Part shown: piece after piece, positions 1 to 64,000 of the stretch
Layout of the letters: the number at the start of each line of letters is the position of its first letter
How positions within the stretch are numbered: the first letter of the stretch is position 1
Source of the DNA: Thermogemmata fonticola
Lineage (GTDB): Bacteria > Planctomycetota > Planctomycetia > Gemmatales > Gemmataceae
Direction: 5' to 3'
DNA: 64,000 nucleotides
Assembly (NCBI RefSeq): GCF_013694095.1
Contig: NZ_JACEFB010000001.1
Location: 744,001 to 808,000, forward strand
Position numbers and translations under genes: made by a program
Notes under the pieces: model-generated
The model's input: only the letters and a program-made list of their open reading frames with translations
The model's database searches: none
Told to the model about the DNA's origin: nothing

Positions 1-1140
1 CTTTTCCAGCACAGCCATTAACGCTTGATAGTGGTGCTCAAATCGCCAAGCCAGTCCACTAGCACGGGCCGCGGCAGCGGCTTCCCGGCGATAAGCCGCA
101 TCACACATTCGCTCTAAGGCACGAGCTAGGGCTGGTGTATCGTGGGGATCTTCCACCACCAGGCCTTCTAACGGCGGATGAAGCAATTCTGCCGCCCCGT
201 TATAGCAGCTCGTCACCACGGGCAGGCCGCACGCTAAAGCCTCCAGCACCACAAGCGAACATGGATCGTAAAAGGTGGGATGCACCAGAAAATCCGCCGC
301 AAAAAAACAATCCCGCGGATCCTGCCGCGGTCCCAGAAAACGAAGCCGATCTCCTATCCCCCAACGGCGCGCTTGCCGCTCATAGCGGCGATACCGAGGA
401 TTTCCCACCACCACGAGATACAATGACGGCTTTGTGACACTCGCCAGGGCACGCAGCAATGGTTCCAATCCCTTGAGACGATAATTCATGGCAACAAAAA
501 GAGCAACGACGGCATCGTCGGACACGCCCCAACGCTGGCGTTCCTCATATCGGCGTTTGAAACGATCCTCCGCTGCAAAACGCTGGGAATCGATGGCACT
601 GGGAATAACCTGGATTCTATCTGGGGAAATCCCATAGTGTATCTCGAAATGACGTTGGACCATCCTGCTATTGACGACAATCCAGGGCAATGGTGGCGCG
701 CAATACTGCCGCTTCTCCAAAAAACGATACGACCAATAAGCCGGGTCGAGTCGCTTGAGGCAATAAGCCAGAAAACGAACCCACGGCTGGCGATATTTGA
801 ACAGATTATGCTCAGCACAGGCAACATGTAATCCGCCTTGTGGATACAAAATGTCTTGCCCCCATGTCTTGTCGAAACCAATGCTGACATCATAATCACA
901 TTGAGAAAGAGCAGCGATACATGCATGGCCAAACCGCCAAGGGCGCAGAAATCGCGGCCCCTTTGCCGGGGGAATTCGATGATAGTGCAGGGCTAAAGGT
1001 AACGCCTGCTCATCCCACTCCGAAGCCAATAGATGAACTGTATGACCATCTCGTACCAATCTTCGAGCTAGATCGCAAACATAGGTTTCCGCACCACCAC
1101 GAGCTGGAATCACACGCTCGTAACAGAGAGCGATCCGCAT
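1..1140 (-). CDS. Glycosyltransferase family 4, WaaG-like LPS core transferase (partial)
   Basis: Probably transfers a hexose to the inner core of lipopolysaccharide in the cytoplasm. The frame opens with ATG at 1140 (MRIALCYERV) and stays open to base 1, so the C-terminus is missing. The N-terminal half has the Rossmann-like GT-B start with a glycine pair (RGGAETYVCDLARRL). The C-terminal half carries the donor-binding segment FYDPCSLVVLEALACGLPVV, close to the EX7E region of GT4 enzymes such as WaaG but with Asp at the first acidic position. It overlaps the upstream WaaP-like kinase by 31 bp on the same strand, which suggests translational coupling. WaaG is the best guess because of the neighbouring heptose and core-kinase genes; another GT4 specificity is possible. 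The frame is certain, the substrate is inferred. Confidence 0.85.
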   Translation of the reverse strand, partial: MRIALCYERVIPARGGAETYVCDLARRLVRDGHTVHLLASEWDEQALPLALHYHRIPPAKGPRFLRPWRFGHACIAALSQCDYDVSIGFDKTWGQDILYPQGGLHVACAEHNLFKYRQPWVRFLAYCLKRLDPAYWSYRFLEKRQYCAPPLPWIVVNSRMVQRHFEIHYGISPDRIQVIPSAIDSQRFAAEDRFKRRYEERQRWGVSDDAVVALFVAMNYRLKGLEPLLRALASVTKPSLYLVVVGNPRYRRYERQARRWGIGDRLRFLGPRQDPRDCFFAADFLVHPTFYDPCSLVVLEALACGLPVVTSCYNGAAELLHPPLEGLVVEDPHDTPALARALERMCDAAYRREAAAAARASGLAWRFEHHYQALMAVLEK

Positions 1141-2045
1141 AATTGCTTCCTCCGTCTACGTTCATGTCTTTTATACAAATTAATCTTGAAAAAAATAAAA
1201 TTATATAAAAACTTTTCTCTGATACCTCGGATATTCATATGCTTACAATAGCTAAGCCAAAAAAACCGCCGATCAAAGGAAGTCACCTCGTCAATCTCAC
1301 AAGAAAAGAAAAACTGAGCAAGATCCTTGACCTGCCACCAGATGGCACTCCATCGATGGCGTTGGAGACGGTGTAAGTCAATGAAATATACGTTATTATT
1401 CATATCATTATTAGTATCGAGTATATGAGTTTCATATATATAAAAATGACATAGATATAAATCTTTATGAAAAATGCAATTCTGATGCAGGGTGGCCACC
1501 AAACGTGCCAATTCCGCAAATAAGGCACGTTTCCAAGCGGCGAAGGCCTCCGGTGATAGCGACTTCGCAGCGATTGGGATTGCCTCGTGTAAGGGGAGCA
1601 TGTCGCCTAACTCTTCTATGGCAATGAAACTTTGCAACTTACAGCCTGGCCCCACCCACTGCCCAGCCGCCACCGCGCGAGGAACTGGCCAACCCTGTTG
1701 GGCTGCCCAACGTAACTTCTCCCATTCTTGCAAACCCGGCGACCAAGCTCGACTTGGCCAGAGCAAAGCCAGCAACCGCAAATACCACGGCAAATGATAA
1801 TGACGCTTTAAATATACACTTAATACATAATCATCATAAAAAAATATACGACGACCTATTGAACGTCCCTGTTTAATGTGTAATCGATCCGTTACGGGTT
1901 CGCTCAGAATCCGCTCTTCCCATCGCGGCCCGGCAAAAACCGGCCATTCCGGACTATACCTTATGATGCACCTTCTGCGCTGCCAGCATTTCCAATGAAA
2001 CCTCCAACAGCTCAATAGGGCATCTATCTTAGTGATAAGACTCAT
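1110..2045 (-). CDS. WaaP-like lipopolysaccharide core kinase (InaA/Kdo kinase family)
   Basis: Likely phosphorylates a heptose or Kdo residue of the LPS inner core. It is 311 residues, near the usual length for the WaaP/KdkA fold. The kinase landmarks are present: an ATP-lysine-type segment VYLKRHYH (Lys80), the catalytic loop HKDLYLCHFYI (Asp195) and the metal-binding DLHR (223-226). These are the WaaP forms of HRD and DFG. The C-terminal 90 residues are encoded by distinctly AT-rich DNA and end in a basic run (KRHERRRRK), fitting peripheral membrane attachment. It lies between the tandem kinase gene and the WaaG-like gene. Family assignment is firm, the exact sugar phosphorylated is unknown. 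Confidence 0.85.
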   Translation of the reverse strand: MSLITKIDALLSCWRFHWKCWQRRRCIIRYSPEWPVFAGPRWEERILSEPVTDRLHIKQGRSIGRRIFFYDDYVLSVYLKRHYHLPWYLRLLALLWPSRAWSPGLQEWEKLRWAAQQGWPVPRAVAAGQWVGPGCKLQSFIAIEELGDMLPLHEAIPIAAKSLSPEAFAAWKRALFAELARLVATLHQNCIFHKDLYLCHFYIYETHILDTNNDMNNNVYFIDLHRLQRHRWSAIWWQVKDLAQFFFSCEIDEVTSFDRRFFWLSYCKHMNIRGIREKFLYNFIFFKINLYKRHERRRRKQLCGSLSVTSV

Positions 2046-2104
2046 AACATCTCCTAATTGATATAATAAAACTAATAACTAACTTAATAATTTATTCAAT
2101 TCTT

Positions 2105-3610
2105 TTATTTCTCATATCCATATTTTATTAATTTATGTACATGAAAAGGTAAATATTTTAATATACTATATAAGTTATTTATGGCTTTACATTTGCTAAT
2201 TCTTTTCCTATAAATTATATATTTTATTTGACAAATATATAATTGATCATTATAAACGCTAAAAGCATTGTGTATAGCCGTGGGAGCCAATAAACAACTA
2301 GCCTCATGCAACCGGCGGAGCAAGCGCCCTAAATCGATTAGCAGGCGGTCATCCTCGAAGCTGCAAGGGAATGAGTAGGGAGCACAAAGCACGAACCACT
2401 CTACGGAATGCCAGGAGCGAAGACGATGTCCGAATGCTAGCAAACGTATTGCGGGCACTCCTCGTCTTTGGAGATGGACCAAGAGCCGTGCCCAGTATTG
2501 GGCAGGCGTTGACAAGGGATAACCACGCCAACTATTCCACAGACCCTTCAGTGTCAGTCGTGAACAGCCGCGTATTAAGTAACCGGTCTCACCGGTGGGG
2601 AGTACCCATGTCATATCATCATGGTTTTCATCGTAAAAAGGCGGAGCCATGGGCGGATGAGGCCACCAACGCGCTGCCTCAGGCGTCACACATACCGCTT
2701 CCTGAGCCAGCCAAATGAATTCGGGAGCTTCATCCTGACTCTGCCGTTGCTCTCGCAAGGAACTCCGAGCAGAGCGATGTTGACTGAGCCGATCGATCCA
2801 TCGGGCAAGTTCTGGCAAGTTCCAACGGCAGGCAGACTGTTGACGGTATGTCGCCAAGGCGGATGAGAGAAGAGCCAAACGTTCGCGCACGCCGACGGAC
2901 TCGTGGGAGATTGAAGCATGCAAATGAGCTAGATCATTAATGCGATCTCGCAGGGGTACGAACAAGCAGCGGTTACTGGACGCCCAATCCACAACAACGA
3001 TCCGGTGGGATTTTGTATTGACAAATATATGCTTGGCTGTCAAGTCTGGCAGGGTGAACCCATAATCGTGAAATCGTGCGATAACCTCGCCGATCTGCCG
3101 GGCTAAATCCCGAGGATTTAGGCCCTCATTTCGTTTGATCCAATGATGCAAATCCACCGCATCATCCAAGGAGGCAACTAATAAGAATGCTTGATTACGA
3201 TTATTTTCTCCAAAAGCAAGCCATTGCGGTACATTCTGTGTAAATTGAGATATTAGTTGCAGCATTCGACCTTCGCGAACGCTACGGGAAACCCAGCCGT
3301 GCCCCTGCCGCCAGTTCCGAAACCGCTCTTTAAGGGTGACATAGTGTTGCCTCTTCAAGTAGGCTTGCCCGATTCTTGGGAGATAAACACGCCGAACATG
3401 ACGATCAGGATGGCCACTGACGATCACGCCAGGAAGTTGAAGATAATCATCGGCTGTCCATAGACCACACTCCTGCATCCGTTGAGCGACTAAGGGATGC
3501 ACCACTATCCAACCCGATGAGGAAGCATTCGAACGGAAGTCATAATACCCACGTAAATGTCTCCTACGACTTCCAAATATTAAAGTATTATGCTGCATGG
3601 CGAGTCTCAT
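2105..3610 (-). CDS. Tandem LPS-kinase-like protein with one intact and one degenerate kinase domain
   Basis: A 501-residue protein, much longer than WaaP. Residues about 60-270 hold a WaaP/InaA-like kinase: YLKRQHY (Lys86), PDLTAKHIFVN (Asp189) and VVVDWASS (Asp208). Residues about 340-480 look like a second copy of the fold (a YLIRG strand and a basic helix at its start), but the catalytic-loop position reads LLAPTAIHNAF without Asp and no clear metal-binding Asp follows, so this half is probably inactive. ATG at 3598 is an alternative start, four codons in. It overlaps the end of waaF by 23 bp (11 bp with the alternative start). The last 50 codons are extremely AT-rich. It may phosphorylate the LPS core, with the second domain structural. 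Role inferred from motif and operon. Confidence 0.8.
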   Translation of the reverse strand: MRLAMQHNTLIFGSRRRHLRGYYDFRSNASSSGWIVVHPLVAQRMQECGLWTADDYLQLPGVIVSGHPDRHVRRVYLPRIGQAYLKRQHYVTLKERFRNWRQGHGWVSRSVREGRMLQLISQFTQNVPQWLAFGENNRNQAFLLVASLDDAVDLHHWIKRNEGLNPRDLARQIGEVIARFHDYGFTLPDLTAKHIFVNTKSHRIVVVDWASSNRCLFVPLRDRINDLAHLHASISHESVGVRERLALLSSALATYRQQSACRWNLPELARWIDRLSQHRSARSSLREQRQSQDEAPEFIWLAQEAVCVTPEAARWWPHPPMAPPFYDENHDDMTWVLPTGETGYLIRGCSRLTLKGLWNSWRGYPLSTPAQYWARLLVHLQRRGVPAIRLLAFGHRLRSWHSVEWFVLCAPYSFPCSFEDDRLLIDLGRLLRRLHEASCLLAPTAIHNAFSVYNDQLYICQIKYIIYRKRISKCKAINNLYSILKYLPFHVHKLIKYGYEK

Positions 3611-4730
3611 ATAATCTTTTCAAATTATTACATGATACAATTTTGCTGTTATAAATACCTAGAATTTGTATCAATGCATCAAATACTTCTTCCGGTCTAA
3701 GTGCTTTCATGCAGAGATGGTGTTTTTCGGGACATTGACGCTTTTGGCATGGACCGCATGAAACCTTTTTTTGTAAGTGTAAAGCATATTCGTAATATGT
3801 TTCTGTCCAGGCAATGTGTGTAGGTCCAAAGAGTGTGACCACGGGGCGTCCTAAAGCAGCAGCAATATGTCGCGGTCCGCTGTCGGTCGTAACCAATGCC
3901 GCAGCACGCCGTAAGAGAGCTTTGGTAAGTCCCAAGGAGGGTGGCGCTACACTGCCCACATGAAACACATGTGGACTACGACTGGCACGCACTATCCCTG
4001 CTGCCAGCGACTCTTCTTGGGGACCGTGGAGGATGACAACGGCGGCGTGTAAACACTGAGTGACCCATCGAGCCAGTTGGGCGAAATGATCGATCGGCCA
4101 AAGTTTGGATGATCCATAGGCAGCACCACAGTGGAACATTATCACTTGACTATAAGTGTCAAGTTTGCAAGACCTCCAGAATAAATCAGCGTTATCTATA
4201 TGTTGAGGTGTAACATACAACTCCATACGATATCCAGGGTGTGGCGTACCGACGGCTTGGGCCAAATGATTGTAATCGTCGATAATCGGATGAGGCGTAG
4301 ATTTACGAAATTGGCGCGGATAGTTAACGGGACGGTGAAGCAACCAGAAACGTCCATATCGGGCAAAACCGATAATCTGTTGGCAACGACCAAGTCGTGC
4401 TAATACAGCGGCGCGAAATGAATTGGGAAACAAGATGGCCCAATCCGGGCGGAATTGTCTCAATATCTTACTGGTTGCCAACAATCCTTTAGGTCCGTTT
4501 AGTCTGCGCTCCCATGGAATAATTTGATCAAACCACGGCACTCCTTCTAGTAAGTCGGTTACAATATGAGGACGGCCGACGCCGATGATGACACTTCCGG
4601 GATAGGTTTGGCGGATGGCACGAATGGCGGGTGTTGCCATCACAGCATCACCTACCCAATTGGGAAGGATTAGAGCTATTGTACGTGGGATATTTGAGGG
4701 CAGACTATTTTCCGAATTTTTTTTAATCAT
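3588..4730 (-). CDS. waaF: ADP-heptose:LPS heptosyltransferase II
   Basis: GT9-family enzyme that adds the second L-glycero-D-manno-heptose to the LPS inner core at the cytoplasmic face of the inner membrane. The 380 residues match the family. Visible signatures are the N-terminal LPNWVGDAVMATPAIRAIRQ, the donor-site segment VTTDSGPRHIAAALGRPVV followed by LFGPT, and a C-terminal cysteine cluster SCGPCQKRQCPEKHHLCM, which is typical of WaaF more than WaaC. Its ATG overlaps the hldE stop in an ATGA arrangement, a sign of translational coupling. The gene follows hldE, which makes the donor, and precedes the core kinases, a coherent heptose pathway order. Confidence 0.92.
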   Translation of the reverse strand: MIKKNSENSLPSNIPRTIALILPNWVGDAVMATPAIRAIRQTYPGSVIIGVGRPHIVTDLLEGVPWFDQIIPWERRLNGPKGLLATSKILRQFRPDWAILFPNSFRAAVLARLGRCQQIIGFARYGRFWLLHRPVNYPRQFRKSTPHPIIDDYNHLAQAVGTPHPGYRMELYVTPQHIDNADLFWRSCKLDTYSQVIMFHCGAAYGSSKLWPIDHFAQLARWVTQCLHAAVVILHGPQEESLAAGIVRASRSPHVFHVGSVAPPSLGLTKALLRRAAALVTTDSGPRHIAAALGRPVVTLFGPTHIAWTETYYEYALHLQKKVSCGPCQKRQCPEKHHLCMKALRPEEVFDALIQILGIYNSKIVSCNNLKRLYETRHAA

Positions 4731-6214
4731 GCAGCTTTTATCCTTTCAATCAATGATGTTGTTGAATATCCGCGATGAAATTGCGCGATATATACCTTAC
4801 CTCCGTAACTTTCGACAAAATCTGCGCCGACGATCTGATCCTTGCGATAATCTCCACCTTTGACAAGGACATCAGGACGCAACGCTTGGATCAGCGCGAG
4901 GGGAGTCGGTTCATCGAACAGCACGACGTAATCGACATCTTGCAATGCTGCGAGGATTGTAGCACGTTCTGTGTGAGGATTAACAGGTCGAGTTGGTCCT
5001 TTTAAACTTCGTACACTCGTATCACTGTTTAGTCCTACAATTAAGCAATCAGCTTGCTGTCGAGCTTCTGATAAATAACGAACATGACCAGCATGTAAAA
5101 CGTCAAAGCATCCATTGGTAAAAGCAATACGTTGTCCCAAGGATCGCCGCATTTGTAATAAGGGAAGGAGGCGCGGTAGTGTTACGATCTTGTCCGTAGA
5201 TTGGAAAATAGTGTTACTTGTCGGCGTGTGTAAGATGTCAGCGAGGATATCCGCCCGCGTGACCGGAGATACTCCAATACGTTCCACTTCCAGGCCACCG
5301 GCGATATTGGCGAGACGAGCGGCAGTTTCGTAGTCGGCTTTGGCTGCCAAGGCTAAGGCAAGCGCTGCCATCACCATGTCACCGGCACCGGTGATGTCAT
5401 AGACATGGCGGGGACGTGTGGGAAAATGCTGTCGTCGCCCATCGCGGTGGGCTAAAGCCATGCCATCCTTGTCCAAAGTGACGATACCTGCTTCCAATTC
5501 CAATCGATGCTGCAATTCAGCAGCAGCCTCGAGGGCATCTTCGACCGTGTGGAGAGTACGTCCTACTGCCAATCCAGCTTCCAAGCGATTGGGGGTCAGA
5601 GCCGTACAACCACGGTATTTGGAATAATCTCCCCCGCGGATAGGATCTGCAAGCAAGGGAATGGCCCGCTTTTTAGTAGTAGATATCAGAAATTGTAATA
5701 ATGTGGGTGTACATACACCTTTATCATAGTCGCTAACTAATATAATATCTGCAGAATCTATTAGAGATAGCGCTCTTTGTATAATCACATATTCGATATT
5801 CTGACTAATAGTATGGCGCTCTTCATAATCAACACGTATCATTTGTTGGGGATGGCGTGTTTGTGCTCGGCCGATGTACCGTTCTTTCACGGTGGTGGGG
5901 CGTGATGAGTCCGGGACCACCGTGGATGTGTCGATTCCGAGTTGACGCATCATTGTCAAAACGCGCTCGGCGTTTTCATCGTGGCCGACAACCCCAACAA
6001 CAGCAACGTTGCACTCCAGATGTCGGAGCATCATTGCGACACTGCCTGCCCCTCCTAACCTTTCCTCGCGGTGATCGGCACGCAGTAAGATCACGGGGGC
6101 TTCTTGGCTGATCCGCTCCGCATTGCCCCAAATGTAGCGGTCGAGCATGATATCACCCACCACCACAACCTGGGGTTGTTTTGCACTCTGTAATAATTGA
6201 ATAATATCATTCAT
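4727..6214 (-). CDS. hldE: Bifunctional heptose-7-phosphate kinase / heptose-1-phosphate adenylyltransferase
   Basis: Makes ADP-heptose for the LPS core. The 495 residues fit the fused HldE form. Residues 1-330 are a PfkB/ribokinase domain with GDIMLDRYIWG near the N-terminus, a substrate-binding GGAGSVA (54-60) and the catalytic GAGD (276-279). Residues 340-495 are a cytidylyltransferase-like domain with FTNGCFDVLHAGHV, whose HAGH (374-377) is the nucleotide-binding HxGH. Codon use is slightly AT-richer around 5700-5850. The other steps of the pathway (GmhA isomerase, GmhB phosphatase, HldD epimerase) are not in the window. Confidence 0.95.
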   Translation of the reverse strand: MNDIIQLLQSAKQPQVVVVGDIMLDRYIWGNAERISQEAPVILLRADHREERLGGAGSVAMMLRHLECNVAVVGVVGHDENAERVLTMMRQLGIDTSTVVPDSSRPTTVKERYIGRAQTRHPQQMIRVDYEERHTISQNIEYVIIQRALSLIDSADIILVSDYDKGVCTPTLLQFLISTTKKRAIPLLADPIRGGDYSKYRGCTALTPNRLEAGLAVGRTLHTVEDALEAAAELQHRLELEAGIVTLDKDGMALAHRDGRRQHFPTRPRHVYDITGAGDMVMAALALALAAKADYETAARLANIAGGLEVERIGVSPVTRADILADILHTPTSNTIFQSTDKIVTLPRLLPLLQMRRSLGQRIAFTNGCFDVLHAGHVRYLSEARQQADCLIVGLNSDTSVRSLKGPTRPVNPHTERATILAALQDVDYVVLFDEPTPLALIQALRPDVLVKGGDYRKDQIVGADFVESYGGKVYIAQFHRGYSTTSLIERIKAA

Positions 6215-6252
6215 AGTTTATCAACTTATTAATTATTTTTCTACGCCAAATC

Positions 6253-7260
6253 TTATGCTACAGATCTCCGCTGATATTCATTATCTCTTATAATATCTTT
6301 CGTATCGTTTTCATAGACATTCTGTCTGTACTCTTGCAAACCTGCAACAATGGCGGCATGCCACAAGGGAATTAGTAGCTCGTGATGGCCAATGATCTCG
6401 ATCCCTTCAGTTCCCGGTCGTCGAAGAACATTCATGGCGGTGCGATATTTCACTTCTTTGTCGAAGTTCACAGTTACAAGTCCTTCGAGGTCGTAGCCGC
6501 AATTGCGCGCGACTGAGACAGCTTTGAGAAAGACTTCCGGCATGATCACTGCGGAACCAAGATTGAACCAAAGACCGTGCTGCAGTTGGGACACCACCGA
6601 GCAGAGGATGCGGAAGTCGAGCAAGGTAGCAGTGCCAAGGGCGGCCCCATCGAGTTGCGGATGCATGTGAACGATATCCGTACCGATGGCAACGTGGATG
6701 GTGCAGGGTATGCGGTAACGCCACGCTGCAGCGACGAGGCTGATATCTGCATGGGGGCAGTTCCAGCGATGCTGGATGAGCCAACCAAGAGCATAGCCCA
6801 AACCGCAGTGGTGAGTTGCGGCATAATCCACAGCTTGAGCGAAGATTTCTGCGGTCTCGCGGGCCATACCGAAGTCGCCGCGAGGGAGCTGAGCCGCCAC
6901 ATCTTCGCTGGTTTTTCCTGCGTATGCCAATTCAAAGTCATGGATGGCCGCTGAGCCGTTCATGGCGACGGCGCGGATGACACCTCTGCGGATCAGATCG
7001 ATGAGATAGGGAGCACAACCGGTTTTGATGACATGCCCGCCGAGAGCAACCGCAATACATTTGCCATCACGATGACGTTGCAGGACGTAATCCCGGACTT
7101 TACGCAGTTCGACTGCCGCGAGTTGCCGGGGCAAGGTTTCCAGCCAATCGGTCATGGGCCGCGCAGGATCACACGGCGTGCCCAAGTCCTGGATTGAGAC
7201 TTTGCTGGGCCTATCGTGGAGCGAGTAAGTTCGCAATCGGGTTAGGTCGAAGGGTTGCAT
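6253..7260 (-). CDS. Conserved protein of LPS-heptose clusters, deoxyhypusine-synthase-like
   Basis: A 335-residue soluble protein with a Rossmann-like core: CIAVALGGHVIKTGCAPYLI (about residues 69-88), then a region on AVAMNGSAAIHDFELAYAGKT. The pattern resembles the NAD-binding fold of deoxyhypusine synthase, and similar genes of unknown function occur beside heptose genes in other bacteria; both statements are from memory and unverified. Bacteria of this type have no hypusine-containing eIF5A that I can see here, so a different amine, sugar or lipid substrate is more likely. It overlaps lpxK by 19 bp and ends 38 bp before hldE, so it is probably co-transcribed with lipid A and core genes. 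No signal peptide or membrane segment is visible. Function unknown. Confidence 0.8.
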   Translation of the reverse strand: MQPFDLTRLRTYSLHDRPSKVSIQDLGTPCDPARPMTDWLETLPRQLAAVELRKVRDYVLQRHRDGKCIAVALGGHVIKTGCAPYLIDLIRRGVIRAVAMNGSAAIHDFELAYAGKTSEDVAAQLPRGDFGMARETAEIFAQAVDYAATHHCGLGYALGWLIQHRWNCPHADISLVAAAWRYRIPCTIHVAIGTDIVHMHPQLDGAALGTATLLDFRILCSVVSQLQHGLWFNLGSAVIMPEVFLKAVSVARNCGYDLEGLVTVNFDKEVKYRTAMNVLRRPGTEGIEIIGHHELLIPLWHAAIVAGLQEYRQNVYENDTKDIIRDNEYQRRSVA

Positions 7261-8438
7261 CCTTGCCTCGTGGAATTCAGCGAGCCATCCGTGATCGCCG
7301 TTTCGCAGGGAGAAGCGGGGAACTCCTTGCCGGAAACGCTACCCGGCTCTGCCTCCAGCGTACTCTCTTGGAGAATGAGGGTGCTTATACGATCCAGAGC
7401 AGCATGGAAGGTTTCGGCACCCGTCGTCAGACGCCAGGTGATAGTCAGCGTTCCCAGGGGCCGCCCGCCCAATTCGTCCAGCCGAAGTTTGACCCAATCT
7501 TTGCGTGTGGTCACGATCCAGGTGTCCGGGGGCGTCGTAGCAGCCCAACGGTGGAGTTCTGCGACATCCGCCGAGGTATAAGGGTAGTGGTCCGGATAGA
7601 CGCGAAAGTCGAGGAGCCTAGCCCCCAGTTGCTCCAGCGTGCGGCGGAAAGCATCCGGTCGACCCAAGCCACAGAACGCAACGACCGAGCGTTCGGCCAA
7701 GGATTGCGGCGGTAATACTTTGTCACCCCAACGGAGAGATTCGGGTTCATGGATGGCCTGGGCGATGGGAAGGGAGGGGAAACGCCGAGTTATATTTCGG
7801 TACAGGGCGTCCAGTTCTGCGGGAGAAACCTGATCTGTTCGCGTGATGACGAGGTGGCCGGCGCGGGCCAAAGCGGTGAACGGCTCGCGCAGCATACCGC
7901 GCGGGAAAAGGGCATCCCTCTCTGGCGGTTGTGTGGCATCGAGCAACACGATATCCAAGTCGCGATGGAGGCGGCGGTGTTGAAAACCGTCGTCGAGCAG
8001 AAGGAGCTGGCTTTCTAGCTCGTGGACAGCACATTCCGCAGCGGCAACTCGATCGGGATTCTGGAGATGCGGCACGTCTGGGAGGCTTTCTTCCAACAGT
8101 AGAGCTTCATCATTACGGGAATCCAGGCCGCCATAACCCCGGCTCAGAACGGCCACCCGTATGTCCCGCTGGCGATAGTAGCGGGCAATGTATTCGATGC
8201 AGGGAGTTTTTCCCGTACCGCCCATGCTCAGGTTACCCACACTGATGACAGGCACTGCAGCCGCGTGAATGGAAAGCCAGCGGTGATCATAAAGCCAATT
8301 CCGCAGCCGGATAGTCCCGCCATACGGCCAACTGGCGATCCGCAACAGAGCGCGACCCAGACGCGCCTGCAGTCCCGTCCTGCGTCTGAGAACGATTTCC
8401 CTCCACGCGTTTTCCCAACGCTGCTGCCAGTGTTCCAT
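7242..8438 (-). CDS. lpxK: Tetraacyldisaccharide 4'-kinase
   Basis: Phosphorylates the 4' position of the lipid A disaccharide at the inner membrane, the sixth Raetz pathway step. The P-loop GNLSMGGTGKTP lies at residues 68-79, preceded by the conserved VPVISV strand and followed by VLSRGYGG. DDGFQHRRLHRDLDIVLLDA in the middle is also typical of LpxK. The protein is 398 residues, longer than the usual 310-350; the extra residues are a C-terminal tail after about 350 without recognisable motifs. As first gene of the envelope operon it suggests shared control of lipid A and core assembly. Confidence 0.95.
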   Translation of the reverse strand: MEHWQQRWENAWREIVLRRRTGLQARLGRALLRIASWPYGGTIRLRNWLYDHRWLSIHAAAVPVISVGNLSMGGTGKTPCIEYIARYYRQRDIRVAVLSRGYGGLDSRNDEALLLEESLPDVPHLQNPDRVAAAECAVHELESQLLLLDDGFQHRRLHRDLDIVLLDATQPPERDALFPRGMLREPFTALARAGHLVITRTDQVSPAELDALYRNITRRFPSLPIAQAIHEPESLRWGDKVLPPQSLAERSVVAFCGLGRPDAFRRTLEQLGARLLDFRVYPDHYPYTSADVAELHRWAATTPPDTWIVTTRKDWVKLRLDELGGRPLGTLTITWRLTTGAETFHAALDRISTLILQESTLEAEPGSVSGKEFPASPCETAITDGSLNSTRQGCNPST

Positions 8439-8568
8439 CCCGTGCCGTTATCCTCTTCAGAGCGAGCAATGTAGCCAGGCCACATCACCCTGTCAACAGG
8501 AAGCTACTTGGCTCCCACTGACTCATCTTAATGGAGTCGGCCCGGCATGTATTGATGTCATGGGACAA

Positions 8569-10224
8569 TCACTGGCGTAGGAGCATGATCGTTCCCAGAT
8601 AGGCGAGGATGGTCAAGAGCACTGCGGTGGCGACGACACCGAGCGGACCAAAACGATTGGAGGGTGTCCCTTCCTCCTCGACAGCCCAGGCGGGCGCGCC
8701 AGCTTCCTCGTTGTGTGAAACATCAGCTACAGCCGAAGAGGAGACAGACAAACCGACGGCAGAGCGACTAGGCAAAAGCGGTGCGGACCGGGCCGGAGGC
8801 GGAGGCAAGGGAGAGCGGGGGATCAGGGGAGGGGAAAACTGGGCCGAGGCACGTGGAGCGGCTGAGGCAGGGGCTGGAGCTGCCGGCGGTGAGGATGGCG
8901 GAGGAAGCGATCCTAAGCGGCGCTCGGCCGAAGGCGCAGGAGTCCGAGGTACAGACGGCGGAACCGATCCAGCAGTGCCCACAGCGGAGGAAGGCAGACC
9001 GGGCTGAGACGGCGGAGTCGGCGTTCGCGCCAGAGGAGCGGTCGTGGAGAGGGAACGCTCGGCTGACAAGCCAGGCCTTTGACCGCTGGAACGGCTTGAC
9101 AAACCTGGCATGCGTCCGCTGGATTGTGAGAGCTTAGGAGGGGCCGTCAACATGGGTGCTCCATCCGGTATCTGCCGAACGTCCCCGACAAACGGTTCCA
9201 GGGCATCGGCCACTTCCTCGCAGGTGCCATAGCGCTCCTCCGGTTTTTTGGCCATGAGGCGCATGATAACGGCTTCTATCTCCGGCGGCACATCGGGTGC
9301 TAATTGCCGGATGGGCGTGGGCTGTTTCATTTGGTGGGCCATCATCTTTTCCACTGCACTTCCTTCTGGGAAGGGCACGCGACCCGTCAGGCAGAAGTAC
9401 AGCACACAGCCCAGACTGTATTGATCCCCCGCCGGCGTCCGATTACTTGGTTCCAAAATACTTTCCGGGCTGCAGCAATCCAGGCCGCTCGTCAGGGTGT
9501 TGGCCGTGGACATTGTGTCCACCAGGCTTTCCCCTTCGTTCTCGACCAAGAGTGAACCGATGCCGAAGTCCAGGATATGCACTTGATTGTGGGCACCAAT
9601 CATAATGTTGGAGGGCTTGATGAGACCGTGGAAGACATTGTTTTGATGGCAGACGTTCAGTCCCTGAGCAATCTGTACGCCGATGAGTGCGGTACGATTG
9701 ACGGGCAAGGGGCCACGCTCCTGAACTAGCCGATCCAGCGGGGTTCCCTCGACGAGCGGCCAGACGAGATAATGCAATCCGCCTGCGGTGCCGACATCCA
9801 GGAAAGGAACGACCGCCGGATGCTGGAAACCTTGGAAGGCACGCACCTGTCGGCGGGCAAGCCGCACATTCCACATGCTCCGCCGCGGCAGAACCTTGAC
9901 GGCATAGAGTCGATCATCATTGCGGGAAGCGGCCTTGTAAACTTGCCCCATACTCCCCGATCCGATGGCGTCGAGCAGCACATATGGCCCCAGAACCAAA
10001 CCCTGCGACTTGCCGTTGAGGATTCGTTCCGCTTGGAAGGGCGTCAGCAATCCTTGCCCGATGAGGTATTCTGCCAAGGCAGGCGCTTCCGCTCGCGGAT
10101 GAGCTTTTAGATAATCGCTCACCAGTTGATCGAGCGTGCTGCGTTCAATCAAGCCGCTGCGGCGGAGGTCCCAGACAAACCATTCACAGGCACCCAGTTC
10201 ATTGCCGACCATGGATGTGCTCAC
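8569..10224 (-). CDS. Membrane-anchored Ser/Thr protein kinase homologue, probable pseudokinase
   Basis: Residues 1-75 are a short helical N-terminal module of the kind seen before planctomycete kinases (DQLVSDYLKAHP, then LIGQGLLTPFQAERIL). The kinase domain spans about 80-345, with glycine loop GSGSMGQVYKA (from residue 88) and ATP lysine Lys110 in YAVKVLP. The catalytic loop reads HGLIKPSN (199-206), so the Arg and Asp of the usual HRD are Gly and Leu. The metal-binding DFG is intact (219-221). A Pro/Ser/Ala-rich linker (about 355-515) leads to a single transmembrane helix at 527-548 and a very short tail, so the kinase domain should be cytoplasmic on a C-terminal anchor. Loss of the catalytic-base Asp suggests weak or no phosphotransfer. 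It is divergent from the SEC-C/TPR gene across a 330-bp region. Confidence 0.88.
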   Translation of the reverse strand: MSTSMVGNELGACEWFVWDLRRSGLIERSTLDQLVSDYLKAHPRAEAPALAEYLIGQGLLTPFQAERILNGKSQGLVLGPYVLLDAIGSGSMGQVYKAASRNDDRLYAVKVLPRRSMWNVRLARRQVRAFQGFQHPAVVPFLDVGTAGGLHYLVWPLVEGTPLDRLVQERGPLPVNRTALIGVQIAQGLNVCHQNNVFHGLIKPSNIMIGAHNQVHILDFGIGSLLVENEGESLVDTMSTANTLTSGLDCCSPESILEPSNRTPAGDQYSLGCVLYFCLTGRVPFPEGSAVEKMMAHQMKQPTPIRQLAPDVPPEIEAVIMRLMAKKPEERYGTCEEVADALEPFVGDVRQIPDGAPMLTAPPKLSQSSGRMPGLSSRSSGQRPGLSAERSLSTTAPLARTPTPPSQPGLPSSAVGTAGSVPPSVPRTPAPSAERRLGSLPPPSSPPAAPAPASAAPRASAQFSPPLIPRSPLPPPPARSAPLLPSRSAVGLSVSSSAVADVSHNEEAGAPAWAVEEEGTPSNRFGPLGVVATAVLLTILAYLGTIMLLRQ

Positions 10225-10554
10225 CTCTCAGGCAGAAAACTAAAGCTGAATCCACAATTTTCTTGCGAGTTCTGATCCCGGCCTGCATCGTTGCACCGAA
10301 CGTGAAAAAGTCAGCCAATACCACATCCGGCGTGCAGGGTGTACCATCTTCCCTGACACAAGGTTCGGTCACAGAAAGATAGAACGGTCTGGCCGCAAGT
10401 CAAACCGATCGCGGAAGTTTTCCCCGACGCCCTATTCCCGGAATACAGATTCCAGCCTACTATGCATTCATCCCCACGGAATGTGGAGTAAGCACCCCGG
10501 CGGAATGCCGAGTGGACATCCCATTCCGGGCAGTCTAACGAGTCGAGGAAACCC
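10225..10554. promoter_or_regulatory. Divergent intergenic region with repeated GGAAT/ATTCC boxes
   Basis: This 330-bp gap separates the minus-strand kinase gene from the plus-strand SEC-C/TPR gene and must hold both promoters. Between 10433 and 10527 there is an unusual density of GGAAT words and their complements: a perfect palindrome TATTCC-C-GGAATA at 10433-10445, ATTCC at 10449-10453, GGAATG at 10478 and again at 10502 (an imperfect direct repeat of period 24), and CATTCC at 10522. Such clustering looks like an operator array, but no regulator is known and no clear -35/-10 pair was identified. Confidence 0.45.
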
Positions 10555-12765
10555 ATGAGTATCGACCCTTATGCTTTCTGTCCCTGTGGGAGCGGTAAGA
10601 AAGTGAAGTGGTGCTGCGCCCCGTTTCTGACCCAAGTGAACCGTGCTTTTGAGCTGCTTCAGGAAGGACAACATGAGTCCGCCCACAAACTCTTCCAGGA
10701 GTTGCTCCAGCAGCATGACAACCGTGCGGCTTTGTGGCTCTACTACGCCGAATTTCTAACTCATAGCGGACAGTGGGAACAGGCAGATGCGGCTCTCGAT
10801 CAGGCGTTGCAACGTGACCCCAAGTTAGGCATGGCATTTTACATGCGCGGCCAGTTACGCCAGCAAGAAGGGGAGATACAGGGCGCGCTGATGCTCTACC
10901 ACAAAGCAGCAGAACTAATAGCCCCCGAAGCCAAGGATCAGCTTCTGAATGTCTATGCCAAAATTGCAGACTTAAGTCATCAGTGCCGCCAATTCTTAGC
11001 GACCATTTATGCCGTGGATCGAGCTTTGCAACTACGGCCCGATCTGCCAGAGTTGCATCGCTACCATGAAGATCTGTTTGGACCGAACAGCCGACTGCCC
11101 CCAACGGCCCGCCAGCGGCACGCACTGCGTCGAACGCGTCGAAGCATCCCGGAAAGTTTTATCACTGGCCGACTCAGCGACGCCCGCCAGGGATATGAGC
11201 AACTGGTGCAACAGACCCCTGACGATCCGGCGGCCTGGTTCAATCTCGGCCTCATCTACGCTTGGCAGGGGGAAAGTCTTCGTGCTGTTGAGGCCTTGTA
11301 CCGCTCTCTAGATGCCGAAGTAGACGACCGCTTGGCCGAACAGACTGGCACTTTGGTCGAAGTTCTGCTTACCGCTTTAGGCATGGAGTCCGTAGCCAAT
11401 TATCTGTACCACTTTTGCAGCATGACCATCCGCGATTTCCAACGGCTGCTCCAACTCTTCGAAGAAAAGTATCGATTGGGTGCTATCGCTCAGATGCAAT
11501 TCCATGAAGAGGAGGGGGTGCTCCGTGGTTTCTTCATGGAGGAAATCCCAACCTTAGCCATGAGCGAGCATACCCCCGTGTATCGCATTCGCGCCCGCTT
11601 CATGATTATCCCACCGGAGTTGCATCTCATCTCGCTCGATCAGAATCAGGCTCAATCTTTGGCCCAGGAATTGTACGAGCAATCCCAAATGGCCTTGGAA
11701 CCACCGCGGGTGTGGACCCGAACCCCCGATCCCCGGGAATTGCCGCTTCTCTATGGTACGCTGGTCCGTCCGGGCTACGAGAGTGACCCGGAAGTGCAAC
11801 GTCGGCGGTTGCAGTACGTAGCAGACTACTTTGAGGGCACTTGGCTTCATCAACCGCTCAAGTCCCTGGAGGGGAACTCACCTCTGGATGCGATGGGCAG
11901 TCCTCGACTACGGAAACGGCTCTTTGGCGCTGTGCGCTTCATGGAGGAATGCTATCGTGCCGTCAGGGGTTTGCCGGATCAACCGTCGGAGGAGACGAAG
12001 GCAGAAGCGGAGCAACATTACTACGATTTCCAGCGCTTGCGGCACAAACTGGGTCTGGAGTACACCAATGTCGCCACTCCAGAGCCTGAAGCAGAGGCGG
12101 CGCAGGCGGCAGTTCCCGCCGCTGTGTCCTCCCAACAAGCTTCGACAGGAGAAATAGCAGGTCATAGCACAAGCCGTGCAACACCAGCTTCAGTCCCGCC
12201 GCGAGACATCAGCGCCATGAATATCGCCGAATTGGCCGCTCTAGACCGCCAAGTTATGTCCGTTGATGAGATCGAACAAGCCATGCGTGCTGCCTTGCGA
12301 TTAGAAGCACGTGAATTGGCGGTCGCTTTTGCACGAGCCGGCGTGGACAAACCCTTCGATCCTAGCAAGCCGGACCGCTATCCCCTCTTCGCCGCGGCCA
12401 TCACAGGTGCCCTGGTTCAAGGGAATTATTCCGAGGCACTCGATCTCATCCAGCGAGGGGAGCAATACGACAGCGAGCACAACAGGGGGGCGCGGGCCAT
12501 CGATTACGCACTGAAACGGGCCAACGTGTACGTCCGCATGAAAGACGTAGATCATGCCGTCGAGGCGTTCGAGCGCTTGATTGCCCAATACCCTCAGGAG
12601 GGGAAACTTTACACCACAGCGGCGGAGGAGATGCTCCGGTTGAAATCCGCGGATAAGGCGCGATACTTTGCGGACCGGGGCTTGCGTCTCGCCCACCAGA
12701 GCCAGAACCGGGACTTGGAAGAGCATTGCCGGGAGTTGTTGGCAGCGGCGGAAAAAGCCCGTTGA
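10555..12765 (+). CDS. SEC-C zinc-motif protein with tetratricopeptide repeats
   Basis: A 736-residue soluble protein. Residues 9-21 form a SEC-C motif, CPCGSGKKVKWCC, with Cys9, Cys11, Cys20 and Cys21 as zinc ligands; the motif is known from the SecA C-terminus and many stand-alone proteins. Residues about 25-270 are tandem TPR-like helix pairs (for example AAWFNLGLIYAWQGESLRAVEALYRSL), and a second repeat block lies at about 590-730 (YVRMKDVDHAVEAFERLIAQYP). The middle section, 280-480, has no recognised fold, and 500-560 is a low-complexity linker. The protein probably acts as a scaffold. It does not appear to be in an operon with the thiolase, which starts 67 bp downstream. Function unknown. 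Confidence 0.88.
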   Translation: MSIDPYAFCPCGSGKKVKWCCAPFLTQVNRAFELLQEGQHESAHKLFQELLQQHDNRAALWLYYAEFLTHSGQWEQADAALDQALQRDPKLGMAFYMRGQLRQQEGEIQGALMLYHKAAELIAPEAKDQLLNVYAKIADLSHQCRQFLATIYAVDRALQLRPDLPELHRYHEDLFGPNSRLPPTARQRHALRRTRRSIPESFITGRLSDARQGYEQLVQQTPDDPAAWFNLGLIYAWQGESLRAVEALYRSLDAEVDDRLAEQTGTLVEVLLTALGMESVANYLYHFCSMTIRDFQRLLQLFEEKYRLGAIAQMQFHEEEGVLRGFFMEEIPTLAMSEHTPVYRIRARFMIIPPELHLISLDQNQAQSLAQELYEQSQMALEPPRVWTRTPDPRELPLLYGTLVRPGYESDPEVQRRRLQYVADYFEGTWLHQPLKSLEGNSPLDAMGSPRLRKRLFGAVRFMEECYRAVRGLPDQPSEETKAEAEQHYYDFQRLRHKLGLEYTNVATPEPEAEAAQAAVPAAVSSQQASTGEIAGHSTSRATPASVPPRDISAMNIAELAALDRQVMSVDEIEQAMRAALRLEARELAVAFARAGVDKPFDPSKPDRYPLFAAAITGALVQGNYSEALDLIQRGEQYDSEHNRGARAIDYALKRANVYVRMKDVDHAVEAFERLIAQYPQEGKLYTTAAEEMLRLKSADKARYFADRGLRLAHQSQNRDLEEHCRELLAAAEKAR

Positions 12766-12832
12766 ACTCTGTCCACGGCGATGGCAAGCCAGCAACGGCG
12801 ATCATAATGGGACGCTCTGAAAGGTTTCCGCA

Positions 12833-14032
12833 ATGGAAGTCTATCTGCTTTCTGCGGTGCGGACGCCTATTGGCAAGTTCCTGGGCAGTTTGGCCGACCA
12901 TAGCGCTCCCCAGCTTGGCGCATTGGTCATTGCCGAGGCCTTGCGCAGAGCCAATGTAGCAGCCGCCGATGTGGACGAGGTCATTATGGGGCAGGTGGTG
13001 CAGGCCGGCAGTGGGCAGGCCCCTGCTCGTCAGGCGGCACTTCGTGCTGGCCTTGCCGAGACTGTCCCAGCCCACACGACGAATATGGTATGCGGTTCGG
13101 GACTGAAGGCGGTCATGTTGGCGGCCCAAAGCATTCGAGCGGGGGAAGCTCACCTCATTGTCGCTGGCGGCATGGAAAGCATGAGCCAGGCCCCCTTTCT
13201 ACTGCCTCAAGTTCGACGGGGATACAAGTACGGCCATCAGCAACTTGTCGATGCCCTGCTTCATGATGGCCTGTGGTGCCCGTTTGAAAACTGGCCGATG
13301 GGCGCCGCCGCCGAGCACGTCGCTCAACTCTGCCAGATCAGTCGTGCTGAACAGGACCGCTTCGCCGTGCAGAGCCATCAGCGTGCGGCCCAGGCTTGGG
13401 CCAAGGGTTACTTTGAAGCAGAAGTGGTGCCGGTGCCTATTAGTGGGAATCGCCAGGAACCCGTGCGACAGGACGAAGGCATCCGTCCGGATGCATCGTT
13501 GGAGAATCTGGCCCGCTTGCGGCCGGTTTTCCGCGCCGATGGCAGTGTCACCGCGGGGAATGCTTCGCAATTGTCCGATGGGGCGGCTGCTGTGGTGGTA
13601 GCTTCAGAAGAGTATGTCCGCGTTCACTCTTCCGTCCGACCGCTGGCCCGGATCGTCGCTCAAGCCATGAGCGGCACACCGCCGCGCGAATTGTTTCTGG
13701 CTCCTGTGGCAGCTATCCGTCGTGTCTGTGCCAAAGCAGGGTTAGCCTTACAGGACATCGATTTGATTGAACTCAATGAGGCCTTTGCCGCTCAGATGCT
13801 TGCCTGCGGGCAGCACCTGCAATCCGACGGTTGGGATGAAAGCCGGGTGAATGTTCACGGCGGAGCCATTGCTTTGGGCCACCCGATCGGCGCCAGCGGG
13901 GCGCGCATCCTGACGACCCTGCTATATGCCCTCCAGCGATATCGCAAACGTTATGGTTTGGCCGCGCTGTGCCTAGGCGGAGGCAATGCGGTGGCTATGA
14001 TCGTGGAGAATCTGGTCCTTTCTCCGATGTAA
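12833..14032 (+). CDS. Acetyl-CoA C-acyltransferase (thiolase)
   Basis: Condenses or cleaves acyl-CoA with acetyl-CoA. The 399 residues match the degradative/biosynthetic thiolase family. The three catalytic regions are present: nucleophile Cys87 in NMVCGSGLKAV, His350 in GGAIALGHPIGASGARI, and the second Cys, Cys380, in LCLGGGNAVAM (the usual CxGGG motif). NEAFAAQ (315-321) is also conserved. Without flanking beta-oxidation or PHB genes the physiological direction cannot be told; acetoacetyl-CoA thiolase (AtoB/PhaA-like) is most likely. It converges with the methanethiol oxidase gene, leaving 69 bp between stops. Confidence 0.93.
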   Translation: MEVYLLSAVRTPIGKFLGSLADHSAPQLGALVIAEALRRANVAAADVDEVIMGQVVQAGSGQAPARQAALRAGLAETVPAHTTNMVCGSGLKAVMLAAQSIRAGEAHLIVAGGMESMSQAPFLLPQVRRGYKYGHQQLVDALLHDGLWCPFENWPMGAAAEHVAQLCQISRAEQDRFAVQSHQRAAQAWAKGYFEAEVVPVPISGNRQEPVRQDEGIRPDASLENLARLRPVFRADGSVTAGNASQLSDGAAAVVVASEEYVRVHSSVRPLARIVAQAMSGTPPRELFLAPVAAIRRVCAKAGLALQDIDLIELNEAFAAQMLACGQHLQSDGWDESRVNVHGGAIALGHPIGASGARILTTLLYALQRYRKRYGLAALCLGGGNAVAMIVENLVLSPM

Positions 14033-14101
14033 TTTCTGGCTCTCCGGAGCCTATGATCCAGGCATATTTTCGCTTCTTCCTCCGCCACGCAGCCGGGGCC
14101 G

Positions 14102-15586
14102 TCACGAGAAAATGTCGCTGCTGCAATCGCCCCCCGGATAGCGAATTTCATGGGCGCGGACCGGTCCGGCCGGTTCCTTGCCAAAATCAACGAGAAAGTT
14201 CTCATTCAATCGCATACCTCCTCGTTCCGTATCGCAATCGATTTGGACCAACCAGGACCCTTGCTTCGCCATTTGGGGGTAGAAGGCATTGTCCCAGGTG
14301 CTATAGAGCGAGTTGGTGACGTAGAGCCGCCGTCCATCCAGGCTGAGCTGTAACATTTGGGGTCCGCCGGTCAATTCCTTGCCGCGCAGGCGCCGAGGCG
14401 GCTCAATCAAACCGCCGAGTGTGACGGTCCCCACCAGTTTCGGCTGGGCCGGTTCGCGGATGTCATATTGCAGGACCCGACCGTGCAGCCAAGTGGAAAC
14501 GTAGAGGTATTTATCGTCCATCGATATGAGGATGTCGCTAATCAAGGCTGGTACTTGGCCGCCTGGAAAATCCGCTTTTTTCACGGGATCAAGGCGGATC
14601 ACAGGACGGGCTTGCCAGGTACCCTTCGCACCACGAGCAAAATGCCAGACCACGCTGCTCAAAGCCGCCCCCACATAACCGTAGTCCTTGTCCGGCTCGT
14701 GAGCGAAACGGACTTCCAGGGGTATGGAGCCTTCCCCTAAGTCTACCGACTGGATCAGGCGGCGTTGTTTCCAATCCCAGAAGTGGATGCGGCGACCGTA
14801 TTTTCCGGCTGCGACATCTTCCAAACGCGGTCCCGGTGCGAAGGTTTTCGGCGCCGCCCATTCAGTCGAAACCATGACATTCTGCCGCGGTTGATACCAG
14901 AAATCGTAGTTGAACTGCATCCCCGCTGCTTCTTTCTCCCAACGGCCTTTGATGCGGAATTGATCATCCAACAGGAGAAAACCTCCGGGGCCATTCCCCT
15001 GAGCGTCCCCCAGCATGGAGATCATGATTTCGCCGCTGGGCAGGCAATGCACTGTGTGAGGTGCGGACAGATTGGCCGCCTTTGCAACCTCCTCCGGTTC
15101 GATGACTTTGTGCAGCCGGAGTTGGTAAGGATCCTTGGCATCAATGACGTGGATGCGACTGGAGCGGAACCCTGGAACAATCAGGTATCGCCGATCGCCG
15201 GGTTTACCGTGGCAAGAGGAGCAGATATTCCAGCCATAATGGTGCAATTCATCTCCTCGTTGAGGCATGGAGAGACGGTGAACCACTTGGCCGTAATTGC
15301 GAGACGATGGGTCGACATCGACCACAGCAAGATAATCCGGCTGGTCTATGCCGGTATTGGCATAGGTACAGGCCACAAAGAGGACTTTCTCCCGCGGTGC
15401 TTGGATAGCTTGCTGGGGCGAGGCAAAACCCGGTGTAGGAGGCTGGGACTCGGCTCCGCTCCTGCTATTGCCCAGTAGCACAGTTCCACCCAGCGCCACA
15501 CTAGCATGCAAGAACGACCGCCGATCATACGACCGCACGAGGAAACCATAACGCCACGTTCGAGGATGACTCTGCTGGGGATTCAT
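14102..15586 (-). CDS. Tat-exported methanethiol oxidase (SBP56 / selenium-binding protein family)
   Basis: Expected to oxidise methanethiol to formaldehyde, sulfide and H2O2 in the periplasm, as shown for the Hyphomicrobium enzyme. I chose ATG 15586 (494 residues) over the longer frame because a good AGGAG site stands 8 bp upstream. Residues 19-45 form a twin-arginine signal (SYDRRSFLHASVALGG). The mature part has the family landmarks ICSSCHG (Cys122 and Cys125), HHYGWN, APHTVHCLP, and the C-terminal HEIRYPGGDCSSDIF, which supply the metal-binding histidines and cysteines. The seven-bladed propeller length is normal. No copper chaperone or sulfur genes are adjacent. Family assignment is strong, activity inferred. 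Confidence 0.92.
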   Translation of the reverse strand: MNPQQSHPRTWRYGFLVRSYDRRSFLHASVALGGTVLLGNSRSGAESQPPTPGFASPQQAIQAPREKVLFVACTYANTGIDQPDYLAVVDVDPSSRNYGQVVHRLSMPQRGDELHHYGWNICSSCHGKPGDRRYLIVPGFRSSRIHVIDAKDPYQLRLHKVIEPEEVAKAANLSAPHTVHCLPSGEIMISMLGDAQGNGPGGFLLLDDQFRIKGRWEKEAAGMQFNYDFWYQPRQNVMVSTEWAAPKTFAPGPRLEDVAAGKYGRRIHFWDWKQRRLIQSVDLGEGSIPLEVRFAHEPDKDYGYVGAALSSVVWHFARGAKGTWQARPVIRLDPVKKADFPGGQVPALISDILISMDDKYLYVSTWLHGRVLQYDIREPAQPKLVGTVTLGGLIEPPRRLRGKELTGGPQMLQLSLDGRRLYVTNSLYSTWDNAFYPQMAKQGSWLVQIDCDTERGGMRLNENFLVDFGKEPAGPVRAHEIRYPGGDCSSDIFS

Positions 15587-15775
15587 GGTTGAGACTCCTG
15601 TCCCTAGTGGCTGGGAGAATTGCATTTGGACAATACCCATCGTGAATCAAGGGGACGCGATCACTTGTACGATTTTTTAGCAGTTTGTGGCAGGGGCGTC
15701 TGCCATCTTCGGCTTGTTGGAGTGCGGGAGTGAGTCATACAATTCCTGCGATTGCCTATGCTCTCAGGTGAAGGT

Positions 15776-16975
15776 ATGCCAACATCCGCAGCGGAAGCTG
15801 CCCGGTGCCGCCATCTGGTCGTGCTGGGTTCGACGGGTTCCATAGGCCGCAGCACGCTGGAGGTAGTCCGCCATTTTCCCGACCGGTTACGTGTGGTGGG
15901 TCTAGCGGCCCACCGTAACTGGCCGTTGTTGGCGGAACAATGCCGGGAATTCCGCCCAACTTGGGCAGTCCTGGCGGACGCTTCCGTGTTGCCGCAGGTA
16001 GACCGGCAGGCTTTCCCCCCGACTACCGAACTGCGGGTCGGCCCTGATGCTCTCGTGGAGCTGGCCTGTGCCCCTGGCGTTGACATGGTTGTGGCGTCTA
16101 TTGTGGGATCTGCGGGATTGCACAGCGCCTGGGCCGCTCTGGAAGCCGGGAAAACGCTGGCTCTGGCAAACAAGGAAACCCTCGTGGTCGCCGGCCCATT
16201 GATCTTGGAACTCGCACGGAACCGAGGTGCGCGATTGCTGCCAGTGGATAGCGAACATTCCGCCTTATTCCACCTGCTGGAGGGCCGGGATCGCCGCGAT
16301 GTGGCGCGTCTGATTCTGACGGCCAGCGGCGGCCCCTTTCGCGGCAAGCGGGCCTCGGAGTTGCGCGCCGTGACCCCGGAACAGGCCCTCCAACATCCCA
16401 CGTGGCAAATGGGACCGAAGATCACCATCGACTCCGCGACCCTCATGAACAAGGCCCTGGAGGTTATCGAAGCCCGCTGGTTGTTCGACATTCCAGCGGA
16501 TCGTCTTGAGGTGTTGATTCATCCGGAGTCCATGGTACATGCTCTGGTAGAATGGGCAGATGGATCGGTCCTGGCGCACCTGTCGCCCCCGGATATGCGC
16601 TTGCCCATTCAGGCGGCTTTGCTGTATCCAGAACGTCCCCCAGGACCGGCCCGCCGGGTCAACTGGCAGAAGTTGGGACCATTGCACTTTGAGCCACCGG
16701 ACGTGGAAACTTTCCCCGCCTTGACGTTAGGTTACGAGGCCGCGCAGCGGGGAGGGACATGCGGAGCCGTCCTCAATGCGGCCAATGAAGCCGCTGTGGA
16801 ACGTTTCCTGGCTGGTGATCTGGCGTTTCTGGACATCCCGCGCTGCTGCCGTGCGGTGCTGGAAGTCCACCCGTATGAACCGCGCCCCTCGCTGGATCGG
16901 CTCTTGGCCCTCGATCGCTGGGCGCGGCAGGAGGTTAGCCGTTGGACACACGCTCACCTGCACCCGATCCCTTGA
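15776..16975 (+). CDS. dxr: 1-deoxy-D-xylulose 5-phosphate reductoisomerase
   Basis: Second enzyme of the MEP isoprenoid pathway, converting DXP to MEP with NADPH in the cytoplasm. Motifs include the nucleotide-binding GSTGSIGRSTLEV near the N-terminus, LANKETLVVAG, the metal and substrate loop PVDSEHSALFHLLEG, IDSATLMNKALEVIEA and IHPESMVHALVE. The start is uncertain: ATG 15776 (chosen, behind AGGTGAAGG), ATG 15758 or TTG 15752 all keep the frame. It overlaps the downstream site-2 protease gene by 34 bp, a dxr-rseP linkage common in bacteria. Its product feeds the isoprenoid supply needed by the carotenoid genes further along. Confidence 0.96.
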   Translation: MPTSAAEAARCRHLVVLGSTGSIGRSTLEVVRHFPDRLRVVGLAAHRNWPLLAEQCREFRPTWAVLADASVLPQVDRQAFPPTTELRVGPDALVELACAPGVDMVVASIVGSAGLHSAWAALEAGKTLALANKETLVVAGPLILELARNRGARLLPVDSEHSALFHLLEGRDRRDVARLILTASGGPFRGKRASELRAVTPEQALQHPTWQMGPKITIDSATLMNKALEVIEARWLFDIPADRLEVLIHPESMVHALVEWADGSVLAHLSPPDMRLPIQAALLYPERPPGPARRVNWQKLGPLHFEPPDVETFPALTLGYEAAQRGGTCGAVLNAANEAAVERFLAGDLAFLDIPRCCRAVLEVHPYEPRPSLDRLLALDRWARQEVSRWTHAHLHPIP

Positions 16976-19275
16976 ACCCTTCCGGCCCTCCCCTGCAAGA
17001 AGTAAGCCAGGGGGCTATGGCTTCTTCTCCCCAGCCACAGGAGGCGTCCCCTCCCCCACCTGAAGGACCGATTGCTTGGTTGCGCCGCCATGCCGTCTCG
17101 CTCCTGATCACCGCAGCCCTGATCGCGGTCGTTTTCCTCTACCTTGATCCCATCGACACGCTCAAAGTGGTGATCGGCTTGGGGTTGGTCATATTCATCC
17201 ACGAGCTAGGGCATTTCCTGGCGGCCAAATGGTGCGATGTCCATGTCACCACCTTCAGCATTGGCTTTGGCCCAGCCCTACCTTTCTGTTCCTTCCAATG
17301 GGGAGAGACCACTTACAAAGTGGGCATGATTCCTCTGGGAGGGTATGTGCAAATGGTCGGTGAAGGGGAGGCTACGGACGGCGAAGAAACAGACAACGAT
17401 CCGCGGAGCTATCGCAACAAAAGTGTGGGGCAGCGGATGCTGATCATTTCCGCGGGGGTGATCATGAACGTCCTTCTGGGCATGGTGTGTTTTGTCGGAG
17501 CTTATCTGCATGGAGTCAAGGAAATCCCCGCTGCCATAGGAGCGGTGGAAAGTGGTAGTGCGGCTTGGCGCGCCGGCTTGCGTGCCGACGACGACATCGT
17601 GCGCATCGCCAGCCGGGACCGGCCCTTCTTCGACGATCTGCGGCCCATCGTCATGAGCACCGCGGCTGGCGAAGTCGTGGAGCTCGTTGTGCGCCGACCA
17701 GATGGAACTCAGCAAACCTATCAGGTGGAACCGCGGCGGGATGAAGGCGCGCGCTTCCCCCAACTGGGGATCGTTCCCCCCTTCCGTCCGGAGTTGCTGT
17801 CGTTCCGTAAAGCCCCCGTGCCCCCCGTCATCGCGGGCAGTGCCGCCGCACGGGCCACTCCTCCCTTCGAGCCAGGCGATCGCATCATCGCCATGAGCGA
17901 TCCCCAAAACCCCCGCCAAGTCACACCTTTACGCCCTGACACGCGCGAGCCGGATCGCGGCCCAGACATTGCAGACTACTACGCCCGCTTGCAGGCTCTG
18001 GCAGGACAAACCATAGTCGTCCGCGTCTTGCGTTCCCAGCCGGATGGCCAAGAGAAGCCGGTCGATATTACCGTTCCCCCCGCTTTTCGTGCGGATTTAG
18101 GACTGCGCATGCGCTTTGGCGAAATTGCTGCGGTGCGCGAAGGAGGACCCGCAGCCCAAGCGGGAGTTCTCGCCCATCAGGATCAGCCCCCACGACCCGG
18201 CGACCGCATCCGCCACATCCAATTGCCTGAAGTGGATGGCACCACTACCTGGCTCACCACGGGAGACGAAAAAGCGCCCGATTCCACCGTCACCGTCCGC
18301 AAACTCGACCCCTTGCTTCTGCCCTATGAGCTGCGGCAATGGGCTGACCGGCAACTCGCCCGCGGCGCCGAGGCCAAACTCCAGGTCCGACTGACCGTCC
18401 TGCGCACCGTGGGACACCAGGAAGCGAAACCCGTCGAGCTGACCCTGTATTACGATGCCGCCTATCACAACGACCGGGTAACCATCAGTCTGCCCAATAG
18501 TCCCATCCCTCTGGCAGGTCTGGGGCTGGCGTATTGGGTGGAAACCATGGTGGACCAGGTGCTGCCCGATTCCCCGGCCAGTGGTGTGCTGCAACCCAAC
18601 GATGTGATTTTAGCCGCCCGCCTTTACTCCCTAGACGACCACGGCAACCTGCGTCCTGGGGAGTGGTTCGACAAACTCAAGCCGCATCAGTGGGCTTACG
18701 TGGATGCCGCCCTCCAGCGCCAGCCGCCCCACCGCCTCGACTTGCGCGTCCAGCGGGGTGAATCCATCCTGGAAGTCAGCTTGGAAGCCCGACCAGATAC
18801 GCAACATCCGCTGGAAGATCGCGGCCTGCTGCTAGCCCGCGACTATCGCATCCAGAAAGCTGAGGGGCTAGCCGAGGCGTTGAGCTTAGGCACTTGGCGG
18901 GTCATCCGTTTCATCAAGTATGTGTACATGAGCCTTTACGGTATGATTTCCCCCTCCGGCAGAATCAGCCCGAAAACGATGAGCGGGCCGCTGACCATCG
19001 CCAATGTTTCCTACCGGGTGGCAGGCGAAGACTTTTGGCAATTCCTCCTCTTCATCGGTATGATCTCGGTCAACTTGGCAGTGGTCAACTTCCTTCCAAT
19101 CCCCGTCCTCGACGGAGGACACATGGTGTTCCTCATTTTGGAAAAAATCCTGGGACGTCCTGTACCGGAACGCCTCTTCCACATTGCGATGTACATCGGC
19201 TTAGCCATCATTTTGGGATTGATGATCTTCGTGATCGCCCTCGACATCCAACGCCTCCTCTTTGGCTGGTTCTGA
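16942..19275 (+). CDS. rseP: RseP-like site-2 zinc metalloprotease with expanded PDZ region
   Basis: Intramembrane M50 protease, which in other bacteria cuts anti-sigma factors or signal-peptide remnants. A membrane segment at 51-67 is followed by the active-site helix IFIHELGHFLAAK (HELGH 87-91); the third metal ligand region NFLPIPVLDGGHMVF is near residue 710, followed by a C-terminal membrane helix. At 777 residues it is far longer than E. coli RseP (about 450). The extra length lies in the soluble part between the two halves of the active site, with at least two and perhaps three PDZ-like segments (SGSAAWRAGLRADDDIVRI, GGPAAQAGVL, DSPASGVLQPNDVIL). TTG at 16942 follows an AGGAGG site by 7 bp within dxr; ATG 17017 is an alternative. 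An ECF sigma/anti-sigma pair 1.6 kb downstream is a candidate pathway partner. Confidence 0.93.
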   Translation: MDTRSPAPDPLNPSGPPLQEVSQGAMASSPQPQEASPPPPEGPIAWLRRHAVSLLITAALIAVVFLYLDPIDTLKVVIGLGLVIFIHELGHFLAAKWCDVHVTTFSIGFGPALPFCSFQWGETTYKVGMIPLGGYVQMVGEGEATDGEETDNDPRSYRNKSVGQRMLIISAGVIMNVLLGMVCFVGAYLHGVKEIPAAIGAVESGSAAWRAGLRADDDIVRIASRDRPFFDDLRPIVMSTAAGEVVELVVRRPDGTQQTYQVEPRRDEGARFPQLGIVPPFRPELLSFRKAPVPPVIAGSAAARATPPFEPGDRIIAMSDPQNPRQVTPLRPDTREPDRGPDIADYYARLQALAGQTIVVRVLRSQPDGQEKPVDITVPPAFRADLGLRMRFGEIAAVREGGPAAQAGVLAHQDQPPRPGDRIRHIQLPEVDGTTTWLTTGDEKAPDSTVTVRKLDPLLLPYELRQWADRQLARGAEAKLQVRLTVLRTVGHQEAKPVELTLYYDAAYHNDRVTISLPNSPIPLAGLGLAYWVETMVDQVLPDSPASGVLQPNDVILAARLYSLDDHGNLRPGEWFDKLKPHQWAYVDAALQRQPPHRLDLRVQRGESILEVSLEARPDTQHPLEDRGLLLARDYRIQKAEGLAEALSLGTWRVIRFIKYVYMSLYGMISPSGRISPKTMSGPLTIANVSYRVAGEDFWQFLLFIGMISVNLAVVNFLPIPVLDGGHMVFLILEKILGRPVPERLFHIAMYIGLAIILGLMIFVIALDIQRLLFGWF

Positions 19276-19635
19276 AGAAAGTTGAGGGGACTTGTTGGAC
19301 ACGGAAAAACCATTGCACAGACACCGCAACGGGCAAGCCTTCCTGCCGGAATCCCAAAGGAGAACTCACCGGACTTGACTGCTGAACATGCTCAGATCGA
19401 GCAAGAAACGGTATAGTGATAGCAGAGGGGCTGGTCCTACCCTGAAGCGAGTGGTCAAATAAGCCAGGAAAGCGTAGGTTGTGCAATCTCCAGCCCATCA
19501 ATCGAGCAAGGTACACACCCAACGCCCCACGACTCACATTTTCTCCAAGTGTGAAGATGGGGTTGCACCTGCCGATTGGCCTTTACGAGGATGGCATCCA
19601 GCTTTCTCGAACAAGGCAAAGAGTGAGAATCGACT
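19276..19635. other. Intergenic region between rseP and rlmN
   Basis: A 360-bp stretch without a convincing gene. Short frames here lack a ribosome site and homologous motifs. It presumably holds the rlmN promoter; no clear terminator hairpin or promoter pair could be picked out. Confidence 0.4.
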
Positions 19636-20868
19636 ATGTCCACCCCATTGGGATGGTTCGAGAGCGACCGTCTATCATTGGACAATGATCGTCCGACCCG
19701 CCAAGCGGCGGCTGAAACTCGTCCGGCTGTTGTGGAAATGTCCCCCGAAGAGTTGCAGCAATGGTTGGTTGAGCGAGGCCAACCCCCTTGGCGTGCCCGG
19801 CAGATCCGCCATCATCTGTTCCATCGAGGGGTGACAACCTATGCGGAAATGACCGACTTGCCCGCTGGATTACGCCAGATGTTGCACGAGCATCTCCCCT
19901 TGTTTACGGCAATTCCCCTGCTCCATCTCCGTTCCAGCGATGGCACTCACAAGCTCCTGTTGCAATTGAAAGATCAGCGTTCGATCGAGTGCGTACTGAT
20001 TCCTGATCAGAACCGCGTCACTGCTTGCGTCAGCACCCAAGTCGGCTGCGGTATGGGCTGCGTCTTTTGTGCTAGCGGGCTTAACGGCTTGGAACGCAAT
20101 CTTAGCACGGGAGAGATGCTGGAACAACTCCTCCGACTGAACTCCTGCGCGGGTCAGCGTCTCACACATATTGTGGTCATGGGAATGGGAGAACCGCTGG
20201 CCAATCTAGACAATTTGCTGAAAGCATTAGAAATAGCTTGTGATCCACGCCAGGGGCTGGGCTTGAGTCAACGGCATGTCACGATTTCTACCGTAGGATT
20301 ACCCAGCAAGATTCGGCGGCTGGCAGATAGCGGACGGCACTATCACCTCGCCGTTTCTTTACATGCGCCCAATGATGCTTTGCGCAATCAGATTGTCCCC
20401 ACGAATCGGAAAACGGGGATTGCGGCTATCGTGGAGGCAGCCGACTACTTCTTCGCGCGGACGGGCCGGCAAGTAACCTACGAATACGTTTTGCTAGGAG
20501 AGGTGAACGATACCGCAGGATGTGCGCGGGAGCTAACCCAGCTTTTGGCGGGCCGTAAGGCCCACGTCAACCTCATCCCATGGAACGAAGTTCCAGGTTT
20601 GCCCTATCGTCCGCCCCGTCCCGAAGCCATCCGCCAGATGGTTCGAACTTTACGCCAGGCCGGAATCAGTGTCAAAGTGCGCAAGCGCCGAGGGGCCGAC
20701 ATCGACGCCGCCTGCGGGCAGTTGCGACGGCAAACCTTTCCGGCGCCCCAAGTAGCTACAACGGCGGGGGATCACCCTCCCTTTTCCGCTTCATCCCTCG
20801 ACGTATCTGCCATCCCCCCGACAGTGGTACTCCCTCAAGGCTGCCCCCACCCACCCGACGAGGCGTGA
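19636..20868 (+). CDS. rlmN: Dual-specificity 23S rRNA/tRNA adenine-C2 methyltransferase
   Basis: Radical SAM enzyme that methylates A2503 of 23S rRNA and A37 of some tRNAs. The cluster motif CGMGCVFC (Cys138, Cys142, Cys145) binds the 4Fe-4S centre. Other family signs are MGMGEPLANLDNLLKAL, HVTISTVGLPSKIRRLA, LAVSLHAPNDALRNQIVP and the C-terminal RRGADIDAACGQL, whose Cys is the methyl-carrying residue. The 410 residues include about 30 extra residues at each end; the true start could be later (Met35). It stands alone between rseP and the sigma factor gene. Confidence 0.96.
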   Translation: MSTPLGWFESDRLSLDNDRPTRQAAAETRPAVVEMSPEELQQWLVERGQPPWRARQIRHHLFHRGVTTYAEMTDLPAGLRQMLHEHLPLFTAIPLLHLRSSDGTHKLLLQLKDQRSIECVLIPDQNRVTACVSTQVGCGMGCVFCASGLNGLERNLSTGEMLEQLLRLNSCAGQRLTHIVVMGMGEPLANLDNLLKALEIACDPRQGLGLSQRHVTISTVGLPSKIRRLADSGRHYHLAVSLHAPNDALRNQIVPTNRKTGIAAIVEAADYFFARTGRQVTYEYVLLGEVNDTAGCARELTQLLAGRKAHVNLIPWNEVPGLPYRPPRPEAIRQMVRTLRQAGISVKVRKRRGADIDAACGQLRRQTFPAPQVATTAGDHPPFSASSLDVSAIPPTVVLPQGCPHPPDEA

Positions 20869-20919
20869 AGGATACTCCGAACGGGAGGACCTACGGACAG
20901 CCAAGTGGTAACAGTAACT

Positions 20920-21603
20920 ATGCCTGCAGGTCACACCAGCAACCTGATGGCACTGCGCGACCCGGACATTCGCCTCATGCTGCGGGTCCGGGATGATGAT
21001 CCCGCCGCCTTCGCGGAGCTTGTCCAACGTTTCCAACACCGCCTCGTGGCCATTTTGCATCATCTGTTGGGAGACCGTGATGAAGCAGAAGACTTAGCCC
21101 AGGAGGTCTTCCTCCGCGTGTATCGCCATCGCAAACGTTATACTCCAAAGGCCAAGTTTTCCACTTGGTTATTCACGATTGCAAATAATCTGGCTCTCAA
21201 TGCCCTTCGGGATCGCAAGCGCCGACCGGTCCAGCCCTTGGAGATCAGCGAATCCGGCTCCCTCTGCCACGAGCCGCAGCAACCGCTGGCCGATGCCCAC
21301 TCCTCGACTTCCTTTCCCGCACGCCGCCTGCATCAGGAAGAACTTGCTCTTGTCATCCGCCGGGCACTGGACACTCTCAACGAACGTCAAAGGCTAGCGA
21401 TTATCCTCAACAAATACGAGGACATGAACTATGCCGACATCGCCCAAGTCATGGGTCTGACTACCAAAGCTGTCAAGTCCCTTTTGAGCCGGGCACGAGC
21501 GAAGCTACGGGAGTGTCTGCAGGGTTATATTGAAATAGATGGGGATAGTTCCTCGGCCTCCTCTTGCGAGGATGGTCCACCCCACACCGCATCGAGTCCC
21601 TGA
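20920..21603 (+). CDS. RNA polymerase ECF-type sigma factor
   Basis: Sigma-70 family regulator of about 227 residues. Region 2 is clear: FAELVQRFQHRLVAILHHLL, then DRDEAEDLAQEVFLRVYRH and the promoter-melting segment FSTWLFTIANNLALNALRDRKRR. Region 4 is also clear: ALDTLNERQRLAIILNKYEDMNYADIAQVMGLTTKAVKSLLSRARAKL. The linker is longer than average. ATG 20920 is chosen; GTG 20905 and ATG 20947 are alternatives. The anti-sigma gene starts 8 bp after its stop, the usual pairing, so activity is probably controlled by release from the membrane. Confidence 0.94.
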   Translation: MPAGHTSNLMALRDPDIRLMLRVRDDDPAAFAELVQRFQHRLVAILHHLLGDRDEAEDLAQEVFLRVYRHRKRYTPKAKFSTWLFTIANNLALNALRDRKRRPVQPLEISESGSLCHEPQQPLADAHSSTSFPARRLHQEELALVIRRALDTLNERQRLAIILNKYEDMNYADIAQVMGLTTKAVKSLLSRARAKLRECLQGYIEIDGDSSSASSCEDGPPHTASSP

Positions 21604-21610
21604 GGTGGTT

Positions 21611-23404
21611 ATGCCGGAATCCCCCCACCCTCCCCCGCAACCTTCCGATCAGCCTCCTCAGGACCCCCTTGAGGAGGAATTGGTCGCTTATTTGGATGGC
21701 GAGCTGCCCGAGGATGAGGCACGCCAGATGGAGCAACGCTTGGCTGCCGATCCCGAATTGCGCCGCCGGGCCTTGCTGTTGAAAAAGACTTACGACTTGT
21801 TGGACTATCTTCCGCTGCCAGAAGCCTCGCCGGACTTCACCACGCGCACCCTGGAGAAAGTTCCTGCGCTGCGTTCTGCTGCCCCTTCTTCTCGATCGGA
21901 CGCGGCGGCGGTGCGTCAAGCCATACCTTCCACGTCGCAGCCTGTCGTGATGGCAGCGACCGGCCCCTTGCTGCTCCCCTCGACCCGTTGGCTTGCTGCG
22001 TGGAAACAACTCTGGATTGCGGCACTCTGCTTGACTCTTGGTTCGCTGGGCGGTTATGGCTTGCTCACTTGGGTGCTATCCGCTCCATCCCCATCTCCTC
22101 GTCCGTCTGCATCCGACGAGCCATCGTTGACCGATCACCGGCTCATCGAGATGCTCCCCTACTACATTGGTGTCGATGATCTGTCCTTCCTCCTCCGCTT
22201 GGCGGAACCAGAATATTTCGGCGATGATCCCTTGGTAGAACACGGGATTAGCCGGCCGCCAGCTCAAATGGAGGGCTTCGAGCCACCTTCCTCCACTACA
22301 TTCGCCCAACTGGTGGAAGAATTCCGTCGTTTAGCCCCCAACCGACAAGCGGCCTTGCGAGAATTGGACCGCGAGTTGTTTGCCCAGGATCCTGCAGAAC
22401 GAGAATACCTGCTCCGCATTTTGGAAGCCTACGCTCTATGGCTCTCCCGTTTAGCCCCCGACCAGCGCCGATTTATTCTTTCAGCGGGCGATACCGCCCA
22501 ACGATTGCAGCGAGTCCGCGAGATTCGGGAGCAGCAATGGCTAGAAGCCCTGCCAGTGGAGCAGCAGAAACGCATTCGCAGTCTCTCCACACAAGAGCGC
22601 ATCGAGACGATCCGCCGACTCAAACGCCATGAAACAGACCGGCGTGAGTCCTGGTCTTTTATCCGCCGTCATGCCGAGGAGATTGCCGCCAATCGTATCC
22701 CGTGGCCCTTTCATGATGAGGCACTCCGCAAAGTCGTTGTGGAGTTCGCCCGGCAGGCGTTCCAACTCGACGAACCGGGCAAGGAACGGTTGACCGCCAA
22801 CGAAAGGCAGCGTTATGTGGCTGCCCTCCATACTGCGGAACAGGCCGGTGGTTCAGCGTGGTTCAGTTATGGTCGGGAGGTTTACAATCTCTCGCGCAAA
22901 TATGAGCGCTTTTTGCTTCCTCCGCCTCGGAGTCAACCCGTGTTGGACCACACCGATCTCGGCCCGGCGGCTCGCTTCTTCGAGAAAGGCCGAGCCCAAG
23001 CCGTGACCGCCCCGTTCCGCGGAAAGTGGCCGGAATTCGCCCTGGCGGTCCTCGATTACTCCAACTCACTACCCCCGACAGAACGCCCGAAACTGCCGCC
23101 GCTGGGGCCTGCTCGGCTGGAGGAATTGCGTGAACCGCTCCGGCGCGTCATTGAACAGGAACTTTGGCCGAAATTGCGGCCTCGGGAACGGGAGGCCTTG
23201 ACTGCTGTCGAAGGGAAATGGCCCGATTACTGCCGGGAATTGCGTAAATGGGCAGCACTTCACGATGTGAGTTTGCCAGGTATCATGCTGCCAGGCTCTC
23301 CGCGGCATTGGGAAACCCTCTACGGGGCGAGATTACCTGGGCCGGGTGCTCCTCCCGGCCTCAAATTCCCGCCCTTCCCTCCTCCTATCCCCAATCGTAA
23401 GTGA
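21611..23404 (+). CDS. Transmembrane anti-sigma factor with large extracytoplasmic domain
   Basis: Residues about 15-65 form the N-terminal anti-sigma helix bundle (EELVAYLDGELPEDEARQMEQRL), of the zinc-free type since no HxxxCxxC is present. One membrane helix is seen at about 140-160 (IAALCLTLGSLGGYGLLTWVL). The remaining 430 or so residues outside the membrane are mostly helical, rich in Arg and Glu, with repeated LRELDRELF- and RRLKRHETDR-type segments. ATG 21611 is chosen over the longer frame at 21539 because GAGGTGG precedes it and it avoids overlap with the sigma gene. The large outer part is unlike the short periplasmic tails of most anti-sigma factors and may be a sensor. Confidence 0.88.
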   Translation: MPESPHPPPQPSDQPPQDPLEEELVAYLDGELPEDEARQMEQRLAADPELRRRALLLKKTYDLLDYLPLPEASPDFTTRTLEKVPALRSAAPSSRSDAAAVRQAIPSTSQPVVMAATGPLLLPSTRWLAAWKQLWIAALCLTLGSLGGYGLLTWVLSAPSPSPRPSASDEPSLTDHRLIEMLPYYIGVDDLSFLLRLAEPEYFGDDPLVEHGISRPPAQMEGFEPPSSTTFAQLVEEFRRLAPNRQAALRELDRELFAQDPAEREYLLRILEAYALWLSRLAPDQRRFILSAGDTAQRLQRVREIREQQWLEALPVEQQKRIRSLSTQERIETIRRLKRHETDRRESWSFIRRHAEEIAANRIPWPFHDEALRKVVVEFARQAFQLDEPGKERLTANERQRYVAALHTAEQAGGSAWFSYGREVYNLSRKYERFLLPPPRSQPVLDHTDLGPAARFFEKGRAQAVTAPFRGKWPEFALAVLDYSNSLPPTERPKLPPLGPARLEELREPLRRVIEQELWPKLRPREREALTAVEGKWPDYCRELRKWAALHDVSLPGIMLPGSPRHWETLYGARLPGPGAPPGLKFPPFPPPIPNRK

Positions 23405-23607
23405 AAAGGCCAGGAGAGGGACCGGAAATTGCCTTGCTGGATCGAGGTACGAGATGCCGAAATCCCTGAGATAACCTTAGGAACGTCTCACCCGGAAATT
23501 AGCGCGGAAGGATCGGCAGCAGAGTGATATACTGCCTATAGAGTGATGTTCGGCAGACCCGCTACAGAAACATCAGGTGCCGAGCGACCCACACGAGGTT
23601 CCCCCAC

Positions 23608-23925
23608 ATGGTTATGCGCAACGGTCGGGATTCGGGCAACGCCCAGCAACATTGGTGGGATGATTTGCCACCCGCCATCCGGCGCCGCTTTCGCAATGTG
23701 ATCCAGGAACAGTTGCTTCAAGAGGAAGAATGGAATTCTCCTCCGGCTTCGCCGGTAGTGCGGCCCACGACTCTGCCATCGGAGGGGAGCGAACGAGAGT
23801 TTGTCTGGGACTTGCTGCGACTGACCGGGACTTTCCTCTTGGTGATTTTTATCGTTCTGCTACTGATGCTCGGATGTGTCACCTTCCTCAGCAATGGGGG
23901 GCATCCAGGACCTTGGCCATTTTGA
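23608..23925 (+). CDS. Small single-pass membrane protein
   Basis: A 105-residue protein with a soluble N-terminal 65 residues (acidic and Trp-containing, DDLPPAIRRRFRNVIQEQLL) and one strong transmembrane helix at about 72-94 (TGTFLLVIFIVLLLMLGCVTF). A GAGG site sits upstream of ATG 23608. Its stop is 4 bp from the convergent stop of the PQQ-repeat gene. I do not recognise a family. It may be co-expressed with the sigma/anti-sigma pair 203 bp upstream, but no evidence links them beyond position. Confidence 0.7.
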   Translation: MVMRNGRDSGNAQQHWWDDLPPAIRRRFRNVIQEQLLQEEEWNSPPASPVVRPTTLPSEGSEREFVWDLLRLTGTFLLVIFIVLLLMLGCVTFLSNGGHPGPWPF

Positions 23926-23929
23926 AGCC

Positions 23930-26521
23930 TCACGGGTCCAAGATTTCATCAATCAGCCGAAATACCGCCACCTGACGCCGATTAGGATTATTTGGGTCCA
24001 CGGTCATGGCACCGATGTAAATTGTGCGCCGGCTTCCTTGAGGCAACAATTCTTGCACAATGGTGGGTCCCCCTAGGACTCCCGAAGTTTCCTGGCCATC
24101 CCATAGAAACCCTGGCAAGGGTTTTTGCCAGATGACCTGCCCGGTCTGCGGATGAAGGCAGACGGCCAATCCCTCTCGGCTGACTGCATACACCGCCAGG
24201 GGAAGGCCGCCCAGCTTGGCCACTGCGGGCTGACTGGTCACAGACCCTCCAATACTTACTCGCCACTTCTGCTCACCGCTGTGCCGATCGATAGCATAGA
24301 TCGAGCCATCCCGGCACGCAGCGTAGACATGGAAAGCGTCTCCAGCCAAGGCCGTATGAACCCCTCGTGGCAATTCCGTGCGCCAAACCTCAGCACCACT
24401 GGCAGCATCCAGACAGACCACCGCTCCACTTGGCTTTTCTTCCCGACGTTGGCCTTTCTCCTCCGGGTACTCGTGAGTATCGGCTCCCAGATTCCCCGTC
24501 CCCACCCCGTAGTACACTCGCTGATCCAAAACCAACGGCGCGGCGAAGGAGCGGAGCTTCAGATCGGTGCGCCAGAGTTGTTTTCCTGTGGCCACATCGA
24601 GGCAAATCGCCGCCGTGGAGTACAATCCGCTCCCCAGGTATAGCCGGCCGCCCGAAACAGCGGGAGCACCATCAACATGCAAGCCGTTTTCCAATCCGCC
24701 CGCGACGTGCCAACGAACGCGGCCATCCACAGCAGTGACGGCGTAAACTCCGTCATCGCCCGCTGGGAAAATAACCATGTCCTGGCTTACCACCGGCGTA
24801 CCCTCCGTGTGACTGGTGGTGCGGAAAGGTTGCGCCCACCGGGGTTGACCCGTGAGCGCATCCAAAGCAAAGAGGCGGCAGCCGCTATGCTCATGCAGCC
24901 CTTCCCCGCAATACACCACACCGTTAGCCACCACGGGAGTGCAGTATACCGGCAAAAGGGGTTTGTCCTCTCCGTCGTAACTCCAAAGCACTTTTCCATC
25001 TGCACTATCCATGCAAACAATACGTCCCCCACCGCTCAGCCCTGCTTCCATGATCCCGAAGTAGAGCCGTCCCTGATCGACCACCACTCGGCTTAGCACT
25101 TGCCCGCGTAGAGCCAGCCGTTGATCACCGTCCTGTTCGTAGGCTTCTAAGGCCTCGGCCTGAATGAAACGTGGGCCTACCACCGTTGTGCCACCGCCAC
25201 TTTCTGTCACAACCGTCCATTGGCCCGGAACCGAGGATGATTGCCAGACCAACGCCACGAGCAGGCAGGCCGCCAGAGTTCCCATGGCCACGGACTCCCC
25301 CGATAAGCTGAGCCTCCGCTCTGTCCCTAAGCCACTGTTGCCCTCCCACCACGCAGTTCCTCGCCGGTAGAGGGCGTAAAGCAACGCCGCAACGACGGCA
25401 AGCCCAATGCAGGTGAATTCCCGCATCGGGGGTGTCACTGCTGTGCGTAAATCAGCCCACCCCATCGTCAGCGCGACACATATTCCCGCGAAAACGCTCA
25501 CACCAACAAGACTTAGCACTTCAGCGCGCGATGGCGGCGCCGTGACCGAAGGATCGGCATTGGCCAATCGGCGATAGCGAATACCCGCCCAGATTAAGCC
25601 CAGTAGGGTGATCCCCAACAAATACACTGTCAACGCCTGCAAGCCCCACCACCATCCCTGCGGCAGATAGTTTTGCAAGAAATAATGGACTAGAGCCAAG
25701 GTGCTATTGAGACTAGCCACGGTCAAAAAGGCACGCCAGCGCTTCCAAGCAATAGCCAGGCGAGCGAATACCCCCGGGAAAACCGCGGCGATGATTGCCA
25801 ACGGGCCGACCAACACAAACGAGGGAATAACACCCCATAGTGTCTTTCCCCGACTGTAGTGGCGGGACATCTTCGGTTTCGGCGAATTACCATCAGCCGG
25901 TGACTGAGGCGGCTTATCCTCCGATGCAGGAGGCCCATAGCCAGGTTTTGCTTTCTCATCCGGCTTAGGGGGGACGGCACGCCGCGCCAACCCGTCCTCG
26001 ATGATACGGATCAATTCGGCACTACTGCCGGCAAAAGTTCGGCGGAGATAAGGCTCCCCGTGCAGAAAAGCCCAGCGAACCGTTTTGCCGGATTCGTCTT
26101 CAAACCCCTGGAGTGAAAACCAGCTTCCCTCCACAAACGCCATGGCCTGATACCGCTTGCCGCGCTTGCTAGCGAAAAACACTACCTGCCGGCGAGCATC
26201 CAAACGGTCCAAGATCGTTTGCGTATCGTTGGCTTTCTTCGCTTCCTCATCCCCGCTCATATTTACTGCCAACTGTTGGAAGGGCGGCTCGCCCTTCAGG
26301 AGCCGTACCACTTGAAACACTACCGCAGGTTTACCAGCATCCACACGAGTCACCTTGGCGACAAAGATGTAGCGTTCCGTCTCCAGAACTTCCGCGAGCG
26401 GAGTCAGGCGCGTGATGACGGCTTGAACCTTCCCAGCCACAAGGAACCCTAACCCCCCGACCAGGAGGACCAAGGCCGCCATGACTCGACTAGCCCGACC
26501 CGATGGATGCTCAATGCTCAT
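23930..26521 (-). CDS. Multi-pass membrane protein with PQQ-like beta-propeller
   Basis: An 863-residue protein. An N-terminal signal or anchor helix lies at about 13-33. Residues 35-185 form a small extracytoplasmic domain with no recognised family. Several membrane helices follow between about 235 and 430 (for example IPSFVLVGPLAIIAAVFPGV). The C-terminal 400 residues carry repeated PQQ/WD-like blades (GKVLWSYDG, GQPRWAQPF, GRVRWHVAGG, GKQLWRTD, AEVWRTELP, GEQKWRVSIGG, GQVIWQKPL), giving a seven- or eight-bladed propeller. No quinoprotein dehydrogenase residues are evident, so the propeller is probably a binding or scaffold domain. It lies downstream of the giant-protein operon on the same strand, separated by 374 bp. 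Confidence 0.88.
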   Translation of the reverse strand: MSIEHPSGRASRVMAALVLLVGGLGFLVAGKVQAVITRLTPLAEVLETERYIFVAKVTRVDAGKPAVVFQVVRLLKGEPPFQQLAVNMSGDEEAKKANDTQTILDRLDARRQVVFFASKRGKRYQAMAFVEGSWFSLQGFEDESGKTVRWAFLHGEPYLRRTFAGSSAELIRIIEDGLARRAVPPKPDEKAKPGYGPPASEDKPPQSPADGNSPKPKMSRHYSRGKTLWGVIPSFVLVGPLAIIAAVFPGVFARLAIAWKRWRAFLTVASLNSTLALVHYFLQNYLPQGWWWGLQALTVYLLGITLLGLIWAGIRYRRLANADPSVTAPPSRAEVLSLVGVSVFAGICVALTMGWADLRTAVTPPMREFTCIGLAVVAALLYALYRRGTAWWEGNSGLGTERRLSLSGESVAMGTLAACLLVALVWQSSSVPGQWTVVTESGGGTTVVGPRFIQAEALEAYEQDGDQRLALRGQVLSRVVVDQGRLYFGIMEAGLSGGGRIVCMDSADGKVLWSYDGEDKPLLPVYCTPVVANGVVYCGEGLHEHSGCRLFALDALTGQPRWAQPFRTTSHTEGTPVVSQDMVIFPAGDDGVYAVTAVDGRVRWHVAGGLENGLHVDGAPAVSGGRLYLGSGLYSTAAICLDVATGKQLWRTDLKLRSFAAPLVLDQRVYYGVGTGNLGADTHEYPEEKGQRREEKPSGAVVCLDAASGAEVWRTELPRGVHTALAGDAFHVYAACRDGSIYAIDRHSGEQKWRVSIGGSVTSQPAVAKLGGLPLAVYAVSREGLAVCLHPQTGQVIWQKPLPGFLWDGQETSGVLGGPTIVQELLPQGSRRTIYIGAMTVDPNNPNRRQVAVFRLIDEILDP

Positions 26522-26895
26522 GACCGGAATCCCTTACCTTAGCTCGACAGCGTCCAATCCGAAAACTGCCGTTGAAGAACATTCAGGCAGCAAGTGGGAG
26601 CGCGGATTCTCAGGGAGTGGGACTGCGATCCGCTCACATAAGGCAGGTCATTCATCCCGACAATCAACTTTATCTTACAAATCGCGGCAGCCTACCGCCA
26701 CGCTACCCTCTTCACGCCCCATAATCCCACACCACTAACTTCTGCGGCCGGCTCTCGTTTCCCGGCTTGTTCCGTGAACTCTACCCCGACTGGTTTCCTC
26801 GTCTGTCATGGACATCGATAAGCAACAGCAACGCCGCCGACGCGTTGGCTTCCCTACCGCGGCTCGTTACGACTCAGCGTCGCGGTAATACCCCT
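26522..26895. other. Intergenic region before the PQQ-propeller gene
   Basis: A 374-bp gap between the end of the 1193-residue gene and the start of the PQQ-propeller gene. It presumably carries the latter's promoter. I see no gene and no strong hairpin in it. Confidence 0.4.
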
Positions 26896-29800
26896 TCATG
26901 GATCCAAGGAGACCTTGCGTTCCTTTTCGGCATGCAGATAGTGCTGTAAATCCTGAACCACTCGCTGACGGAAGCGCATGTCCTGGGCGCCGAGCCATCG
27001 CTGGACCTGGGGAGTCAGCCGATACCCATCGCCAAGAACACCTCGCACCACGATATCCACGAGACGAAGAGGTTGCAGAGTCCAGAAGCGATTGGTGGAA
27101 CCGTGCACAGGCAAGGGTCGCAAGCGCTGGAAGAGTTCCTCATACCGTCCGAGGCGGCGGGTGGATAGGAACGCCAGAGCCGTCGCATAGCTATAGGCAG
27201 CCTGCATATACTCCCGCGCCCTCAATTCTGAGTCATCATTTGCCGGCAAAAATAGATAGTCCCTCGCGGCATCGAGAAGAGGATCGCTCCTGTCTGTCTC
27301 CTCCAATGCTGCCCACACCGTGGCCGTGGCTAAGCGGTGTTCCCAAGTGGAGGAAGTCTCCGGCGGTTGGAAATGCTCGCACCTTTCGGCCAACTCTTCC
27401 AGTTCCCTTTGTAAACGGAATCGCCGGAACACATCGGCCAACAGAAAAATGACACTGCCCATTACGGGAACCACATCCAGCAGATAAGGTTGCGCTTGCC
27501 GCCACAGTTCCGCTAGGAAAGGCCCCGCCATGCCTTCCGGCCAGCGTACCATAGCTCGTGCCAGATTCTCTATCATCCGACATTGCACTTCATCCCGGCG
27601 TAGATAGGTCAGGCGAACGATCCGGCTTTCGCCGGCATCCGGCCAAGCAGCGGGCAAAGTTTCCCAGGCCTTTGGCACCAGTCTCAGCATCCGTTCTAAA
27701 ATGGCGGCGGGAAATAGTGCTGCCAATTCGCAGAGCGCAATGAGGATGCGGCAAGTTCGCAGGCTATCGCTGGACTGCTCGCACATGCGCAACAGTTCTT
27801 CTGCCTCAGATGTCACTCCCCCGGCGTTCGTTCGCTCTAGGAGCACAGCCAAGCGTTCCCCTATCGGATCATCACCACGCAAGGGAGCCAGCTCCCAAGA
27901 GCGCAGCGGTCGTGAGAGCCGGAAGGGGTCCAGGATGCGGGAATGCTCGCAGAGTCGATCCACCGCGTAGCGCGCGATGGGGGAAAGGCTTTGCCGCTGT
28001 GCCCACCAATCCGCCGGCAAGAGGGGCTGAGGCGGCCCTCCCTCCCAGACTTCTTGCATACGCCAACGGAAAGCAGCAGCCACGCATTGCAAAGCCGCCA
28101 CCATCTCATTGTCCAGTCCCTCACAACTTCCCCGTGTGTTGGTAACCCATACCTCGGCACGACGCCGTTCCCCCACCGCCGCCAGCCCCCACGCCCACAT
28201 CTGGTATGCGATCTGGCCGGTTGCTGCCGTCTCGCCATCCAGTCCCTCCACACGTAGCGGACCTGCCGGATGCCGCATTACCCAGTCCAGCATCTGGTAC
28301 CTTTGGCGGATCAGCCATGTACACGCGGTGTTCAGGTATTCGGGATCATGGTTCCCCACAAAACGCAAAAACGAGGGAACATCGACGTCTAAAGCGTGAC
28401 CCTGTTGAGTCAGGCGCTGCATCAACTGATCCAACCACCGCGCTAGAAGGAGGATATCCCCTTCACATAACTGAGAAGCTGCACATGCGGCCAACCAAAC
28501 GGCACGCATAGGCATCTCTCCCGCATGCCTTTCCACGAGTCGAATCAGACAGGGCAACAGACGGCGCACATCTTCCCCCGTCTTTCCCTCCACAGCCAAG
28601 CGTACCAGAAAAGCCGCCGCTAACCTGCCTGATGAGGTATCCTCCGGTCTTACCTGCCAGAATGTCGGATGGAACACAGCCTCCACAGAAGCACGAGCCA
28701 TACGCAGCTCTACGAGCCACCATGACTCGCACCACCGCAGGAGGTTACCAGTCCGGCCTTCCCACACTGCCATCAGCCAGCACAATGCTGCATCCTGAAG
28801 GTGGCCGGAGGATTGCTGCCACCGAGCTAGTTCCGCCCAGCCTTCTGCCAGGCGCATCGTCGATCCCGCTTCCTCGGCGGTCAGCAACCATTGGCACAAC
28901 TCTAACCGCCGCAACGTCCCCCCTGCCCGCCAGCTCGCCACGTCGGACGCTCGCGCCTCCTGACGTGGTATCGGGGCAGGAGCAACTCCCCTTCCCTCCT
29001 GAGAGGCAGATTCGCTTCCGGGGTTAGCAGAGGACGCCCATTGATCACCCGCATCTTGGACACGACGTCGCCGTTTCTTCCAGCTTGCTTTCAAAAGCTC
29101 CCGCAAATATCGTCCAATCTGGGCCCACATTCGCCGCCAGAATGTCAAGCCTCCTGGCGCTGACTGAGCGGGCAAAGGCGCCCATCGGTGAGTTGAAGGT
29201 AACAAGCGAGGCAGTGGTAGAAGAGAAGTTGCTTCCTTCCTCTCAGGTGACACCTTGGAGTCAGAGTTAGTAACGGTCCACGTAGGTGTCTCTTCATTCT
29301 CTTCCTCATGGATCACTCTCATATGGATGGAGGGGGGAACAACATACTCCACCCATGAAGAAATCGGCTGAAAGTCCCCAACTGGCACTTGGTGGCAGCG
29401 GGAGGTCCCATCAGAGCACCTTTCCACCCAAGTCATGGCATTGTCGCAAACCCCCGCTCGCCGCCTCCGTTCAGCCACTCCGAGCACCGGCCGCCACTGC
29501 CAACCCACGGGCCAAAAAAGCAACGGGATTTCTGGATCGGCGACGTAGGCCTCCGTACCTTCCGGCAACCGTGTAACGACGCCCATTGTTCCCGAGTTAT
29601 CCCAAATCAGCCATCCATGAGCATGGCCTCTTTGAACGCAAGCCACCTTGATTTGACTCAACGTTCCCTGATCCATGTGCTGACACTGCTGCCAGAATTG
29701 TGTCACCACATCTGCCGGGATATACCACAACGTTGGATCATGCCTCTCGTCCTTTGTTTCCGACCAACGCAAGCGTAAGGGAACGACATGATGGAAGCTC

Positions 29801-30477
29801 TGAACACGGGAAACAGCCTGAAGGATCGTCACCTCGCCTTTCAACTCCTGAGAAATGGTTGGCTCTAGAACAGGGAGTGGCGCTACAATTTCCAGATGGC
29901 GAACTTTTCGGGAGGAGTCAATGACACACAGGCCTTGCCGAGGAACTGGAATGTGATCGATCAAGGGATGCCGATATCCCCATTCCACCCACCGCTTCGG
30001 CGCTTGTTCGCGGTAGGCGCGTAACCCCGTCCTGCATTGCCACAATTCGAGAAGATGAGGAGATACCGGAGAAAGCAACCCCCACACGAGCCGCGAAATG
30101 GAATCAACGTGGATAATCTGCAAGTAGCTTTCCAAGAAAAAGCGGCTTCGGGCCAACTCCGCCATCCTTGCTGCCGGAATGCAGATAAGGACCGTCTGAG
30201 TACCACATGCTTCGTGGCATCGTTCCAAAGGGAGAATTGCCGCCCAACATAGACTCCGGGAAAACCGCAGGGGTGGTATCTCCTTTTGCCATGACACCCC
30301 AAAAGAGGCTAAGTCTTCCAACACCTTATGGGAAGGCAGTACAGGGAACAGCAACCACACCCGGCCTTCCTGATCCACAGCCCACTCCACGGCCCGCTTG
30401 GACCATTCGGGAGGGACAAGGCCGCGGTCTACGGCGAACTGCACGATTCCAAGGTGCGGAAAACAGAGAATTCCCAT
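26896..30477 (-). CDS. Giant ternary-system protein, paralogue A (bpX6-like?)
   Basis: A 1193-residue soluble protein with no signal or membrane segment. Residues 1-400 are a mixed alpha/beta region that matches paralogue B block by block: the N-terminal start (FPHLGIVQFAVDRGLVPPEW), YREQAPKRWVEWGYRHP (155-171), a PLRLRW...DPTLWYIPAD block and a GDFQPISSWVEYVV block near 375. A basic, low-complexity linker (about 430-530) precedes a C-terminal alpha-helical superhelix of about 650 residues with TPR- or HEAT-like spacing. The overall form recalls the bpX6-type domain proteins described computationally in MoxR/FtsH ternary systems; that name is from memory and low confidence. It is the last gene of the FtsH-like locus, with no clear ribosome site before ATG 30477. 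Function unknown, possibly target recognition or scaffold. Confidence 0.85.
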   Translation of the reverse strand: MGILCFPHLGIVQFAVDRGLVPPEWSKRAVEWAVDQEGRVWLLFPVLPSHKVLEDLASFGVSWQKEIPPLRFSRSLCWAAILPLERCHEACGTQTVLICIPAARMAELARSRFFLESYLQIIHVDSISRLVWGLLSPVSPHLLELWQCRTGLRAYREQAPKRWVEWGYRHPLIDHIPVPRQGLCVIDSSRKVRHLEIVAPLPVLEPTISQELKGEVTILQAVSRVQSFHHVVPLRLRWSETKDERHDPTLWYIPADVVTQFWQQCQHMDQGTLSQIKVACVQRGHAHGWLIWDNSGTMGVVTRLPEGTEAYVADPEIPLLFWPVGWQWRPVLGVAERRRRAGVCDNAMTWVERCSDGTSRCHQVPVGDFQPISSWVEYVVPPSIHMRVIHEEENEETPTWTVTNSDSKVSPERKEATSLLPLPRLLPSTHRWAPLPAQSAPGGLTFWRRMWAQIGRYLRELLKASWKKRRRRVQDAGDQWASSANPGSESASQEGRGVAPAPIPRQEARASDVASWRAGGTLRRLELCQWLLTAEEAGSTMRLAEGWAELARWQQSSGHLQDAALCWLMAVWEGRTGNLLRWCESWWLVELRMARASVEAVFHPTFWQVRPEDTSSGRLAAAFLVRLAVEGKTGEDVRRLLPCLIRLVERHAGEMPMRAVWLAACAASQLCEGDILLLARWLDQLMQRLTQQGHALDVDVPSFLRFVGNHDPEYLNTACTWLIRQRYQMLDWVMRHPAGPLRVEGLDGETAATGQIAYQMWAWGLAAVGERRRAEVWVTNTRGSCEGLDNEMVAALQCVAAAFRWRMQEVWEGGPPQPLLPADWWAQRQSLSPIARYAVDRLCEHSRILDPFRLSRPLRSWELAPLRGDDPIGERLAVLLERTNAGGVTSEAEELLRMCEQSSDSLRTCRILIALCELAALFPAAILERMLRLVPKAWETLPAAWPDAGESRIVRLTYLRRDEVQCRMIENLARAMVRWPEGMAGPFLAELWRQAQPYLLDVVPVMGSVIFLLADVFRRFRLQRELEELAERCEHFQPPETSSTWEHRLATATVWAALEETDRSDPLLDAARDYLFLPANDDSELRAREYMQAAYSYATALAFLSTRRLGRYEELFQRLRPLPVHGSTNRFWTLQPLRLVDIVVRGVLGDGYRLTPQVQRWLGAQDMRFRQRVVQDLQHYLHAEKERKVSLDP

Positions 30478-30704
30478 ACTGTCAGTCTAGCTCGAATTAT
30501 CCACCCCTGCCGATAGAATTGTTCATCTCACGCATCAGCTGAATTGGCGATCATCGATCTGAAAAATAGAGAAAACATAGGACTCTTGAAGGGAACATCC
30601 TAGGCCGCCTTCCAACAAGACTTCTCCCTTGTCACCGCAAACCGCCAAATAATGAGACAGTCAGCCAATCGCTGCCTACTGTAAGATGATTGCTGTTTTG
30701 CGCA

Positions 30705-33700
30705 TTATTGGGTCACACTGGTGCAGACCTCTTTGATATCATTAATGATTCGTCTCCGCAGAAGATATTCATTTTCAATTTGCCAATCAGTCATCAATTT
30801 ACCTCTATCATTTATCAATATCGAATTACCACCTAATATAACATCTAAAGCATATTTAATAGACTCTGTAATCTGTATGTAATCCAGAGATATGTATTCA
30901 TCCGAGCTAAAACTATCTGAAATGTGAATGTTCCCACGCGTACAATCCTTGAAGTAGCGATGTATATAACTTATTGCCAAATTGTCTCCTAGACAGCTTA
31001 TGCTCTTAATATAATTTACCACCACTCTCACATAACTATTTTTCTCGATATTACCTTGAATACCTGGTTTTAAATTCAGAATATATTTATGCAATCTTTC
31101 CAACTCTGTCTCACGCCGCTGCACATCTCCCGTCATGCATGCTACTGAAGCGCTGATGCGCACTCGTATTAGCGCTTCGGTGAGTCGAGGAGATTCTGGC
31201 TTCTCGTCATGCCAATAACTCCAAGGTCGTAACTCGTGACGAATATACATGATGACTTCCGAATTATGACAGATACGCTCCAAGTATAGGGCAACAGGTA
31301 CTAATTCGCTGAGTAACATGAGAGCCAATGGCACACCATCTTCATCACAGTGGCGTAGAATATCTACATGCTTACACAATACGTTTAACAGATCATCAAT
31401 CCACCTTTGCTGACCATACAATCCGACAAAGTGAAAGGCACGGGTATATATGCTTCCCAGTTCACTGACTTCTTGCCGATAATCCGTAGAGTTCTTGCTT
31501 ACAGAGAATTCGTTAAATAACTTCCCGAGTTTATCGATGAAATCTGACCACAACCACAATAAATCCGATGACTCCGCCGAATATATATGGGCGAGAGTTT
31601 GCCGAAGCGAATACAAATATCCCATCATACTTGAGTCATCATATGTTTCCCTCAAGTAAACTAAGATTGCGTCCTCTTGTATCAGCGGCTCGAGTAACTC
31701 CGATTTTTGCAGCAAGCGATTCACAACGTAATATGCCATGCGAGAGACAACCAATTCTGTTGGCAGTTGCTCACATTCTGATCTAAGTTCATCAATAATT
31801 TGACGTATGTCGGGAGGTAATTTCGATGTAGGTGGCAATTTACTAATTGCCTCATTGATGCGATGTTTATAAGATTTATCAATTATAGAAACATATAATT
31901 GTCCTATGTCATAACTAATCGCTTCTTTATTTGTAAATACTTGCCTCAACTCTTTTCCTGCCGTTTCTAACCATGTGTTACATTCAGAAGACATTCCAAG
32001 TCGAGCCGCAAGATACGCAAACAAATAGTAAGCATATGGGAGATATCTGCTCTCACCACCAGAAGATGATGAACTGATCCACTGAATTACATCATTGAGT
32101 AAATTATTTAATATCTCTTTGAATCCTTGTAGCGCTTGTTGATACTGCAAACTCCCACAAAGGAGGAACTGTGGCAAATCGCAGAGTGCAACCGACGGAT
32201 CATTATAGAGTCTCTTTAGCATATGATCCGCACACCGAGATAACAGGAGAGGATTATTAAGCTTTTGACTCAAAAGGCGATAAGCCAACCACTGTCCCCG
32301 TAACGGCATCAACTCCTGATTTTCCTCCAAAAATCGCTGAAACGCTTGTAAGAAATCTGCCGTAGAATGTTCCGGATACCGTAAAGTCCAATACATGAAG
32401 CTGGCGAGGAGACGCTGAACAACACGGCGGGTGAATAAGCGATTGTTGAGTACCTTCTTCCATTCTTTCACAGAAGGTATAGGCTGGCCTTGCCATTCGG
32501 ATTTAAACCATCCTTCGACAAGGGGAAACATATTTGCCGGTTCACAATGCCAGAGAGCATGGAGCCAACACAGAGTCGATTGGTCCAAACAAGAAGCTTG
32601 AATGTATGCCCGAGCCAACTCTGGCCACAGCCGAACACGCTCCGGATCGTCCAGTCGGCTTCCCGGCACCTGTAAAAAACGCTGTTCTAACTCCCTGAAC
32701 GATGTATTGTGCGGCAATGCCATATCAGCCGGTTGTTGCGCCTCGGTTTTTGGGGCTGTTGGCGTTTTGCTACTTTCCGGTGAAGATGATGATGTCTTTC
32801 TCTGGCTATCCCCGGTTGTCGGTTTATTCCCGACGTGTTGATCGTACGGACGAGCTTCTTCATCTGAGGAAGCAGAGGGTGAAGGAGAAGCGGAAGGGGA
32901 TCCTCCATCATCAGGTCCCGGCGTGACCCCTGCCTGCTGTATATCCGAGGGCCAATCAAATACGGTGGCATCCACCCATTCTTCCAGAGCGACACGGTGT
33001 TGGGTTATGATGTAATCGATCCATTCGCTAAGACGCCGGAATGCACCGAGCGACAATACACAGGGTTGAAATGCATGATTGTCTAAGGGGCGGAGCCAAA
33101 CAATTTGTTCAGCATCTGCCACAAGCAATCGCTGGAGGGTTTCACTGCGCAGAGGAGGGTGTAAGGCATAACCTCGCGGCAAATATATGTTCCGGACCAA
33201 AGGATGGGTTACATAGGGGTAAGCCATATCGAGGTCCAATATTGGTGGCGGCTGGGTATCTCCATGTGTCTCCGCATACAGAATAATCCATTTCACTTTT
33301 TCCTTGCCTGGCGTCTCAGCAACAGCGAAGCTCAAACGATTGAGGATATCTTCTTTCGCCCCGCGCAGCCACTTCTCAAAGTCGTGTTGATGCTGCGCCG
33401 GTATCAACCATAAGGAAGGTTCAACACGAGAGGGATCACTTGGGATAAGCCGTAACGGGATAGGGATTTTGGACACTTGATCTTGCGCTTGCCATAGGCA
33501 GCGTTCTAAGGGAATCAGGATATCCAAAGATTGATAGATATTTTGGAATGGAGCATCGTCATAGAATTCCCAATGGTGCGGTGCGCGGATGAACAGGCGG
33601 CGATTTTCTGGAACGGAAATGCGTTGCGCTAAGGGATACTTCCAACCAAATTCCACCCAACAACGAGGAGTTTGTTCATAGTATGCAAAAATGGATTTCC

Positions 33701-34190
33701 TTTGGGAAATGATGTCTGACTCTAAAGCTTTCAACAGTGTGTAATATGGCGGCTGATTGACATGAAGTAGAGCAATAAATTCATCGCTAAATACTTGACG
33801 ATAGCAGAGCAATGCCATGCGGTCATTTTCGAGACGTAGTATTTCCTCAACTACCACTCTCAGGTTTTCTTCGTCTTTGATCTCAAATATCACATTGCCG
33901 ATTCTCTCAGCTCCCTGTCCACCCGGATTTGTATTTTTATCCAATGGTATAGCCTGATACCAACAGTGGGCAGAAAATACCTGTCCCGTAGGGTGTCGAG
34001 AACTCCGGTATATCCCCAAAGTGTCGAGCAGCTCGACCGTCTCATTCGGCAAATCTTGGTCACACTCTAGAAACACATGGCCATCTTCCCCGTAGGAAAA
34101 ACGCGCGGGTCTTGTCATGATTTCCAGAGGCACTATACCGCCTTGTAATACTAGCTGCAGCACACTTATATGAGGAAAATCCAAGATCAT
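30705..34190 (-). CDS. Giant ternary-system protein, paralogue B (bpX6-like?)
   Basis: A 1161-residue soluble protein homologous to paralogue A: N-terminal FPHISVLQLVLQGGIVPLEI, YYEQTPRCWVEFGWKYP (170-186), a PLRLIP...EPSLWLIPAQ block, and LGAFRRLSEWIDYII. A Ser/Pro/Lys-rich linker at about 410-490 separates it from a C-terminal helical superhelix. The DNA for the C-terminal part (about 30705-32200) is markedly AT-rich compared with the rest and with paralogue A, suggesting different history or relaxed composition. A GAGGTG site lies 6 bp before ATG 34190. The gene follows the 84-residue peptide gene by 172 bp. Function unknown; the duplication suggests two recognition or scaffold subunits serving the same AAA+ protease. 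Confidence 0.85.
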   Translation of the reverse strand: MILDFPHISVLQLVLQGGIVPLEIMTRPARFSYGEDGHVFLECDQDLPNETVELLDTLGIYRSSRHPTGQVFSAHCWYQAIPLDKNTNPGGQGAERIGNVIFEIKDEENLRVVVEEILRLENDRMALLCYRQVFSDEFIALLHVNQPPYYTLLKALESDIISQRKSIFAYYEQTPRCWVEFGWKYPLAQRISVPENRRLFIRAPHHWEFYDDAPFQNIYQSLDILIPLERCLWQAQDQVSKIPIPLRLIPSDPSRVEPSLWLIPAQHQHDFEKWLRGAKEDILNRLSFAVAETPGKEKVKWIILYAETHGDTQPPPILDLDMAYPYVTHPLVRNIYLPRGYALHPPLRSETLQRLLVADAEQIVWLRPLDNHAFQPCVLSLGAFRRLSEWIDYIITQHRVALEEWVDATVFDWPSDIQQAGVTPGPDDGGSPSASPSPSASSDEEARPYDQHVGNKPTTGDSQRKTSSSSPESSKTPTAPKTEAQQPADMALPHNTSFRELEQRFLQVPGSRLDDPERVRLWPELARAYIQASCLDQSTLCWLHALWHCEPANMFPLVEGWFKSEWQGQPIPSVKEWKKVLNNRLFTRRVVQRLLASFMYWTLRYPEHSTADFLQAFQRFLEENQELMPLRGQWLAYRLLSQKLNNPLLLSRCADHMLKRLYNDPSVALCDLPQFLLCGSLQYQQALQGFKEILNNLLNDVIQWISSSSSGGESRYLPYAYYLFAYLAARLGMSSECNTWLETAGKELRQVFTNKEAISYDIGQLYVSIIDKSYKHRINEAISKLPPTSKLPPDIRQIIDELRSECEQLPTELVVSRMAYYVVNRLLQKSELLEPLIQEDAILVYLRETYDDSSMMGYLYSLRQTLAHIYSAESSDLLWLWSDFIDKLGKLFNEFSVSKNSTDYRQEVSELGSIYTRAFHFVGLYGQQRWIDDLLNVLCKHVDILRHCDEDGVPLALMLLSELVPVALYLERICHNSEVIMYIRHELRPWSYWHDEKPESPRLTEALIRVRISASVACMTGDVQRRETELERLHKYILNLKPGIQGNIEKNSYVRVVVNYIKSISCLGDNLAISYIHRYFKDCTRGNIHISDSFSSDEYISLDYIQITESIKYALDVILGGNSILINDRGKLMTDWQIENEYLLRRRIINDIKEVCTSVTQ

Positions 34191-34362
34191 AGAGACACCT
34201 CAAAAATGCAGATCTTCATTGACTAATCAATCTCAAATTGATACTCCATCCTTATGGGCACATGGAAGAACAGATTTATAGTTAAGTTGTAATGGATCCT
34301 TTGCACCATAAGAAGATACGCCGCCTCAGGGGCCAATCCAGCCTATGTATGATGAGTATGAG

Positions 34363-34617
34363 CTAGTGCTTCTGAGCTATCGGTTGGCGTGGGAGTGGTT
34401 CTGGAACAGATGTCGGCGCAGATACCTGTTCACTCTCGCGGGTGATGATCAACTCTCCAAGGTCTGTGGGATCGCGCCCTAACAATTTCGCCACTTGCTC
34501 CCGATGCAAACGTTCGTGTTCCAGCGGCAAAGCGTCCGGATCGGAATGCAATTTGACGAGGATGTCGTGTTTGCCGGTTTGGGGATTGCGGCGGAGTTGG
34601 ATGATCAACTGAGCCAT
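34363..34617 (-). CDS. Small FtsH-system-associated peptide
   Basis: An 84-residue protein whose N-terminal half forms a likely beta-hairpin (MAQLIIQLRRNPQTGKHDILVKL), followed by an acidic and His-rich helix (DALPLEHERLHREQVAKLLG) and a Pro-rich tail. It begins 42 bp after the FtsH-like gene, on the same strand. Size, position and pattern fit the short associated peptide of predicted FtsH ternary systems, and are also reminiscent of the small DUF2997-type partners of other AAA+ genes; both comparisons are from memory. It may be an adaptor or ubiquitin-like substrate tag, which is inference. Confidence 0.78.
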   Translation of the reverse strand: MAQLIIQLRRNPQTGKHDILVKLHSDPDALPLEHERLHREQVAKLLGRDPTDLGELIITRESEQVSAPTSVPEPLPRQPIAQKH

Positions 34618-34659
34618 TGGGCAGACTCCTCAGTCCACGGGGAAACAGGCTGGGATAGT

Positions 34660-36876
34660 TTAGGGGGAGTAGGAAACCGAGATCTCCCGCATCTCTGGCA
34701 GAGGCTCACAGGACTCTGCCGCCAAATGAGGTTGGGCTTTCCCTTCTCCCGGATAGCGTTTCCGGAGTTCTTCGATAATTTGCCGCACACGTTCTCCTTC
34801 GATGGTTTTTTTCTCCAGCAATTCGGCCCGGATTGCCAACAATTCGTCTTTGTATTGCGTGAGAATGGCTGCCGCTCGCGCTTGCGCTTGAGCCAAGAGA
34901 TTGTTGATCTGGCGGTCAATGGCTTCGGCCATAGTACCGGAGAGAATGTTTCTGCGTCCTTGCTGATCCCGGAAGGTCCGTAGAGGTGCGGGTAATTCGC
35001 TCATTCCGCAGGCTTCGACCAGGGTGGTCGCGAGTTCGGTGGCGCGGGCCAGGTCTGAGCGGGGATCGCCGAAGCCGCTAGCACCGGTCGAGACATCGCC
35101 GAGGAGGAGCCGCTCCGCCTCAATGCCGCCGTAAAGGACGCACAGGATATCGAGCAATTCCGAGCGCATGTGTCCGATTTTGTGCTTGTCTTGTTTGTAT
35201 TGGGTGAAAAACGGCGCCCAAGGGACATCGCTTTGGATGGTTACCTTTTCGGGGGGCGGATGGTGAGGGCAGAAAATAGCCACCAGGAAGTGGCCGGCTT
35301 CATGGGTGGCGACGACGATGGCATCCTGTTCGCGGAGAGTCAGGCGATCTTCAAACTCCGTCAATCCGCGTTCGATGAGTTGGGGTGTCGTAGGTCCAGT
35401 GATGTTTTCCCTGAGACGCAGGCGCGCCACGGCCCGACACAGGGCGTTCAGGTGGTCCCCGCTGAAGGGGGTTCCTGTAGCCGTCATGTAATTTTCACCG
35501 GTTCTCCGCACCGCATAATCCAGGGCTTCCTCGGTCATCGCGAGTTGCATTTTGGAGTTATAAATAGCTAGGATCGCTCGCCGATCTTGTTCGTCGGGAT
35601 AGGGTATGTGCAGGTGATACTCGAAACGTCCGGGCCGAAGCAAAGCGGGGTCCAAGGACTCTACGAAGTTGGTCGTTCCCACGACGAAGACGAGTTCGTC
35701 TTTGTGAAAGCCGTCCATTTCCGTGAGGAGTTGATTGACCATCGAGTGTTCGACGCCGCTGCCCGTGTAGGTTCCGCGTGCTGTGGCGAATGAGTCGATC
35801 TCATCGAAGACGATGATCGCCGGGGCAGATTGGCGGGCCTGGCGGAAGATGCGGCGGAGGTTTTCCTCACTTTCCCCGACCCATTTGGACTTCAATTCGG
35901 GTCCAGAGACGATGATGATGGCAGCACCGATGCTGGCGGCGATCGCCTTTGCAAAGAAGGTTTTGCCCGTTCCTGGCGGTCCCCAAAAGATCATGCCGCG
36001 GGGGATCAGCTCTTCAAGGCGGGCGATTTCCGTGGGGTCGTGCGTCTGATCTCTCCGGGCAAGAATATCGAGGATCTCCGCTTTCAGGCGGCGTTTGACT
36101 CGTTCGTAGCCCCCGATATCACGGTCCAAATCGACGTCAGGGATTTCCATGCTCGGTCCGAGTGTGGCCTGCCGCAATTGTGCCAACACCGGTCGGGGAT
36201 CGGAAGGATAATCTTGGCCCTGCAAGGTGGAGAGAAGTTTCCGCAATCGTACCGCATTGACGCCCGATACGTACTTGTACAGCAGCCATTGGGAAAACTG
36301 GCGGCCGAATTTGCGGCTTTCTGCTTGGGTCACCAAATACCGTAAACGATCCCGCGGCACCCCCAATATGGTAATGTGCACGGGGAAGAGATTTTCGATC
36401 ACTTTCGGAATGGGAAAGGACGGGTCTTTGAATCCGAGCCAGACGATCTCTGGGTTTTCATAGAGCAAAGGGATCACTTCACGGGCATCGTTGGTAAGCC
36501 CTCCTTGGGTGGTGGTGAGCAAATCGAGGTGAGGCAAAACAATGACCCGGCGCTCGACGGCACCTCGGACCGCCTCGCGGAGTTGTTGGATCATCAGGGC
36601 GGTCAAGCTCGAGGGTTGCATCCCTCCGCTCTGTTCACCGCCGGCTCTTCCCGGTCGTCCATCCAAATACAAGCAGGGCAATCGGACCTGACGGAGGCGA
36701 TCGCGTAGGCACATGAAGAGATAGGGCGTGACCTCCTTGTCGCATTCAATGAGAACCGGGAGGCCACGCTTGAGTCGATCCTCGGCTTGAGCTAGCTCGC
36801 GGACGTAAGCCGCTTCTACCGCCTGCTCGACGGTCAGTTGTTTGGGTAATTCGCTTTCCGGGATAAAGGTGCTCAT
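34660..36876 (-). CDS. Soluble FtsH-like AAA+ zinc protease with degenerate N-terminal AAA domain
   Basis: Numbering is for the longer frame from GTG 36918 (752 residues). ATG 36876 (residue 15) is listed; neither start has a strong ribosome site. Residues 40-230 look like an inactive AAA-type domain (LPVLIECDKEV, RRVIVLPHLDLL, LFPVHITILGVPRDRL) without a Walker A. Residues 265-500 are an active AAA+ domain: Walker A GPPGTGKT (313-320), Walker B IIVFDEID (368-375) and arginine fingers in LDPALLRPGRFE. Residues 525-720 are an M41 peptidase with HEAGH (539-543) and a third zinc ligand expected at Asp618 or Asp622 in TGASGFGDPRSD. No membrane helix is present, unlike housekeeping FtsH. It is the central enzyme of the locus and presumably unfolds and degrades targets delivered by the neighbouring proteins. 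Confidence 0.92.
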   Translation of the reverse strand: MSTFIPESELPKQLTVEQAVEAAYVRELAQAEDRLKRGLPVLIECDKEVTPYLFMCLRDRLRQVRLPCLYLDGRPGRAGGEQSGGMQPSSLTALMIQQLREAVRGAVERRVIVLPHLDLLTTTQGGLTNDAREVIPLLYENPEIVWLGFKDPSFPIPKVIENLFPVHITILGVPRDRLRYLVTQAESRKFGRQFSQWLLYKYVSGVNAVRLRKLLSTLQGQDYPSDPRPVLAQLRQATLGPSMEIPDVDLDRDIGGYERVKRRLKAEILDILARRDQTHDPTEIARLEELIPRGMIFWGPPGTGKTFFAKAIAASIGAAIIIVSGPELKSKWVGESEENLRRIFRQARQSAPAIIVFDEIDSFATARGTYTGSGVEHSMVNQLLTEMDGFHKDELVFVVGTTNFVESLDPALLRPGRFEYHLHIPYPDEQDRRAILAIYNSKMQLAMTEEALDYAVRRTGENYMTATGTPFSGDHLNALCRAVARLRLRENITGPTTPQLIERGLTEFEDRLTLREQDAIVVATHEAGHFLVAIFCPHHPPPEKVTIQSDVPWAPFFTQYKQDKHKIGHMRSELLDILCVLYGGIEAERLLLGDVSTGASGFGDPRSDLARATELATTLVEACGMSELPAPLRTFRDQQGRRNILSGTMAEAIDRQINNLLAQAQARAAAILTQYKDELLAIRAELLEKKTIEGERVRQIIEELRKRYPGEGKAQPHLAAESCEPLPEMREISVSYSP

Positions 36877-36987
36877 AATCCGTACTGGAATATCCTCTTC
36901 TGTTTTCCTCAAGTACACTCACGTTAGGGTTCCGCTTTCCGCCTCCCGCGAGAGAGAATCAAGTGATGCAATCTGCTAAGCGCAAAT

Positions 36988-37554
36988 TCACACTTCCAGT
37001 TTAATCGTCAACTCGCCCGTAGTCGTATCTTCGTGGATTTCGCGAATCTCGCCCATTTGACGGGCTTTGATTTTGATCGCCTCCCGCATCACTTGATTGA
37101 CAACAGCGTCCAATTCGCTTTCGATTTTCTGCAGGATGCGTTCACATTCATCGGCGACGCTTCTCTGCAGGTCCTCTTGGGTTTCGGCGAATCGTTTCGC
37201 AAGCTGCTCTCGCAACAATTCCATTTCTGCCTTCCGCACTTTTTGGGGAGATGCATCCGCATACACAGGCACATTCTTCTCTTGAGTGTGTGTAACCTCC
37301 TGCTCCTCTTGCACCGTCACGGTGACTGTTCCGTCAGAGGGGTCGACTGTGATCACCCCTTGACCTTGCCGGCGTCGCATGGTTCCATCAGGCTGTTCAA
37401 CGAAGCCGCGTTGCTGGAGAGCTTGCCGCAGCAGTCGGGCCATCTCGACGGCAGGTAGCACTTCCAAAAGTTCCAAGCGCGTGCTGATGCCATCTCGGGC
37501 TTCAAGGACCCGTGTTTCGGATTGCCGCAGTCTGAGACGATAAGCCAAACTCAT
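36988..37554 (-). CDS. Coiled-coil accessory protein of the FtsH-like locus
   Basis: A 188-residue soluble protein. Residues 1-85 are a beta-rich domain with the segment VITVDPSDGTVTVTVQEEQEV, and residues 105-165 form a long coiled coil (VRKAEMELLREQLAKRFAE onwards). The C-terminus returns to a beta hairpin (TTGELTIKLEV). A GGGAG site lies 9 bp before ATG 37554. The gene precedes the FtsH-like gene by 111 bp. The two beta segments at the ends resemble the DUF1257- and DUF2997-like pairs found beside other AAA+ genes, but I cannot verify this. Probably an oligomeric adaptor of the protease. Confidence 0.8.
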   Translation of the reverse strand: MSLAYRLRLRQSETRVLEARDGISTRLELLEVLPAVEMARLLRQALQQRGFVEQPDGTMRRRQGQGVITVDPSDGTVTVTVQEEQEVTHTQEKNVPVYADASPQKVRKAEMELLREQLAKRFAETQEDLQRSVADECERILQKIESELDAVVNQVMREAIKIKARQMGEIREIHEDTTTGELTIKLEV

Positions 37555-37748
37555 TTTTCTTCTCCCTAGGGGGATCGAGGGACTCTAGTTCTCCATGCTC
37601 CGTTGAATTGAAGTGCTTTGATTCCTCGTAACTTCGCGAATAAGGGTGTTAGACTTTTGACACTTCAATGTGGTACCTGAGGCTCATGGTTTGCTCCTCC
37701 CTGCAACTTAGAGATTTGTCTCCGCGGACGCAGAGTCTCCTCCACAAT

Positions 37749-38954
37749 TCACTCGCACTCGCTAGTCCGGTCCGATTCGGCTAGCGGGGTCGAGCAAGTT
37801 AGGTTGGCTCTGGATACATGCACACGCCCGACCAGTTCATCTCCCCGATGTTCTTCCCATTGCCGCAACCACCATTGTGCTATGCGGTAGTCTTCATCCC
37901 AATATCCAATATTACGGTAGTGTAGCGTCCAGCGGTGAAGGATATTGATCAAAGTGAGTGGAGCTATCAAGGCCTGTCGGGCTTTCATACGTTCCTGTAC
38001 AGTACGTAATCTACCGATTTGTTCATCTATCTTTACGTTGTTTTGCCGCCTGTCCTGAAGTTGGGTAAAAGCGGGAGTCAGCCTCGCCACGGCTCGCAAC
38101 AGAAACAAGGCGAGATCGGGGCGACCGGCTTGCTCCGCATCGAGCAGGAATTGGCGATAGATCAAGTAGGTGGCTACGTTCCGTTGTACCAACTCTTCCA
38201 CGTCTTCTGTGTTTAGAGGAAAGTCCTTCACGAGACGCTGAAAAAGGTGGTTCTGCAATGCTTCGAGGAAAACAGAGCGTAATCCTTGAAAACAACGAGC
38301 AAATGATGGGCTGTCCACCAGATTCGCCTTAGCATACCAAGGCATGTCATCCAATTGGGATAGGGAATGCTTAGAGATTTCAGTCCTCAACATATGCGGC
38401 ATGGAAAGCCAGATCCATGGATTGGAATGAAAGGCCCGGAAGGAGCATAGCTTTTTAAACGACTCGGATCGGTGGCTGTGGGCAGTTTGGACACAATCGG
38501 CAATGCGCCAGACAACAAACTCGTCCGCGGGGGTTAGGGACTTGACATCGACGGGCGGTTCCCTCATGGCTTGCGCAATCTTCGGATCCGTCGAAGTCCA
38601 CCAAATGAGAAGACGGAGCGTATTGTGGGAGAAGTGAAGGGTCCGTTCAGCGAGAGGATGGCGTTCCCACAATCGACCGGACTTTTCTTGGCCGTGTTGG
38701 AGAAAGGATTCGTGCCAACCTTCGCTCGCTTTCACCAGAAACTCGACAGTGCCTTTGGCCAGGATTGTCTTGAGTAATCGGTCGGCGTTTGCGGACAACT
38801 CTTGCTGCGGCGAGGAATGATAATCCCAATTCTGTGTGTGGGGCGACGAGGCCTTACTGATTAGGAAAAGCTTTTTGGCATTGCACAGCAATTCATTCTC
38901 GAAGGGTGTGACCCCCACGCGCAGGTTTTTTCGTGGTACATCCATCATATTCAT
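37749..38954 (-). CDS. Unrecognised 401-residue protein of the FtsH-like locus
   Basis: I do not recognise a family. The protein is soluble, Trp- and His-rich in its first half (LWERHPLAERTLHFSHNTLRLLIWW), and mainly helical in the second (VEELVQRNVATYLIYRQFLLDAEQAGRPDLALFLLRAVARL). It lacks Cys clusters, P-loops or membrane helices. It starts 40 bp after the 4Fe-4S protein gene and ends 194 bp before the coiled-coil gene, all on the same strand, so it is probably a component of the same system. ATG 38954 is the first of three nearby Met codons. Confidence 0.75.
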   Translation of the reverse strand: MNMMDVPRKNLRVGVTPFENELLCNAKKLFLISKASSPHTQNWDYHSSPQQELSANADRLLKTILAKGTVEFLVKASEGWHESFLQHGQEKSGRLWERHPLAERTLHFSHNTLRLLIWWTSTDPKIAQAMREPPVDVKSLTPADEFVVWRIADCVQTAHSHRSESFKKLCSFRAFHSNPWIWLSMPHMLRTEISKHSLSQLDDMPWYAKANLVDSPSFARCFQGLRSVFLEALQNHLFQRLVKDFPLNTEDVEELVQRNVATYLIYRQFLLDAEQAGRPDLALFLLRAVARLTPAFTQLQDRRQNNVKIDEQIGRLRTVQERMKARQALIAPLTLINILHRWTLHYRNIGYWDEDYRIAQWWLRQWEEHRGDELVGRVHVSRANLTCSTPLAESDRTSECE

Positions 38955-38994
38955 AACACAATACCGTCTCTCACTGTATCAAGGGCTAGAAAAC

Positions 38995-39672
38995 CTAGTT
39001 GCGATTCTTTTGCCATCTTCGGATGATCCGCGTACTGGCGGCGGGATACCCATTGACGATAATTTCCCGGCCACGTACGCGAATTTCCAGGGTGTTCTTC
39101 TGGAACCAGCGTTCATCCCATGCGCAGCGCGAGGTCAAAAAATGGACCCGTTGGTTCGCGGAACCTATCCAGCGGCGCTGCGTCTCCGGCTGATCACGAT
39201 CATAGGGACCATCGACCAAAATATCGGTGTGGGCAAGCAAGTTGTGGATGGCTGGGTCTTGTTTTTCCCGCAATTGTTCCAAGGTAAAGCCGCTGAAGAG
39301 CAAGACCGTTAGCCCTCGTTCCCAAGCTCCTCGTGCAATTGCGGCTGCCGCGAGAGGTTGGGCCGTAGGTTCGCCCCCCAATAATGTAATTCCTTCCAAC
39401 TGGTGTTGCAGGCGGCTGCTGTCCAACAGTTCGAGGATTTCCGTCACGGTCATTGGTTTTCCACCAGCGAACGGCAAAAAATCCGGGTTACAACAACCGG
39501 GGCAACGCAGGGGGCATCCCTGAAACCAAACGGCAAACCGCCGCCCCGGTCCCTCCGCCTCCGTACAGGGTACAATCTGGGCAATCTGAGCTACAATCTC
39601 CGTAGAGGTCAATAAGGACTCGACCCGGCGTTCCGGCCTTTCCAACTGATGTAATTCCTTCGGCGGATCCAT
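38995..39672 (-). CDS. NrdG-like 4Fe-4S radical SAM protein
   Basis: A 225-residue protein of the activating-enzyme type. The iron-sulfur motif is FQGCPLRCPGC (Cys53, Cys57, Cys60), a CX3CX2C cluster for binding SAM. LLGGEPTAQPLAAAAIARGAWERGLTVLLFSGF is the conserved GGEP region. An N-terminal extension of about 30 residues precedes the core. No glycyl-radical enzyme or anaerobic ribonucleotide reductase is nearby, and the gene leads the FtsH-like operon (40 bp to the next gene, 47 bp after rtcA), so its substrate is more likely a protein of this system. Activity is inferred, substrate unknown. Confidence 0.87.
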   Translation of the reverse strand: MDPPKELHQLERPERRVESLLTSTEIVAQIAQIVPCTEAEGPGRRFAVWFQGCPLRCPGCCNPDFLPFAGGKPMTVTEILELLDSSRLQHQLEGITLLGGEPTAQPLAAAAIARGAWERGLTVLLFSGFTLEQLREKQDPAIHNLLAHTDILVDGPYDRDQPETQRRWIGSANQRVHFLTSRCAWDERWFQKNTLEIRVRGREIIVNGYPAASTRIIRRWQKNRN

Positions 39673-39719
39673 AAATTTTTGTCCGAGAGAGCAGGATGGC
39701 TAACCCGGTATTTACGGCA

Positions 39720-40754
39720 TTATAGCACGCTGCCTATGTGCACAATACCGGAAGTCCCTTCCTCACCCTGGAGATTTATGGAGATGGGCAAGAAAGTACG
39801 CACAACATGCGCATTGGTTACGAGATGCCGGGTGATCGTGGAGGTGCGAAAGGCGCTGGATTGCTGGCTGAAGGCGAGCGGAAGCAGTAATTGATCGGCG
39901 GAATGCGGATCCACTGGGGCTTGGGAATGAAGGAAGGCAAGGGCCTCTTCCGCCGCCTCGTCCGCGACGGCTTCCGCAGGTTTCCCTCGCTCGCCGAGGG
40001 CAAAGAAGAGGGTGGGCACGGGCGTCTGCCGGAAAACGACAGCGGCCATTGTACCGGGAGATAATGCTTGCCACTGTTCCACTTGCACCACTGTTTTCAG
40101 ACTTTCGGCATGCAACCGCTCTTTGAGCCGTTGAGCCTGACGTTCGGCAACGGAACGAGGCAGTCCAGCACAAGCACTCCAAACGGTGGCTGTGTCGAGA
40201 TGCGGACAATCCAGCAACTGCAGGGGAAGGACGGCGGGAGCCGGCTCCAAGAGGACGCGTATTTGGCCGCCGCCACGGGGATAGAAACCGGGACGCACCA
40301 ATTCCACAGCCACCTTCAATCCCATGCGTAGGAGATATGCCGACCAAGTGAGCTGCAAAAAATGCACGCAGGGTGCATTGGGAACGTGGGTCCCTCCAGT
40401 GATCACCACTTCACTGGGCTGGGTCGTTCGCAACAGCAAAGGTAAATAGATCGTTTGCAAGACCAGCGAGACCGCCCCTGCAGTGCGGATATCCCAGCGA
40501 TATTGACCCGCTTGGACCTGATGCGGTTCAAAATAAAGTGTAGTTGAACCAACCTCACCCCCTTTGAAACGCGCGCGCCCCACTTCGGCGGCGGCCTTGA
40601 CACAAGTCACATGCTGCGGTTGCAACCCCGGCCGACTTCGTCCTGAACGGATGTTGACCAATTTGAAAGGTTGGCCCGTCATCAACGCCAAGGTCAACGC
40701 TGAGCGGACAATTTGACCACCCCCTTCGCCAACCGAACCATCCAATTCTACCAT
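39720..40754 (-). CDS. rtcA: RNA 3'-terminal phosphate cyclase
   Basis: Converts RNA 3'-phosphate ends to 2',3'-cyclic phosphates using ATP through a covalent enzyme-AMP. The chosen ATG at 40754 (MVELDGSVGEGGG) has AGAGGT 8 bp upstream and gives 344 residues, the family length; the frame itself could start at 40877. Signatures are GEGGGQIVRSALTLAL, PGLQPQHV, ETTLY-like STTLYF, and SADQLLLPLAF near the C-terminus, just after a His corresponding to the adenylated residue. RtcB ligase is not in the window. Its close position upstream of the 4Fe-4S protein gene puts it possibly in the same transcript. Confidence 0.93.
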   Translation of the reverse strand: MVELDGSVGEGGGQIVRSALTLALMTGQPFKLVNIRSGRSRPGLQPQHVTCVKAAAEVGRARFKGGEVGSTTLYFEPHQVQAGQYRWDIRTAGAVSLVLQTIYLPLLLRTTQPSEVVITGGTHVPNAPCVHFLQLTWSAYLLRMGLKVAVELVRPGFYPRGGGQIRVLLEPAPAVLPLQLLDCPHLDTATVWSACAGLPRSVAERQAQRLKERLHAESLKTVVQVEQWQALSPGTMAAVVFRQTPVPTLFFALGERGKPAEAVADEAAEEALAFLHSQAPVDPHSADQLLLPLAFSQQSSAFRTSTITRHLVTNAHVVRTFLPISINLQGEEGTSGIVHIGSVL

Positions 40755-40972
40755 GTGTGTGACCTCTCGCGGCGCCACAGGATTTGACTTCGGACAGTCC
40801 CATTCTACCGCTTGGACCAATCTGAGAATGCAGCTCAACTGCCACCTAAGGTGTTCGTAATGAAGCCACGGTCCCACATCCGCCTCAGCTTGCGTCCCGT
40901 CCAGAAGCAGCAGATAGCAATGGCTCTAGTTGGGGGCGATACTTGTTCTCTCTCCTTTGCGGGCGGAGGTTT

Positions 40973-42142
40973 TTATGCGGAGGTGCGGCCTTTCCAACCG
41001 ATGGGACGGCCAATCAAAGCCAGTAAAAAGGCATACCACTGGATGGCCAATAAAAGAGTGATGGCCAAAGGATGAAACACCACACTTTCCCAGCTGTGGC
41101 GGAATCGGATTGCACTATCCCCTCGGACTCCTAGCGCGGCCACAGCGGCGATTCCCCAGAGTAAAAAAGACAGAGCAGCCGACTCTTGGCTGGCGGTGTC
41201 CTCAGCGAGCGGGAAGCTGTAGAGCAATGGCCACACAAGCAAAGCCAGAAATGGCACGACCTGGCCACAAAAGAGCACTATCGTCCAGAAGCCGATCTGA
41301 GAGGAGCTAGCCATACCTTCGCGGGCGTTTTTTGCCAGCCCATTCCAGACTTCCCGAGCAGAGCGATACATGCGGCACCAGGCCAGAGCGGTTGCGTCGG
41401 CAATATCCGTAAGAAAACCATGGCGCCGATAGGCACGGGGTAAGGTCAGGCCGTCATGGCGTGACTGGCGAATGCTTGCATGGCCGCCGACAACGTGATA
41501 AGCCTTTTGCGTTGTGACAAACCATTGGCCGCATCCTGCTCCCAGCCCCACCCAACGCCGGCGCCGCATCATCCCCAGGGGGAGAAATCCAAGAAGAATG
41601 AAGTGGATCAAGGGCAGAAGCAGCTTTTCCAACCAGGTCACCGTGATTTGCCGCGGGAAGCCGCTCACCAAAGCTGCACCACGAGTTTCGAGAAACCGGA
41701 TCATCCGCAGAAGCGCATCCGGGTGAAGGCGGACATCGGCATCGAGAAAGGCCAGATATTCATACCGGCCTTGCTGGGCCAATTGATAACAGGCATGCTG
41801 CTTTCCACACCACCCCTCCGGCAAGGGCATACCCTGGATCAACCGCACCCGCTCATCCTCTTGAGCTAGTTTCTCCACGAGGTCAGCCGTGCCATCACTT
41901 GACTGATCATCGAGAACCACCACCTCGAGAATCACACCGCGGGACGCTAGGACGCTGCGGACACATTCCACGATGTTATGCTCTTCATTACGTGCAGGGA
42001 TCAGGACGGAAACCGCAGGGGCGGCGGCGTTACTCTCTCCGACCTCTCCTTCAGGTGGGGGGTGAAACTGAGGCCGATTGAGCAAATACATCACGGTAGG
42101 TAGGAGAGCACAAGCGAGACAGAAAATGGCAACGATCGTCAT
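40973..42142 (-). CDS. Family 2 glycosyltransferase of the carotenoid cluster (CrtQ-like)
   Basis: Membrane GT2 enzyme of 389 residues, likely glycosylating a C30 carotenoid acid. An N-terminal membrane helix (2-21) is followed by the GT2 core: VSVLIPARNEEHNI, DDQSSDG (78-84) and the metal-binding DAD (134-136) in FLDADVRLHP. Three or four hydrophobic helices occupy the C-terminal 120 residues. Function is inferred from its position at the 3' end of the two-desaturase plus acyltransferase cluster; a hopanoid or lipid glycosyltransferase (HpnB-like) cannot be excluded on sequence alone. Confidence 0.87.
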   Translation of the reverse strand: MTIVAIFCLACALLPTVMYLLNRPQFHPPPEGEVGESNAAAPAVSVLIPARNEEHNIVECVRSVLASRGVILEVVVLDDQSSDGTADLVEKLAQEDERVRLIQGMPLPEGWCGKQHACYQLAQQGRYEYLAFLDADVRLHPDALLRMIRFLETRGAALVSGFPRQITVTWLEKLLLPLIHFILLGFLPLGMMRRRRWVGLGAGCGQWFVTTQKAYHVVGGHASIRQSRHDGLTLPRAYRRHGFLTDIADATALAWCRMYRSAREVWNGLAKNAREGMASSSQIGFWTIVLFCGQVVPFLALLVWPLLYSFPLAEDTASQESAALSFLLWGIAAVAALGVRGDSAIRFRHSWESVVFHPLAITLLLAIQWYAFLLALIGRPIGWKGRTSA

Positions 42143-42276
42143 GCGCTTCAGTTCAGAAGAGAGGAGTGGCCTAGGAATGAGAACCTCGGAGGTCCACCGG
42201 GCTGTCTGTTCCTGTGACCGCCGTGCCTGTAATCACGGTGGACCAAGACACCTTTCCATCCCCGATACCAACCCGA

Positions 42277-43131
42277 TCAAGATACTGAGCCAGAATCTTC
42301 TCGATGCATGATTGAGGCATGTTCCGGTCTATAAGTCTCCCCCTTGAAGAAAGCCCGCACCCTTTGCCAGGATTCGTACCAACCACCCACCCCCGTCCGC
42401 CCGCTCAGAAGGGTCGCAAAGCGCTCCGCTTGCTGGCGGATGGCTTCCGCCGCTAAAGCGTCCATCGTCTGCTCCAAGGCTTTCGTGATGATCTCCGTCC
42501 ACTCTTGGGCAGAACGGCCAGAAGGGGCCGACTCGATGGCTAAAGGTGTCCCGATGCGGATCAGTGCTTCCGGCGTGCGTTCTGTCCAAAAGGGATATTC
42601 CAGAGCCACGGGTAGAATCAGCCCCTGATTCAGTCGCGCCGCCAAATGGCCTACACCAGGCTCCAACGTCAAGGGGCGTGTCCGAACATCGGCGAATCGC
42701 CCTTGGGCTGTCACCCACACCGCATGTCCGGGCCGCGAGAGGAGGCTAATTCCATAACGCAAAAAGTCTGCTGCCCCGCGATATGTGTCTAACTCAATGC
42801 CGAGAAAACCCAATCGGCTCAGGAAGCGGTATCGTCCTAAGGCCTTGGCATCGATGAAGGCAAAATGTTCGTATTGGGGAAGCAAGCCGCTCAAAAACAC
42901 CCCGATCAGAGGGTCCCACCAGGAGGGATGATTCAACACCACAAGCAGGGGTAACGAGCTATCCATGGGAAGAGGGCTGCCGGAGCGGGATAGCCGAACC
43001 GCGTGAAAATGTCGGGCGAGGTAGCGGCGGACATAACGGCGGAAGCCTCGGATCAGCCACTGCCAGCGCCGGGGAGGTTCCCGGAGGCGGGATGGAGCTT
43101 GATCGCGGATGGCAGCGGACCCGACAGTCAT
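42277..43131 (-). CDS. PlsC-family acyltransferase of the carotenoid cluster (CrtO-like)
   Basis: A 284-residue 1-acylglycerol-3-phosphate-acyltransferase family member. The HX4D catalytic motif is NHPSWWDP (His68, Asp73), and the second block appears as GAADFLRYGISLL followed by VTAQGRFADVR. A basic N-terminus (RRWQWLIRGFRRYVRRYLARH) suggests peripheral membrane attachment. It starts three bases after the CrtN-like stop, so it is translationally coupled. In C30 carotenoid clusters such an enzyme esterifies the glycosylated carotenoid; here that is inferred from context. Confidence 0.87.
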   Translation of the reverse strand: MTVGSAAIRDQAPSRLREPPRRWQWLIRGFRRYVRRYLARHFHAVRLSRSGSPLPMDSSLPLLVVLNHPSWWDPLIGVFLSGLLPQYEHFAFIDAKALGRYRFLSRLGFLGIELDTYRGAADFLRYGISLLSRPGHAVWVTAQGRFADVRTRPLTLEPGVGHLAARLNQGLILPVALEYPFWTERTPEALIRIGTPLAIESAPSGRSAQEWTEIITKALEQTMDALAAEAIRQQAERFATLLSGRTGVGGWYESWQRVRAFFKGETYRPEHASIMHREDSGSVS

Positions 43132-43134
43132 GGC

Positions 43135-44721
43135 TTACGACGCGGCAAAAGTTGGGGATGTTGCAGCGGGACGCACCATAGCTTTCCGTGCCACCCCATC
43201 ATGATCGAGGGCATCGGCAGCGATCCAGCCGGACATCAGGACCATGGGCATACCCGGACCGGGATGAGCGGCCCCACCCGCCAGATACAAGCCACGAATA
43301 TCCGGCGAGCGATTGGATGGCTTGAAGGCTCCACCCCACAGACCATGGCTAGCCAGGCCGTAGATCGCCCCTTGAAGTACATGATACCGTTCGTGAATAT
43401 CTTGGGGGGTTAAGTGGGATTCCCAGACGATACGCTCTTCGATATCCGGCATTTGCCCCGTCGTCTTGAGTTTCTGAAGGATAGCGCGCCGATAGTCCGG
43501 GAACATCCGCTTCCAATCGTGATGGGGGCGTAGGTATGGGGTGTGGACTAGCACATACAATGCTTCTCCGCCGGGAGGAGCCACTGTGGCATCGGTCCGT
43601 GCCGGAGCTGCCAAATAGCATGTGGGGTCCGGGGCCGGTTCGCCGCGCTTGTAAATCGCCTCGAACTCCTCGTGAGGATCACGGGAAAAAACGAAGTTGT
43701 GGTGCTGAAGGTGATCGTATGCCTGCCGCAAACCTAAGAACAGAACCACACCGGAACATGCTGGTTCATACGGGCGCCGCCGCTCGAAGCGCCGCACCGC
43801 TTCCGGGGCCGTCGAGGCCAGCAATTCCCGATGCGTCCGCACACTGTCAGCGTTGGAAACAACGGCGGACAACGCGACCTGTTCCCCACTTTCCGTTTCT
43901 ATTCCTTGAACGCGGCGGCTCCGATTCTCCACCAAGATGCGGCGAACCCCCGTCGAGGTGCGCAGCTCCACGCCCAGTTCTTGGGCCAAACGGATCAATG
44001 CTTCCGCCACCGCCCGAATCCCACCGCGGGGATACCAGACCCCTTCCTGAACTTGCATGCTCGCAATTCCGCACAACACCGCGGGGGAGGCTTCGGGATT
44101 GGAACCTACATATTGCGTGAAATGGTCGAACATCTGGGCGACTCGCGGGTCCTGATTGTAGTGGCGCACCGTGGAGGCTACGGAGTAACCCATCCGCATA
44201 CGCAACACATCCCAGAGGATCGCTGGAGAACCTCCGAATTTGAGGTCCAGCATGTCGCGCATCCCGCCAATAGGCCGCCAGAAGTAGTAACGCTCCGAGA
44301 TACGATGCAGTCTTTCCGCAAATTGAAGAAACGCGCGATATCCGCTGGCTGCTTGACGATTGGCAGCGAATCGCTCCAAAGCTCCCGCCATTTCGTCGAC
44401 GTTTTCCCACAAGTCCAGCATACTACCGTCCGCAAAAAAGCAGCGCCATTGCGGATCCAGCCGAATGAGGGATAAGTAATCTTCCACCGAACGTCCTGCT
44501 TCTTGGAAGATCCGCCGCAGTACGCCGGGCAGGGTCAGTATGGTCGGCCCCATATCGAAGCGGAAGCCTTGAGCTTGCAGAACCGCTGCCTTGCCTCCTA
44601 GCCAAGTGCTCTTCTCGAACAGAATCACACGATAACCTCGTGCTGCCAGCGTGCAGGCCGCCGCCAAGCCTCCCAAACCGCCGCCGATCACCCCGACCTG
44701 TCCCGTCCCATTCGCATTCAC
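43135..44721 (-). CDS. crtN: Carotenoid desaturase, CrtN/CrtI-like
   Basis: FAD-dependent desaturase of 528 residues acting at the membrane. N-terminal dinucleotide motif GVIGGGLGGLAAACTLAARGYRV is followed by the carotenoid-desaturase signature ERT-like segment FEKSTWLGGKAAVLQAQGFRFDMGPT. The C-terminal FAD motif LYLAGGAAHPGPGMPMVLMSGWIAADAL is typical. The middle carries EGVWYPRGGIRAVAEALIRLA as in CrtI and CrtN. Planctomycetes are known to make C30 carotenoids from squalene with such enzymes; the substrate here is inferred, and CrtI-type activity on a C40 substrate is an alternative. Confidence 0.9.
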   Translation of the reverse strand: MNANGTGQVGVIGGGLGGLAAACTLAARGYRVILFEKSTWLGGKAAVLQAQGFRFDMGPTILTLPGVLRRIFQEAGRSVEDYLSLIRLDPQWRCFFADGSMLDLWENVDEMAGALERFAANRQAASGYRAFLQFAERLHRISERYYFWRPIGGMRDMLDLKFGGSPAILWDVLRMRMGYSVASTVRHYNQDPRVAQMFDHFTQYVGSNPEASPAVLCGIASMQVQEGVWYPRGGIRAVAEALIRLAQELGVELRTSTGVRRILVENRSRRVQGIETESGEQVALSAVVSNADSVRTHRELLASTAPEAVRRFERRRPYEPACSGVVLFLGLRQAYDHLQHHNFVFSRDPHEEFEAIYKRGEPAPDPTCYLAAPARTDATVAPPGGEALYVLVHTPYLRPHHDWKRMFPDYRRAILQKLKTTGQMPDIEERIVWESHLTPQDIHERYHVLQGAIYGLASHGLWGGAFKPSNRSPDIRGLYLAGGAAHPGPGMPMVLMSGWIAADALDHDGVARKAMVRPAATSPTFAAS

Positions 44722-44790
44722 TTTCGGCCTCCTTTCTACCCAGACCCTGGACCGGACTCGACGTTGTTCAAACGGTGGGCGTACCGGTCA

Positions 44791-44865
44791 ATCCCTGGGG
44801 TCACACCCACGTGCCATCCCTGGAGTAACGTTCAAGTGTAATCACTGGGGTATCGCTACGGTAGG
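44791..44865. repeat. Three-copy imperfect tandem repeat, period 25 bp
   Basis: Three units beginning at 44791, 44816 and 44841 share the start ATCCCTGGGGT, ATCCCTGGAGT and ATCACTGGGGT, exactly 25 bp apart, with weaker identity through the rest of each unit. The third unit runs across the stop codon of the CrtP-like gene, and the first two lie in the 120-bp gap between the two desaturase genes. Function unknown. Confidence 0.5.
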
Positions 44866-46551
44866 GGAATCCGCTGTGGGGGAGAGTTCGATGGCGCCGG
44901 TTTTATCCCTTTGGGGGGAACAAAAACCACCTGGGCGAAAGCCTAACGGCGGCGTTTGCAAAAGAGGATCATTCGTTTCGTCATCGGCACCAGGAAGACC
45001 CAACCAGCCGCTCTCCAATCCCAAGTCCTCCAGCAACAGGCGCGTGCTGATACGGGCCGACTCATAAATCACCGGTAAGCCGCTGCCCGGATGAGTGCCT
45101 CCGCCGACCAGGTACAACCCATCCAGCTCTTCAAAGCGATTGCGGGGTCGCAGGTGCAACATCTGAGACCAGGTGTGAGCCAAATTGAAGGTCGCCCCGC
45201 GATAGATAGCGTAATGCTGCTCCCAGTCCGCGGGAGTCACCATTTTTTCGACGACAATCCGCCGCTCCAGTCCTTCCAACCCGATGCGGGCCAACTGCTG
45301 CAACACTCGCGCGCGGAATGGCAGAGCTTCACGGGACCAATCGATGTTGGGATGCTGGTGGGAGACAGGAACCAGGACGTAAAGTGTACTATAACCCGGC
45401 GGCGCTAAAGAAGGATCCGTGACACACGCATTTTGCACGTAAAAGGACGGTTCGTCTGAAAGAGCATGTCGCTGTTCGATGTCAGCCAAATTGCGCCCAT
45501 AGTCTGCTGCGCAGTGAATCGTATGGTGCGGCAAGTGGGTATAACAGCCTTGGACTCCCAGATAGAGCATAAAGGTGGAACAAGAGAATTTCTTGCGTTC
45601 GATACGCCGGTTGCTCCAGCGCCGACGCAATCGGTCCGGCACCAAGCGGGTAATCGCATGAGCAAAATCAGCGTTAAGGACTACAGCGTCTGCCGCAATG
45701 TCTCGCACTTTCGTGCGCACGCCCCGCACCCGACGCCCGTCCAGGATCAACTCCTCTACCGCCTCGCCCAGGTGGAAACGAACCCCCATCTCTTGGGCAA
45801 TACGCGCCATCGTCTCGCTTACCGCCGAGCAGCCGCCCAATGGATGCCACACCCCGTATTCGTACTCCAGAAACGATAATATGGAGAACAAACTAGGACA
45901 CTGGAACGGCGACATTCCCAGATACTTGGACTGAAAGGAAAAGGCCAGGCGCAAGCGGGGATCGACGAAGTAATCCTGGAGGAGTTTATCGAGCGACTTC
46001 CAGGGTTGAAGTTGGGGCAAGAGGCGGGCCATACGCCAGCGGAAAACATCCCGCCAACTCAAGAAGGGCATTTCCAAGCAGGGCCGGAAAGCAGCGAACT
46101 TGGGGCGATTGTCCTCCAGGAAGCGCCGAACTTGCGGCACGTCTTGAGAACTGATACGAGCCAACTCCGCTTCCAGGCGGGCGAGGTCGGGAGTCGCGTC
46201 GATGTATCCGCCAGCTCCGAAGGAGATACGGTATTGTGGGTCCAAGCGGACCATCGGAACCTCGGCGTATAAATCCCTTCCGATGTGGCGGAAGATGCGG
46301 GCTAGCACGCCGGGATATAGAAAGAAGGTGGGGCCAAGATCGAAACGAAAGCCCGCAATTTCAATTGAGGAGCAACGCCCCCCTACCCGCGGCAACCGCT
46401 CTACTACATCGACTTGAACACCAGCCCGGGCCAAAAGTAGGGCGGCAGCTAACCCTCCTGGCCCTGCGCCGATGATGACCACCCTCGTACCCGTGGATTG
46501 ACGCGATCCCGACCCTGAACCCTGGGGCATGCACACTCTGGCAAGCGACAT
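44842..46551 (-). CDS. crtP: Carotenoid oxidase/desaturase, CrtP-like
   Basis: A 569-residue FAD protein paralogous to the CrtN-like gene. The N-terminal VVIIGAGPGGLAAALLLARAGVQVDVVE, the RCSSIEIAGFRFDLGPT segment, and LYLVGGGTHPGSGLPVIYESARIS near the C-terminus define the carotenoid FAD family. In C30 clusters the second member is CrtP, which oxidises a terminal methyl to an aldehyde or acid, and that assignment is tentative. About 45 extra residues after position 520 have no motif. The start at 46551 has GAGG 8 bp upstream; it opens the carotenoid operon. Confidence 0.86.
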   Translation of the reverse strand: MSLARVCMPQGSGSGSRQSTGTRVVIIGAGPGGLAAALLLARAGVQVDVVERLPRVGGRCSSIEIAGFRFDLGPTFFLYPGVLARIFRHIGRDLYAEVPMVRLDPQYRISFGAGGYIDATPDLARLEAELARISSQDVPQVRRFLEDNRPKFAAFRPCLEMPFLSWRDVFRWRMARLLPQLQPWKSLDKLLQDYFVDPRLRLAFSFQSKYLGMSPFQCPSLFSILSFLEYEYGVWHPLGGCSAVSETMARIAQEMGVRFHLGEAVEELILDGRRVRGVRTKVRDIAADAVVLNADFAHAITRLVPDRLRRRWSNRRIERKKFSCSTFMLYLGVQGCYTHLPHHTIHCAADYGRNLADIEQRHALSDEPSFYVQNACVTDPSLAPPGYSTLYVLVPVSHQHPNIDWSREALPFRARVLQQLARIGLEGLERRIVVEKMVTPADWEQHYAIYRGATFNLAHTWSQMLHLRPRNRFEELDGLYLVGGGTHPGSGLPVIYESARISTRLLLEDLGLESGWLGLPGADDETNDPLLQTPPLGFRPGGFCSPQRDKTGAIELSPTADSPTVAIPQ

Positions 46552-46790
46552 CGGTGGGCCTCATGTCTGCGGATACAGCCCTGTTCTCCGCCGTCACTCT
46601 TCCAAGACCTTGACGGCAGGCGTCCTATGGTACACCATCTATAGCCCGCTCGCAGCCCCAATTCCAACATCCCGGATCGCAACATGACATGGCTCTTGGG
46701 GCGGGGCTACTCCGGTGTGATTCCCCCGCTTCCCATAACAGGGGAAAGCAGCAATTCACTCTTCCAGGATGGAAGCGGTTCCGAAGAAGA
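46552..46790. other. Intergenic region between metH and the carotenoid operon
   Basis: A 239-bp gap between two minus-strand units. It should carry the carotenoid promoter and the metH 3' end. No gene or clear terminator seen. Confidence 0.35.
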
Positions 46791-49700
46791 TCAGACGTTG
46801 AAATACTTGGCTTGGGGATGATGTAGGATTAGAGCTGTTGTGCTCTGCTCCGGGTGGAGTTGAAATTGCTCGCTCAGGGTGATGCCGATGCGAGTTGGAT
46901 CAATCAGTTCAAACAACAGGGCCTGATCGTCCAAGCGCGGGCAGGCTGGATAACCGAAGGAGTAACGGCAACCCCGGTAATGCTTTTTGAAGATCTTTCG
47001 GATTTCATTCGCATCCTGCCCAGCGATTCCCCACTCCTGACGGATCCTGCGGTGGACATACTCAGCTAGGGCCTCGGTCGCCTCCACACTCAGTCCGTGC
47101 AAATAAAGATAATCCTGATACTGGCCTTGCTGGTACCATTGCTGGGCCACCCGGCTGACTTCCGATCCCATCGTGACCGCCATGAAGGCGACATAATCGA
47201 CGCTCCGGCCGTTCTCTGTAGGCGCCACATAATCGCTCAGGCAAATCCGGTCCCCCTTCCTTTGGCGGGGGAAGGTAAAGCGAACCCAGGGTGTTGTCTG
47301 ATCCTCCCGGAAGATAATGAGGCGGTTCCCTTCCCCCGCTGCTGGGAAATAGCCGTAAACGGCGGCGGGTCGCAAGATACCCTTTTCGATGCACAACGCC
47401 TGCAACTGCCGGAGTTTGGGACGGGCGACTTCCTCGATCATACGTGCGTACTCGGCTGGTGGCACTCCTCCTTTGCGAAACTGCCATTGGGTGCTGAATA
47501 ACGTCAGCTCATTGAGATATTGAAAGACCTGCCCCAGGTTGAAATCCGTGATAATCCGCGATCCCAAAAACGGCGGCACTGGGATATCGGGAGCGGGACG
47601 AATGGCCAGGGATCGTTGGTCCGTGTCTTCCTCTAGACGTTGATCGTAGATGTAATATGGGTCTTCTTCCCCCGTAGCGGCGTGAAAGTGGGCTGTGTCC
47701 CGCTGGGCTGTCTGCGCGGCTTCAGCTACACTCCGAACCACCACACTGCCCACGCGAGCCAGTTTCTTACGCGCCACGATCTCATCCATGATGCGCAAGC
47801 CTTCAAAGGCGTCCTCCCCATAGTAGAGTGGTCCTTTGTACAAAGATCGCAAGTCCTCTTCCACGTACTTGCGTGTTAGCGCCGCCCCGCCCAGGATCAC
47901 CGGCGGAGTCAGACCGCGCTCGTTGAGCGTGAGCAAGTCCTCTTTCATGACGAGTGTCGATTTGACCAACAAGCCGCTCAAGCCGATCGCATCCGCTCGG
48001 TGATTCTGGTACGCAGCAATGATCGCATCGATCGGCTGCTTAATCCCCAGGTTATAAACCTTGTAACCGTTATTGCTCAGGATGATATCGACCAGATTCT
48101 TGCCAATGTCGTGGACATCCCCTTTGACCGTGGCTAGAACTATGGACCCTTTCTCTGCCCCGGTCACTTTTTCCATGAACGGTTCCAGGTAAGCCACGGC
48201 GGCTTTCATGACTTCGGCCGATTGCAGCACAAAAGGCAACTGCATCTTTCCGCTGCCGAAGAGATCGCCCACTACCTTCATGCCCTCTAGCAGAATGTTG
48301 TTGATGATGTCCAAAGGCGAATACCGCTGCATAGCGGCGTCCAAGTCCGCCTGCAAAGTGTCTCGCCGGCCTTGGATGATCGCTTGCCGCAACCGTTCTT
48401 CTACCGTTTCACCGAGGGAAACTTGCTTTTTCCCTTCCCCTTTCTTGCCCGCGTAATGCTCGATGAGGAGTTGCAAGGGGTCTTCGATGCAGTTGCCTGC
48501 CGCATCAAAGACACGTTCGTCAAAGAGGAGCCGGCGGCACAACTCCCGCCCGCGCTCATCGATCGCCGAGAGCGGGAGAATCTTGGCGGCATGCAAAATA
48601 GCCGAGTCTAGACCGTACTCGATCGCATAGTGCAGATAGACGCTGTTGAGTACCTGCCGCGCGTAGGGACTTAAGCCAAAGGAACAGTTGGACAAACCGA
48701 TGTGGGTGAGCGCCCCTGGGAGGTTCTGCTTGATCAGGCGGATGGCTTCAAAAGTGTGGATCGCACTCTTGCGCGTCTGTTCCTGACCTGTGGACACGGG
48801 AAAAACGAGCGGATCGAAAAGCAGATCGGACGGCGGGATGCCATATTCCCGGACACAAATGTCATAGATGCGGGAAGCAACGTCCAACTTCCATTGGGCC
48901 GTGTCCGCTTGGCCCCGCTCATCGATCGTCAGTGCCACCAAGGCCGCCCCGTACTTCTTCGCCAGGCGGACCTTTGGGTCGAGCGACTTACGACCATCCT
49001 CCAAATTGATGGAGTTGATAATGGCCTTGCCCGAACAGCATTTCAAACCGGCCTCGATGACATCCGGCTCCGTGCTATCGAGCATGATCGGCTTGCTGAG
49101 CACCGCATTGAAACGCCGGATAACTTCACGCATGTCCCGCACGCCATCGCGTCCGACATAATCGACACAGACATCGAGCACATGCACCCCTTCGCGTTCC
49201 TGTTCGCGGGCCATTTCGACCAGGCCATTCCAGTCCTCTTTTTCCAAGAGTTCGCGGAACTTGCGGGAGCCGTTGGTATTCGTGCGTTCGCCGACATAGA
49301 GGGGGCGCGGCTCGACCATCAATTCCTGGGCACCCTGGAGACTCGAAACCGCAGCGATGGGAACGGGCTGTCGCGGCGGAGGTTTCAAGCCGGCGAGGCG
49401 CTGCACGACGACGCGCAAATGCTCATGGGTCGTACCGCAACACCCGCCGACAATGTTGACCCCATACTCGCGCACAAAGCGTTCCAGCCACTCGGCGAGC
49501 GGTTCAGGGCGGAGGGGAAAATGGGTTTCTCCCCCGCAGGTCTCCGGCAAACCTGCGTTAGGCAAGACGCTGAGTAACTTGCGGCAGTGGCGGCTAAGAT
49601 GGCGAATCCCGTCATGCATCAAGTCCGGACCGACGCCGCAATTCATGCCGATGACATCGATTCCCTCAATCGCTTCCAAGGCCACCAAAGCGGCGGGTAC

Positions 49701-50357
49701 ATCTGTGCCGGGCAACATCTTCTGCCGCTCGTCAATAATCGTGATCTGCACCATCAGCGGTAGGCGCACCCCGGCTTTCTCCATCTCCTCTAAAGCCGTG
49801 ATTGCCACGCATTTGGCCTGCAATATGTCGAAACAGGTCTCGATGAGAATGGCATCGACCCGTTCCTCAATCATGATCTGCAACTGCCGTCGGTAGGAAT
49901 CGGCCAGTGTGTCGAAGTCCACGTGGATCGCCGGATCGATGAGCGAAGGCATCCGCGTCCCAGGACCGACAGAACCGATGACAAAACGCGGGCGGTCCGG
50001 GGTGCTGAACTCCGCAGCCACTTCCTTAGCCAAGCGGATGTTGAGGCGATTGATCTCCTCCAGTTTCTCGCCCATGCCGAACTCTTCGAGAACTAGCCGG
50101 GAGGAGTTGAAGGTATTCGTCTCAATCCCGTCGCAACCCACAGCCAGAAAGCCGCGGTGGATTTCCCGAATCCATTCCGGGTGGGTGTAAACCAGGGCAT
50201 CTGACAGGTTCATCAAATGCTTGCCGCTGGGCGACCAGCCCCAATCTTCATCTTTTGGCTTGTAACGATGGAGGCTAGTGCCCATCCCCCCGTCCAAGAT
50301 CACGACACGCTGCTGCGCCAACTGCAATAAAGGATGCTGATCGTGATCGTGACTCAT
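46791..50357 (-). CDS. metH: Cobalamin-dependent methionine synthase
   Basis: Transfers a methyl group from methyltetrahydrofolate to homocysteine through cobalamin. The 1188 residues hold all four modules in order. Residues 1-330 are the homocysteine domain, with zinc ligands in GMNCGVG and VGGCCGTTHEH. About 350-620 is the pterin domain (TNTNGSRKFRELL). A helical cap and B12 domain follow at about 650-890, with the lower-ligand motif VHDIGKN and downstream IGLSGLLVKST. The reactivation domain is at the C-terminus (RYSFGYPACPRLDDQ). All catalytic landmarks look intact. It is monocistronic. Upstream lies a 1.4-kb gene-poor stretch containing a terminator-like hairpin on the same strand. Confidence 0.97.
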   Translation of the reverse strand: MSHDHDQHPLLQLAQQRVVILDGGMGTSLHRYKPKDEDWGWSPSGKHLMNLSDALVYTHPEWIREIHRGFLAVGCDGIETNTFNSSRLVLEEFGMGEKLEEINRLNIRLAKEVAAEFSTPDRPRFVIGSVGPGTRMPSLIDPAIHVDFDTLADSYRRQLQIMIEERVDAILIETCFDILQAKCVAITALEEMEKAGVRLPLMVQITIIDERQKMLPGTDVPAALVALEAIEGIDVIGMNCGVGPDLMHDGIRHLSRHCRKLLSVLPNAGLPETCGGETHFPLRPEPLAEWLERFVREYGVNIVGGCCGTTHEHLRVVVQRLAGLKPPPRQPVPIAAVSSLQGAQELMVEPRPLYVGERTNTNGSRKFRELLEKEDWNGLVEMAREQEREGVHVLDVCVDYVGRDGVRDMREVIRRFNAVLSKPIMLDSTEPDVIEAGLKCCSGKAIINSINLEDGRKSLDPKVRLAKKYGAALVALTIDERGQADTAQWKLDVASRIYDICVREYGIPPSDLLFDPLVFPVSTGQEQTRKSAIHTFEAIRLIKQNLPGALTHIGLSNCSFGLSPYARQVLNSVYLHYAIEYGLDSAILHAAKILPLSAIDERGRELCRRLLFDERVFDAAGNCIEDPLQLLIEHYAGKKGEGKKQVSLGETVEERLRQAIIQGRRDTLQADLDAAMQRYSPLDIINNILLEGMKVVGDLFGSGKMQLPFVLQSAEVMKAAVAYLEPFMEKVTGAEKGSIVLATVKGDVHDIGKNLVDIILSNNGYKVYNLGIKQPIDAIIAAYQNHRADAIGLSGLLVKSTLVMKEDLLTLNERGLTPPVILGGAALTRKYVEEDLRSLYKGPLYYGEDAFEGLRIMDEIVARKKLARVGSVVVRSVAEAAQTAQRDTAHFHAATGEEDPYYIYDQRLEEDTDQRSLAIRPAPDIPVPPFLGSRIITDFNLGQVFQYLNELTLFSTQWQFRKGGVPPAEYARMIEEVARPKLRQLQALCIEKGILRPAAVYGYFPAAGEGNRLIIFREDQTTPWVRFTFPRQRKGDRICLSDYVAPTENGRSVDYVAFMAVTMGSEVSRVAQQWYQQGQYQDYLYLHGLSVEATEALAEYVHRRIRQEWGIAGQDANEIRKIFKKHYRGCRYSFGYPACPRLDDQALLFELIDPTRIGITLSEQFQLHPEQSTTALILHHPQAKYFNV

Positions 50358-50557
50358 AGGTTTCTCGGTGCGGTCCTAAGCGGGGAAACAATGCCAAACC
50401 TCAACACCCAAGACGCTCCACCACCTCGGTCCCCCGCGATGGCCGAGCCGACCAATCCGCCGGCTAGACCAACGATTATGTTAGGAGACCGCGCTCAAGC
50501 TGTGGCGCTGGGCAATTCATAGCCATTCTACCGCTTTGCAGCCAAAGGACAGAGAAC

Positions 50558-50578
50558 ACGAGCTGCCATCGCTCGTGC
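50558..50578. other. Perfect 7-bp stem hairpin in the metH leader
   Basis: CACGAGC at 50558-50564 pairs with GCTCGTG at 50572-50578 around a seven-base loop. It lies between the terminator-like hairpin and metH and is not followed by a T tract on either strand, so it is not a terminator. It may be part of the leader structure. Confidence 0.4.
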
Positions 50579-50607
50579 GGAAAGGAAGTCGCAAAAGATG
50601 AGGAGAG

Positions 50608-50649
50608 GAGAAAAACCAGTCGGCCCGTCTCATCCGTGGACGGGCCGAC
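50608..50649 (-). terminator. Intrinsic terminator upstream of metH (minus strand)
   Basis: GTCGGCCCGTC (50619-50629) and GACGGGCCGAC (50639-50649) form a perfect 11-bp GC-rich stem with a nine-base loop. On the minus strand the stem is followed by TGGTTTTTCTCC, a T tract suitable for termination. It sits about 260 bp upstream of metH on the same strand with no upstream minus-strand gene for over 1 kb, so it may be an attenuator in a long metH leader instead of a gene-end terminator. Confidence 0.6.
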
Positions 50650-51809
50650 CAGTCCGGGCCTGTTTATTCTGGCATCCTGCCTCAGGCCGACACAGGCGAC
50701 AGTGGGGGGCTACCCGTGGCGAGGCAGAGGAAGCGCTATCCGCCTCTGGTGTCATCCTGACGCCCCTTCCGTCGCCTCCTTGCGCGGAAATAACGGGGCC
50801 TGTTCCACCGTCCGCCTTGTGTTTCCATTCCTCAGCCGCTCATCTCCCGCATAGCCTCGCCATGCCGGAGCCATTGCGACTGAACCAACCTTGCTGGTGG
50901 ACTATCCTGAGACATCCTGTTCCTTACCCTTCTTCCGTGCGGCGAAACCTGACATCAGACATCTCGCCAAAATCACGGCAGTGGGCGATCCGCCATCATG
51001 CGGGCAACACAATGGGCACATGCAGAGGGGATATGGTCCCGACGAAGAGAGCATGGCCTGGCATCATGGGAACTTCCTCGATCAGGAACAATGAAGCATG
51101 TGGGGAGAAAAATACCGTTTGTGGCGAAGATGTCAACAGAGAAAAAGCTGGCGAGAGGTTGTCAATCCCCAGTGTTCCGAGATTCTACGACTTTAGCAAG
51201 TTAGAACGACGCATTTCTGACAATGTCCTGGCATTCCACTGTCATTCTACCGTCACTAGCGTGAGAAAATAGACTGACAAATGCTACCTAACTCTTGATA
51301 ATTCAGGAAGTTGTGGAAAAATGATCCCATCGAGAAGAAATCGAGAAGAAAAAAATGAAAAAAGAAAAGATGCCTCCACCTGTGCCGTGTGAGCCGTACT
51401 TCGGGAACCCGCCAAATCAGAGTGGGAACCTCTCGGATGAGTTTTGGATCCCGCTACAATCACGTCCAGGAGACGTGGACGGGCTTGCAAGCGTCATCCG
51501 ACTTCAATGAAGGCTCCCTCGGCAGGTTGTGTCGGTTCGCCGTATAGTAGGGCGCTCAAGCACGAACACCGCAGAGGCATCGATAACATCATACACTGCA
51601 AACCGCTATTTGCCAAATGCCCGGTATAAGGAATGCGCAACACCTGCAGGGAACAAAGTGGTAGCCTCCCTCGGCAAACAGAAGGAATGACAGGAAAATT
51701 CCCATTATTAGGGAGCGGGAAAGACTGGCGATCTCAAGTCCCGTCGATAGTGGTAACAGGGCTGTAGTCATCAGCGAATGTCTTGCACCCTCGCCTAGGA
51801 GATGGAACT

Positions 51810-52838
51810 ATGGTGCGGATTGGGATTGTGGGCATTGGTTTCATGGGGCGGATCCATTATCTTGCGGCTCAACGGTTGCATGGAGCGCGAGTGGCAGCCA
51901 TTTGCAGCCGCGACCCTGCCAAACGCGCCGGCGATTGGCGCTCTACACGCGGAAATTTCGGGCCGGAGCCTGGCTTCGTGGACCTCAGCGGCGTCAAAAC
52001 TTACGCCCAATTCCCTGAGATGCTGGCGGACCCGGAAATCGACCTTGTCGACATCTGTACCGTGACCGACCAGCACGCTCCTATGGCGCTGGCGGCGCTC
52101 CAAGCCGGCAAACATGTGCTCGTTGAAAAAGCTATCGCCCTGACCCCCCAACAAGCCGACACGATGGTCGCCGCCGCCCGACAAGCCGGCAAACTTCTGA
52201 TGGTGGCGCATGTATTGCCGTTTTTCCCGGAATTCCGCTTCGCTGCGGAAGCAATCCGTTCCGGACGTTATGGCCGGATTCTCGCCGCTCACTTCCAGCG
52301 GGTGATCTCCAAGCCGGATTGGTCCGCAGAGATCGCCGATGCGAGCAAAACCGGTGGCCCGGCTGTGGATCTGCACATTCACGACACCCACTTCATTGCT
52401 TGGACCTGCGGGGTTCCTCAGGCCGTCTTCGCTATCGGCACCCAAGAAGGGGAAGCCGTCACCTACCTGACCACTTCGTATCTGTACGGTCCCAAGGGAC
52501 CCGCAGTGACTTGCTCCAGTGGAGCCATTTGCATGAAAGGACGTCCCTTCGTTCACGGCTACGAAATCTATCTCGAACAAGCCACTTTGGTTTATTCTTC
52601 CAATGGCATACCCCTCACGGTTCTGACCGCCGATGGACGGACGGAGCATCCCCAACTTGCCGGCGGGGGTGACCCCTTGTCTGCTTTCGCCGAAGAATTG
52701 CAAACGGCTGCGAATAGCGTCCTTAGCGGGCAAGAACCAGATGTTCTTTCCGGACAATTGGCCCGCGATGCTCTCGTCCTTTGCCACCGGGAATGCGACT
52801 CCGTTCGCTCGGGACAAATCATTCCCTTCAAGAGCTGA
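51810..52838 (+). CDS. Gfo/Idh/MocA-family NAD(P)-dependent oxidoreductase
   Basis: A 342-residue sugar or inositol dehydrogenase-like protein. ATG 51810 (MVRIGIVGIGFMG) follows an AGGAG site by 8 bp and is preferred to 51783. The dinucleotide motif GIVGIGFMG lies at residues 5-13. The catalytic-lysine motif reads HVLVEKAIALTPQQAD; the usual EKP proline is Ala, a mild variation. The second domain has VDLHIHDTHFIAWTCG with the typical Asp and His positions. The substrate is unknown. Planctomycetes carry many such enzymes; no neighbour clarifies the pathway. Confidence 0.92.
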   Translation: MVRIGIVGIGFMGRIHYLAAQRLHGARVAAICSRDPAKRAGDWRSTRGNFGPEPGFVDLSGVKTYAQFPEMLADPEIDLVDICTVTDQHAPMALAALQAGKHVLVEKAIALTPQQADTMVAAARQAGKLLMVAHVLPFFPEFRFAAEAIRSGRYGRILAAHFQRVISKPDWSAEIADASKTGGPAVDLHIHDTHFIAWTCGVPQAVFAIGTQEGEAVTYLTTSYLYGPKGPAVTCSSGAICMKGRPFVHGYEIYLEQATLVYSSNGIPLTVLTADGRTEHPQLAGGGDPLSAFAEELQTAANSVLSGQEPDVLSGQLARDALVLCHRECDSVRSGQIIPFKS

Positions 52839-53100
52839 TCGCAGAACTGATCTAGTGAATCCACCTTACCTTATGGAGGCACAAATCACTTCAAGCAACT
52901 CCCTTCTAAGACGAAGCATGGCTGAATCCGATCAGGTCAAACTATCCCTTTTTTCCTCCTACAGGTTTTCCAAACCGTAAAGGCTCTCCCATTTTTCCTG
53001 TCTCCTTCCCCAATCTGATCAGAACAGCAGTGCGGAAGAATCCGATTCTGCCGATTTCTCCAATAAGGGCAATCAGAACAAAGTGCAGGGATTGGAAAAG

Positions 53101-53892
53101 ATGAAGAAAGACATAGGGTATAAAGTTTGCTTAAGCACGGCGCGAAAACTCTGCACTTGGCTCGGTCTTCTGCTCCTCAGCTCCACAGGGTGCATCAGCC
53201 ATAACTACGGGGGGTTAGCGCTCTCTCAAGAGGTGGATTTATACCACTCCCTCCCCTTAGTGCAACGCAACCGCGTCTACATCTTTGCCCTAAGCGGTCT
53301 GAATCCGCTGCATGTGCAACAAGTTTCCCGATGGCAAAACCAATGGCAAGAAGCTGGCTATACCAAAATTGCCACTGGCCAAGTCCCCTTCCATCTCGGA
53401 TGGATGAAGCACCAGATGCGGGAGATTCGGTCTGAAGATACCGACGCTGTTTTTGTCGTCGTGCTGCATCCCTCGGCTCGTTCCTCTGCCGAGCGTTGGA
53501 TTCAGGAGTGTCAAAACGAGGGACTGCCTATTGCTCAGGTCGTGGTGCTGGAGGATGAAAAAACATCGCCTGGCGATCCGGAAAACTCCTCTGATCTTCT
53601 CGTGATCGACGACACTCCTCAAGGTCACGCTCACCTGATTGCACTCCTCGACGCCTTGGCTCGCGAACGTGTAGCCAAGGGGCCTCGTCAGATATCTACC
53701 TCGTGGCATTATCCTTTCGCTCCTCCCCCTCGCCCTGCGAGCGACCCTCAGCGCTTCCCGCAATGGTCATTTTTGTTCGACGACCGGCCCTTCACGAACT
53801 CGCCGTCGTCTTTAGGGAAGTCGCTATCGGATACCCCATCGTCCACCTCCACGGATCGCATCCGGACTGCGCCGCTGCTCCCCGGCCAATGA
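53101..53892 (+). CDS. Probable lipoprotein of unknown function
   Basis: A protein of 263 residues from ATG 53101 (GTG 53083 is in frame). The N-terminal region is basic then hydrophobic (WLGLLLLSS) and ends in a Cys (STGCIS), a weak lipobox since the -3 position is Ser. The middle has an alternating strand/helix pattern (TDAVFVVVLHPSARSSAERWIQECQNEGLPIAQVVVLEDE) that could be a small alpha/beta domain. The last 50 residues are Pro/Ser-rich and disordered. It ends 40 bp before truD. I do not recognise a family. Confidence 0.72.
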   Translation: MKKDIGYKVCLSTARKLCTWLGLLLLSSTGCISHNYGGLALSQEVDLYHSLPLVQRNRVYIFALSGLNPLHVQQVSRWQNQWQEAGYTKIATGQVPFHLGWMKHQMREIRSEDTDAVFVVVLHPSARSSAERWIQECQNEGLPIAQVVVLEDEKTSPGDPENSSDLLVIDDTPQGHAHLIALLDALARERVAKGPRQISTSWHYPFAPPPRPASDPQRFPQWSFLFDDRPFTNSPSSLGKSLSDTPSSTSTDRIRTAPLLPGQ

Positions 53893-53932
53893 CTGCGGAA
53901 TAGACGAGACAGAGCAGCATAGAATATGCCGT

Positions 53933-55129
53933 ATGAAGCTCCGCCAAAAGCCTGAAGATTTCCAGGTAGAAGAAATAACCGATGTCGTACCCGGCAACAC
54001 GGGTGAGTTTGCTTTCTACAAGCTCGTCAAAACAGGTTGGACGACTCCTGATGCGCTAGCTATCATTCGCCGGAAGTGGAACATTCATCATCGGCGGATT
54101 AGCTACGGCGGGCTGAAAGACCGCCACGCCATCACGTCGCAATACTTCAGCATTTTCCGCGGTCCGCCACAGGACTTGGAACACCTGCGGTTCCAGGTGA
54201 AATATCTCGGCCAGCTTGTGGAACCGTACACGTCCACGAACATTCGGTCCAATCGGTTCACAGTCGTCATGCGGGATATGTCCTTGCGAGAGGCAGAGGC
54301 TGCCGCCCAGGTAGCGGACAGCGAGGTGGCGGCCATCGGCTACCCGAACTACTTCGACGATCAGCGCTTCGGTTCGGTGGGGGAGGAATCCGCGTTCATC
54401 GCCAAATACATGCTCCAAGCCAATTGGGAAGGCGCCCTCTGGCAAGCACTGGCTGCGCCTTATGAGTATGATCGTGCGGCCGATAAACGACTCAAGCAAT
54501 TATTGCGGACCCACTGGGGTCAATGGACCAGCTTGCGGGAGTTGTTACCCCGGAGTCACGCGCGGAGTTTGGTCTGTTACCTGGCGGATCATCCCCAGGA
54601 TTACAAAGGGGCTGTGGCCCGCTTGCGCCCGGAACTGAAGGGATTATATGTCGCCGCCTACCAGAGCTGGCTTTGGAACCAGACCCTGGCAGTTTGGCTG
54701 AAGCAGAGTGTAGCCGCAAGCGACCTTGTGACCCTAAGGACCAAGCATGGCGATTGGCCTGCGCCTCGCCGCGTGCCGGATTCTCTGCTCTCGCATTGGA
54801 CGGCGGGACGTCTACCTCTGCCCTGTTCCCGGCTGAAACCTCACGGCCACGAATGGTGGCTTCCCCTCCTCCAACAGGTGCTACACCATGAGGGATTGAC
54901 CCTGGAACGCTTGAAAATACCCGGTTTAGACCGCCCCTTCTTTCCGAAAGGGGAACGGGCTGTATCCGTCCGGCCTACCCAGTTGCGCTGGAATATAGCA
55001 GACGATGAATTGCAATGCGGGCAGGTCAAACTCGTGCTGGAGTTCGAGTTACCCCGCGGTTGCTACGCCACGATGTTGGTCAAGCGCCTCATGGCTGGCG
55101 TGTCAACTCCCGGAACGCCTCGCAAATGA
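53933..55129 (+). CDS. truD: tRNA pseudouridine(13) synthase
   Basis: Makes pseudouridine at position 13 of tRNA. The 398 residues fit TruD. GLKDRHAITSQ contains the catalytic Asp63. Further signatures are the N-terminal KLRQKPEDFQVEE, NRFTVVMRD, GYPNYFDDQRFGS, the long insertion domain, and YVAAYQSWLWNQTLAVWL. Its 3' end overlaps the convergent ceramidase-like gene by 41 bp. Confidence 0.95.
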   Translation: MKLRQKPEDFQVEEITDVVPGNTGEFAFYKLVKTGWTTPDALAIIRRKWNIHHRRISYGGLKDRHAITSQYFSIFRGPPQDLEHLRFQVKYLGQLVEPYTSTNIRSNRFTVVMRDMSLREAEAAAQVADSEVAAIGYPNYFDDQRFGSVGEESAFIAKYMLQANWEGALWQALAAPYEYDRAADKRLKQLLRTHWGQWTSLRELLPRSHARSLVCYLADHPQDYKGAVARLRPELKGLYVAAYQSWLWNQTLAVWLKQSVAASDLVTLRTKHGDWPAPRRVPDSLLSHWTAGRLPLPCSRLKPHGHEWWLPLLQQVLHHEGLTLERLKIPGLDRPFFPKGERAVSVRPTQLRWNIADDELQCGQVKLVLEFELPRGCYATMLVKRLMAGVSTPGTPRK

Positions 55130-56486
55130 GGGGAGCCGCCTCTGGCCCGACGCTGTTGATTTCGCCGTATTGAGCCTTCCTAAGTCCGTAACAGTAAGGC
55201 GGCTTTTCATCCCATTGCCGCTTCGGAATGATGTAACCAATCTCATCATTACCCAGGCCGATGATCATGCGATGTCTCCCCTTCTTCATGTGGGGATAGA
55301 TGGCCGGTTCAATAGGCGCATCGGGAAAGTCCGCCCCGGAGTCCACAGGGTCTTGGACCTTTCCCAGCACCAACTCCGGATAGATTTCGCCCGGTATGAC
55401 GGCAACTTCCAAATCTCCAAGCTGGAGATAGCCGACTTCGGTCTTGATCGCAACCCGCCGGGAGACATCTTGGGTTTCAACAAACTTGGCGGGTGAAGGA
55501 TTGTTGTCCCAAACATACAACGGCCGTTGCAGGGTCCCCACTTGCCAGCCCAAGCGGTACAACTTGTTGTCCACTGGAACCAAGATAGATTTACGGCGAA
55601 TGGTAAAGGGTGTTAGCCGCAGTGGTTCGCTCTTTTGCAAGGCTTTCTGGACCGCATCAGCGACCAAGCGGCCATAACGCTCTGCCTTGGCGAACGTGCC
55701 ATCTGTCAGCTCTTGGCCTTTCTCGTCTCGGACCGCTAACCCCAGGGGTGTCATCAAACCCCCAACGGTGCCGGTGAAGTAGATCACGGGGCATTGATAT
55801 TTCGCTCGCAAAGCCTCGATGACATAGTACGGGAAGTCCGCCGTCAACTCCGTATTCTTGGAGTCCAGCACTTCGGGGTGGTTATTCCATTGAACGAGCA
55901 GCCCCAGCGATCGTTCGGTGGCAGCCTCGGTGAAGCGAAGGGCGACCAACTCATCGTGCAATACGATGGGTTGCCGGCTATCCCGGAGCAACTCCGGGGC
56001 ATTGACCCGTCCGATGTGCGCCTTGGCCGGCTGGAGTGCCGCTTCGGCTGTCCGGATGGCTTCCACGCAACCGTCTTCCAACTTTTTCATGTACTCAGGG
56101 TCCACACCGCTTTGAATCGGACTCGGACCCCACAGACCGAGCGTATCGGGTCCCTCGTGATTATGCGTTGAGGATACCAGGATGTAAGAAAAGTGGGGAC
56201 AACGAGACCGGATCCGCTCCACCGTTGGCAAAAAAATGCCAATCACATCCACACTGACCAAAGCAATTTTCTCATTCTTCGATGCGAGCACCACGGCACG
56301 GGCCATGATCGAATCATGGACTTTCGTGGCTCGCCGATTGTGGCCGAATCCCGCCAGATAAACTGGTTTCTTGCCGAGTTCCGGGGTAATATCCTTGTGG
56401 GCATACCCGAAGGATAGCTCCTGAGCTGTCCCTTCAGAGACCCAAAACAGCACGAGGCATAAGGCCCACAGGCCGACTCGATTCAT
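55089..56486 (-). CDS. Neutral/alkaline ceramidase-like secreted hydrolase
   Basis: A 465-residue protein from ATG 56486, chosen over the longer frame at 56588 because GAGGTG lies 5 bp upstream and a clean signal peptide follows (GLWALCLVLFWVSEGTAQE). The mature part starts with FGYAHKDITP and contains the zinc-binding SSTHNHEGPDT and the LVQWNNHPEVL region of neutral ceramidases, so an amidase or other metal hydrolase on periplasmic lipids or polysaccharides is likely. It lacks the C-terminal Ig-like domain of true ceramidases. It is the last gene of the five-gene unit from menG and overlaps truD tail to tail. Confidence 0.87.
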   Translation of the reverse strand: MNRVGLWALCLVLFWVSEGTAQELSFGYAHKDITPELGKKPVYLAGFGHNRRATKVHDSIMARAVVLASKNEKIALVSVDVIGIFLPTVERIRSRCPHFSYILVSSTHNHEGPDTLGLWGPSPIQSGVDPEYMKKLEDGCVEAIRTAEAALQPAKAHIGRVNAPELLRDSRQPIVLHDELVALRFTEAATERSLGLLVQWNNHPEVLDSKNTELTADFPYYVIEALRAKYQCPVIYFTGTVGGLMTPLGLAVRDEKGQELTDGTFAKAERYGRLVADAVQKALQKSEPLRLTPFTIRRKSILVPVDNKLYRLGWQVGTLQRPLYVWDNNPSPAKFVETQDVSRRVAIKTEVGYLQLGDLEVAVIPGEIYPELVLGKVQDPVDSGADFPDAPIEPAIYPHMKKGRHRMIIGLGNDEIGYIIPKRQWDEKPPYCYGLRKAQYGEINSVGPEAAPLICEAFRELTRQP

Positions 56487-56553
56487 GGTACACCTCGGAA
56501 ATTGCAAGGAGAAACATCTCAGGCGTCTACCAAGAGAAAGATCGATCAGGTCC

Positions 56554-57393
56554 TCAACGCTTGGAAAAGGGCGTAACTTTTTCGGCACATTCCTTCAAAT
56601 AACGGATGCTTTCCCGTGCAATAGTCTCCGGATCAGGGCTGTAGTCAAAAACCTCGACGGAAATCCAGCCGGTGTAGTGGATATCCCAGAGTGCCTGCAA
56701 GATGGGGCAGAAGTCCGTTGAGCCGAAGCCAGGACCCCGTTTATTCGGATCGTTGGCATGGAAGTGAGTGAGCCATGCGGCATGTGTACGGATGATTTCC
56801 GGGATGGGAAGAGCTTCCGAGGACATCGCCTTGACATCGAGATGCAAGCGGACGTAGGGGTGATTCAACCGCTGGGCTAGGGCGACCGCTTCCGTTGCAG
56901 TGTTGAGAAAATTGGTTTCTGTAGGAGAGAGCGGTTCCAGGCATAAATACACCTGGCGTTGTTCCAACGCTTTCAGGCAATAACTGAGGGTATCCAGGGC
57001 AAAATCCTCAGCCTTCTGTCGTGACCATTCAGCGGGATAGGTTCGTTGAGCGGGCGAACCCAACACGAGGATATTCCCGCCCAAATCCGCAGCGGCATGG
57101 GCTAATTCCGCCAGGTACTCTCCGGTGCGCTGCCGCACGGCGGGATCGGGACTGGTGAGATGAAACCCCTCGGTGCGAGCCAGTAACCAATGCAGTCCCA
57201 GGATTTGGACCCCCGCTGCTTGAGCCTGGCGTCGCAATTCCGCACGCTGAACGGCTGTGACCTCGGTAATGCGGGGTGCCAAAGTGAAGGGAGCCACTTC
57301 CAAACCGGTGTAACCCAACTCGGCGATTCGGGCACATATGCGGGCGTGTTCCCAACCCTCGAATGTCTCATTGCAAATGGCATATTTCCTCAT
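56554..57393 (-). CDS. Sugar phosphate isomerase/epimerase (xylose-isomerase-like TIM barrel)
   Basis: A 279-residue protein from ATG 57393, with AGGAGA 7 bp upstream. The AP-endonuclease-2 type barrel shows GYTGLEVAPFTLAP early on, a metal-binding LCLEPLSPTETNFLN (Glu in LEPL), VRLHLDVKAM (Asp), FHANDPNKRGPG (His, Asp) and the final Glu in WISVEVFDY. All four metal ligands seem present. Substrate unknown. It starts 28 bp after the HtrA-like stop. Confidence 0.9.
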   Translation of the reverse strand: MRKYAICNETFEGWEHARICARIAELGYTGLEVAPFTLAPRITEVTAVQRAELRRQAQAAGVQILGLHWLLARTEGFHLTSPDPAVRQRTGEYLAELAHAAADLGGNILVLGSPAQRTYPAEWSRQKAEDFALDTLSYCLKALEQRQVYLCLEPLSPTETNFLNTATEAVALAQRLNHPYVRLHLDVKAMSSEALPIPEIIRTHAAWLTHFHANDPNKRGPGFGSTDFCPILQALWDIHYTGWISVEVFDYSPDPETIARESIRYLKECAEKVTPFSKR

Positions 57394-57421
57394 GCCTGTC
57401 TCTCCTTTTTGTTTTTTCCCT

Positions 57422-58987
57422 TTAGGGAACAATAAGCTCCCGAGGTCGCGGTGGAGTTTCCGTGATGTCGATGAGAGTGAGTGTCAGAGTTTTCTGATCT
57501 TTACAGGCAGAGTAGAAAGCCGCAGGACTCGCCACAGGCTTGTGATTGACGTGTGTGATCAGCCAACGATCCGTTGATTCCCCCAAGGTTTTGAGTTTCC
57601 TCTCCATCGGCGATCCTGGGATAATTTCACGAATGCACACTCCGGGCAAAATCGGCGATGCTAACGCCAATGGTTGAGTTCGCAGGCGCAAGGTCAGAAT
57701 GCTGGAATAATCGACGCGCAGGCCGAACACAGGAGAAGGACGTACCGAAGCGATAAACGGCTGGGGATTGTTGAATTTGGCCAAGGTAGCCGTTACGGTG
57801 CGCGGTGGTCCCAAGCGGGGCAGCACCGTCAATTCCACTTTCGACCCGGCTAGAGCCGCTCCAATGTGAATCAGCAGATCGTCATACGATTCAATCGGAT
57901 AACCGTTGATGCGGATGATGAGGTCGCCAGGGCGAAGACCGGCTTGATCGGCGGGTCCCCCTGGATTGACGGCTCCGATTTCCACTCCCTGTTCGCGCCG
58001 TCCTCGGCTCTCGGCTAAGGTGACACCGAGAAAGCCATATTCTACCTCTTCCCCTCGGCGCAACACTTCCAAGATGCGGCGAAAGTTCTCATCGGCAGGC
58101 AGGGCATAGCCGGGGCCGATCGAGCGGTCGTAGACCACCGCACCGGCTGTCACCAATCCCAACAATTCCCCGTCGAGATTGACCAAGGCGGCGCCGCTGA
58201 TATCGGAAAAGGGACGCACATCATGTTCCAGAAGCACCCCGGATTTGTAGTAACTGGACTGTTTGTCTAGGGGCACATCCCCATCACCCCGGAGCAGACT
58301 TAAACGATGACGAACGTTGGTTAGGCTGCCGAAGGCCGCACTGGGTTTTTCCAATCGCAGTTCGCCCCGTCCAGAGTAAGCTAGCAATACCACTAGGCGG
58401 CCGGGCGCCACCGTCGCCTTGCGCTGCGGCAGATCGTAAAGTAGCACATCGGCGAAGCGGATGGGAACCAACCCATCGGGAGGCCGAATGAGCTTGAGAA
58501 CAGCCAAATCCGATCGGGCATCTGCCGCATGAATATCGGCGTAAGAGCCGCCCTGCGCCGTGTGAACGTAAATTTTCCTGGCTCCCTCGATGACGTGATA
58601 CAAAGTTAGGATCAACCCTGATGTATCGAGTACCACTCCACCGGCGCAGCCGTGTTCGGCGATCGCTTGGGGATCGCTCAAGTCCAAATGTTTCGCCAAG
58701 CGGATACGGGACGGCGAAGCATCCCCTTTGATGAACTCCCGCGGATCGAACGCTCCCAATTGACCTGCCGGTGCATCGGGCGGCCGTGGCGGATAAAACT
58801 CACTGCGCGAAACAACAATGGCCACCACTCCTGGCCCTGCTGTCTTAACCACGTTTTGCAGTTGCCTCTGAAAGGCTTCCAGCAATTCGCGCCGGTCCAC
58901 TTCCCGCGTTTGAAGGAATCCTGCGGGAGCCAAACTTACACCCAGGCCGAGATGGATGAATGCTATGATTAATACACATTTTTTCAT
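57422..58987 (-). CDS. HtrA/DegP-like serine protease with PDZ domains and altered active-site loop
   Basis: A 521-residue exported protein. Residues 1-20 form a signal peptide. The protease part (about 45-300) shows catalytic His131 in LILTLYHVIEGA, Asp160 in DARSDLAVLKL and Ser264. However, the nucleophile loop reads SDISGAALVN (261-270) instead of the usual GNSGGPLVN, so residues forming the oxyanion hole are changed. A PDZ domain is at about 316-400 (YGFLGVTLA, GGPADQAGLRPGDLII), and a second, weaker one at about 440-515. It may be a reduced-activity protease or a chaperone/binding protein. It lies between hemE and the isomerase in one unit. Confidence 0.88.
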   Translation of the reverse strand: MKKCVLIIAFIHLGLGVSLAPAGFLQTREVDRRELLEAFQRQLQNVVKTAGPGVVAIVVSRSEFYPPRPPDAPAGQLGAFDPREFIKGDASPSRIRLAKHLDLSDPQAIAEHGCAGGVVLDTSGLILTLYHVIEGARKIYVHTAQGGSYADIHAADARSDLAVLKLIRPPDGLVPIRFADVLLYDLPQRKATVAPGRLVVLLAYSGRGELRLEKPSAAFGSLTNVRHRLSLLRGDGDVPLDKQSSYYKSGVLLEHDVRPFSDISGAALVNLDGELLGLVTAGAVVYDRSIGPGYALPADENFRRILEVLRRGEEVEYGFLGVTLAESRGRREQGVEIGAVNPGGPADQAGLRPGDLIIRINGYPIESYDDLLIHIGAALAGSKVELTVLPRLGPPRTVTATLAKFNNPQPFIASVRPSPVFGLRVDYSSILTLRLRTQPLALASPILPGVCIREIIPGSPMERKLKTLGESTDRWLITHVNHKPVASPAAFYSACKDQKTLTLTLIDITETPPRPRELIVP

Positions 58988-59034
58988 ATCTCGAGCTTCC
59001 GCAGCCTGAAGAAGGATGCAACTTTCCTGCCTAT

Positions 59035-60120
59035 TTAGAGAATCTCACGAGTGCGGCGCCACTCCTGAACAGCTTGCACGTAGGCCGCAAAATTGGCAAC
59101 CGGTGTATCCTTGTCCAATCCGTGATTCAAATTGACGATATGCCGTTGCCCGCCGCTCGCGTCCAAGCAGCGCCACACTGCCCGGCGTACATCTTCCGGC
59201 GTGCCCTCCCGAAGGATGCGGAAGTCGATATTCCCCTGAAAAACCAGGTGAGGATAGCGACGCAAAGCGGCTTGCAAATCGTGACGAGTCCCTAAACTGA
59301 TCACATTCGCCCCGCTAGCACACATCAGATCGAGATACGAACATTCTTTGACAAAGAGGATACCGGGTGCTTGGCGAACCGCGGCAAAGATAGCCTGGTG
59401 GTGCGGTTGTGCCCAGATATCGTATTCCAACGGATTCAACATCCCCGCCCAGGAATCGAACACCTGATAGACATCGGCCCCGGCCTCAATCAGGGTGCGC
59501 AGAAAGCGAATCGTGGCATGCTGCAATCGTTGGAGTAATTCTTCCCAGGCTCTCGGCTGTTCGCCGACGAATCGCCGGGTTTGCGGCAGGTCTTTGCCCG
59601 TCGCAATACAGTAGGTCGCCACAGTGAAAGGAGCACCGGCAAAAGCGATAACGGGTAATTGGCCTGCTAGTTCGGTTTTCACGCGGCGTAACAACTCCAG
59701 GACGTGGGCATAGTGGGAGGGCGAAGGTTCGGGGTCCAGTCGTTCGACATCGGCCAAAGTCCGCACGGGTTTTTCCGGCACTGGCCCGGCTCCACTTTGC
59801 AAGGTGAAAGGCAAACCCATTGCGACAGGCAAGGTCGTAATGTCGTAGAAAAGGATGATGGCATCCACGCCAAAGCGGCGAGGGCAGAGAGTCGCCTGGA
59901 CAGCACTGTCCACATCCTCGGTAAAATCAAAGAATGGCCGGTCGGCGCGAATCCGCCGAAACTCCGGGTCCCATCGTCCTGCTTGGCGCATGGCCCAGAC
60001 AGGCGGCCGTTCCACTTGTTCTCCGCGGATTGCCCGCAAGAGCAAATGTTCTGGTGCCTTCTGGCGACTTGCAGTTATTGCCCGCTGTTCCAACTGGCTC
60101 GCAGTCTCCGAGGACCCCAT
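59035..60120 (-). CDS. hemE: Uroporphyrinogen decarboxylase
   Basis: Removes four acetate carboxyls of uroporphyrinogen III in haem synthesis. The 361 residues match. MRQAGRWDPEFR (44-55) carries Arg45 and Arg49, which bind substrate; the usual Tyr after GR is Trp. Catalytic Asp93 is in LFYDITTLPVAMGL. VYQVFDSWAGMLNP and NLNHGLDKDTP are further conserved parts. The first 20 residues are an extra stretch. It starts 42 bp after menG. Confidence 0.95.
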   Translation of the reverse strand: MGSSETASQLEQRAITASRQKAPEHLLLRAIRGEQVERPPVWAMRQAGRWDPEFRRIRADRPFFDFTEDVDSAVQATLCPRRFGVDAIILFYDITTLPVAMGLPFTLQSGAGPVPEKPVRTLADVERLDPEPSPSHYAHVLELLRRVKTELAGQLPVIAFAGAPFTVATYCIATGKDLPQTRRFVGEQPRAWEELLQRLQHATIRFLRTLIEAGADVYQVFDSWAGMLNPLEYDIWAQPHHQAIFAAVRQAPGILFVKECSYLDLMCASGANVISLGTRHDLQAALRRYPHLVFQGNIDFRILREGTPEDVRRAVWRCLDASGGQRHIVNLNHGLDKDTPVANFAAYVQAVQEWRRTREIL

Positions 60121-60162
60121 GATTGCCTTGCCTCACGGCTTGTGCATTTTGTCGATCAAATT

Positions 60163-60909
60163 TCAACGCATCTCTGCTGGCTTGCGTCCCGTGTACAGTG
60201 TCGCAATCCCTCCCGTGAAGGGGACGAACGCAACATCCCTCAATCCATGAGATTGTAAGATCGCGGCCAATTTTTCGTAGTCCGGGAATTGCAACACACT
60301 CTCCGGCAAATAGCGGTAGGCGGAATAGCGATTGCGACATAACAACTGGCCTATCAGGGGCAGCAGATAGCGGAAGTAAAGCGTATATAGGCTCCCCAGG
60401 ATTTTGCGGCGCGGGCGGGAAAACTCCAGGATCGCCAAGCGGCCGCCGGGACGCAGTACGCGGATCATCTCCCAAAGACCACGGTGCATATCTGTGATAT
60501 TCCGCAGTCCGAATGCCACACACACCAGGGCGAAACTATTGTCGGGAAATGGCAGGTATTGAGCATCCGCTTCCACGAAAGTGAGGGAAGCTGGGCATGG
60601 CTTCAGGTGCGCCTTGCGTCGAGCTTGCTGGAGCAACTCATGGCAGAAATCGGCTCCAACGATCTGTGTGCTCGAAGGAGCGACCTGCGCATAGGCCAAA
60701 GCCAAATCGCCGCTGCCCGTGCACACATCAAGAATCGGACCCTCCGCCGCAGCAGGAGGAGGCACTAAGGCCACGACTCTCCGCCGCCAGGATCGGTCGA
60801 TATTGAGGCTCAGGAAGTGATTGAGAAAATCATACCAGGGCGCAATCTCGCTGAACATGTTGCGGATGCGCTCTTCTCGCTTGTCGATCCAAGTCGAAGT
60901 TGTGTTCAC
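60163..60909 (-). CDS. menG: Demethylmenaquinone methyltransferase (UbiE/MenG family)
   Basis: SAM-dependent C-methyltransferase for menaquinone, perhaps also ubiquinone. The 248 residues fit. SAM motif I is PILDVCTGSGDLAL (58-71); DAQYLPFPDNSFALVCVAFGLRNITD and LAILEFSRPRRKI are the conserved UbiE blocks. FSEIAPWYDFLNHFLSLNIDRSWRR near the start is also diagnostic. It opens the minus-strand unit with hemE, joining quinone and haem supply. Confidence 0.94.
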   Translation of the reverse strand: MNTTSTWIDKREERIRNMFSEIAPWYDFLNHFLSLNIDRSWRRRVVALVPPPAAAEGPILDVCTGSGDLALAYAQVAPSSTQIVGADFCHELLQQARRKAHLKPCPASLTFVEADAQYLPFPDNSFALVCVAFGLRNITDMHRGLWEMIRVLRPGGRLAILEFSRPRRKILGSLYTLYFRYLLPLIGQLLCRNRYSAYRYLPESVLQFPDYEKLAAILQSHGLRDVAFVPFTGGIATLYTGRKPAEMR

Positions 60910-61036
60910 GATTTCTCCCGTCTAGTCCTATAGTGATAATAGCAACCGCTACCCGGACTCACCTAAGGCCAACGATGCTTTTTCTGCATGAGGCCAAAGG
61001 CTCCACGGGCAAGTCGAGAAACTCCTAGGGATATTG

Positions 61037-61669
61037 ATGATGCTGGAATGCCGCGCGTGGAGGATCGGACCAGCCGTGCTCTCGTCCGCTCCAGCCTCCC
61101 TGCCTTGCTCGTCCTCTCAACCTAAACGCTGGCATATCTGGGACGCTCAGGACCAGAGTCTGCGCGGCGTGGTGACCGAACATTTGGGTCCCGTGGCAAC
61201 TAGCTTACGGCGTTGGTTGAGGCTTCATCGCTGCCCGACCACTTGGCATTTTTGTGAAACCCCCGATGAATCCTTGGTCTTCACGTTCAGCCTGAGGTGG
61301 GGCTGGCGCCGAGGGATCGTCCGCGATGCCTTGCACTGCCCCATTGGCCACATCAGCCTGCGCAGACCTCCGAGTGTCTGGCTGACCTTCCCTCACTCGC
61401 AACCGGCTCCCTGGATCGTCCAAACCAGCTCCAGCGGTTGGGAAATGGAGATCGTCTGGCCGCAGGAACCGCAGAGGAAACTGACCGTCACCGCACTGAG
61501 TGGTGGGGATAATCTTTCCCCAAGGGATTGTGTCACGGTGCGGATTCCATCTGAGTTGGATGACGAACCCTTCATAAAAATGCTCCTGTTGGCGACAGCG
61601 GTGCTGCAACTCCATAACAACATTGGCAGGAATACGCCCAGGACTTTGTCAGGAGTGCCGTCATGTTGA
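61037..61669 (+). CDS. Hypothetical protein upstream of M24 peptidase
   Basis: About 210 residues, Trp-rich (RWHIWDAQDQ, TTWHFCETPDE, RWGWRRGIV) and probably a beta-rich soluble fold. No family is recognised. ATG 61037 follows AGGGA by 5 bp. Its stop overlaps the start of the M24 gene in an ATGTTGA arrangement, so the two are probably co-translated, which supports it as a real gene. Four Cys residues are scattered without a motif. Confidence 0.68.
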   Translation: MMLECRAWRIGPAVLSSAPASLPCSSSQPKRWHIWDAQDQSLRGVVTEHLGPVATSLRRWLRLHRCPTTWHFCETPDESLVFTFSLRWGWRRGIVRDALHCPIGHISLRRPPSVWLTFPHSQPAPWIVQTSSSGWEMEIVWPQEPQRKLTVTALSGGDNLSPRDCVTVRIPSELDDEPFIKMLLLATAVLQLHNNIGRNTPRTLSGVPSC

Positions 61670-62742
61670 CACCGGAGGGCTGCCGCCGCCGCCGCGAGCG
61701 ACTGGTGAACCATCTGGGATGGAAAACTCCCGTGGTGCTTGCGGATCCCATCCACTTGCGGTATTTGGCCGGTTTCCACGTCGAAGCCATCCACCAGCAT
61801 GCTGATTTCGGAGCTATCTTGGTTCTCTTCCCCAACGGAGACGGCCGCCTTTATTACGACAGCCGACTGCCGGGTGCCAGCGCACAGGTGGAACAGCATG
61901 AGGCCTTAGTTTGGTACGACGGCCAATCACCTGGCCGCGGTCCCCGGCGGTTGATATTCGAGCCGATCTTGAACCAGTATGGAGGTCGCATTCATGATGC
62001 ACTGACAGACCCTCAAGCTCGCGAGATCCACACCGCCATCTCCCAGCTCCGCCGCGCGAAGGACGAAGACGAACTGGAAATGATCCGGCGTTGCCTGCGC
62101 GCCACGGAAGCAGGGCATGCCTGGGCACGCCAGCATCTCCAAGCGGGTATGACAGAATTGGAGGTTTACAGCGGCGTCACTCAAGCGGTGTATCAGTTTT
62201 TAGGCCATTGGGCTGTGGTGTACGGTGATTTTGTGGCTGCCAAGGGGAAGAAACGGGGCGGCCCGCCGACTAACTACCGCCTGCAACGGGGAGATACTTT
62301 CATTCTGGATTACTCCGTCGTCCTCGGCGGTTATCGCAGCGATTGCACGAACACTCTCTGTGTCGGTTCAGTACCACCACGACAGCAAGAGCTTTACGAG
62401 GCTTGTCTCGAAGCGATCCGTGCCGGCGAATCTGCCCTTCGCCCTGGTGCCACAGGCCAACACGTGTATCATGCCGTCCGCGATGCCTTCCGCCGCCGGG
62501 GTTTAGAGGCATTCTTTACAACGCATGCCGGCCATGGCTTAGGACTTATGCATCCGGAGCCGCCCTTCTTCGTTCCTCACTCCACGGAGGTGCTACAAGT
62601 CGGCGACGTCGTTACCCTTGAACCCGGACTATACTGCGACGACTGTGGAATGCGTTTTGAACATGTATATCGCATCACGGAAACGGGTTGCGAGCGCCTT
62701 AGCGAGCACACTTTAGCCCTGGCCTGCACCTCCTCACAGTGA
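61663..62742 (+). CDS. M24-family aminopeptidase (Xaa-Pro dipeptidase-like)
   Basis: A 359-residue metallopeptidase. The five metal ligands are visible: Asp216 and Asp227 in LDYSVVLGGYRSDCTN, His291 in HAGHGLGLMHPEPP, Glu320 in TLEPGLYC and Glu333 in MRFEHVYRIT. The N-terminal 130 residues form the creatinase-like domain (VVLADPIHLRYLAGFHVEAI). Probably removes or cleaves Xaa-Pro peptides in the cytoplasm; a creatinase-like hydrolase is possible. Convergent with the CcsA-type gene with 29 bp between stops. Confidence 0.93.
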   Translation: MLTPEGCRRRRERLVNHLGWKTPVVLADPIHLRYLAGFHVEAIHQHADFGAILVLFPNGDGRLYYDSRLPGASAQVEQHEALVWYDGQSPGRGPRRLIFEPILNQYGGRIHDALTDPQAREIHTAISQLRRAKDEDELEMIRRCLRATEAGHAWARQHLQAGMTELEVYSGVTQAVYQFLGHWAVVYGDFVAAKGKKRGGPPTNYRLQRGDTFILDYSVVLGGYRSDCTNTLCVGSVPPRQQELYEACLEAIRAGESALRPGATGQHVYHAVRDAFRRRGLEAFFTTHAGHGLGLMHPEPPFFVPHSTEVLQVGDVVTLEPGLYCDDCGMRFEHVYRITETGCERLSEHTLALACTSSQ

Positions 62743-62771
62743 TGGCCCCAGAGAAAAGGTGGAAGAGGTTT

Positions 62772-64000
62772 TCAGGTGCGTGACGGCTGGAGGGGGTAGC
62801 TTGTCAACGCCTGCTGCCAATTGGCCCGAGACCACAAGCGGTTCCAAGGTACCAATCCAACGATGAGCACGGCGCCGTGCAAAGCCCAGGTGATCGTGCA
62901 GCCCAGGGCCAATTTGTTGTTGAATCCATAAGCATGCAGGCCCACGCCGAGTTGATTGGTGCCGAACCAACTCCAAGTGGTGATGATGTTTCCGATCACC
63001 GCCAGCAGGGCCATCCCGCGCTCTTTGACTAGCCCCGCCCAGCGGGCATGGAGAATAAGCGCATTCCAGATGACAATCATCACCGCGCCGTTCTCTTTGG
63101 GATCCCAGCCCCAGAATCGCCCCCAGGACTGATCCGCCCAGATGCCGCCGAGAACTGTACCGGTGAAGCTCAGGAGCGTCGCAAAGCACACAACTGCATA
63201 GATCATCTGGCCGAGCATACGCCCGACTTCCATCGACCGGCGTGCAGAGCCTTCTCCCCAACTTACAGACACATCCAGCACTTTTTCGCGGGGTAAGATC
63301 GAAAGCAACACGTAAACCAGCCCGATTGTTCCAGCAACATAGGTGGCAGCATAACCCAAGGTGATGGTCGTCACGTGGGTGGCCAGCCAGAAATTGGTAT
63401 CCAACACCGCCTGCATCATCTCCAGGGTGTCTCCGCTGGTAGCCAGTTGATGCGCAATCAGAGTGGTCAGGAATCCCAACACAGCCCCGACCATGTTGGC
63501 AACGCTGATCGGATAGATGCGTTCCAAAAGCAAGCACAATCCCAGAACGGCCCAACCGATAAACACCGCGGAGGAATAAAGATTGGTGACGAAGACCAGG
63601 GGGCGATCCATCAGGTACATGCGTGACAGCAGGGTGAAGCTATGTACGGCAAACACTACCACCAACCACCACCAGACACACCGGCGGAGGAAGTCGCCCT
63701 TGTCGGGATTGAGGGGCACCAACACCCAAGCGGACAAGCACGCCATAGCCGCCAAAAGGTACATAATCATGCAGTGGTAGAAGAGTGCCGTGTCGTTGAG
63801 GAAAGCCTCGAAAGCCACGCGGCGCCGCTGAGCTGGGGTCAGATGCGACTGCACTAGTTCGTTATATCGGCTCACTGCAACCCGCCATTCTTCCGGCTTG
63901 CCGAACCGATAAGCGCGCAACACCTCCTCCCATGCAGCTAAAGCCGGGTAGCGCTCCGCCGCCTTCCGCCGCGCTTGCAGGGCTAGCTCATCGAGAAACT
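62772..64000 (-). CDS. ccsA: CcsA/ResC-type cytochrome c biogenesis protein (partial)
   Basis: Haem handling protein for system II cytochrome c maturation. The frame continues to the window edge without a stop (FLDELALQARRKAAERYPAL... upstream of a GTG at 63923), so the N-terminus is missing. About eight membrane helices are visible, and the haem-binding tryptophan-rich segment is SWGRFWGWDPKENGAVMIVIW. The part before the first helix is a long hydrophilic region (about 70 residues in the window) with basic helices, not typical for CcsA alone, which suggests a larger fusion with ResB-like or other domains upstream. Confidence 0.88.
   Translation of the reverse strand, partial: FLDELALQARRKAAERYPALAAWEEVLRAYRFGKPEEWRVAVSRYNELVQSHLTPAQRRRVAFEAFLNDTALFYHCMIMYLLAAMACLSAWVLVPLNPDKGDFLRRCVWWWLVVVFAVHSFTLLSRMYLMDRPLVFVTNLYSSAVFIGWAVLGLCLLLERIYPISVANMVGAVLGFLTTLIAHQLATSGDTLEMMQAVLDTNFWLATHVTTITLGYAATYVAGTIGLVYVLLSILPREKVLDVSVSWGEGSARRSMEVGRMLGQMIYAVVCFATLLSFTGTVLGGIWADQSWGRFWGWDPKENGAVMIVIWNALILHARWAGLVKERGMALLAVIGNIITTWSWFGTNQLGVGLHAYGFNNKLALGCTITWALHGAVLIVGLVPWNRLWSRANWQQALTSYPLQPSRT

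Follow-up and report, generated by a model that had tools for sequence, protein, structure and literature searches.

ADP-L-glycero-D-manno-heptose is a core building block of lipopolysaccharide (LPS), and the established pathway for its synthesis comprises GmhA, the kinase of HldE, GmhB, the nucleotidyltransferase of HldE, and HldD. The latter enzyme, also named RfaD, is an epimerase of the short-chain dehydrogenase (SDR) type, which oxidises C6'' and then reduces it from the other face with the bound nicotinamide cofactor. To our knowledge, HldD is the only established epimerase for ADP-L-glycero-D-manno-heptose, and HldE is found without HldD in 38 of 54 HldE-bearing genomes of Planctomycetota and in 106 of 135 of Desulfobacterota. 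Two further enzymes, deoxyhypusine synthase (DHS), whose catalytic lysine is held in a GGGxxK motif, and the ornithine cyclodeaminase AgrE, use bound NAD for hydride transfer.

GSU2086 of Geobacter sulfurreducens represents a protein family whose model name carries no function. In the portion of PMC5585712 that covers these genes, the consecutive tags GSU2085-2087 correspond to hldE, GSU2086 and gmhA, and the Tn-seq scores of the three genes on electrodes are alike (-3.1, -3.2 and -3.7, respectively). Transposon insertions in GSU2086 may act via polar effects on hldE. A literature search within one collection found no published function for the GSU2086 family, no literature on DHS in connection with heptose or LPS, on the replacement of HldD, or on the nickel-pincer nucleotide with ornithine cyclodeaminase, and nothing of use on heptose in the LPS of Geobacter or planctomycetes. 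The structure of the LPS core of G. sulfurreducens has reportedly been published.

In this work, we analysed a member of this family encoded in the planctomycete Thermogemmata fonticola, within a window of 64,000 nucleotides (the whole stretch of DNA under study), and compared its sequence, modelled fold, genomic neighbourhoods and distribution with those of HldD and of enzymes with the DHS fold. The analysis links one uncharacterised family to the HldD gap and supplies a modelled fold for it. The genes of the window that are needed for the argument are as follows (positions within the window).

1110..2045, minus strand: Kdo/WaaP-family LPS kinase-like protein (PF06293, 66 bits)
2105..3610, minus strand: Kdo/WaaP-family LPS kinase-like protein (PF06293, 57 bits)
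3588..4730, minus strand: GT9 heptosyltransferase, WaaF-like (PF01075; TIGR02195, 161 bits, cut-off 134.6)
4727..6214, minus strand: hldE, heptose-7-phosphate kinase / heptose-1-phosphate adenylyltransferase (PRK11316, 449 bits, cut-off 521; TIGR02198, 317 bits, cut-off 345; nucleotidyltransferase domain TIGR02199, 205 bits, cut-off 181.5)
6253..7260, minus strand: GSU2086-family protein of the B subfamily, 335 aa, with a DHS/ornithine-cyclodeaminase fold (NF052581, 361 bits; tree; modelled fold)
7242..7260, minus strand: overlap of 19 bp between the 3' end of lpxK and the start of the B gene
7242..8438, minus strand: lpxK, tetraacyldisaccharide 4'-kinase (PF02606, 253 bits; TIGR00682, 181.6 bits, cut-off 91.95)

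The genes are read in the order lpxK, B gene, hldE, GT9 heptosyltransferase, and two Kdo/WaaP-family kinases. The B gene is an open reading frame with an ATG start, and hldE starts 38 bp downstream of it on the same strand; the overlap with lpxK and the proximity to hldE that a preliminary description of this DNA had noted are therefore confirmed, with the neighbours as it named them. The linkage with heptose genes agrees with that of GSU2086: the gene of G. sulfurreducens has gmhA and hldE as neighbours, and that of the window has hldE and lpxK. The GmhA-like gene of the window's genome lies on another contig (G000:C6:239889-240359; 97 bits, under the cut-off). A comparison of the DNA with E. 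coli gave no match.

The window protein matches the NCBIfam model NF052581, ‘GSU2086 family protein’, over its full length (361.2 bits against a cut-off of 250; residues 3-301 on profile positions 1-299 of 301). This is the sole specific family model whose cut-off the protein exceeds, and nothing speaks against its membership. Matches over the cut-off are present in 50 of 59 genomes of Planctomycetota, namely the window's own and 58 relatives. A single-sequence scan of a collection of genome contigs returned 34 pattern matches and no relative. In a tree of 168 family sequences, which contains some duplicates because a few genomes are present in both collections, the B subfamily (118 sequences, including the window protein) is separated from the A/C subfamilies (50 sequences) with a support of 1.0. 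B genes belong to LPS operons, mostly in genomes that lack HldD, and A and C genes to other heptose-like clusters. The family has a nearly invariant polar core (H76, H107, D108, E110, E119, H189, D195, D215, K246, D267 and R273); Lys246 is invariant in B, A and C, and position 242 is always Glu in B and A, and Gln in C.

The linkage of the B gene with LPS genes, which the preliminary description had proposed to examine by neighbourhood conservation, is retained widely. We collected 80 B loci from named genomes that belong, by record title, to Planctomycetota, Deltaproteobacteria/Desulfobacterales, Nitrospirae, Acidobacteria and others. In 66 of them, at least one of lpxK, gmhA and a heptose kinase gene lies within 4 kb of B; the 14 loci with none of the three include some on short contigs. 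In the three of these 14 whose neighbours were inspected (L101, L135 and L151), most neighbours are unrelated, and L101 has an LptE-like gene. In relatives of the window organism the operon is lpxK-B-hldE-GT9-waaP or parts thereof, and B adjoins gmhA in numerous loci whose titles name Deltaproteobacteria, Desulfobacterales or Nitrospirae. HldD was found in none of the 80 neighbourhoods.

The same loci bear on the question of which step of the heptose pathway B might take over. Replacement of GmhA or HldE was rejected, as 30 of the 80 loci have gmhA, and 29 a heptose kinase, no further than 4 kb from B; in addition, a GmhA-like match was obtained in all 12 genomes tried, B- and HldD-bearing alike, two of them over the cut-off. 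A general replacement of GmhB was likewise rejected, since gmhB is found near B in two of the 80 loci and also in the L122 cluster, slightly further along the cluster than 4 kb from B. This cluster encodes LpxK, B, HldE, GmhA (197 bits, cut-off 209) and GmhB (167 bits, cut-off 178), and HldD was not found in its genome, G087. With all other genes of the pathway in one cluster, the one missing step is epimerisation.

The distribution of B and HldD was then compared across genomes, with HldD called by TIGR02197 over its cut-off (274.6 bits). Among the 59 genomes of Planctomycetota, B is present in 31 and HldD in 16, and no genome has both (Fisher p 2.8e-7; as the genomes are not independent, this and the p-values below overstate the evidence). 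Restriction to the 54 genomes with HldE, called by TIGR02198 at E 1e-60 (four of them exceed that model's own cut-off), leaves 30 with B only, 16 with HldD only, eight with neither and none with both (p 3.5e-8). For the 35 genomes of the window's own family, the corresponding numbers are 22, 10, three and zero. In one of the eight genomes with neither gene (G030), a fragment of a GSU2086-family gene adjoins hldE at the end of a contig. The possibility that the model had overlooked HldD was rejected, since the scores for HldD have a bimodal distribution (304-411 bits, and 149 bits or less), and two of 14 control genomes exceeded the cut-off; the control genomes matched at E 1e-50 in this check were E. 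coli, Caulobacter and Haloferax. The window's open reading frame itself gave no match to TIGR02197 or to SDR models at E 0.001.

The window's family includes 10 genomes with HldD. In six of these (G008, G010, G016, G026, G031 and G032), lpxK abuts hldE with no B gene between them, either overlapping or separated by at most 83 bp, and the following GT9-waaP-waaP-waaG genes are the same. In two others (G002 and G009), B is absent beside hldE and GT9, and lpxK was not found next to these, and in the remaining two (G020 and G034) the matches are to separate kinase and nucleotidyltransferase genes. One genome (G006, 75% complete) lacks B in an lpxK-hldE arrangement, and HldD was likewise not found. 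In genomes with otherwise similar heptose/LPS operons, B would fill the place of HldD. In a tree of HldE, GT9 and LpxK, which has several weak branches and whose operon genes may themselves move, the B and HldD states interleave: the window genus, which has B, is nested together with the HldD genomes G016 and G032 (supports of 0.93 and 0.999), and Fitch parsimony requires six changes on 41 tips. Across 1000 label shuffles the mean was 10.5 changes and the minimum six, so that the observed value equals the lowest and the states are not random on the tree.

In Desulfobacterota, the phylum of the Geobacter metagenome-assembled genome (MAG), 94 of 148 genomes carry the family, 31 carry HldD, and eight carry both (odds ratio 0.125, p 1.8e-6); for the 135 genomes with HldE (TIGR02198 at E 1e-35), the odds ratio of family versus HldD is 0.094 (p 4e-7). 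Two of the eight genomes with both (G148 and G210) have A-type copies only, and with these counted as B-negative the table becomes 6/86/25/31 with an odds ratio of 0.087. The six others (G122, G159, G174, G180, G199 and G228) are true exceptions that possess B and HldD together. Among 149 genomes of Acidobacteriota, the family is present in 44, HldD in 34, and both in two (p 4e-4); both of these have only A-type copies, and typing in this phylum covers copies from 10 of the 44 genomes, assigned by best match as five A and five B. Of 50 genomes reached via their B loci, one (G076) has HldD in addition to B. Neither the family nor HldD was found in 28 of the 135 HldE-bearing Desulfobacterota. 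HldE-bearing genomes with neither gene indicate that L-glycero heptose is seemingly not compulsory, and suggest that some lineages do without both B and HldD.

B and HldD thus nearly exclude each other, a relationship that is new in this analysis and for which the repeated switches between the two weigh more than the p-values. The exclusion could also be read as a product of lineage history, with B having an accessory or regulatory role in LPS operons and no part in epimerisation. Such a role would be compatible with the genomes that have neither gene and with the seven that have both; we nevertheless consider this account unlikely, because six switches are inferred within one operon set, the association has the same sign in three phyla, and the nearly invariant polar core is what would be expected of an enzyme.

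The fold of the B protein was predicted with AlphaFold2 from an alignment of 66 B-type proteins (mean pLDDT 94.3, pTM 0.90). In a Foldseek search of the PDB, the best matches of the model were deoxyhypusine synthases (E 3e-9 to 7cmc), and ArgZ/AgrE and the LOR/SDH protein 3C2Q were within the first 50 matches. Superposition with VIA-align 2 gave Z scores of about 22 for AgrE/ArgZ, 21.5 for the Pyrococcus DHS (7cmc, 269 residues) and about 20 for human DHS; the ornithine cyclodeaminase domain of AgrE/ArgZ and the LOR/SDH-type 3C2Q are the closest in fold (Z 21-22, 210-221 aligned residues). HldD has a fold unlike that of B. The proposal that the gene encodes a protein with a DHS-like, NAD-type fold therefore held in the model, in both structural comparisons and in profile-profile alignment.

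At the sequence level, the three closest structures share with the B protein a stretch of about 65 residues, GxxVIxxG...HDxE, and this stretch alone aligns by sequence. The Pfam matches of B are limited to a sub-threshold Rossmann domain of ArgZ and noise-level DS, and the models for ornithine cyclodeaminase stay under their cut-offs (ArgZ-like_C_2nd, PF21570, 23.2 versus 27 bits; TIGR00300, 23.1 versus 410.8; bifunc_ArgZ, 24.5 versus 1025). ArgZ/AgrE also differ in genomic setting, that of the B gene being heptose and not ornithine. The relation to DHS (PF01916) appears as distant profile homology: the family profile aligns with a profile of 28 planctomycete DHS-type proteins over 191 columns (residues 22-223) with an hhalign probability of 96.6% and E 5e-10, as compared with 11% for the B alignment against one DHS sequence. 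The preliminary description had made its reading depend on a profile match, and such a match was thus found with DHS as well as with NF052581. Judged by its fold, B may bind NAD(P); by its title, the structure 6lrg is a complex of AgrE with ornithine and NAD.

The B protein has a DHS-type fold but is no DHS by the Pfam test: the DS model scores 11.1 bits (E 0.23) and does not reach its gathering score of 27 bits. The GGGxxK motif is absent from the sequence. With hhalign the position of the DHS lysine falls on Glu242 under -mact 0 and not under -glob, the default alignment ending at residue 223; the invariant Lys246 is located near Glu242. A separate DHS-family protein is encoded in the window's genome, where it is the one match of the DS model, exceeds the Pfam cut-off and keeps GGGxxK. 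The assignment of B as a DHS or homospermidine synthase was rejected on these three grounds. They equally leave without support the earlier suggestion that the protein may couple amines to sugars or lipids. A wider form of that suggestion, in which an enzyme like DHS or homospermidine synthase transfers an aminoalkyl group to a sugar, a lipid or a protein, would draw on the common fold and on the distant profile homology; given the noise-level Pfam score, the low hhalign value against a single sequence, the missing motif and the second protein, and since such a transfer would leave the exclusion of HldD unexplained, we consider it very improbable, if marginally less so in view of the conflicting placements of the DHS lysine. 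As a separate observation, hldD adjoins a gene for a protein similar to ‘1,9-bis(guanidino)-5-aza-nonane synthase’ (602 bits), a polyamine enzyme of the DHS fold, at L213:4314-8114 and L215:5979-8492 in the genomes G009 and G049.

The distribution of B versus HldD points to the heptose pathway, with B as a substitute for HldD. We see about an even chance that B is an NAD-dependent C6 epimerase, or an equivalent bypass, which replaces HldD in the ADP-heptose pathway. By analogy with DHS and AgrE, oxidation and reduction at C6 can be inferred to be a natural use of the NAD pocket of this fold. The protein would hold NAD in the Rossmann-like pocket, accept a hydride from the heptose at C6 and deliver it back to the opposite face, and the product would be the L-glycero-D-manno form, to be used by the common heptosyltransferase. 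Either ADP-D-glycero-D-manno-heptose, which is also the substrate of HldD, or a heptose phosphate from GmhA/HldE could serve as substrate. The ADP-heptose level is favoured by the result that no residue of HldE or GT9 was found to track the B/HldD state, and the phosphate level by the frequent position of paralogues beside heptose kinases.

The paralogues deserve attention here, as they raise the main competing account. A-type genes often have as neighbour a PfkB kinase that stands alone and is best matched by the heptose-7-phosphate kinase model, and others are found in clusters with GmhA-like, HldE-like and GalE-like enzymes; some C-type genes adjoin PfkB and GmhA, and others hldD (L040, L063 and L065). 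Because A and C paralogues belong to heptose-like clusters irrespective of the presence of HldD or another SDR, the reaction of the family as a whole need not be C6 epimerisation, and their coexistence with these enzymes makes a different heptose product the main rival. In that case B would alter the heptose phosphate before the kinase acts, by oxidation, epimerisation or another change, so that a different ADP-heptose is formed and HldD is unneeded. Besides the setting of the paralogues, the many loci with B beside gmhA would agree with this. On the other hand, one GT9, kinase and operon set serves B and HldD genomes alike, and their phylogeny is interleaved. Further, no column of HldE, GT9 or LpxK was found to separate B from HldD genomes beyond chance in the small samples compared (25-28 B versus 6-8 HldD genomes), as would be expected if substrate and product were equal in both. 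An equal product fits these results better, and a different heptose seems possible but rather doubtful.

Taking substitution for HldD together with the paralogues, we propose tentatively, as a reading slightly on the doubtful side of even, that DHS-fold enzymes may epimerise sugars. GSU2086-B would be an additional 6-epimerase of ADP-heptose (or heptose phosphate), unrelated to HldD and employed in its place in Planctomycetota, Desulfobacterota, Acidobacteriota and Nitrospirota and repeatedly swapped with it inside one LPS operon, and A and C would be sister epimerases for other heptose-like sugars. If this is true, the DHS/ornithine-cyclodeaminase fold would gain a new reaction class, and the absence of HldD could no longer be read as the absence of L,D-heptose.

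Several loci encountered during the analysis are of interest in their own right. The genome of the window carries a second GSU2086 paralogue, of type A (G000:C5:171054-171983; L014, L052), which adjoins a stand-alone PfkB kinase (111 bits with the heptose-7-phosphate kinase model, cut-off 345) and an MFS transporter and perhaps belongs to a separate heptose-like sugar pathway. In the phylum of the Geobacter MAG, A-type genes cluster with HldE-like proteins (L195:2754-9365, L183, L193 and L178), and in L195 and L183 the domain order of these is reversed, with the nucleotidyltransferase before the kinase. The L195 cluster also encodes a GmhA-like isomerase, a GalE-like epimerase, an O-antigen-ligase-like protein and a glycosyltransferase, and looks like a nucleotide-heptose pathway without assignment. 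A single sequence of the family that branches at the root of the A/C clade, L053:9283-10398 in G048, combines B- and A-like residues. Its gene adjoins lpxK (on the opposite strand) and hldE-GT9-waaP, and HldD is absent from the genome, so that this is perhaps an independent recruitment. Finally, a third and distant relative in the window's genome (G000:C1:476137-476349; L249:4574-5884), with a weak family match of 34 bits, resembles the LOR/SDH-type ornithine cyclodeaminase (hhalign 76%, 68 columns). The NCBIfam name of TIGR00300 includes ‘nickel-pincer nucleotide-dependent’, and the nickel-pincer nucleotide is a cofactor that is also used in racemases.

Follow-up and report, generated by a model that had tools for sequence, protein, structure and literature searches.

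Adjacent fvmX7 paralogues of contrasting base composition in an FtsH ternary system operon of Thermogemmata fonticola

Why do two giant genes that stand side by side on the minus strand of the Thermogemmata fonticola genome, and whose products resemble each other in their N-terminal parts, differ so strongly in base composition? The genes lie in a 64,000-nucleotide stretch of DNA, hereafter the window, to which coordinates refer unless another locus is named. A preliminary description had attributed the AT-rich C-terminal half of one of them either to duplication followed by divergence of a recognition domain or to the replacement of one C terminus by transfer. The reading that we consider probable is that the genes are ancient tandem paralogues encoding fvmX7 subunits of an FtsH ternary system, one of which underwent an AT shift specific to its genus without a swap of its C terminus.

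The two fvmX7 genes and their halves

The two open reading frames, both intact and with starts set mechanically, encode X7a (1161 aa; 30705..34190, minus strand) and X7b (1193 aa; 26896..30477, minus strand). Both match the Pfam family PF20005 (fvmX7, “FtsH ternary system domain X7”) above its gathering threshold of 24 bits, X7a with 197.9 bits over profile positions 3-420 of 421 and the divergent domain of X7b with 93.7 bits over positions 1-420. All the N-terminal landmarks quoted in the preliminary description were found in the two translations, in the same order.

The AlphaFold2 models (mean pLDDT of 73 for X7a and 72 for X7b) predict one anatomy for both proteins, which would begin with an alpha/beta N domain (~380-395 residues), continue with a disordered linker, and end in helical hairpins spanning ~670 residues. 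With boundaries placed on the window protein, X7a would comprise the alpha/beta fvmX7 domain at aa 1-395 (33006..34190, minus strand; Pfam match at aa 2-395 and secondary structure), the linker at about aa 400-487 (minus strand), and, from DSSP of the model, a helical solenoid at aa 488-1160 (30708..32729, minus strand), which has its homologue in the C half of X7b. In X7b, the fvmX7 domain occupies aa 1-380 (29338..30477, minus strand) and the modeled solenoid aa 513-1193 (within 26896..30477, minus strand), preceded by a linker. The helical C terminus noted earlier for the two proteins is predicted in both models. Searches with the solenoids using Foldseek and VIA returned generic matches only (importins, HEAT, TPR, PPR; best match VIA Z of 10, Foldseek E >0.001), none of them decisive and none naming a partner.

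Alignments were made for each paralogue and compared as profiles, with N and C halves kept separate. The N halves matched with an E value of 2.7e-72 over 381 columns, confirming the N-terminal similarity noted before, and the C halves with an E value of 5e-102 over 640 columns (hhalign), sharing conserved Trp, Arg, and Pro columns; crossed N-versus-C comparisons of X7a and X7b gave no match. The window proteins alone were also similar in BLASTP (2e-24 for the N halves and 2e-12 for the C halves). Judged by these profiles, X7a and X7b are full-length paralogues. The match between the C halves effectively rules out that one C terminus was replaced through transfer, an event that we regard as extremely improbable. 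Although GC is lowest in the C-terminal half of X7a (0.40, versus 0.59 in X7b), this half keeps the conserved columns of its homologue, the same C-terminal family is found in both species of the genus and in all relatives, and the AT shift spans the whole X7a gene and is common to the sister species.

Base composition, ancestry, and rates of change

X7a is indeed more AT-rich than X7b (GC of 0.446 versus 0.579; fourfold-site GC of 0.47 versus 0.59), but the earlier claim that this concerns the C-terminal half did not hold, the shift being gene-wide. Genes of at least 400 aa were sampled from the window plus twenty stretches of 20 kb in this genome; their mean fourfold GC was 0.71, and X7a had the lowest GC among the 135 sampled. 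In the sister species, it was the second lowest among about 90 sampled genes. Fourfold GC was 0.51 in the N half of X7a and 0.43 in its C half, a difference that was not significant here (p = 0.13); the corresponding difference for the sister species was modest (p = 0.012). Since the contrast is small, the extra AT seen in the C half when all positions are counted can be ascribed partly to amino-acid usage. Selection holding local composition along X7a was considered and rejected, the GC profiles of the two species not being significantly correlated (rho = 0.21, p = 0.29).

Fourfold-site GC is higher in X7a than in X7b in 13 of the 14 other genomes carrying both paralogues, so that the AT shift of X7a is specific to Thermogemmata. 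When the two species of this genus are compared at conserved residues, only 24-37% of the fourfold sites agree in the operon genes and in a neighboring PQQ-repeat gene, which is near chance (the 50% of the fvmX3-analog comes from 22 sites only). With synonymous sites saturated and X7a AT-rich in both species, a recent transfer of X7a is unlikely. Because both species kept the AT richness despite this saturation, the composition of X7a calls for an old source that was itself very AT-rich or, alternatively, for a pressure acting lastingly on this gene.

In an X7 tree rooted on myxobacterial X7, X7a and X7b form two clades across the Gemmataceae, some long branches being uncertain, which places the duplication at or near the base of this family and makes it ancient. 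Many relatives have a single X7, so that X7b is dispensable there; after the duplication, it appears to have been lost in many lineages.

The old source could have been an unsampled AT-rich relative, a homologue from which would have replaced the whole of X7a in the ancestor of the genus, both species keeping the foreign composition. We hold this to be unlikely. It would account for a very long genus stem of X7a (3.8 changes per column) combined with a strong AT shift confined to this genus, and it agrees with the opposite order of fourfold GC in the 13 genomes and with a tree under a simpler model, in which X7a was placed with the AT-rich genome G007. Under a mixture model, however, the X7a of the genus nests in the X7a clade of Gemmata and Fimbriiglobus, and constraining it with the Gemmata group, where FtsH and X7b fall, gave +3.5 lnL and a p-AU of 0.71, which does not reject the inheritance of X7a alongside the other operon genes. 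The saturation of fourfold sites would also demand a transfer before the species split from an extremely AT-rich source, and X6 and X5 are accelerated on the same stem without being equally AT-rich.

Rates were compared on matched genomes with one fixed topology, which assumes vertical inheritance of both paralogues. The C/N tree-length ratio was 1.65 (1.42-1.95) for X7a, 0.76 (0.69-0.94) for X7b, and 1.21 for single-copy X7 (ranges from 30 column bootstraps); the picture was the same when the own genus was excluded (1.54 for X7a and 0.76 for X7b). The tree of the X7b N domain was 2.2 times as long as that of the X7a N domain, and those of the solenoids were equal (ratio of 1.01). Duplication followed by divergence thus stands, as an ancient pair in two clades, but the fast-evolving domain is the N domain of X7b, the gene of normal GC, and not a C-terminal recognition domain. 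Fully reciprocal subfunctionalisation, to which pairwise identities pointed (X7a conserved in its N half and X7b in its C half), was discarded on account of the equal tree lengths of the C halves.

Pairwise dN/dS, obtained from close pairs that are not mutually independent, was about 0.09-0.14 for X7a, 0.22-0.28 for the N part of X7b, and 0.12-0.18 for its C part. Being well below 1 everywhere, these values speak against positive selection on a recognition half; they indicate that the X7b N domain is under weaker purifying selection, not under positive selection. Taken as a fraction of the remaining tree length, the genus stem measured 0.48 for X7a, 0.38 for X6, 0.26 for X5, 0.16 for X7b, and 0.12 for FtsH, the change in X7a being about four times that expected from FtsH. 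This points to a separate burst of change in X7a on the genus stem, and the AT shift would have accompanied this amino-acid burst rather than a swap of the C terminus.

The operon and the FtsH ternary systems

X7a and X7b are the last two genes of a minus-strand operon that, from upstream to downstream, starts with an RNA 3'-terminal phosphate cyclase (RTC; 39720..40877; PF01137, 243.2 bits) and continues with a radical SAM protein carrying a CPLRCPGC cluster motif (38995..39672; PF13353, 106 bits; PF04055, 34.1 bits), fvmX6 (37749..38954; PF20004, 146.2 bits), fvmX5 (36988..37554; PF20003, 174.3 bits), an FtsH-type AAA ATPase with an M41 peptidase (34660..36918; PF00004, 142.9 bits; PF01434, 105.8 bits), and an fvmX3-analog of 84 aa (34363..34617; PF20002, 85.5 bits), all on the minus strand. 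The fvmX3-analog, absent from the preliminary description, keeps its position between FtsH and X7a in relatives. It has a conserved LPxEHExxHR motif, and it is possibly the substrate or the partner of the radical SAM protein. Promoter-like sites were no more frequent than in shuffled sequence.

The same gene order was found in relatives and in 46 loci retrieved through fvmX5 from a GTDB collection, which come mostly from planctomycetes, the Gemmataceae among them, with three myxobacterial records in addition. The order RTC-rSAM-X6-X5-FtsH-X3a-X7a(-X7b)(-MoxR) recurs across many of the loci; in one (L140), an unbroken chain starts with the cyclase, includes X7a and X7b, and reaches MoxR, and X7, MoxR, and ivWA are contiguous in three others (G049, L127, and L131). 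Loci with a single-copy X7 (G049, L127, L131, L137, and L144) have the same family after the X3-analog, followed by MoxR; they differ in having one X7, with the intermediate rate ratio given above. The cyclase holds its position in most relatives with sufficient upstream sequence, and it leads the operon in most Gemmataceae loci (relatives L105-L150). The terms “phosphate cyclase” and “RtcA” do not occur in the main text of Kaur et al. 2020 (PMC7159879). That the cyclase comes first in the operon may point to an RNA-end step in the FtsH ternary system.

Downstream of X7b lies a gene for a PQQ-repeat protein (23930-30477 together with X7b), which is beside X7b only in Thermogemmata and is not part of the FtsH ternary system. 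In the sister species, X7b and this gene sit on another contig, off the operon (L033 5526-12162), so the adjacency of X7a and X7b is not obligatory. Very divergent stand-alone copies of X7 also occur off the operon, beside other long genes, in G008 and G010 (L038 8590-11967; L042 7874-10645). Elsewhere in the window, a second AT-rich stretch (1110-6214, minus strand) carries LPS-core-type genes: two Kdo/WaaP-type kinases, a heptosyltransferase, and a PfkB-cytidylyltransferase fusion.

FtsH ternary systems were described by Kaur et al. 2020 (PMC7159879) as subsystem 3 of the vWA-MoxR systems, and some of the loci analyzed here may already be in the source data of that work. The operon is such an FtsH ternary system, of the simpler type with a helical-N ivWA and a radical SAM protein. 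In the published systems, the FtsH component combines an inactive N-terminal AAA copy with an active second AAA domain. The active domain was found here, with an intact Walker A motif (GPPGTGKT at aa 313) and an intact HEAGH motif (aa 539) in the protein, whose N-terminal ~260 aa showed no recognised domain and no second AAA match in Pfam. A MoxR (G000:C21; bpMoxR, PF20030, 203 bits) and an ivWA with a helical N terminus (G000:C2; PF19997, 106 bits; PF19996, 47.7 bits) are also present. The locus thus shares with the published systems the FtsH-type AAA with M41, MoxR, the helical-N ivWA, the standalone radical SAM protein, and the fvmX3-analog, X5, X6, and X7 domains. Unlike them, it has two tandem X7 genes, MoxR and ivWA unlinked to the operon, and a cyclase at the operon head. 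The MoxR is of the bpMoxR type, as in the beta-propeller MoxR-vWA systems (subsystem 4), whereas the vWA identified in this genome belongs to the helical-N ivWA type.

FtsH, MoxR, and ivWA therefore lie on three contigs rather than in a single neighborhood, a layout that we read as the dispersal of a complete system, given a near-perfect co-occurrence. Among 59 genomes, ivWA was found in all the 27 with X7 and was missing in 31 of the 32 without it (p = 5.8e-16); in the exception, G026, the FtsH gene runs off the contig end. The MoxR subfamily and X5 co-occurred with X7 as well (p = 2.8e-13 for each), and in eight relatives a related MoxR copy sits beside X7. PADLOC gave no match for X7a or X7b, its matches being to the AAA domain of FtsH only, and no relative was found among viral contigs.

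Possible roles of the pair

The literature that we searched held no experiments on fvmX proteins, and as far as it shows, FtsH ternary systems are known from sequence alone. Their role in defense or conflict is a published proposal, as is the view that vWA-MoxR ternary systems form large complexes with controlled assembly (PMC7159879). From this view and the anatomy of the models, X7a and X7b would most plausibly, though tentatively, be paired scaffold or adaptor arms within a large complex. We infer the pairing of X7a with X7b, as well as a docking role of the N domain. The alpha/beta N domain would dock onto a shared core, and the flexible linker and long helical solenoid would grip a partner or substrate; remodeling of the complex would fall to the MoxR-vWA pair, and unfolding or degradation of the material handed over to the FtsH motor-protease. 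X7a would retain the docking constraint, and the N domain copy of X7b would be less constrained, in line with its weaker purifying selection.

It is comparably conceivable, and again short of an even chance, that the operon is a constitutive quality-control or assembly machine of the Gemmataceae rather than an antiviral one, with X7a and X7b as assembly adaptors and an endogenous substrate. Assembly chaperones are also known among MoxR-vWA pairs (RavA and midasin, cited in PMC7159879); inheritance looks vertical, with the order conserved family-wide, MoxR and vWA are dispersed yet co-retained, purifying selection was seen in every tested pair, and viral contigs held no relative. However, about half of the sampled relatives lack the block, as would suit an accessory system; FtsH evolves far more slowly than X7, X6, and X5; and multicellular bacteria are overrepresented among the carriers of this class (PMC7159879).

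A doubtful variant of the paired-arm reading would make X7a and X7b an obligate heteromer, in which only X7a keeps the docking N domain, leaving that of X7b free to follow a partner or invader as it changes. A co-evolutionary burst of X7a, X6, and X5 together in the genus, through the swap of a partner, would then have left a lasting AT bias specific to the gene.

At the level of the genes, X7a and X7b indicate that a strong compositional contrast can arise between adjacent paralogues when nothing points to a domain swap. At the level of the system, the gene order, the co-occurrence of the dispersed MoxR and vWA genes, the ancient X7 pair whose domains are constrained differently, and the cyclase at the operon head lead to testable predictions on membership in one complex.
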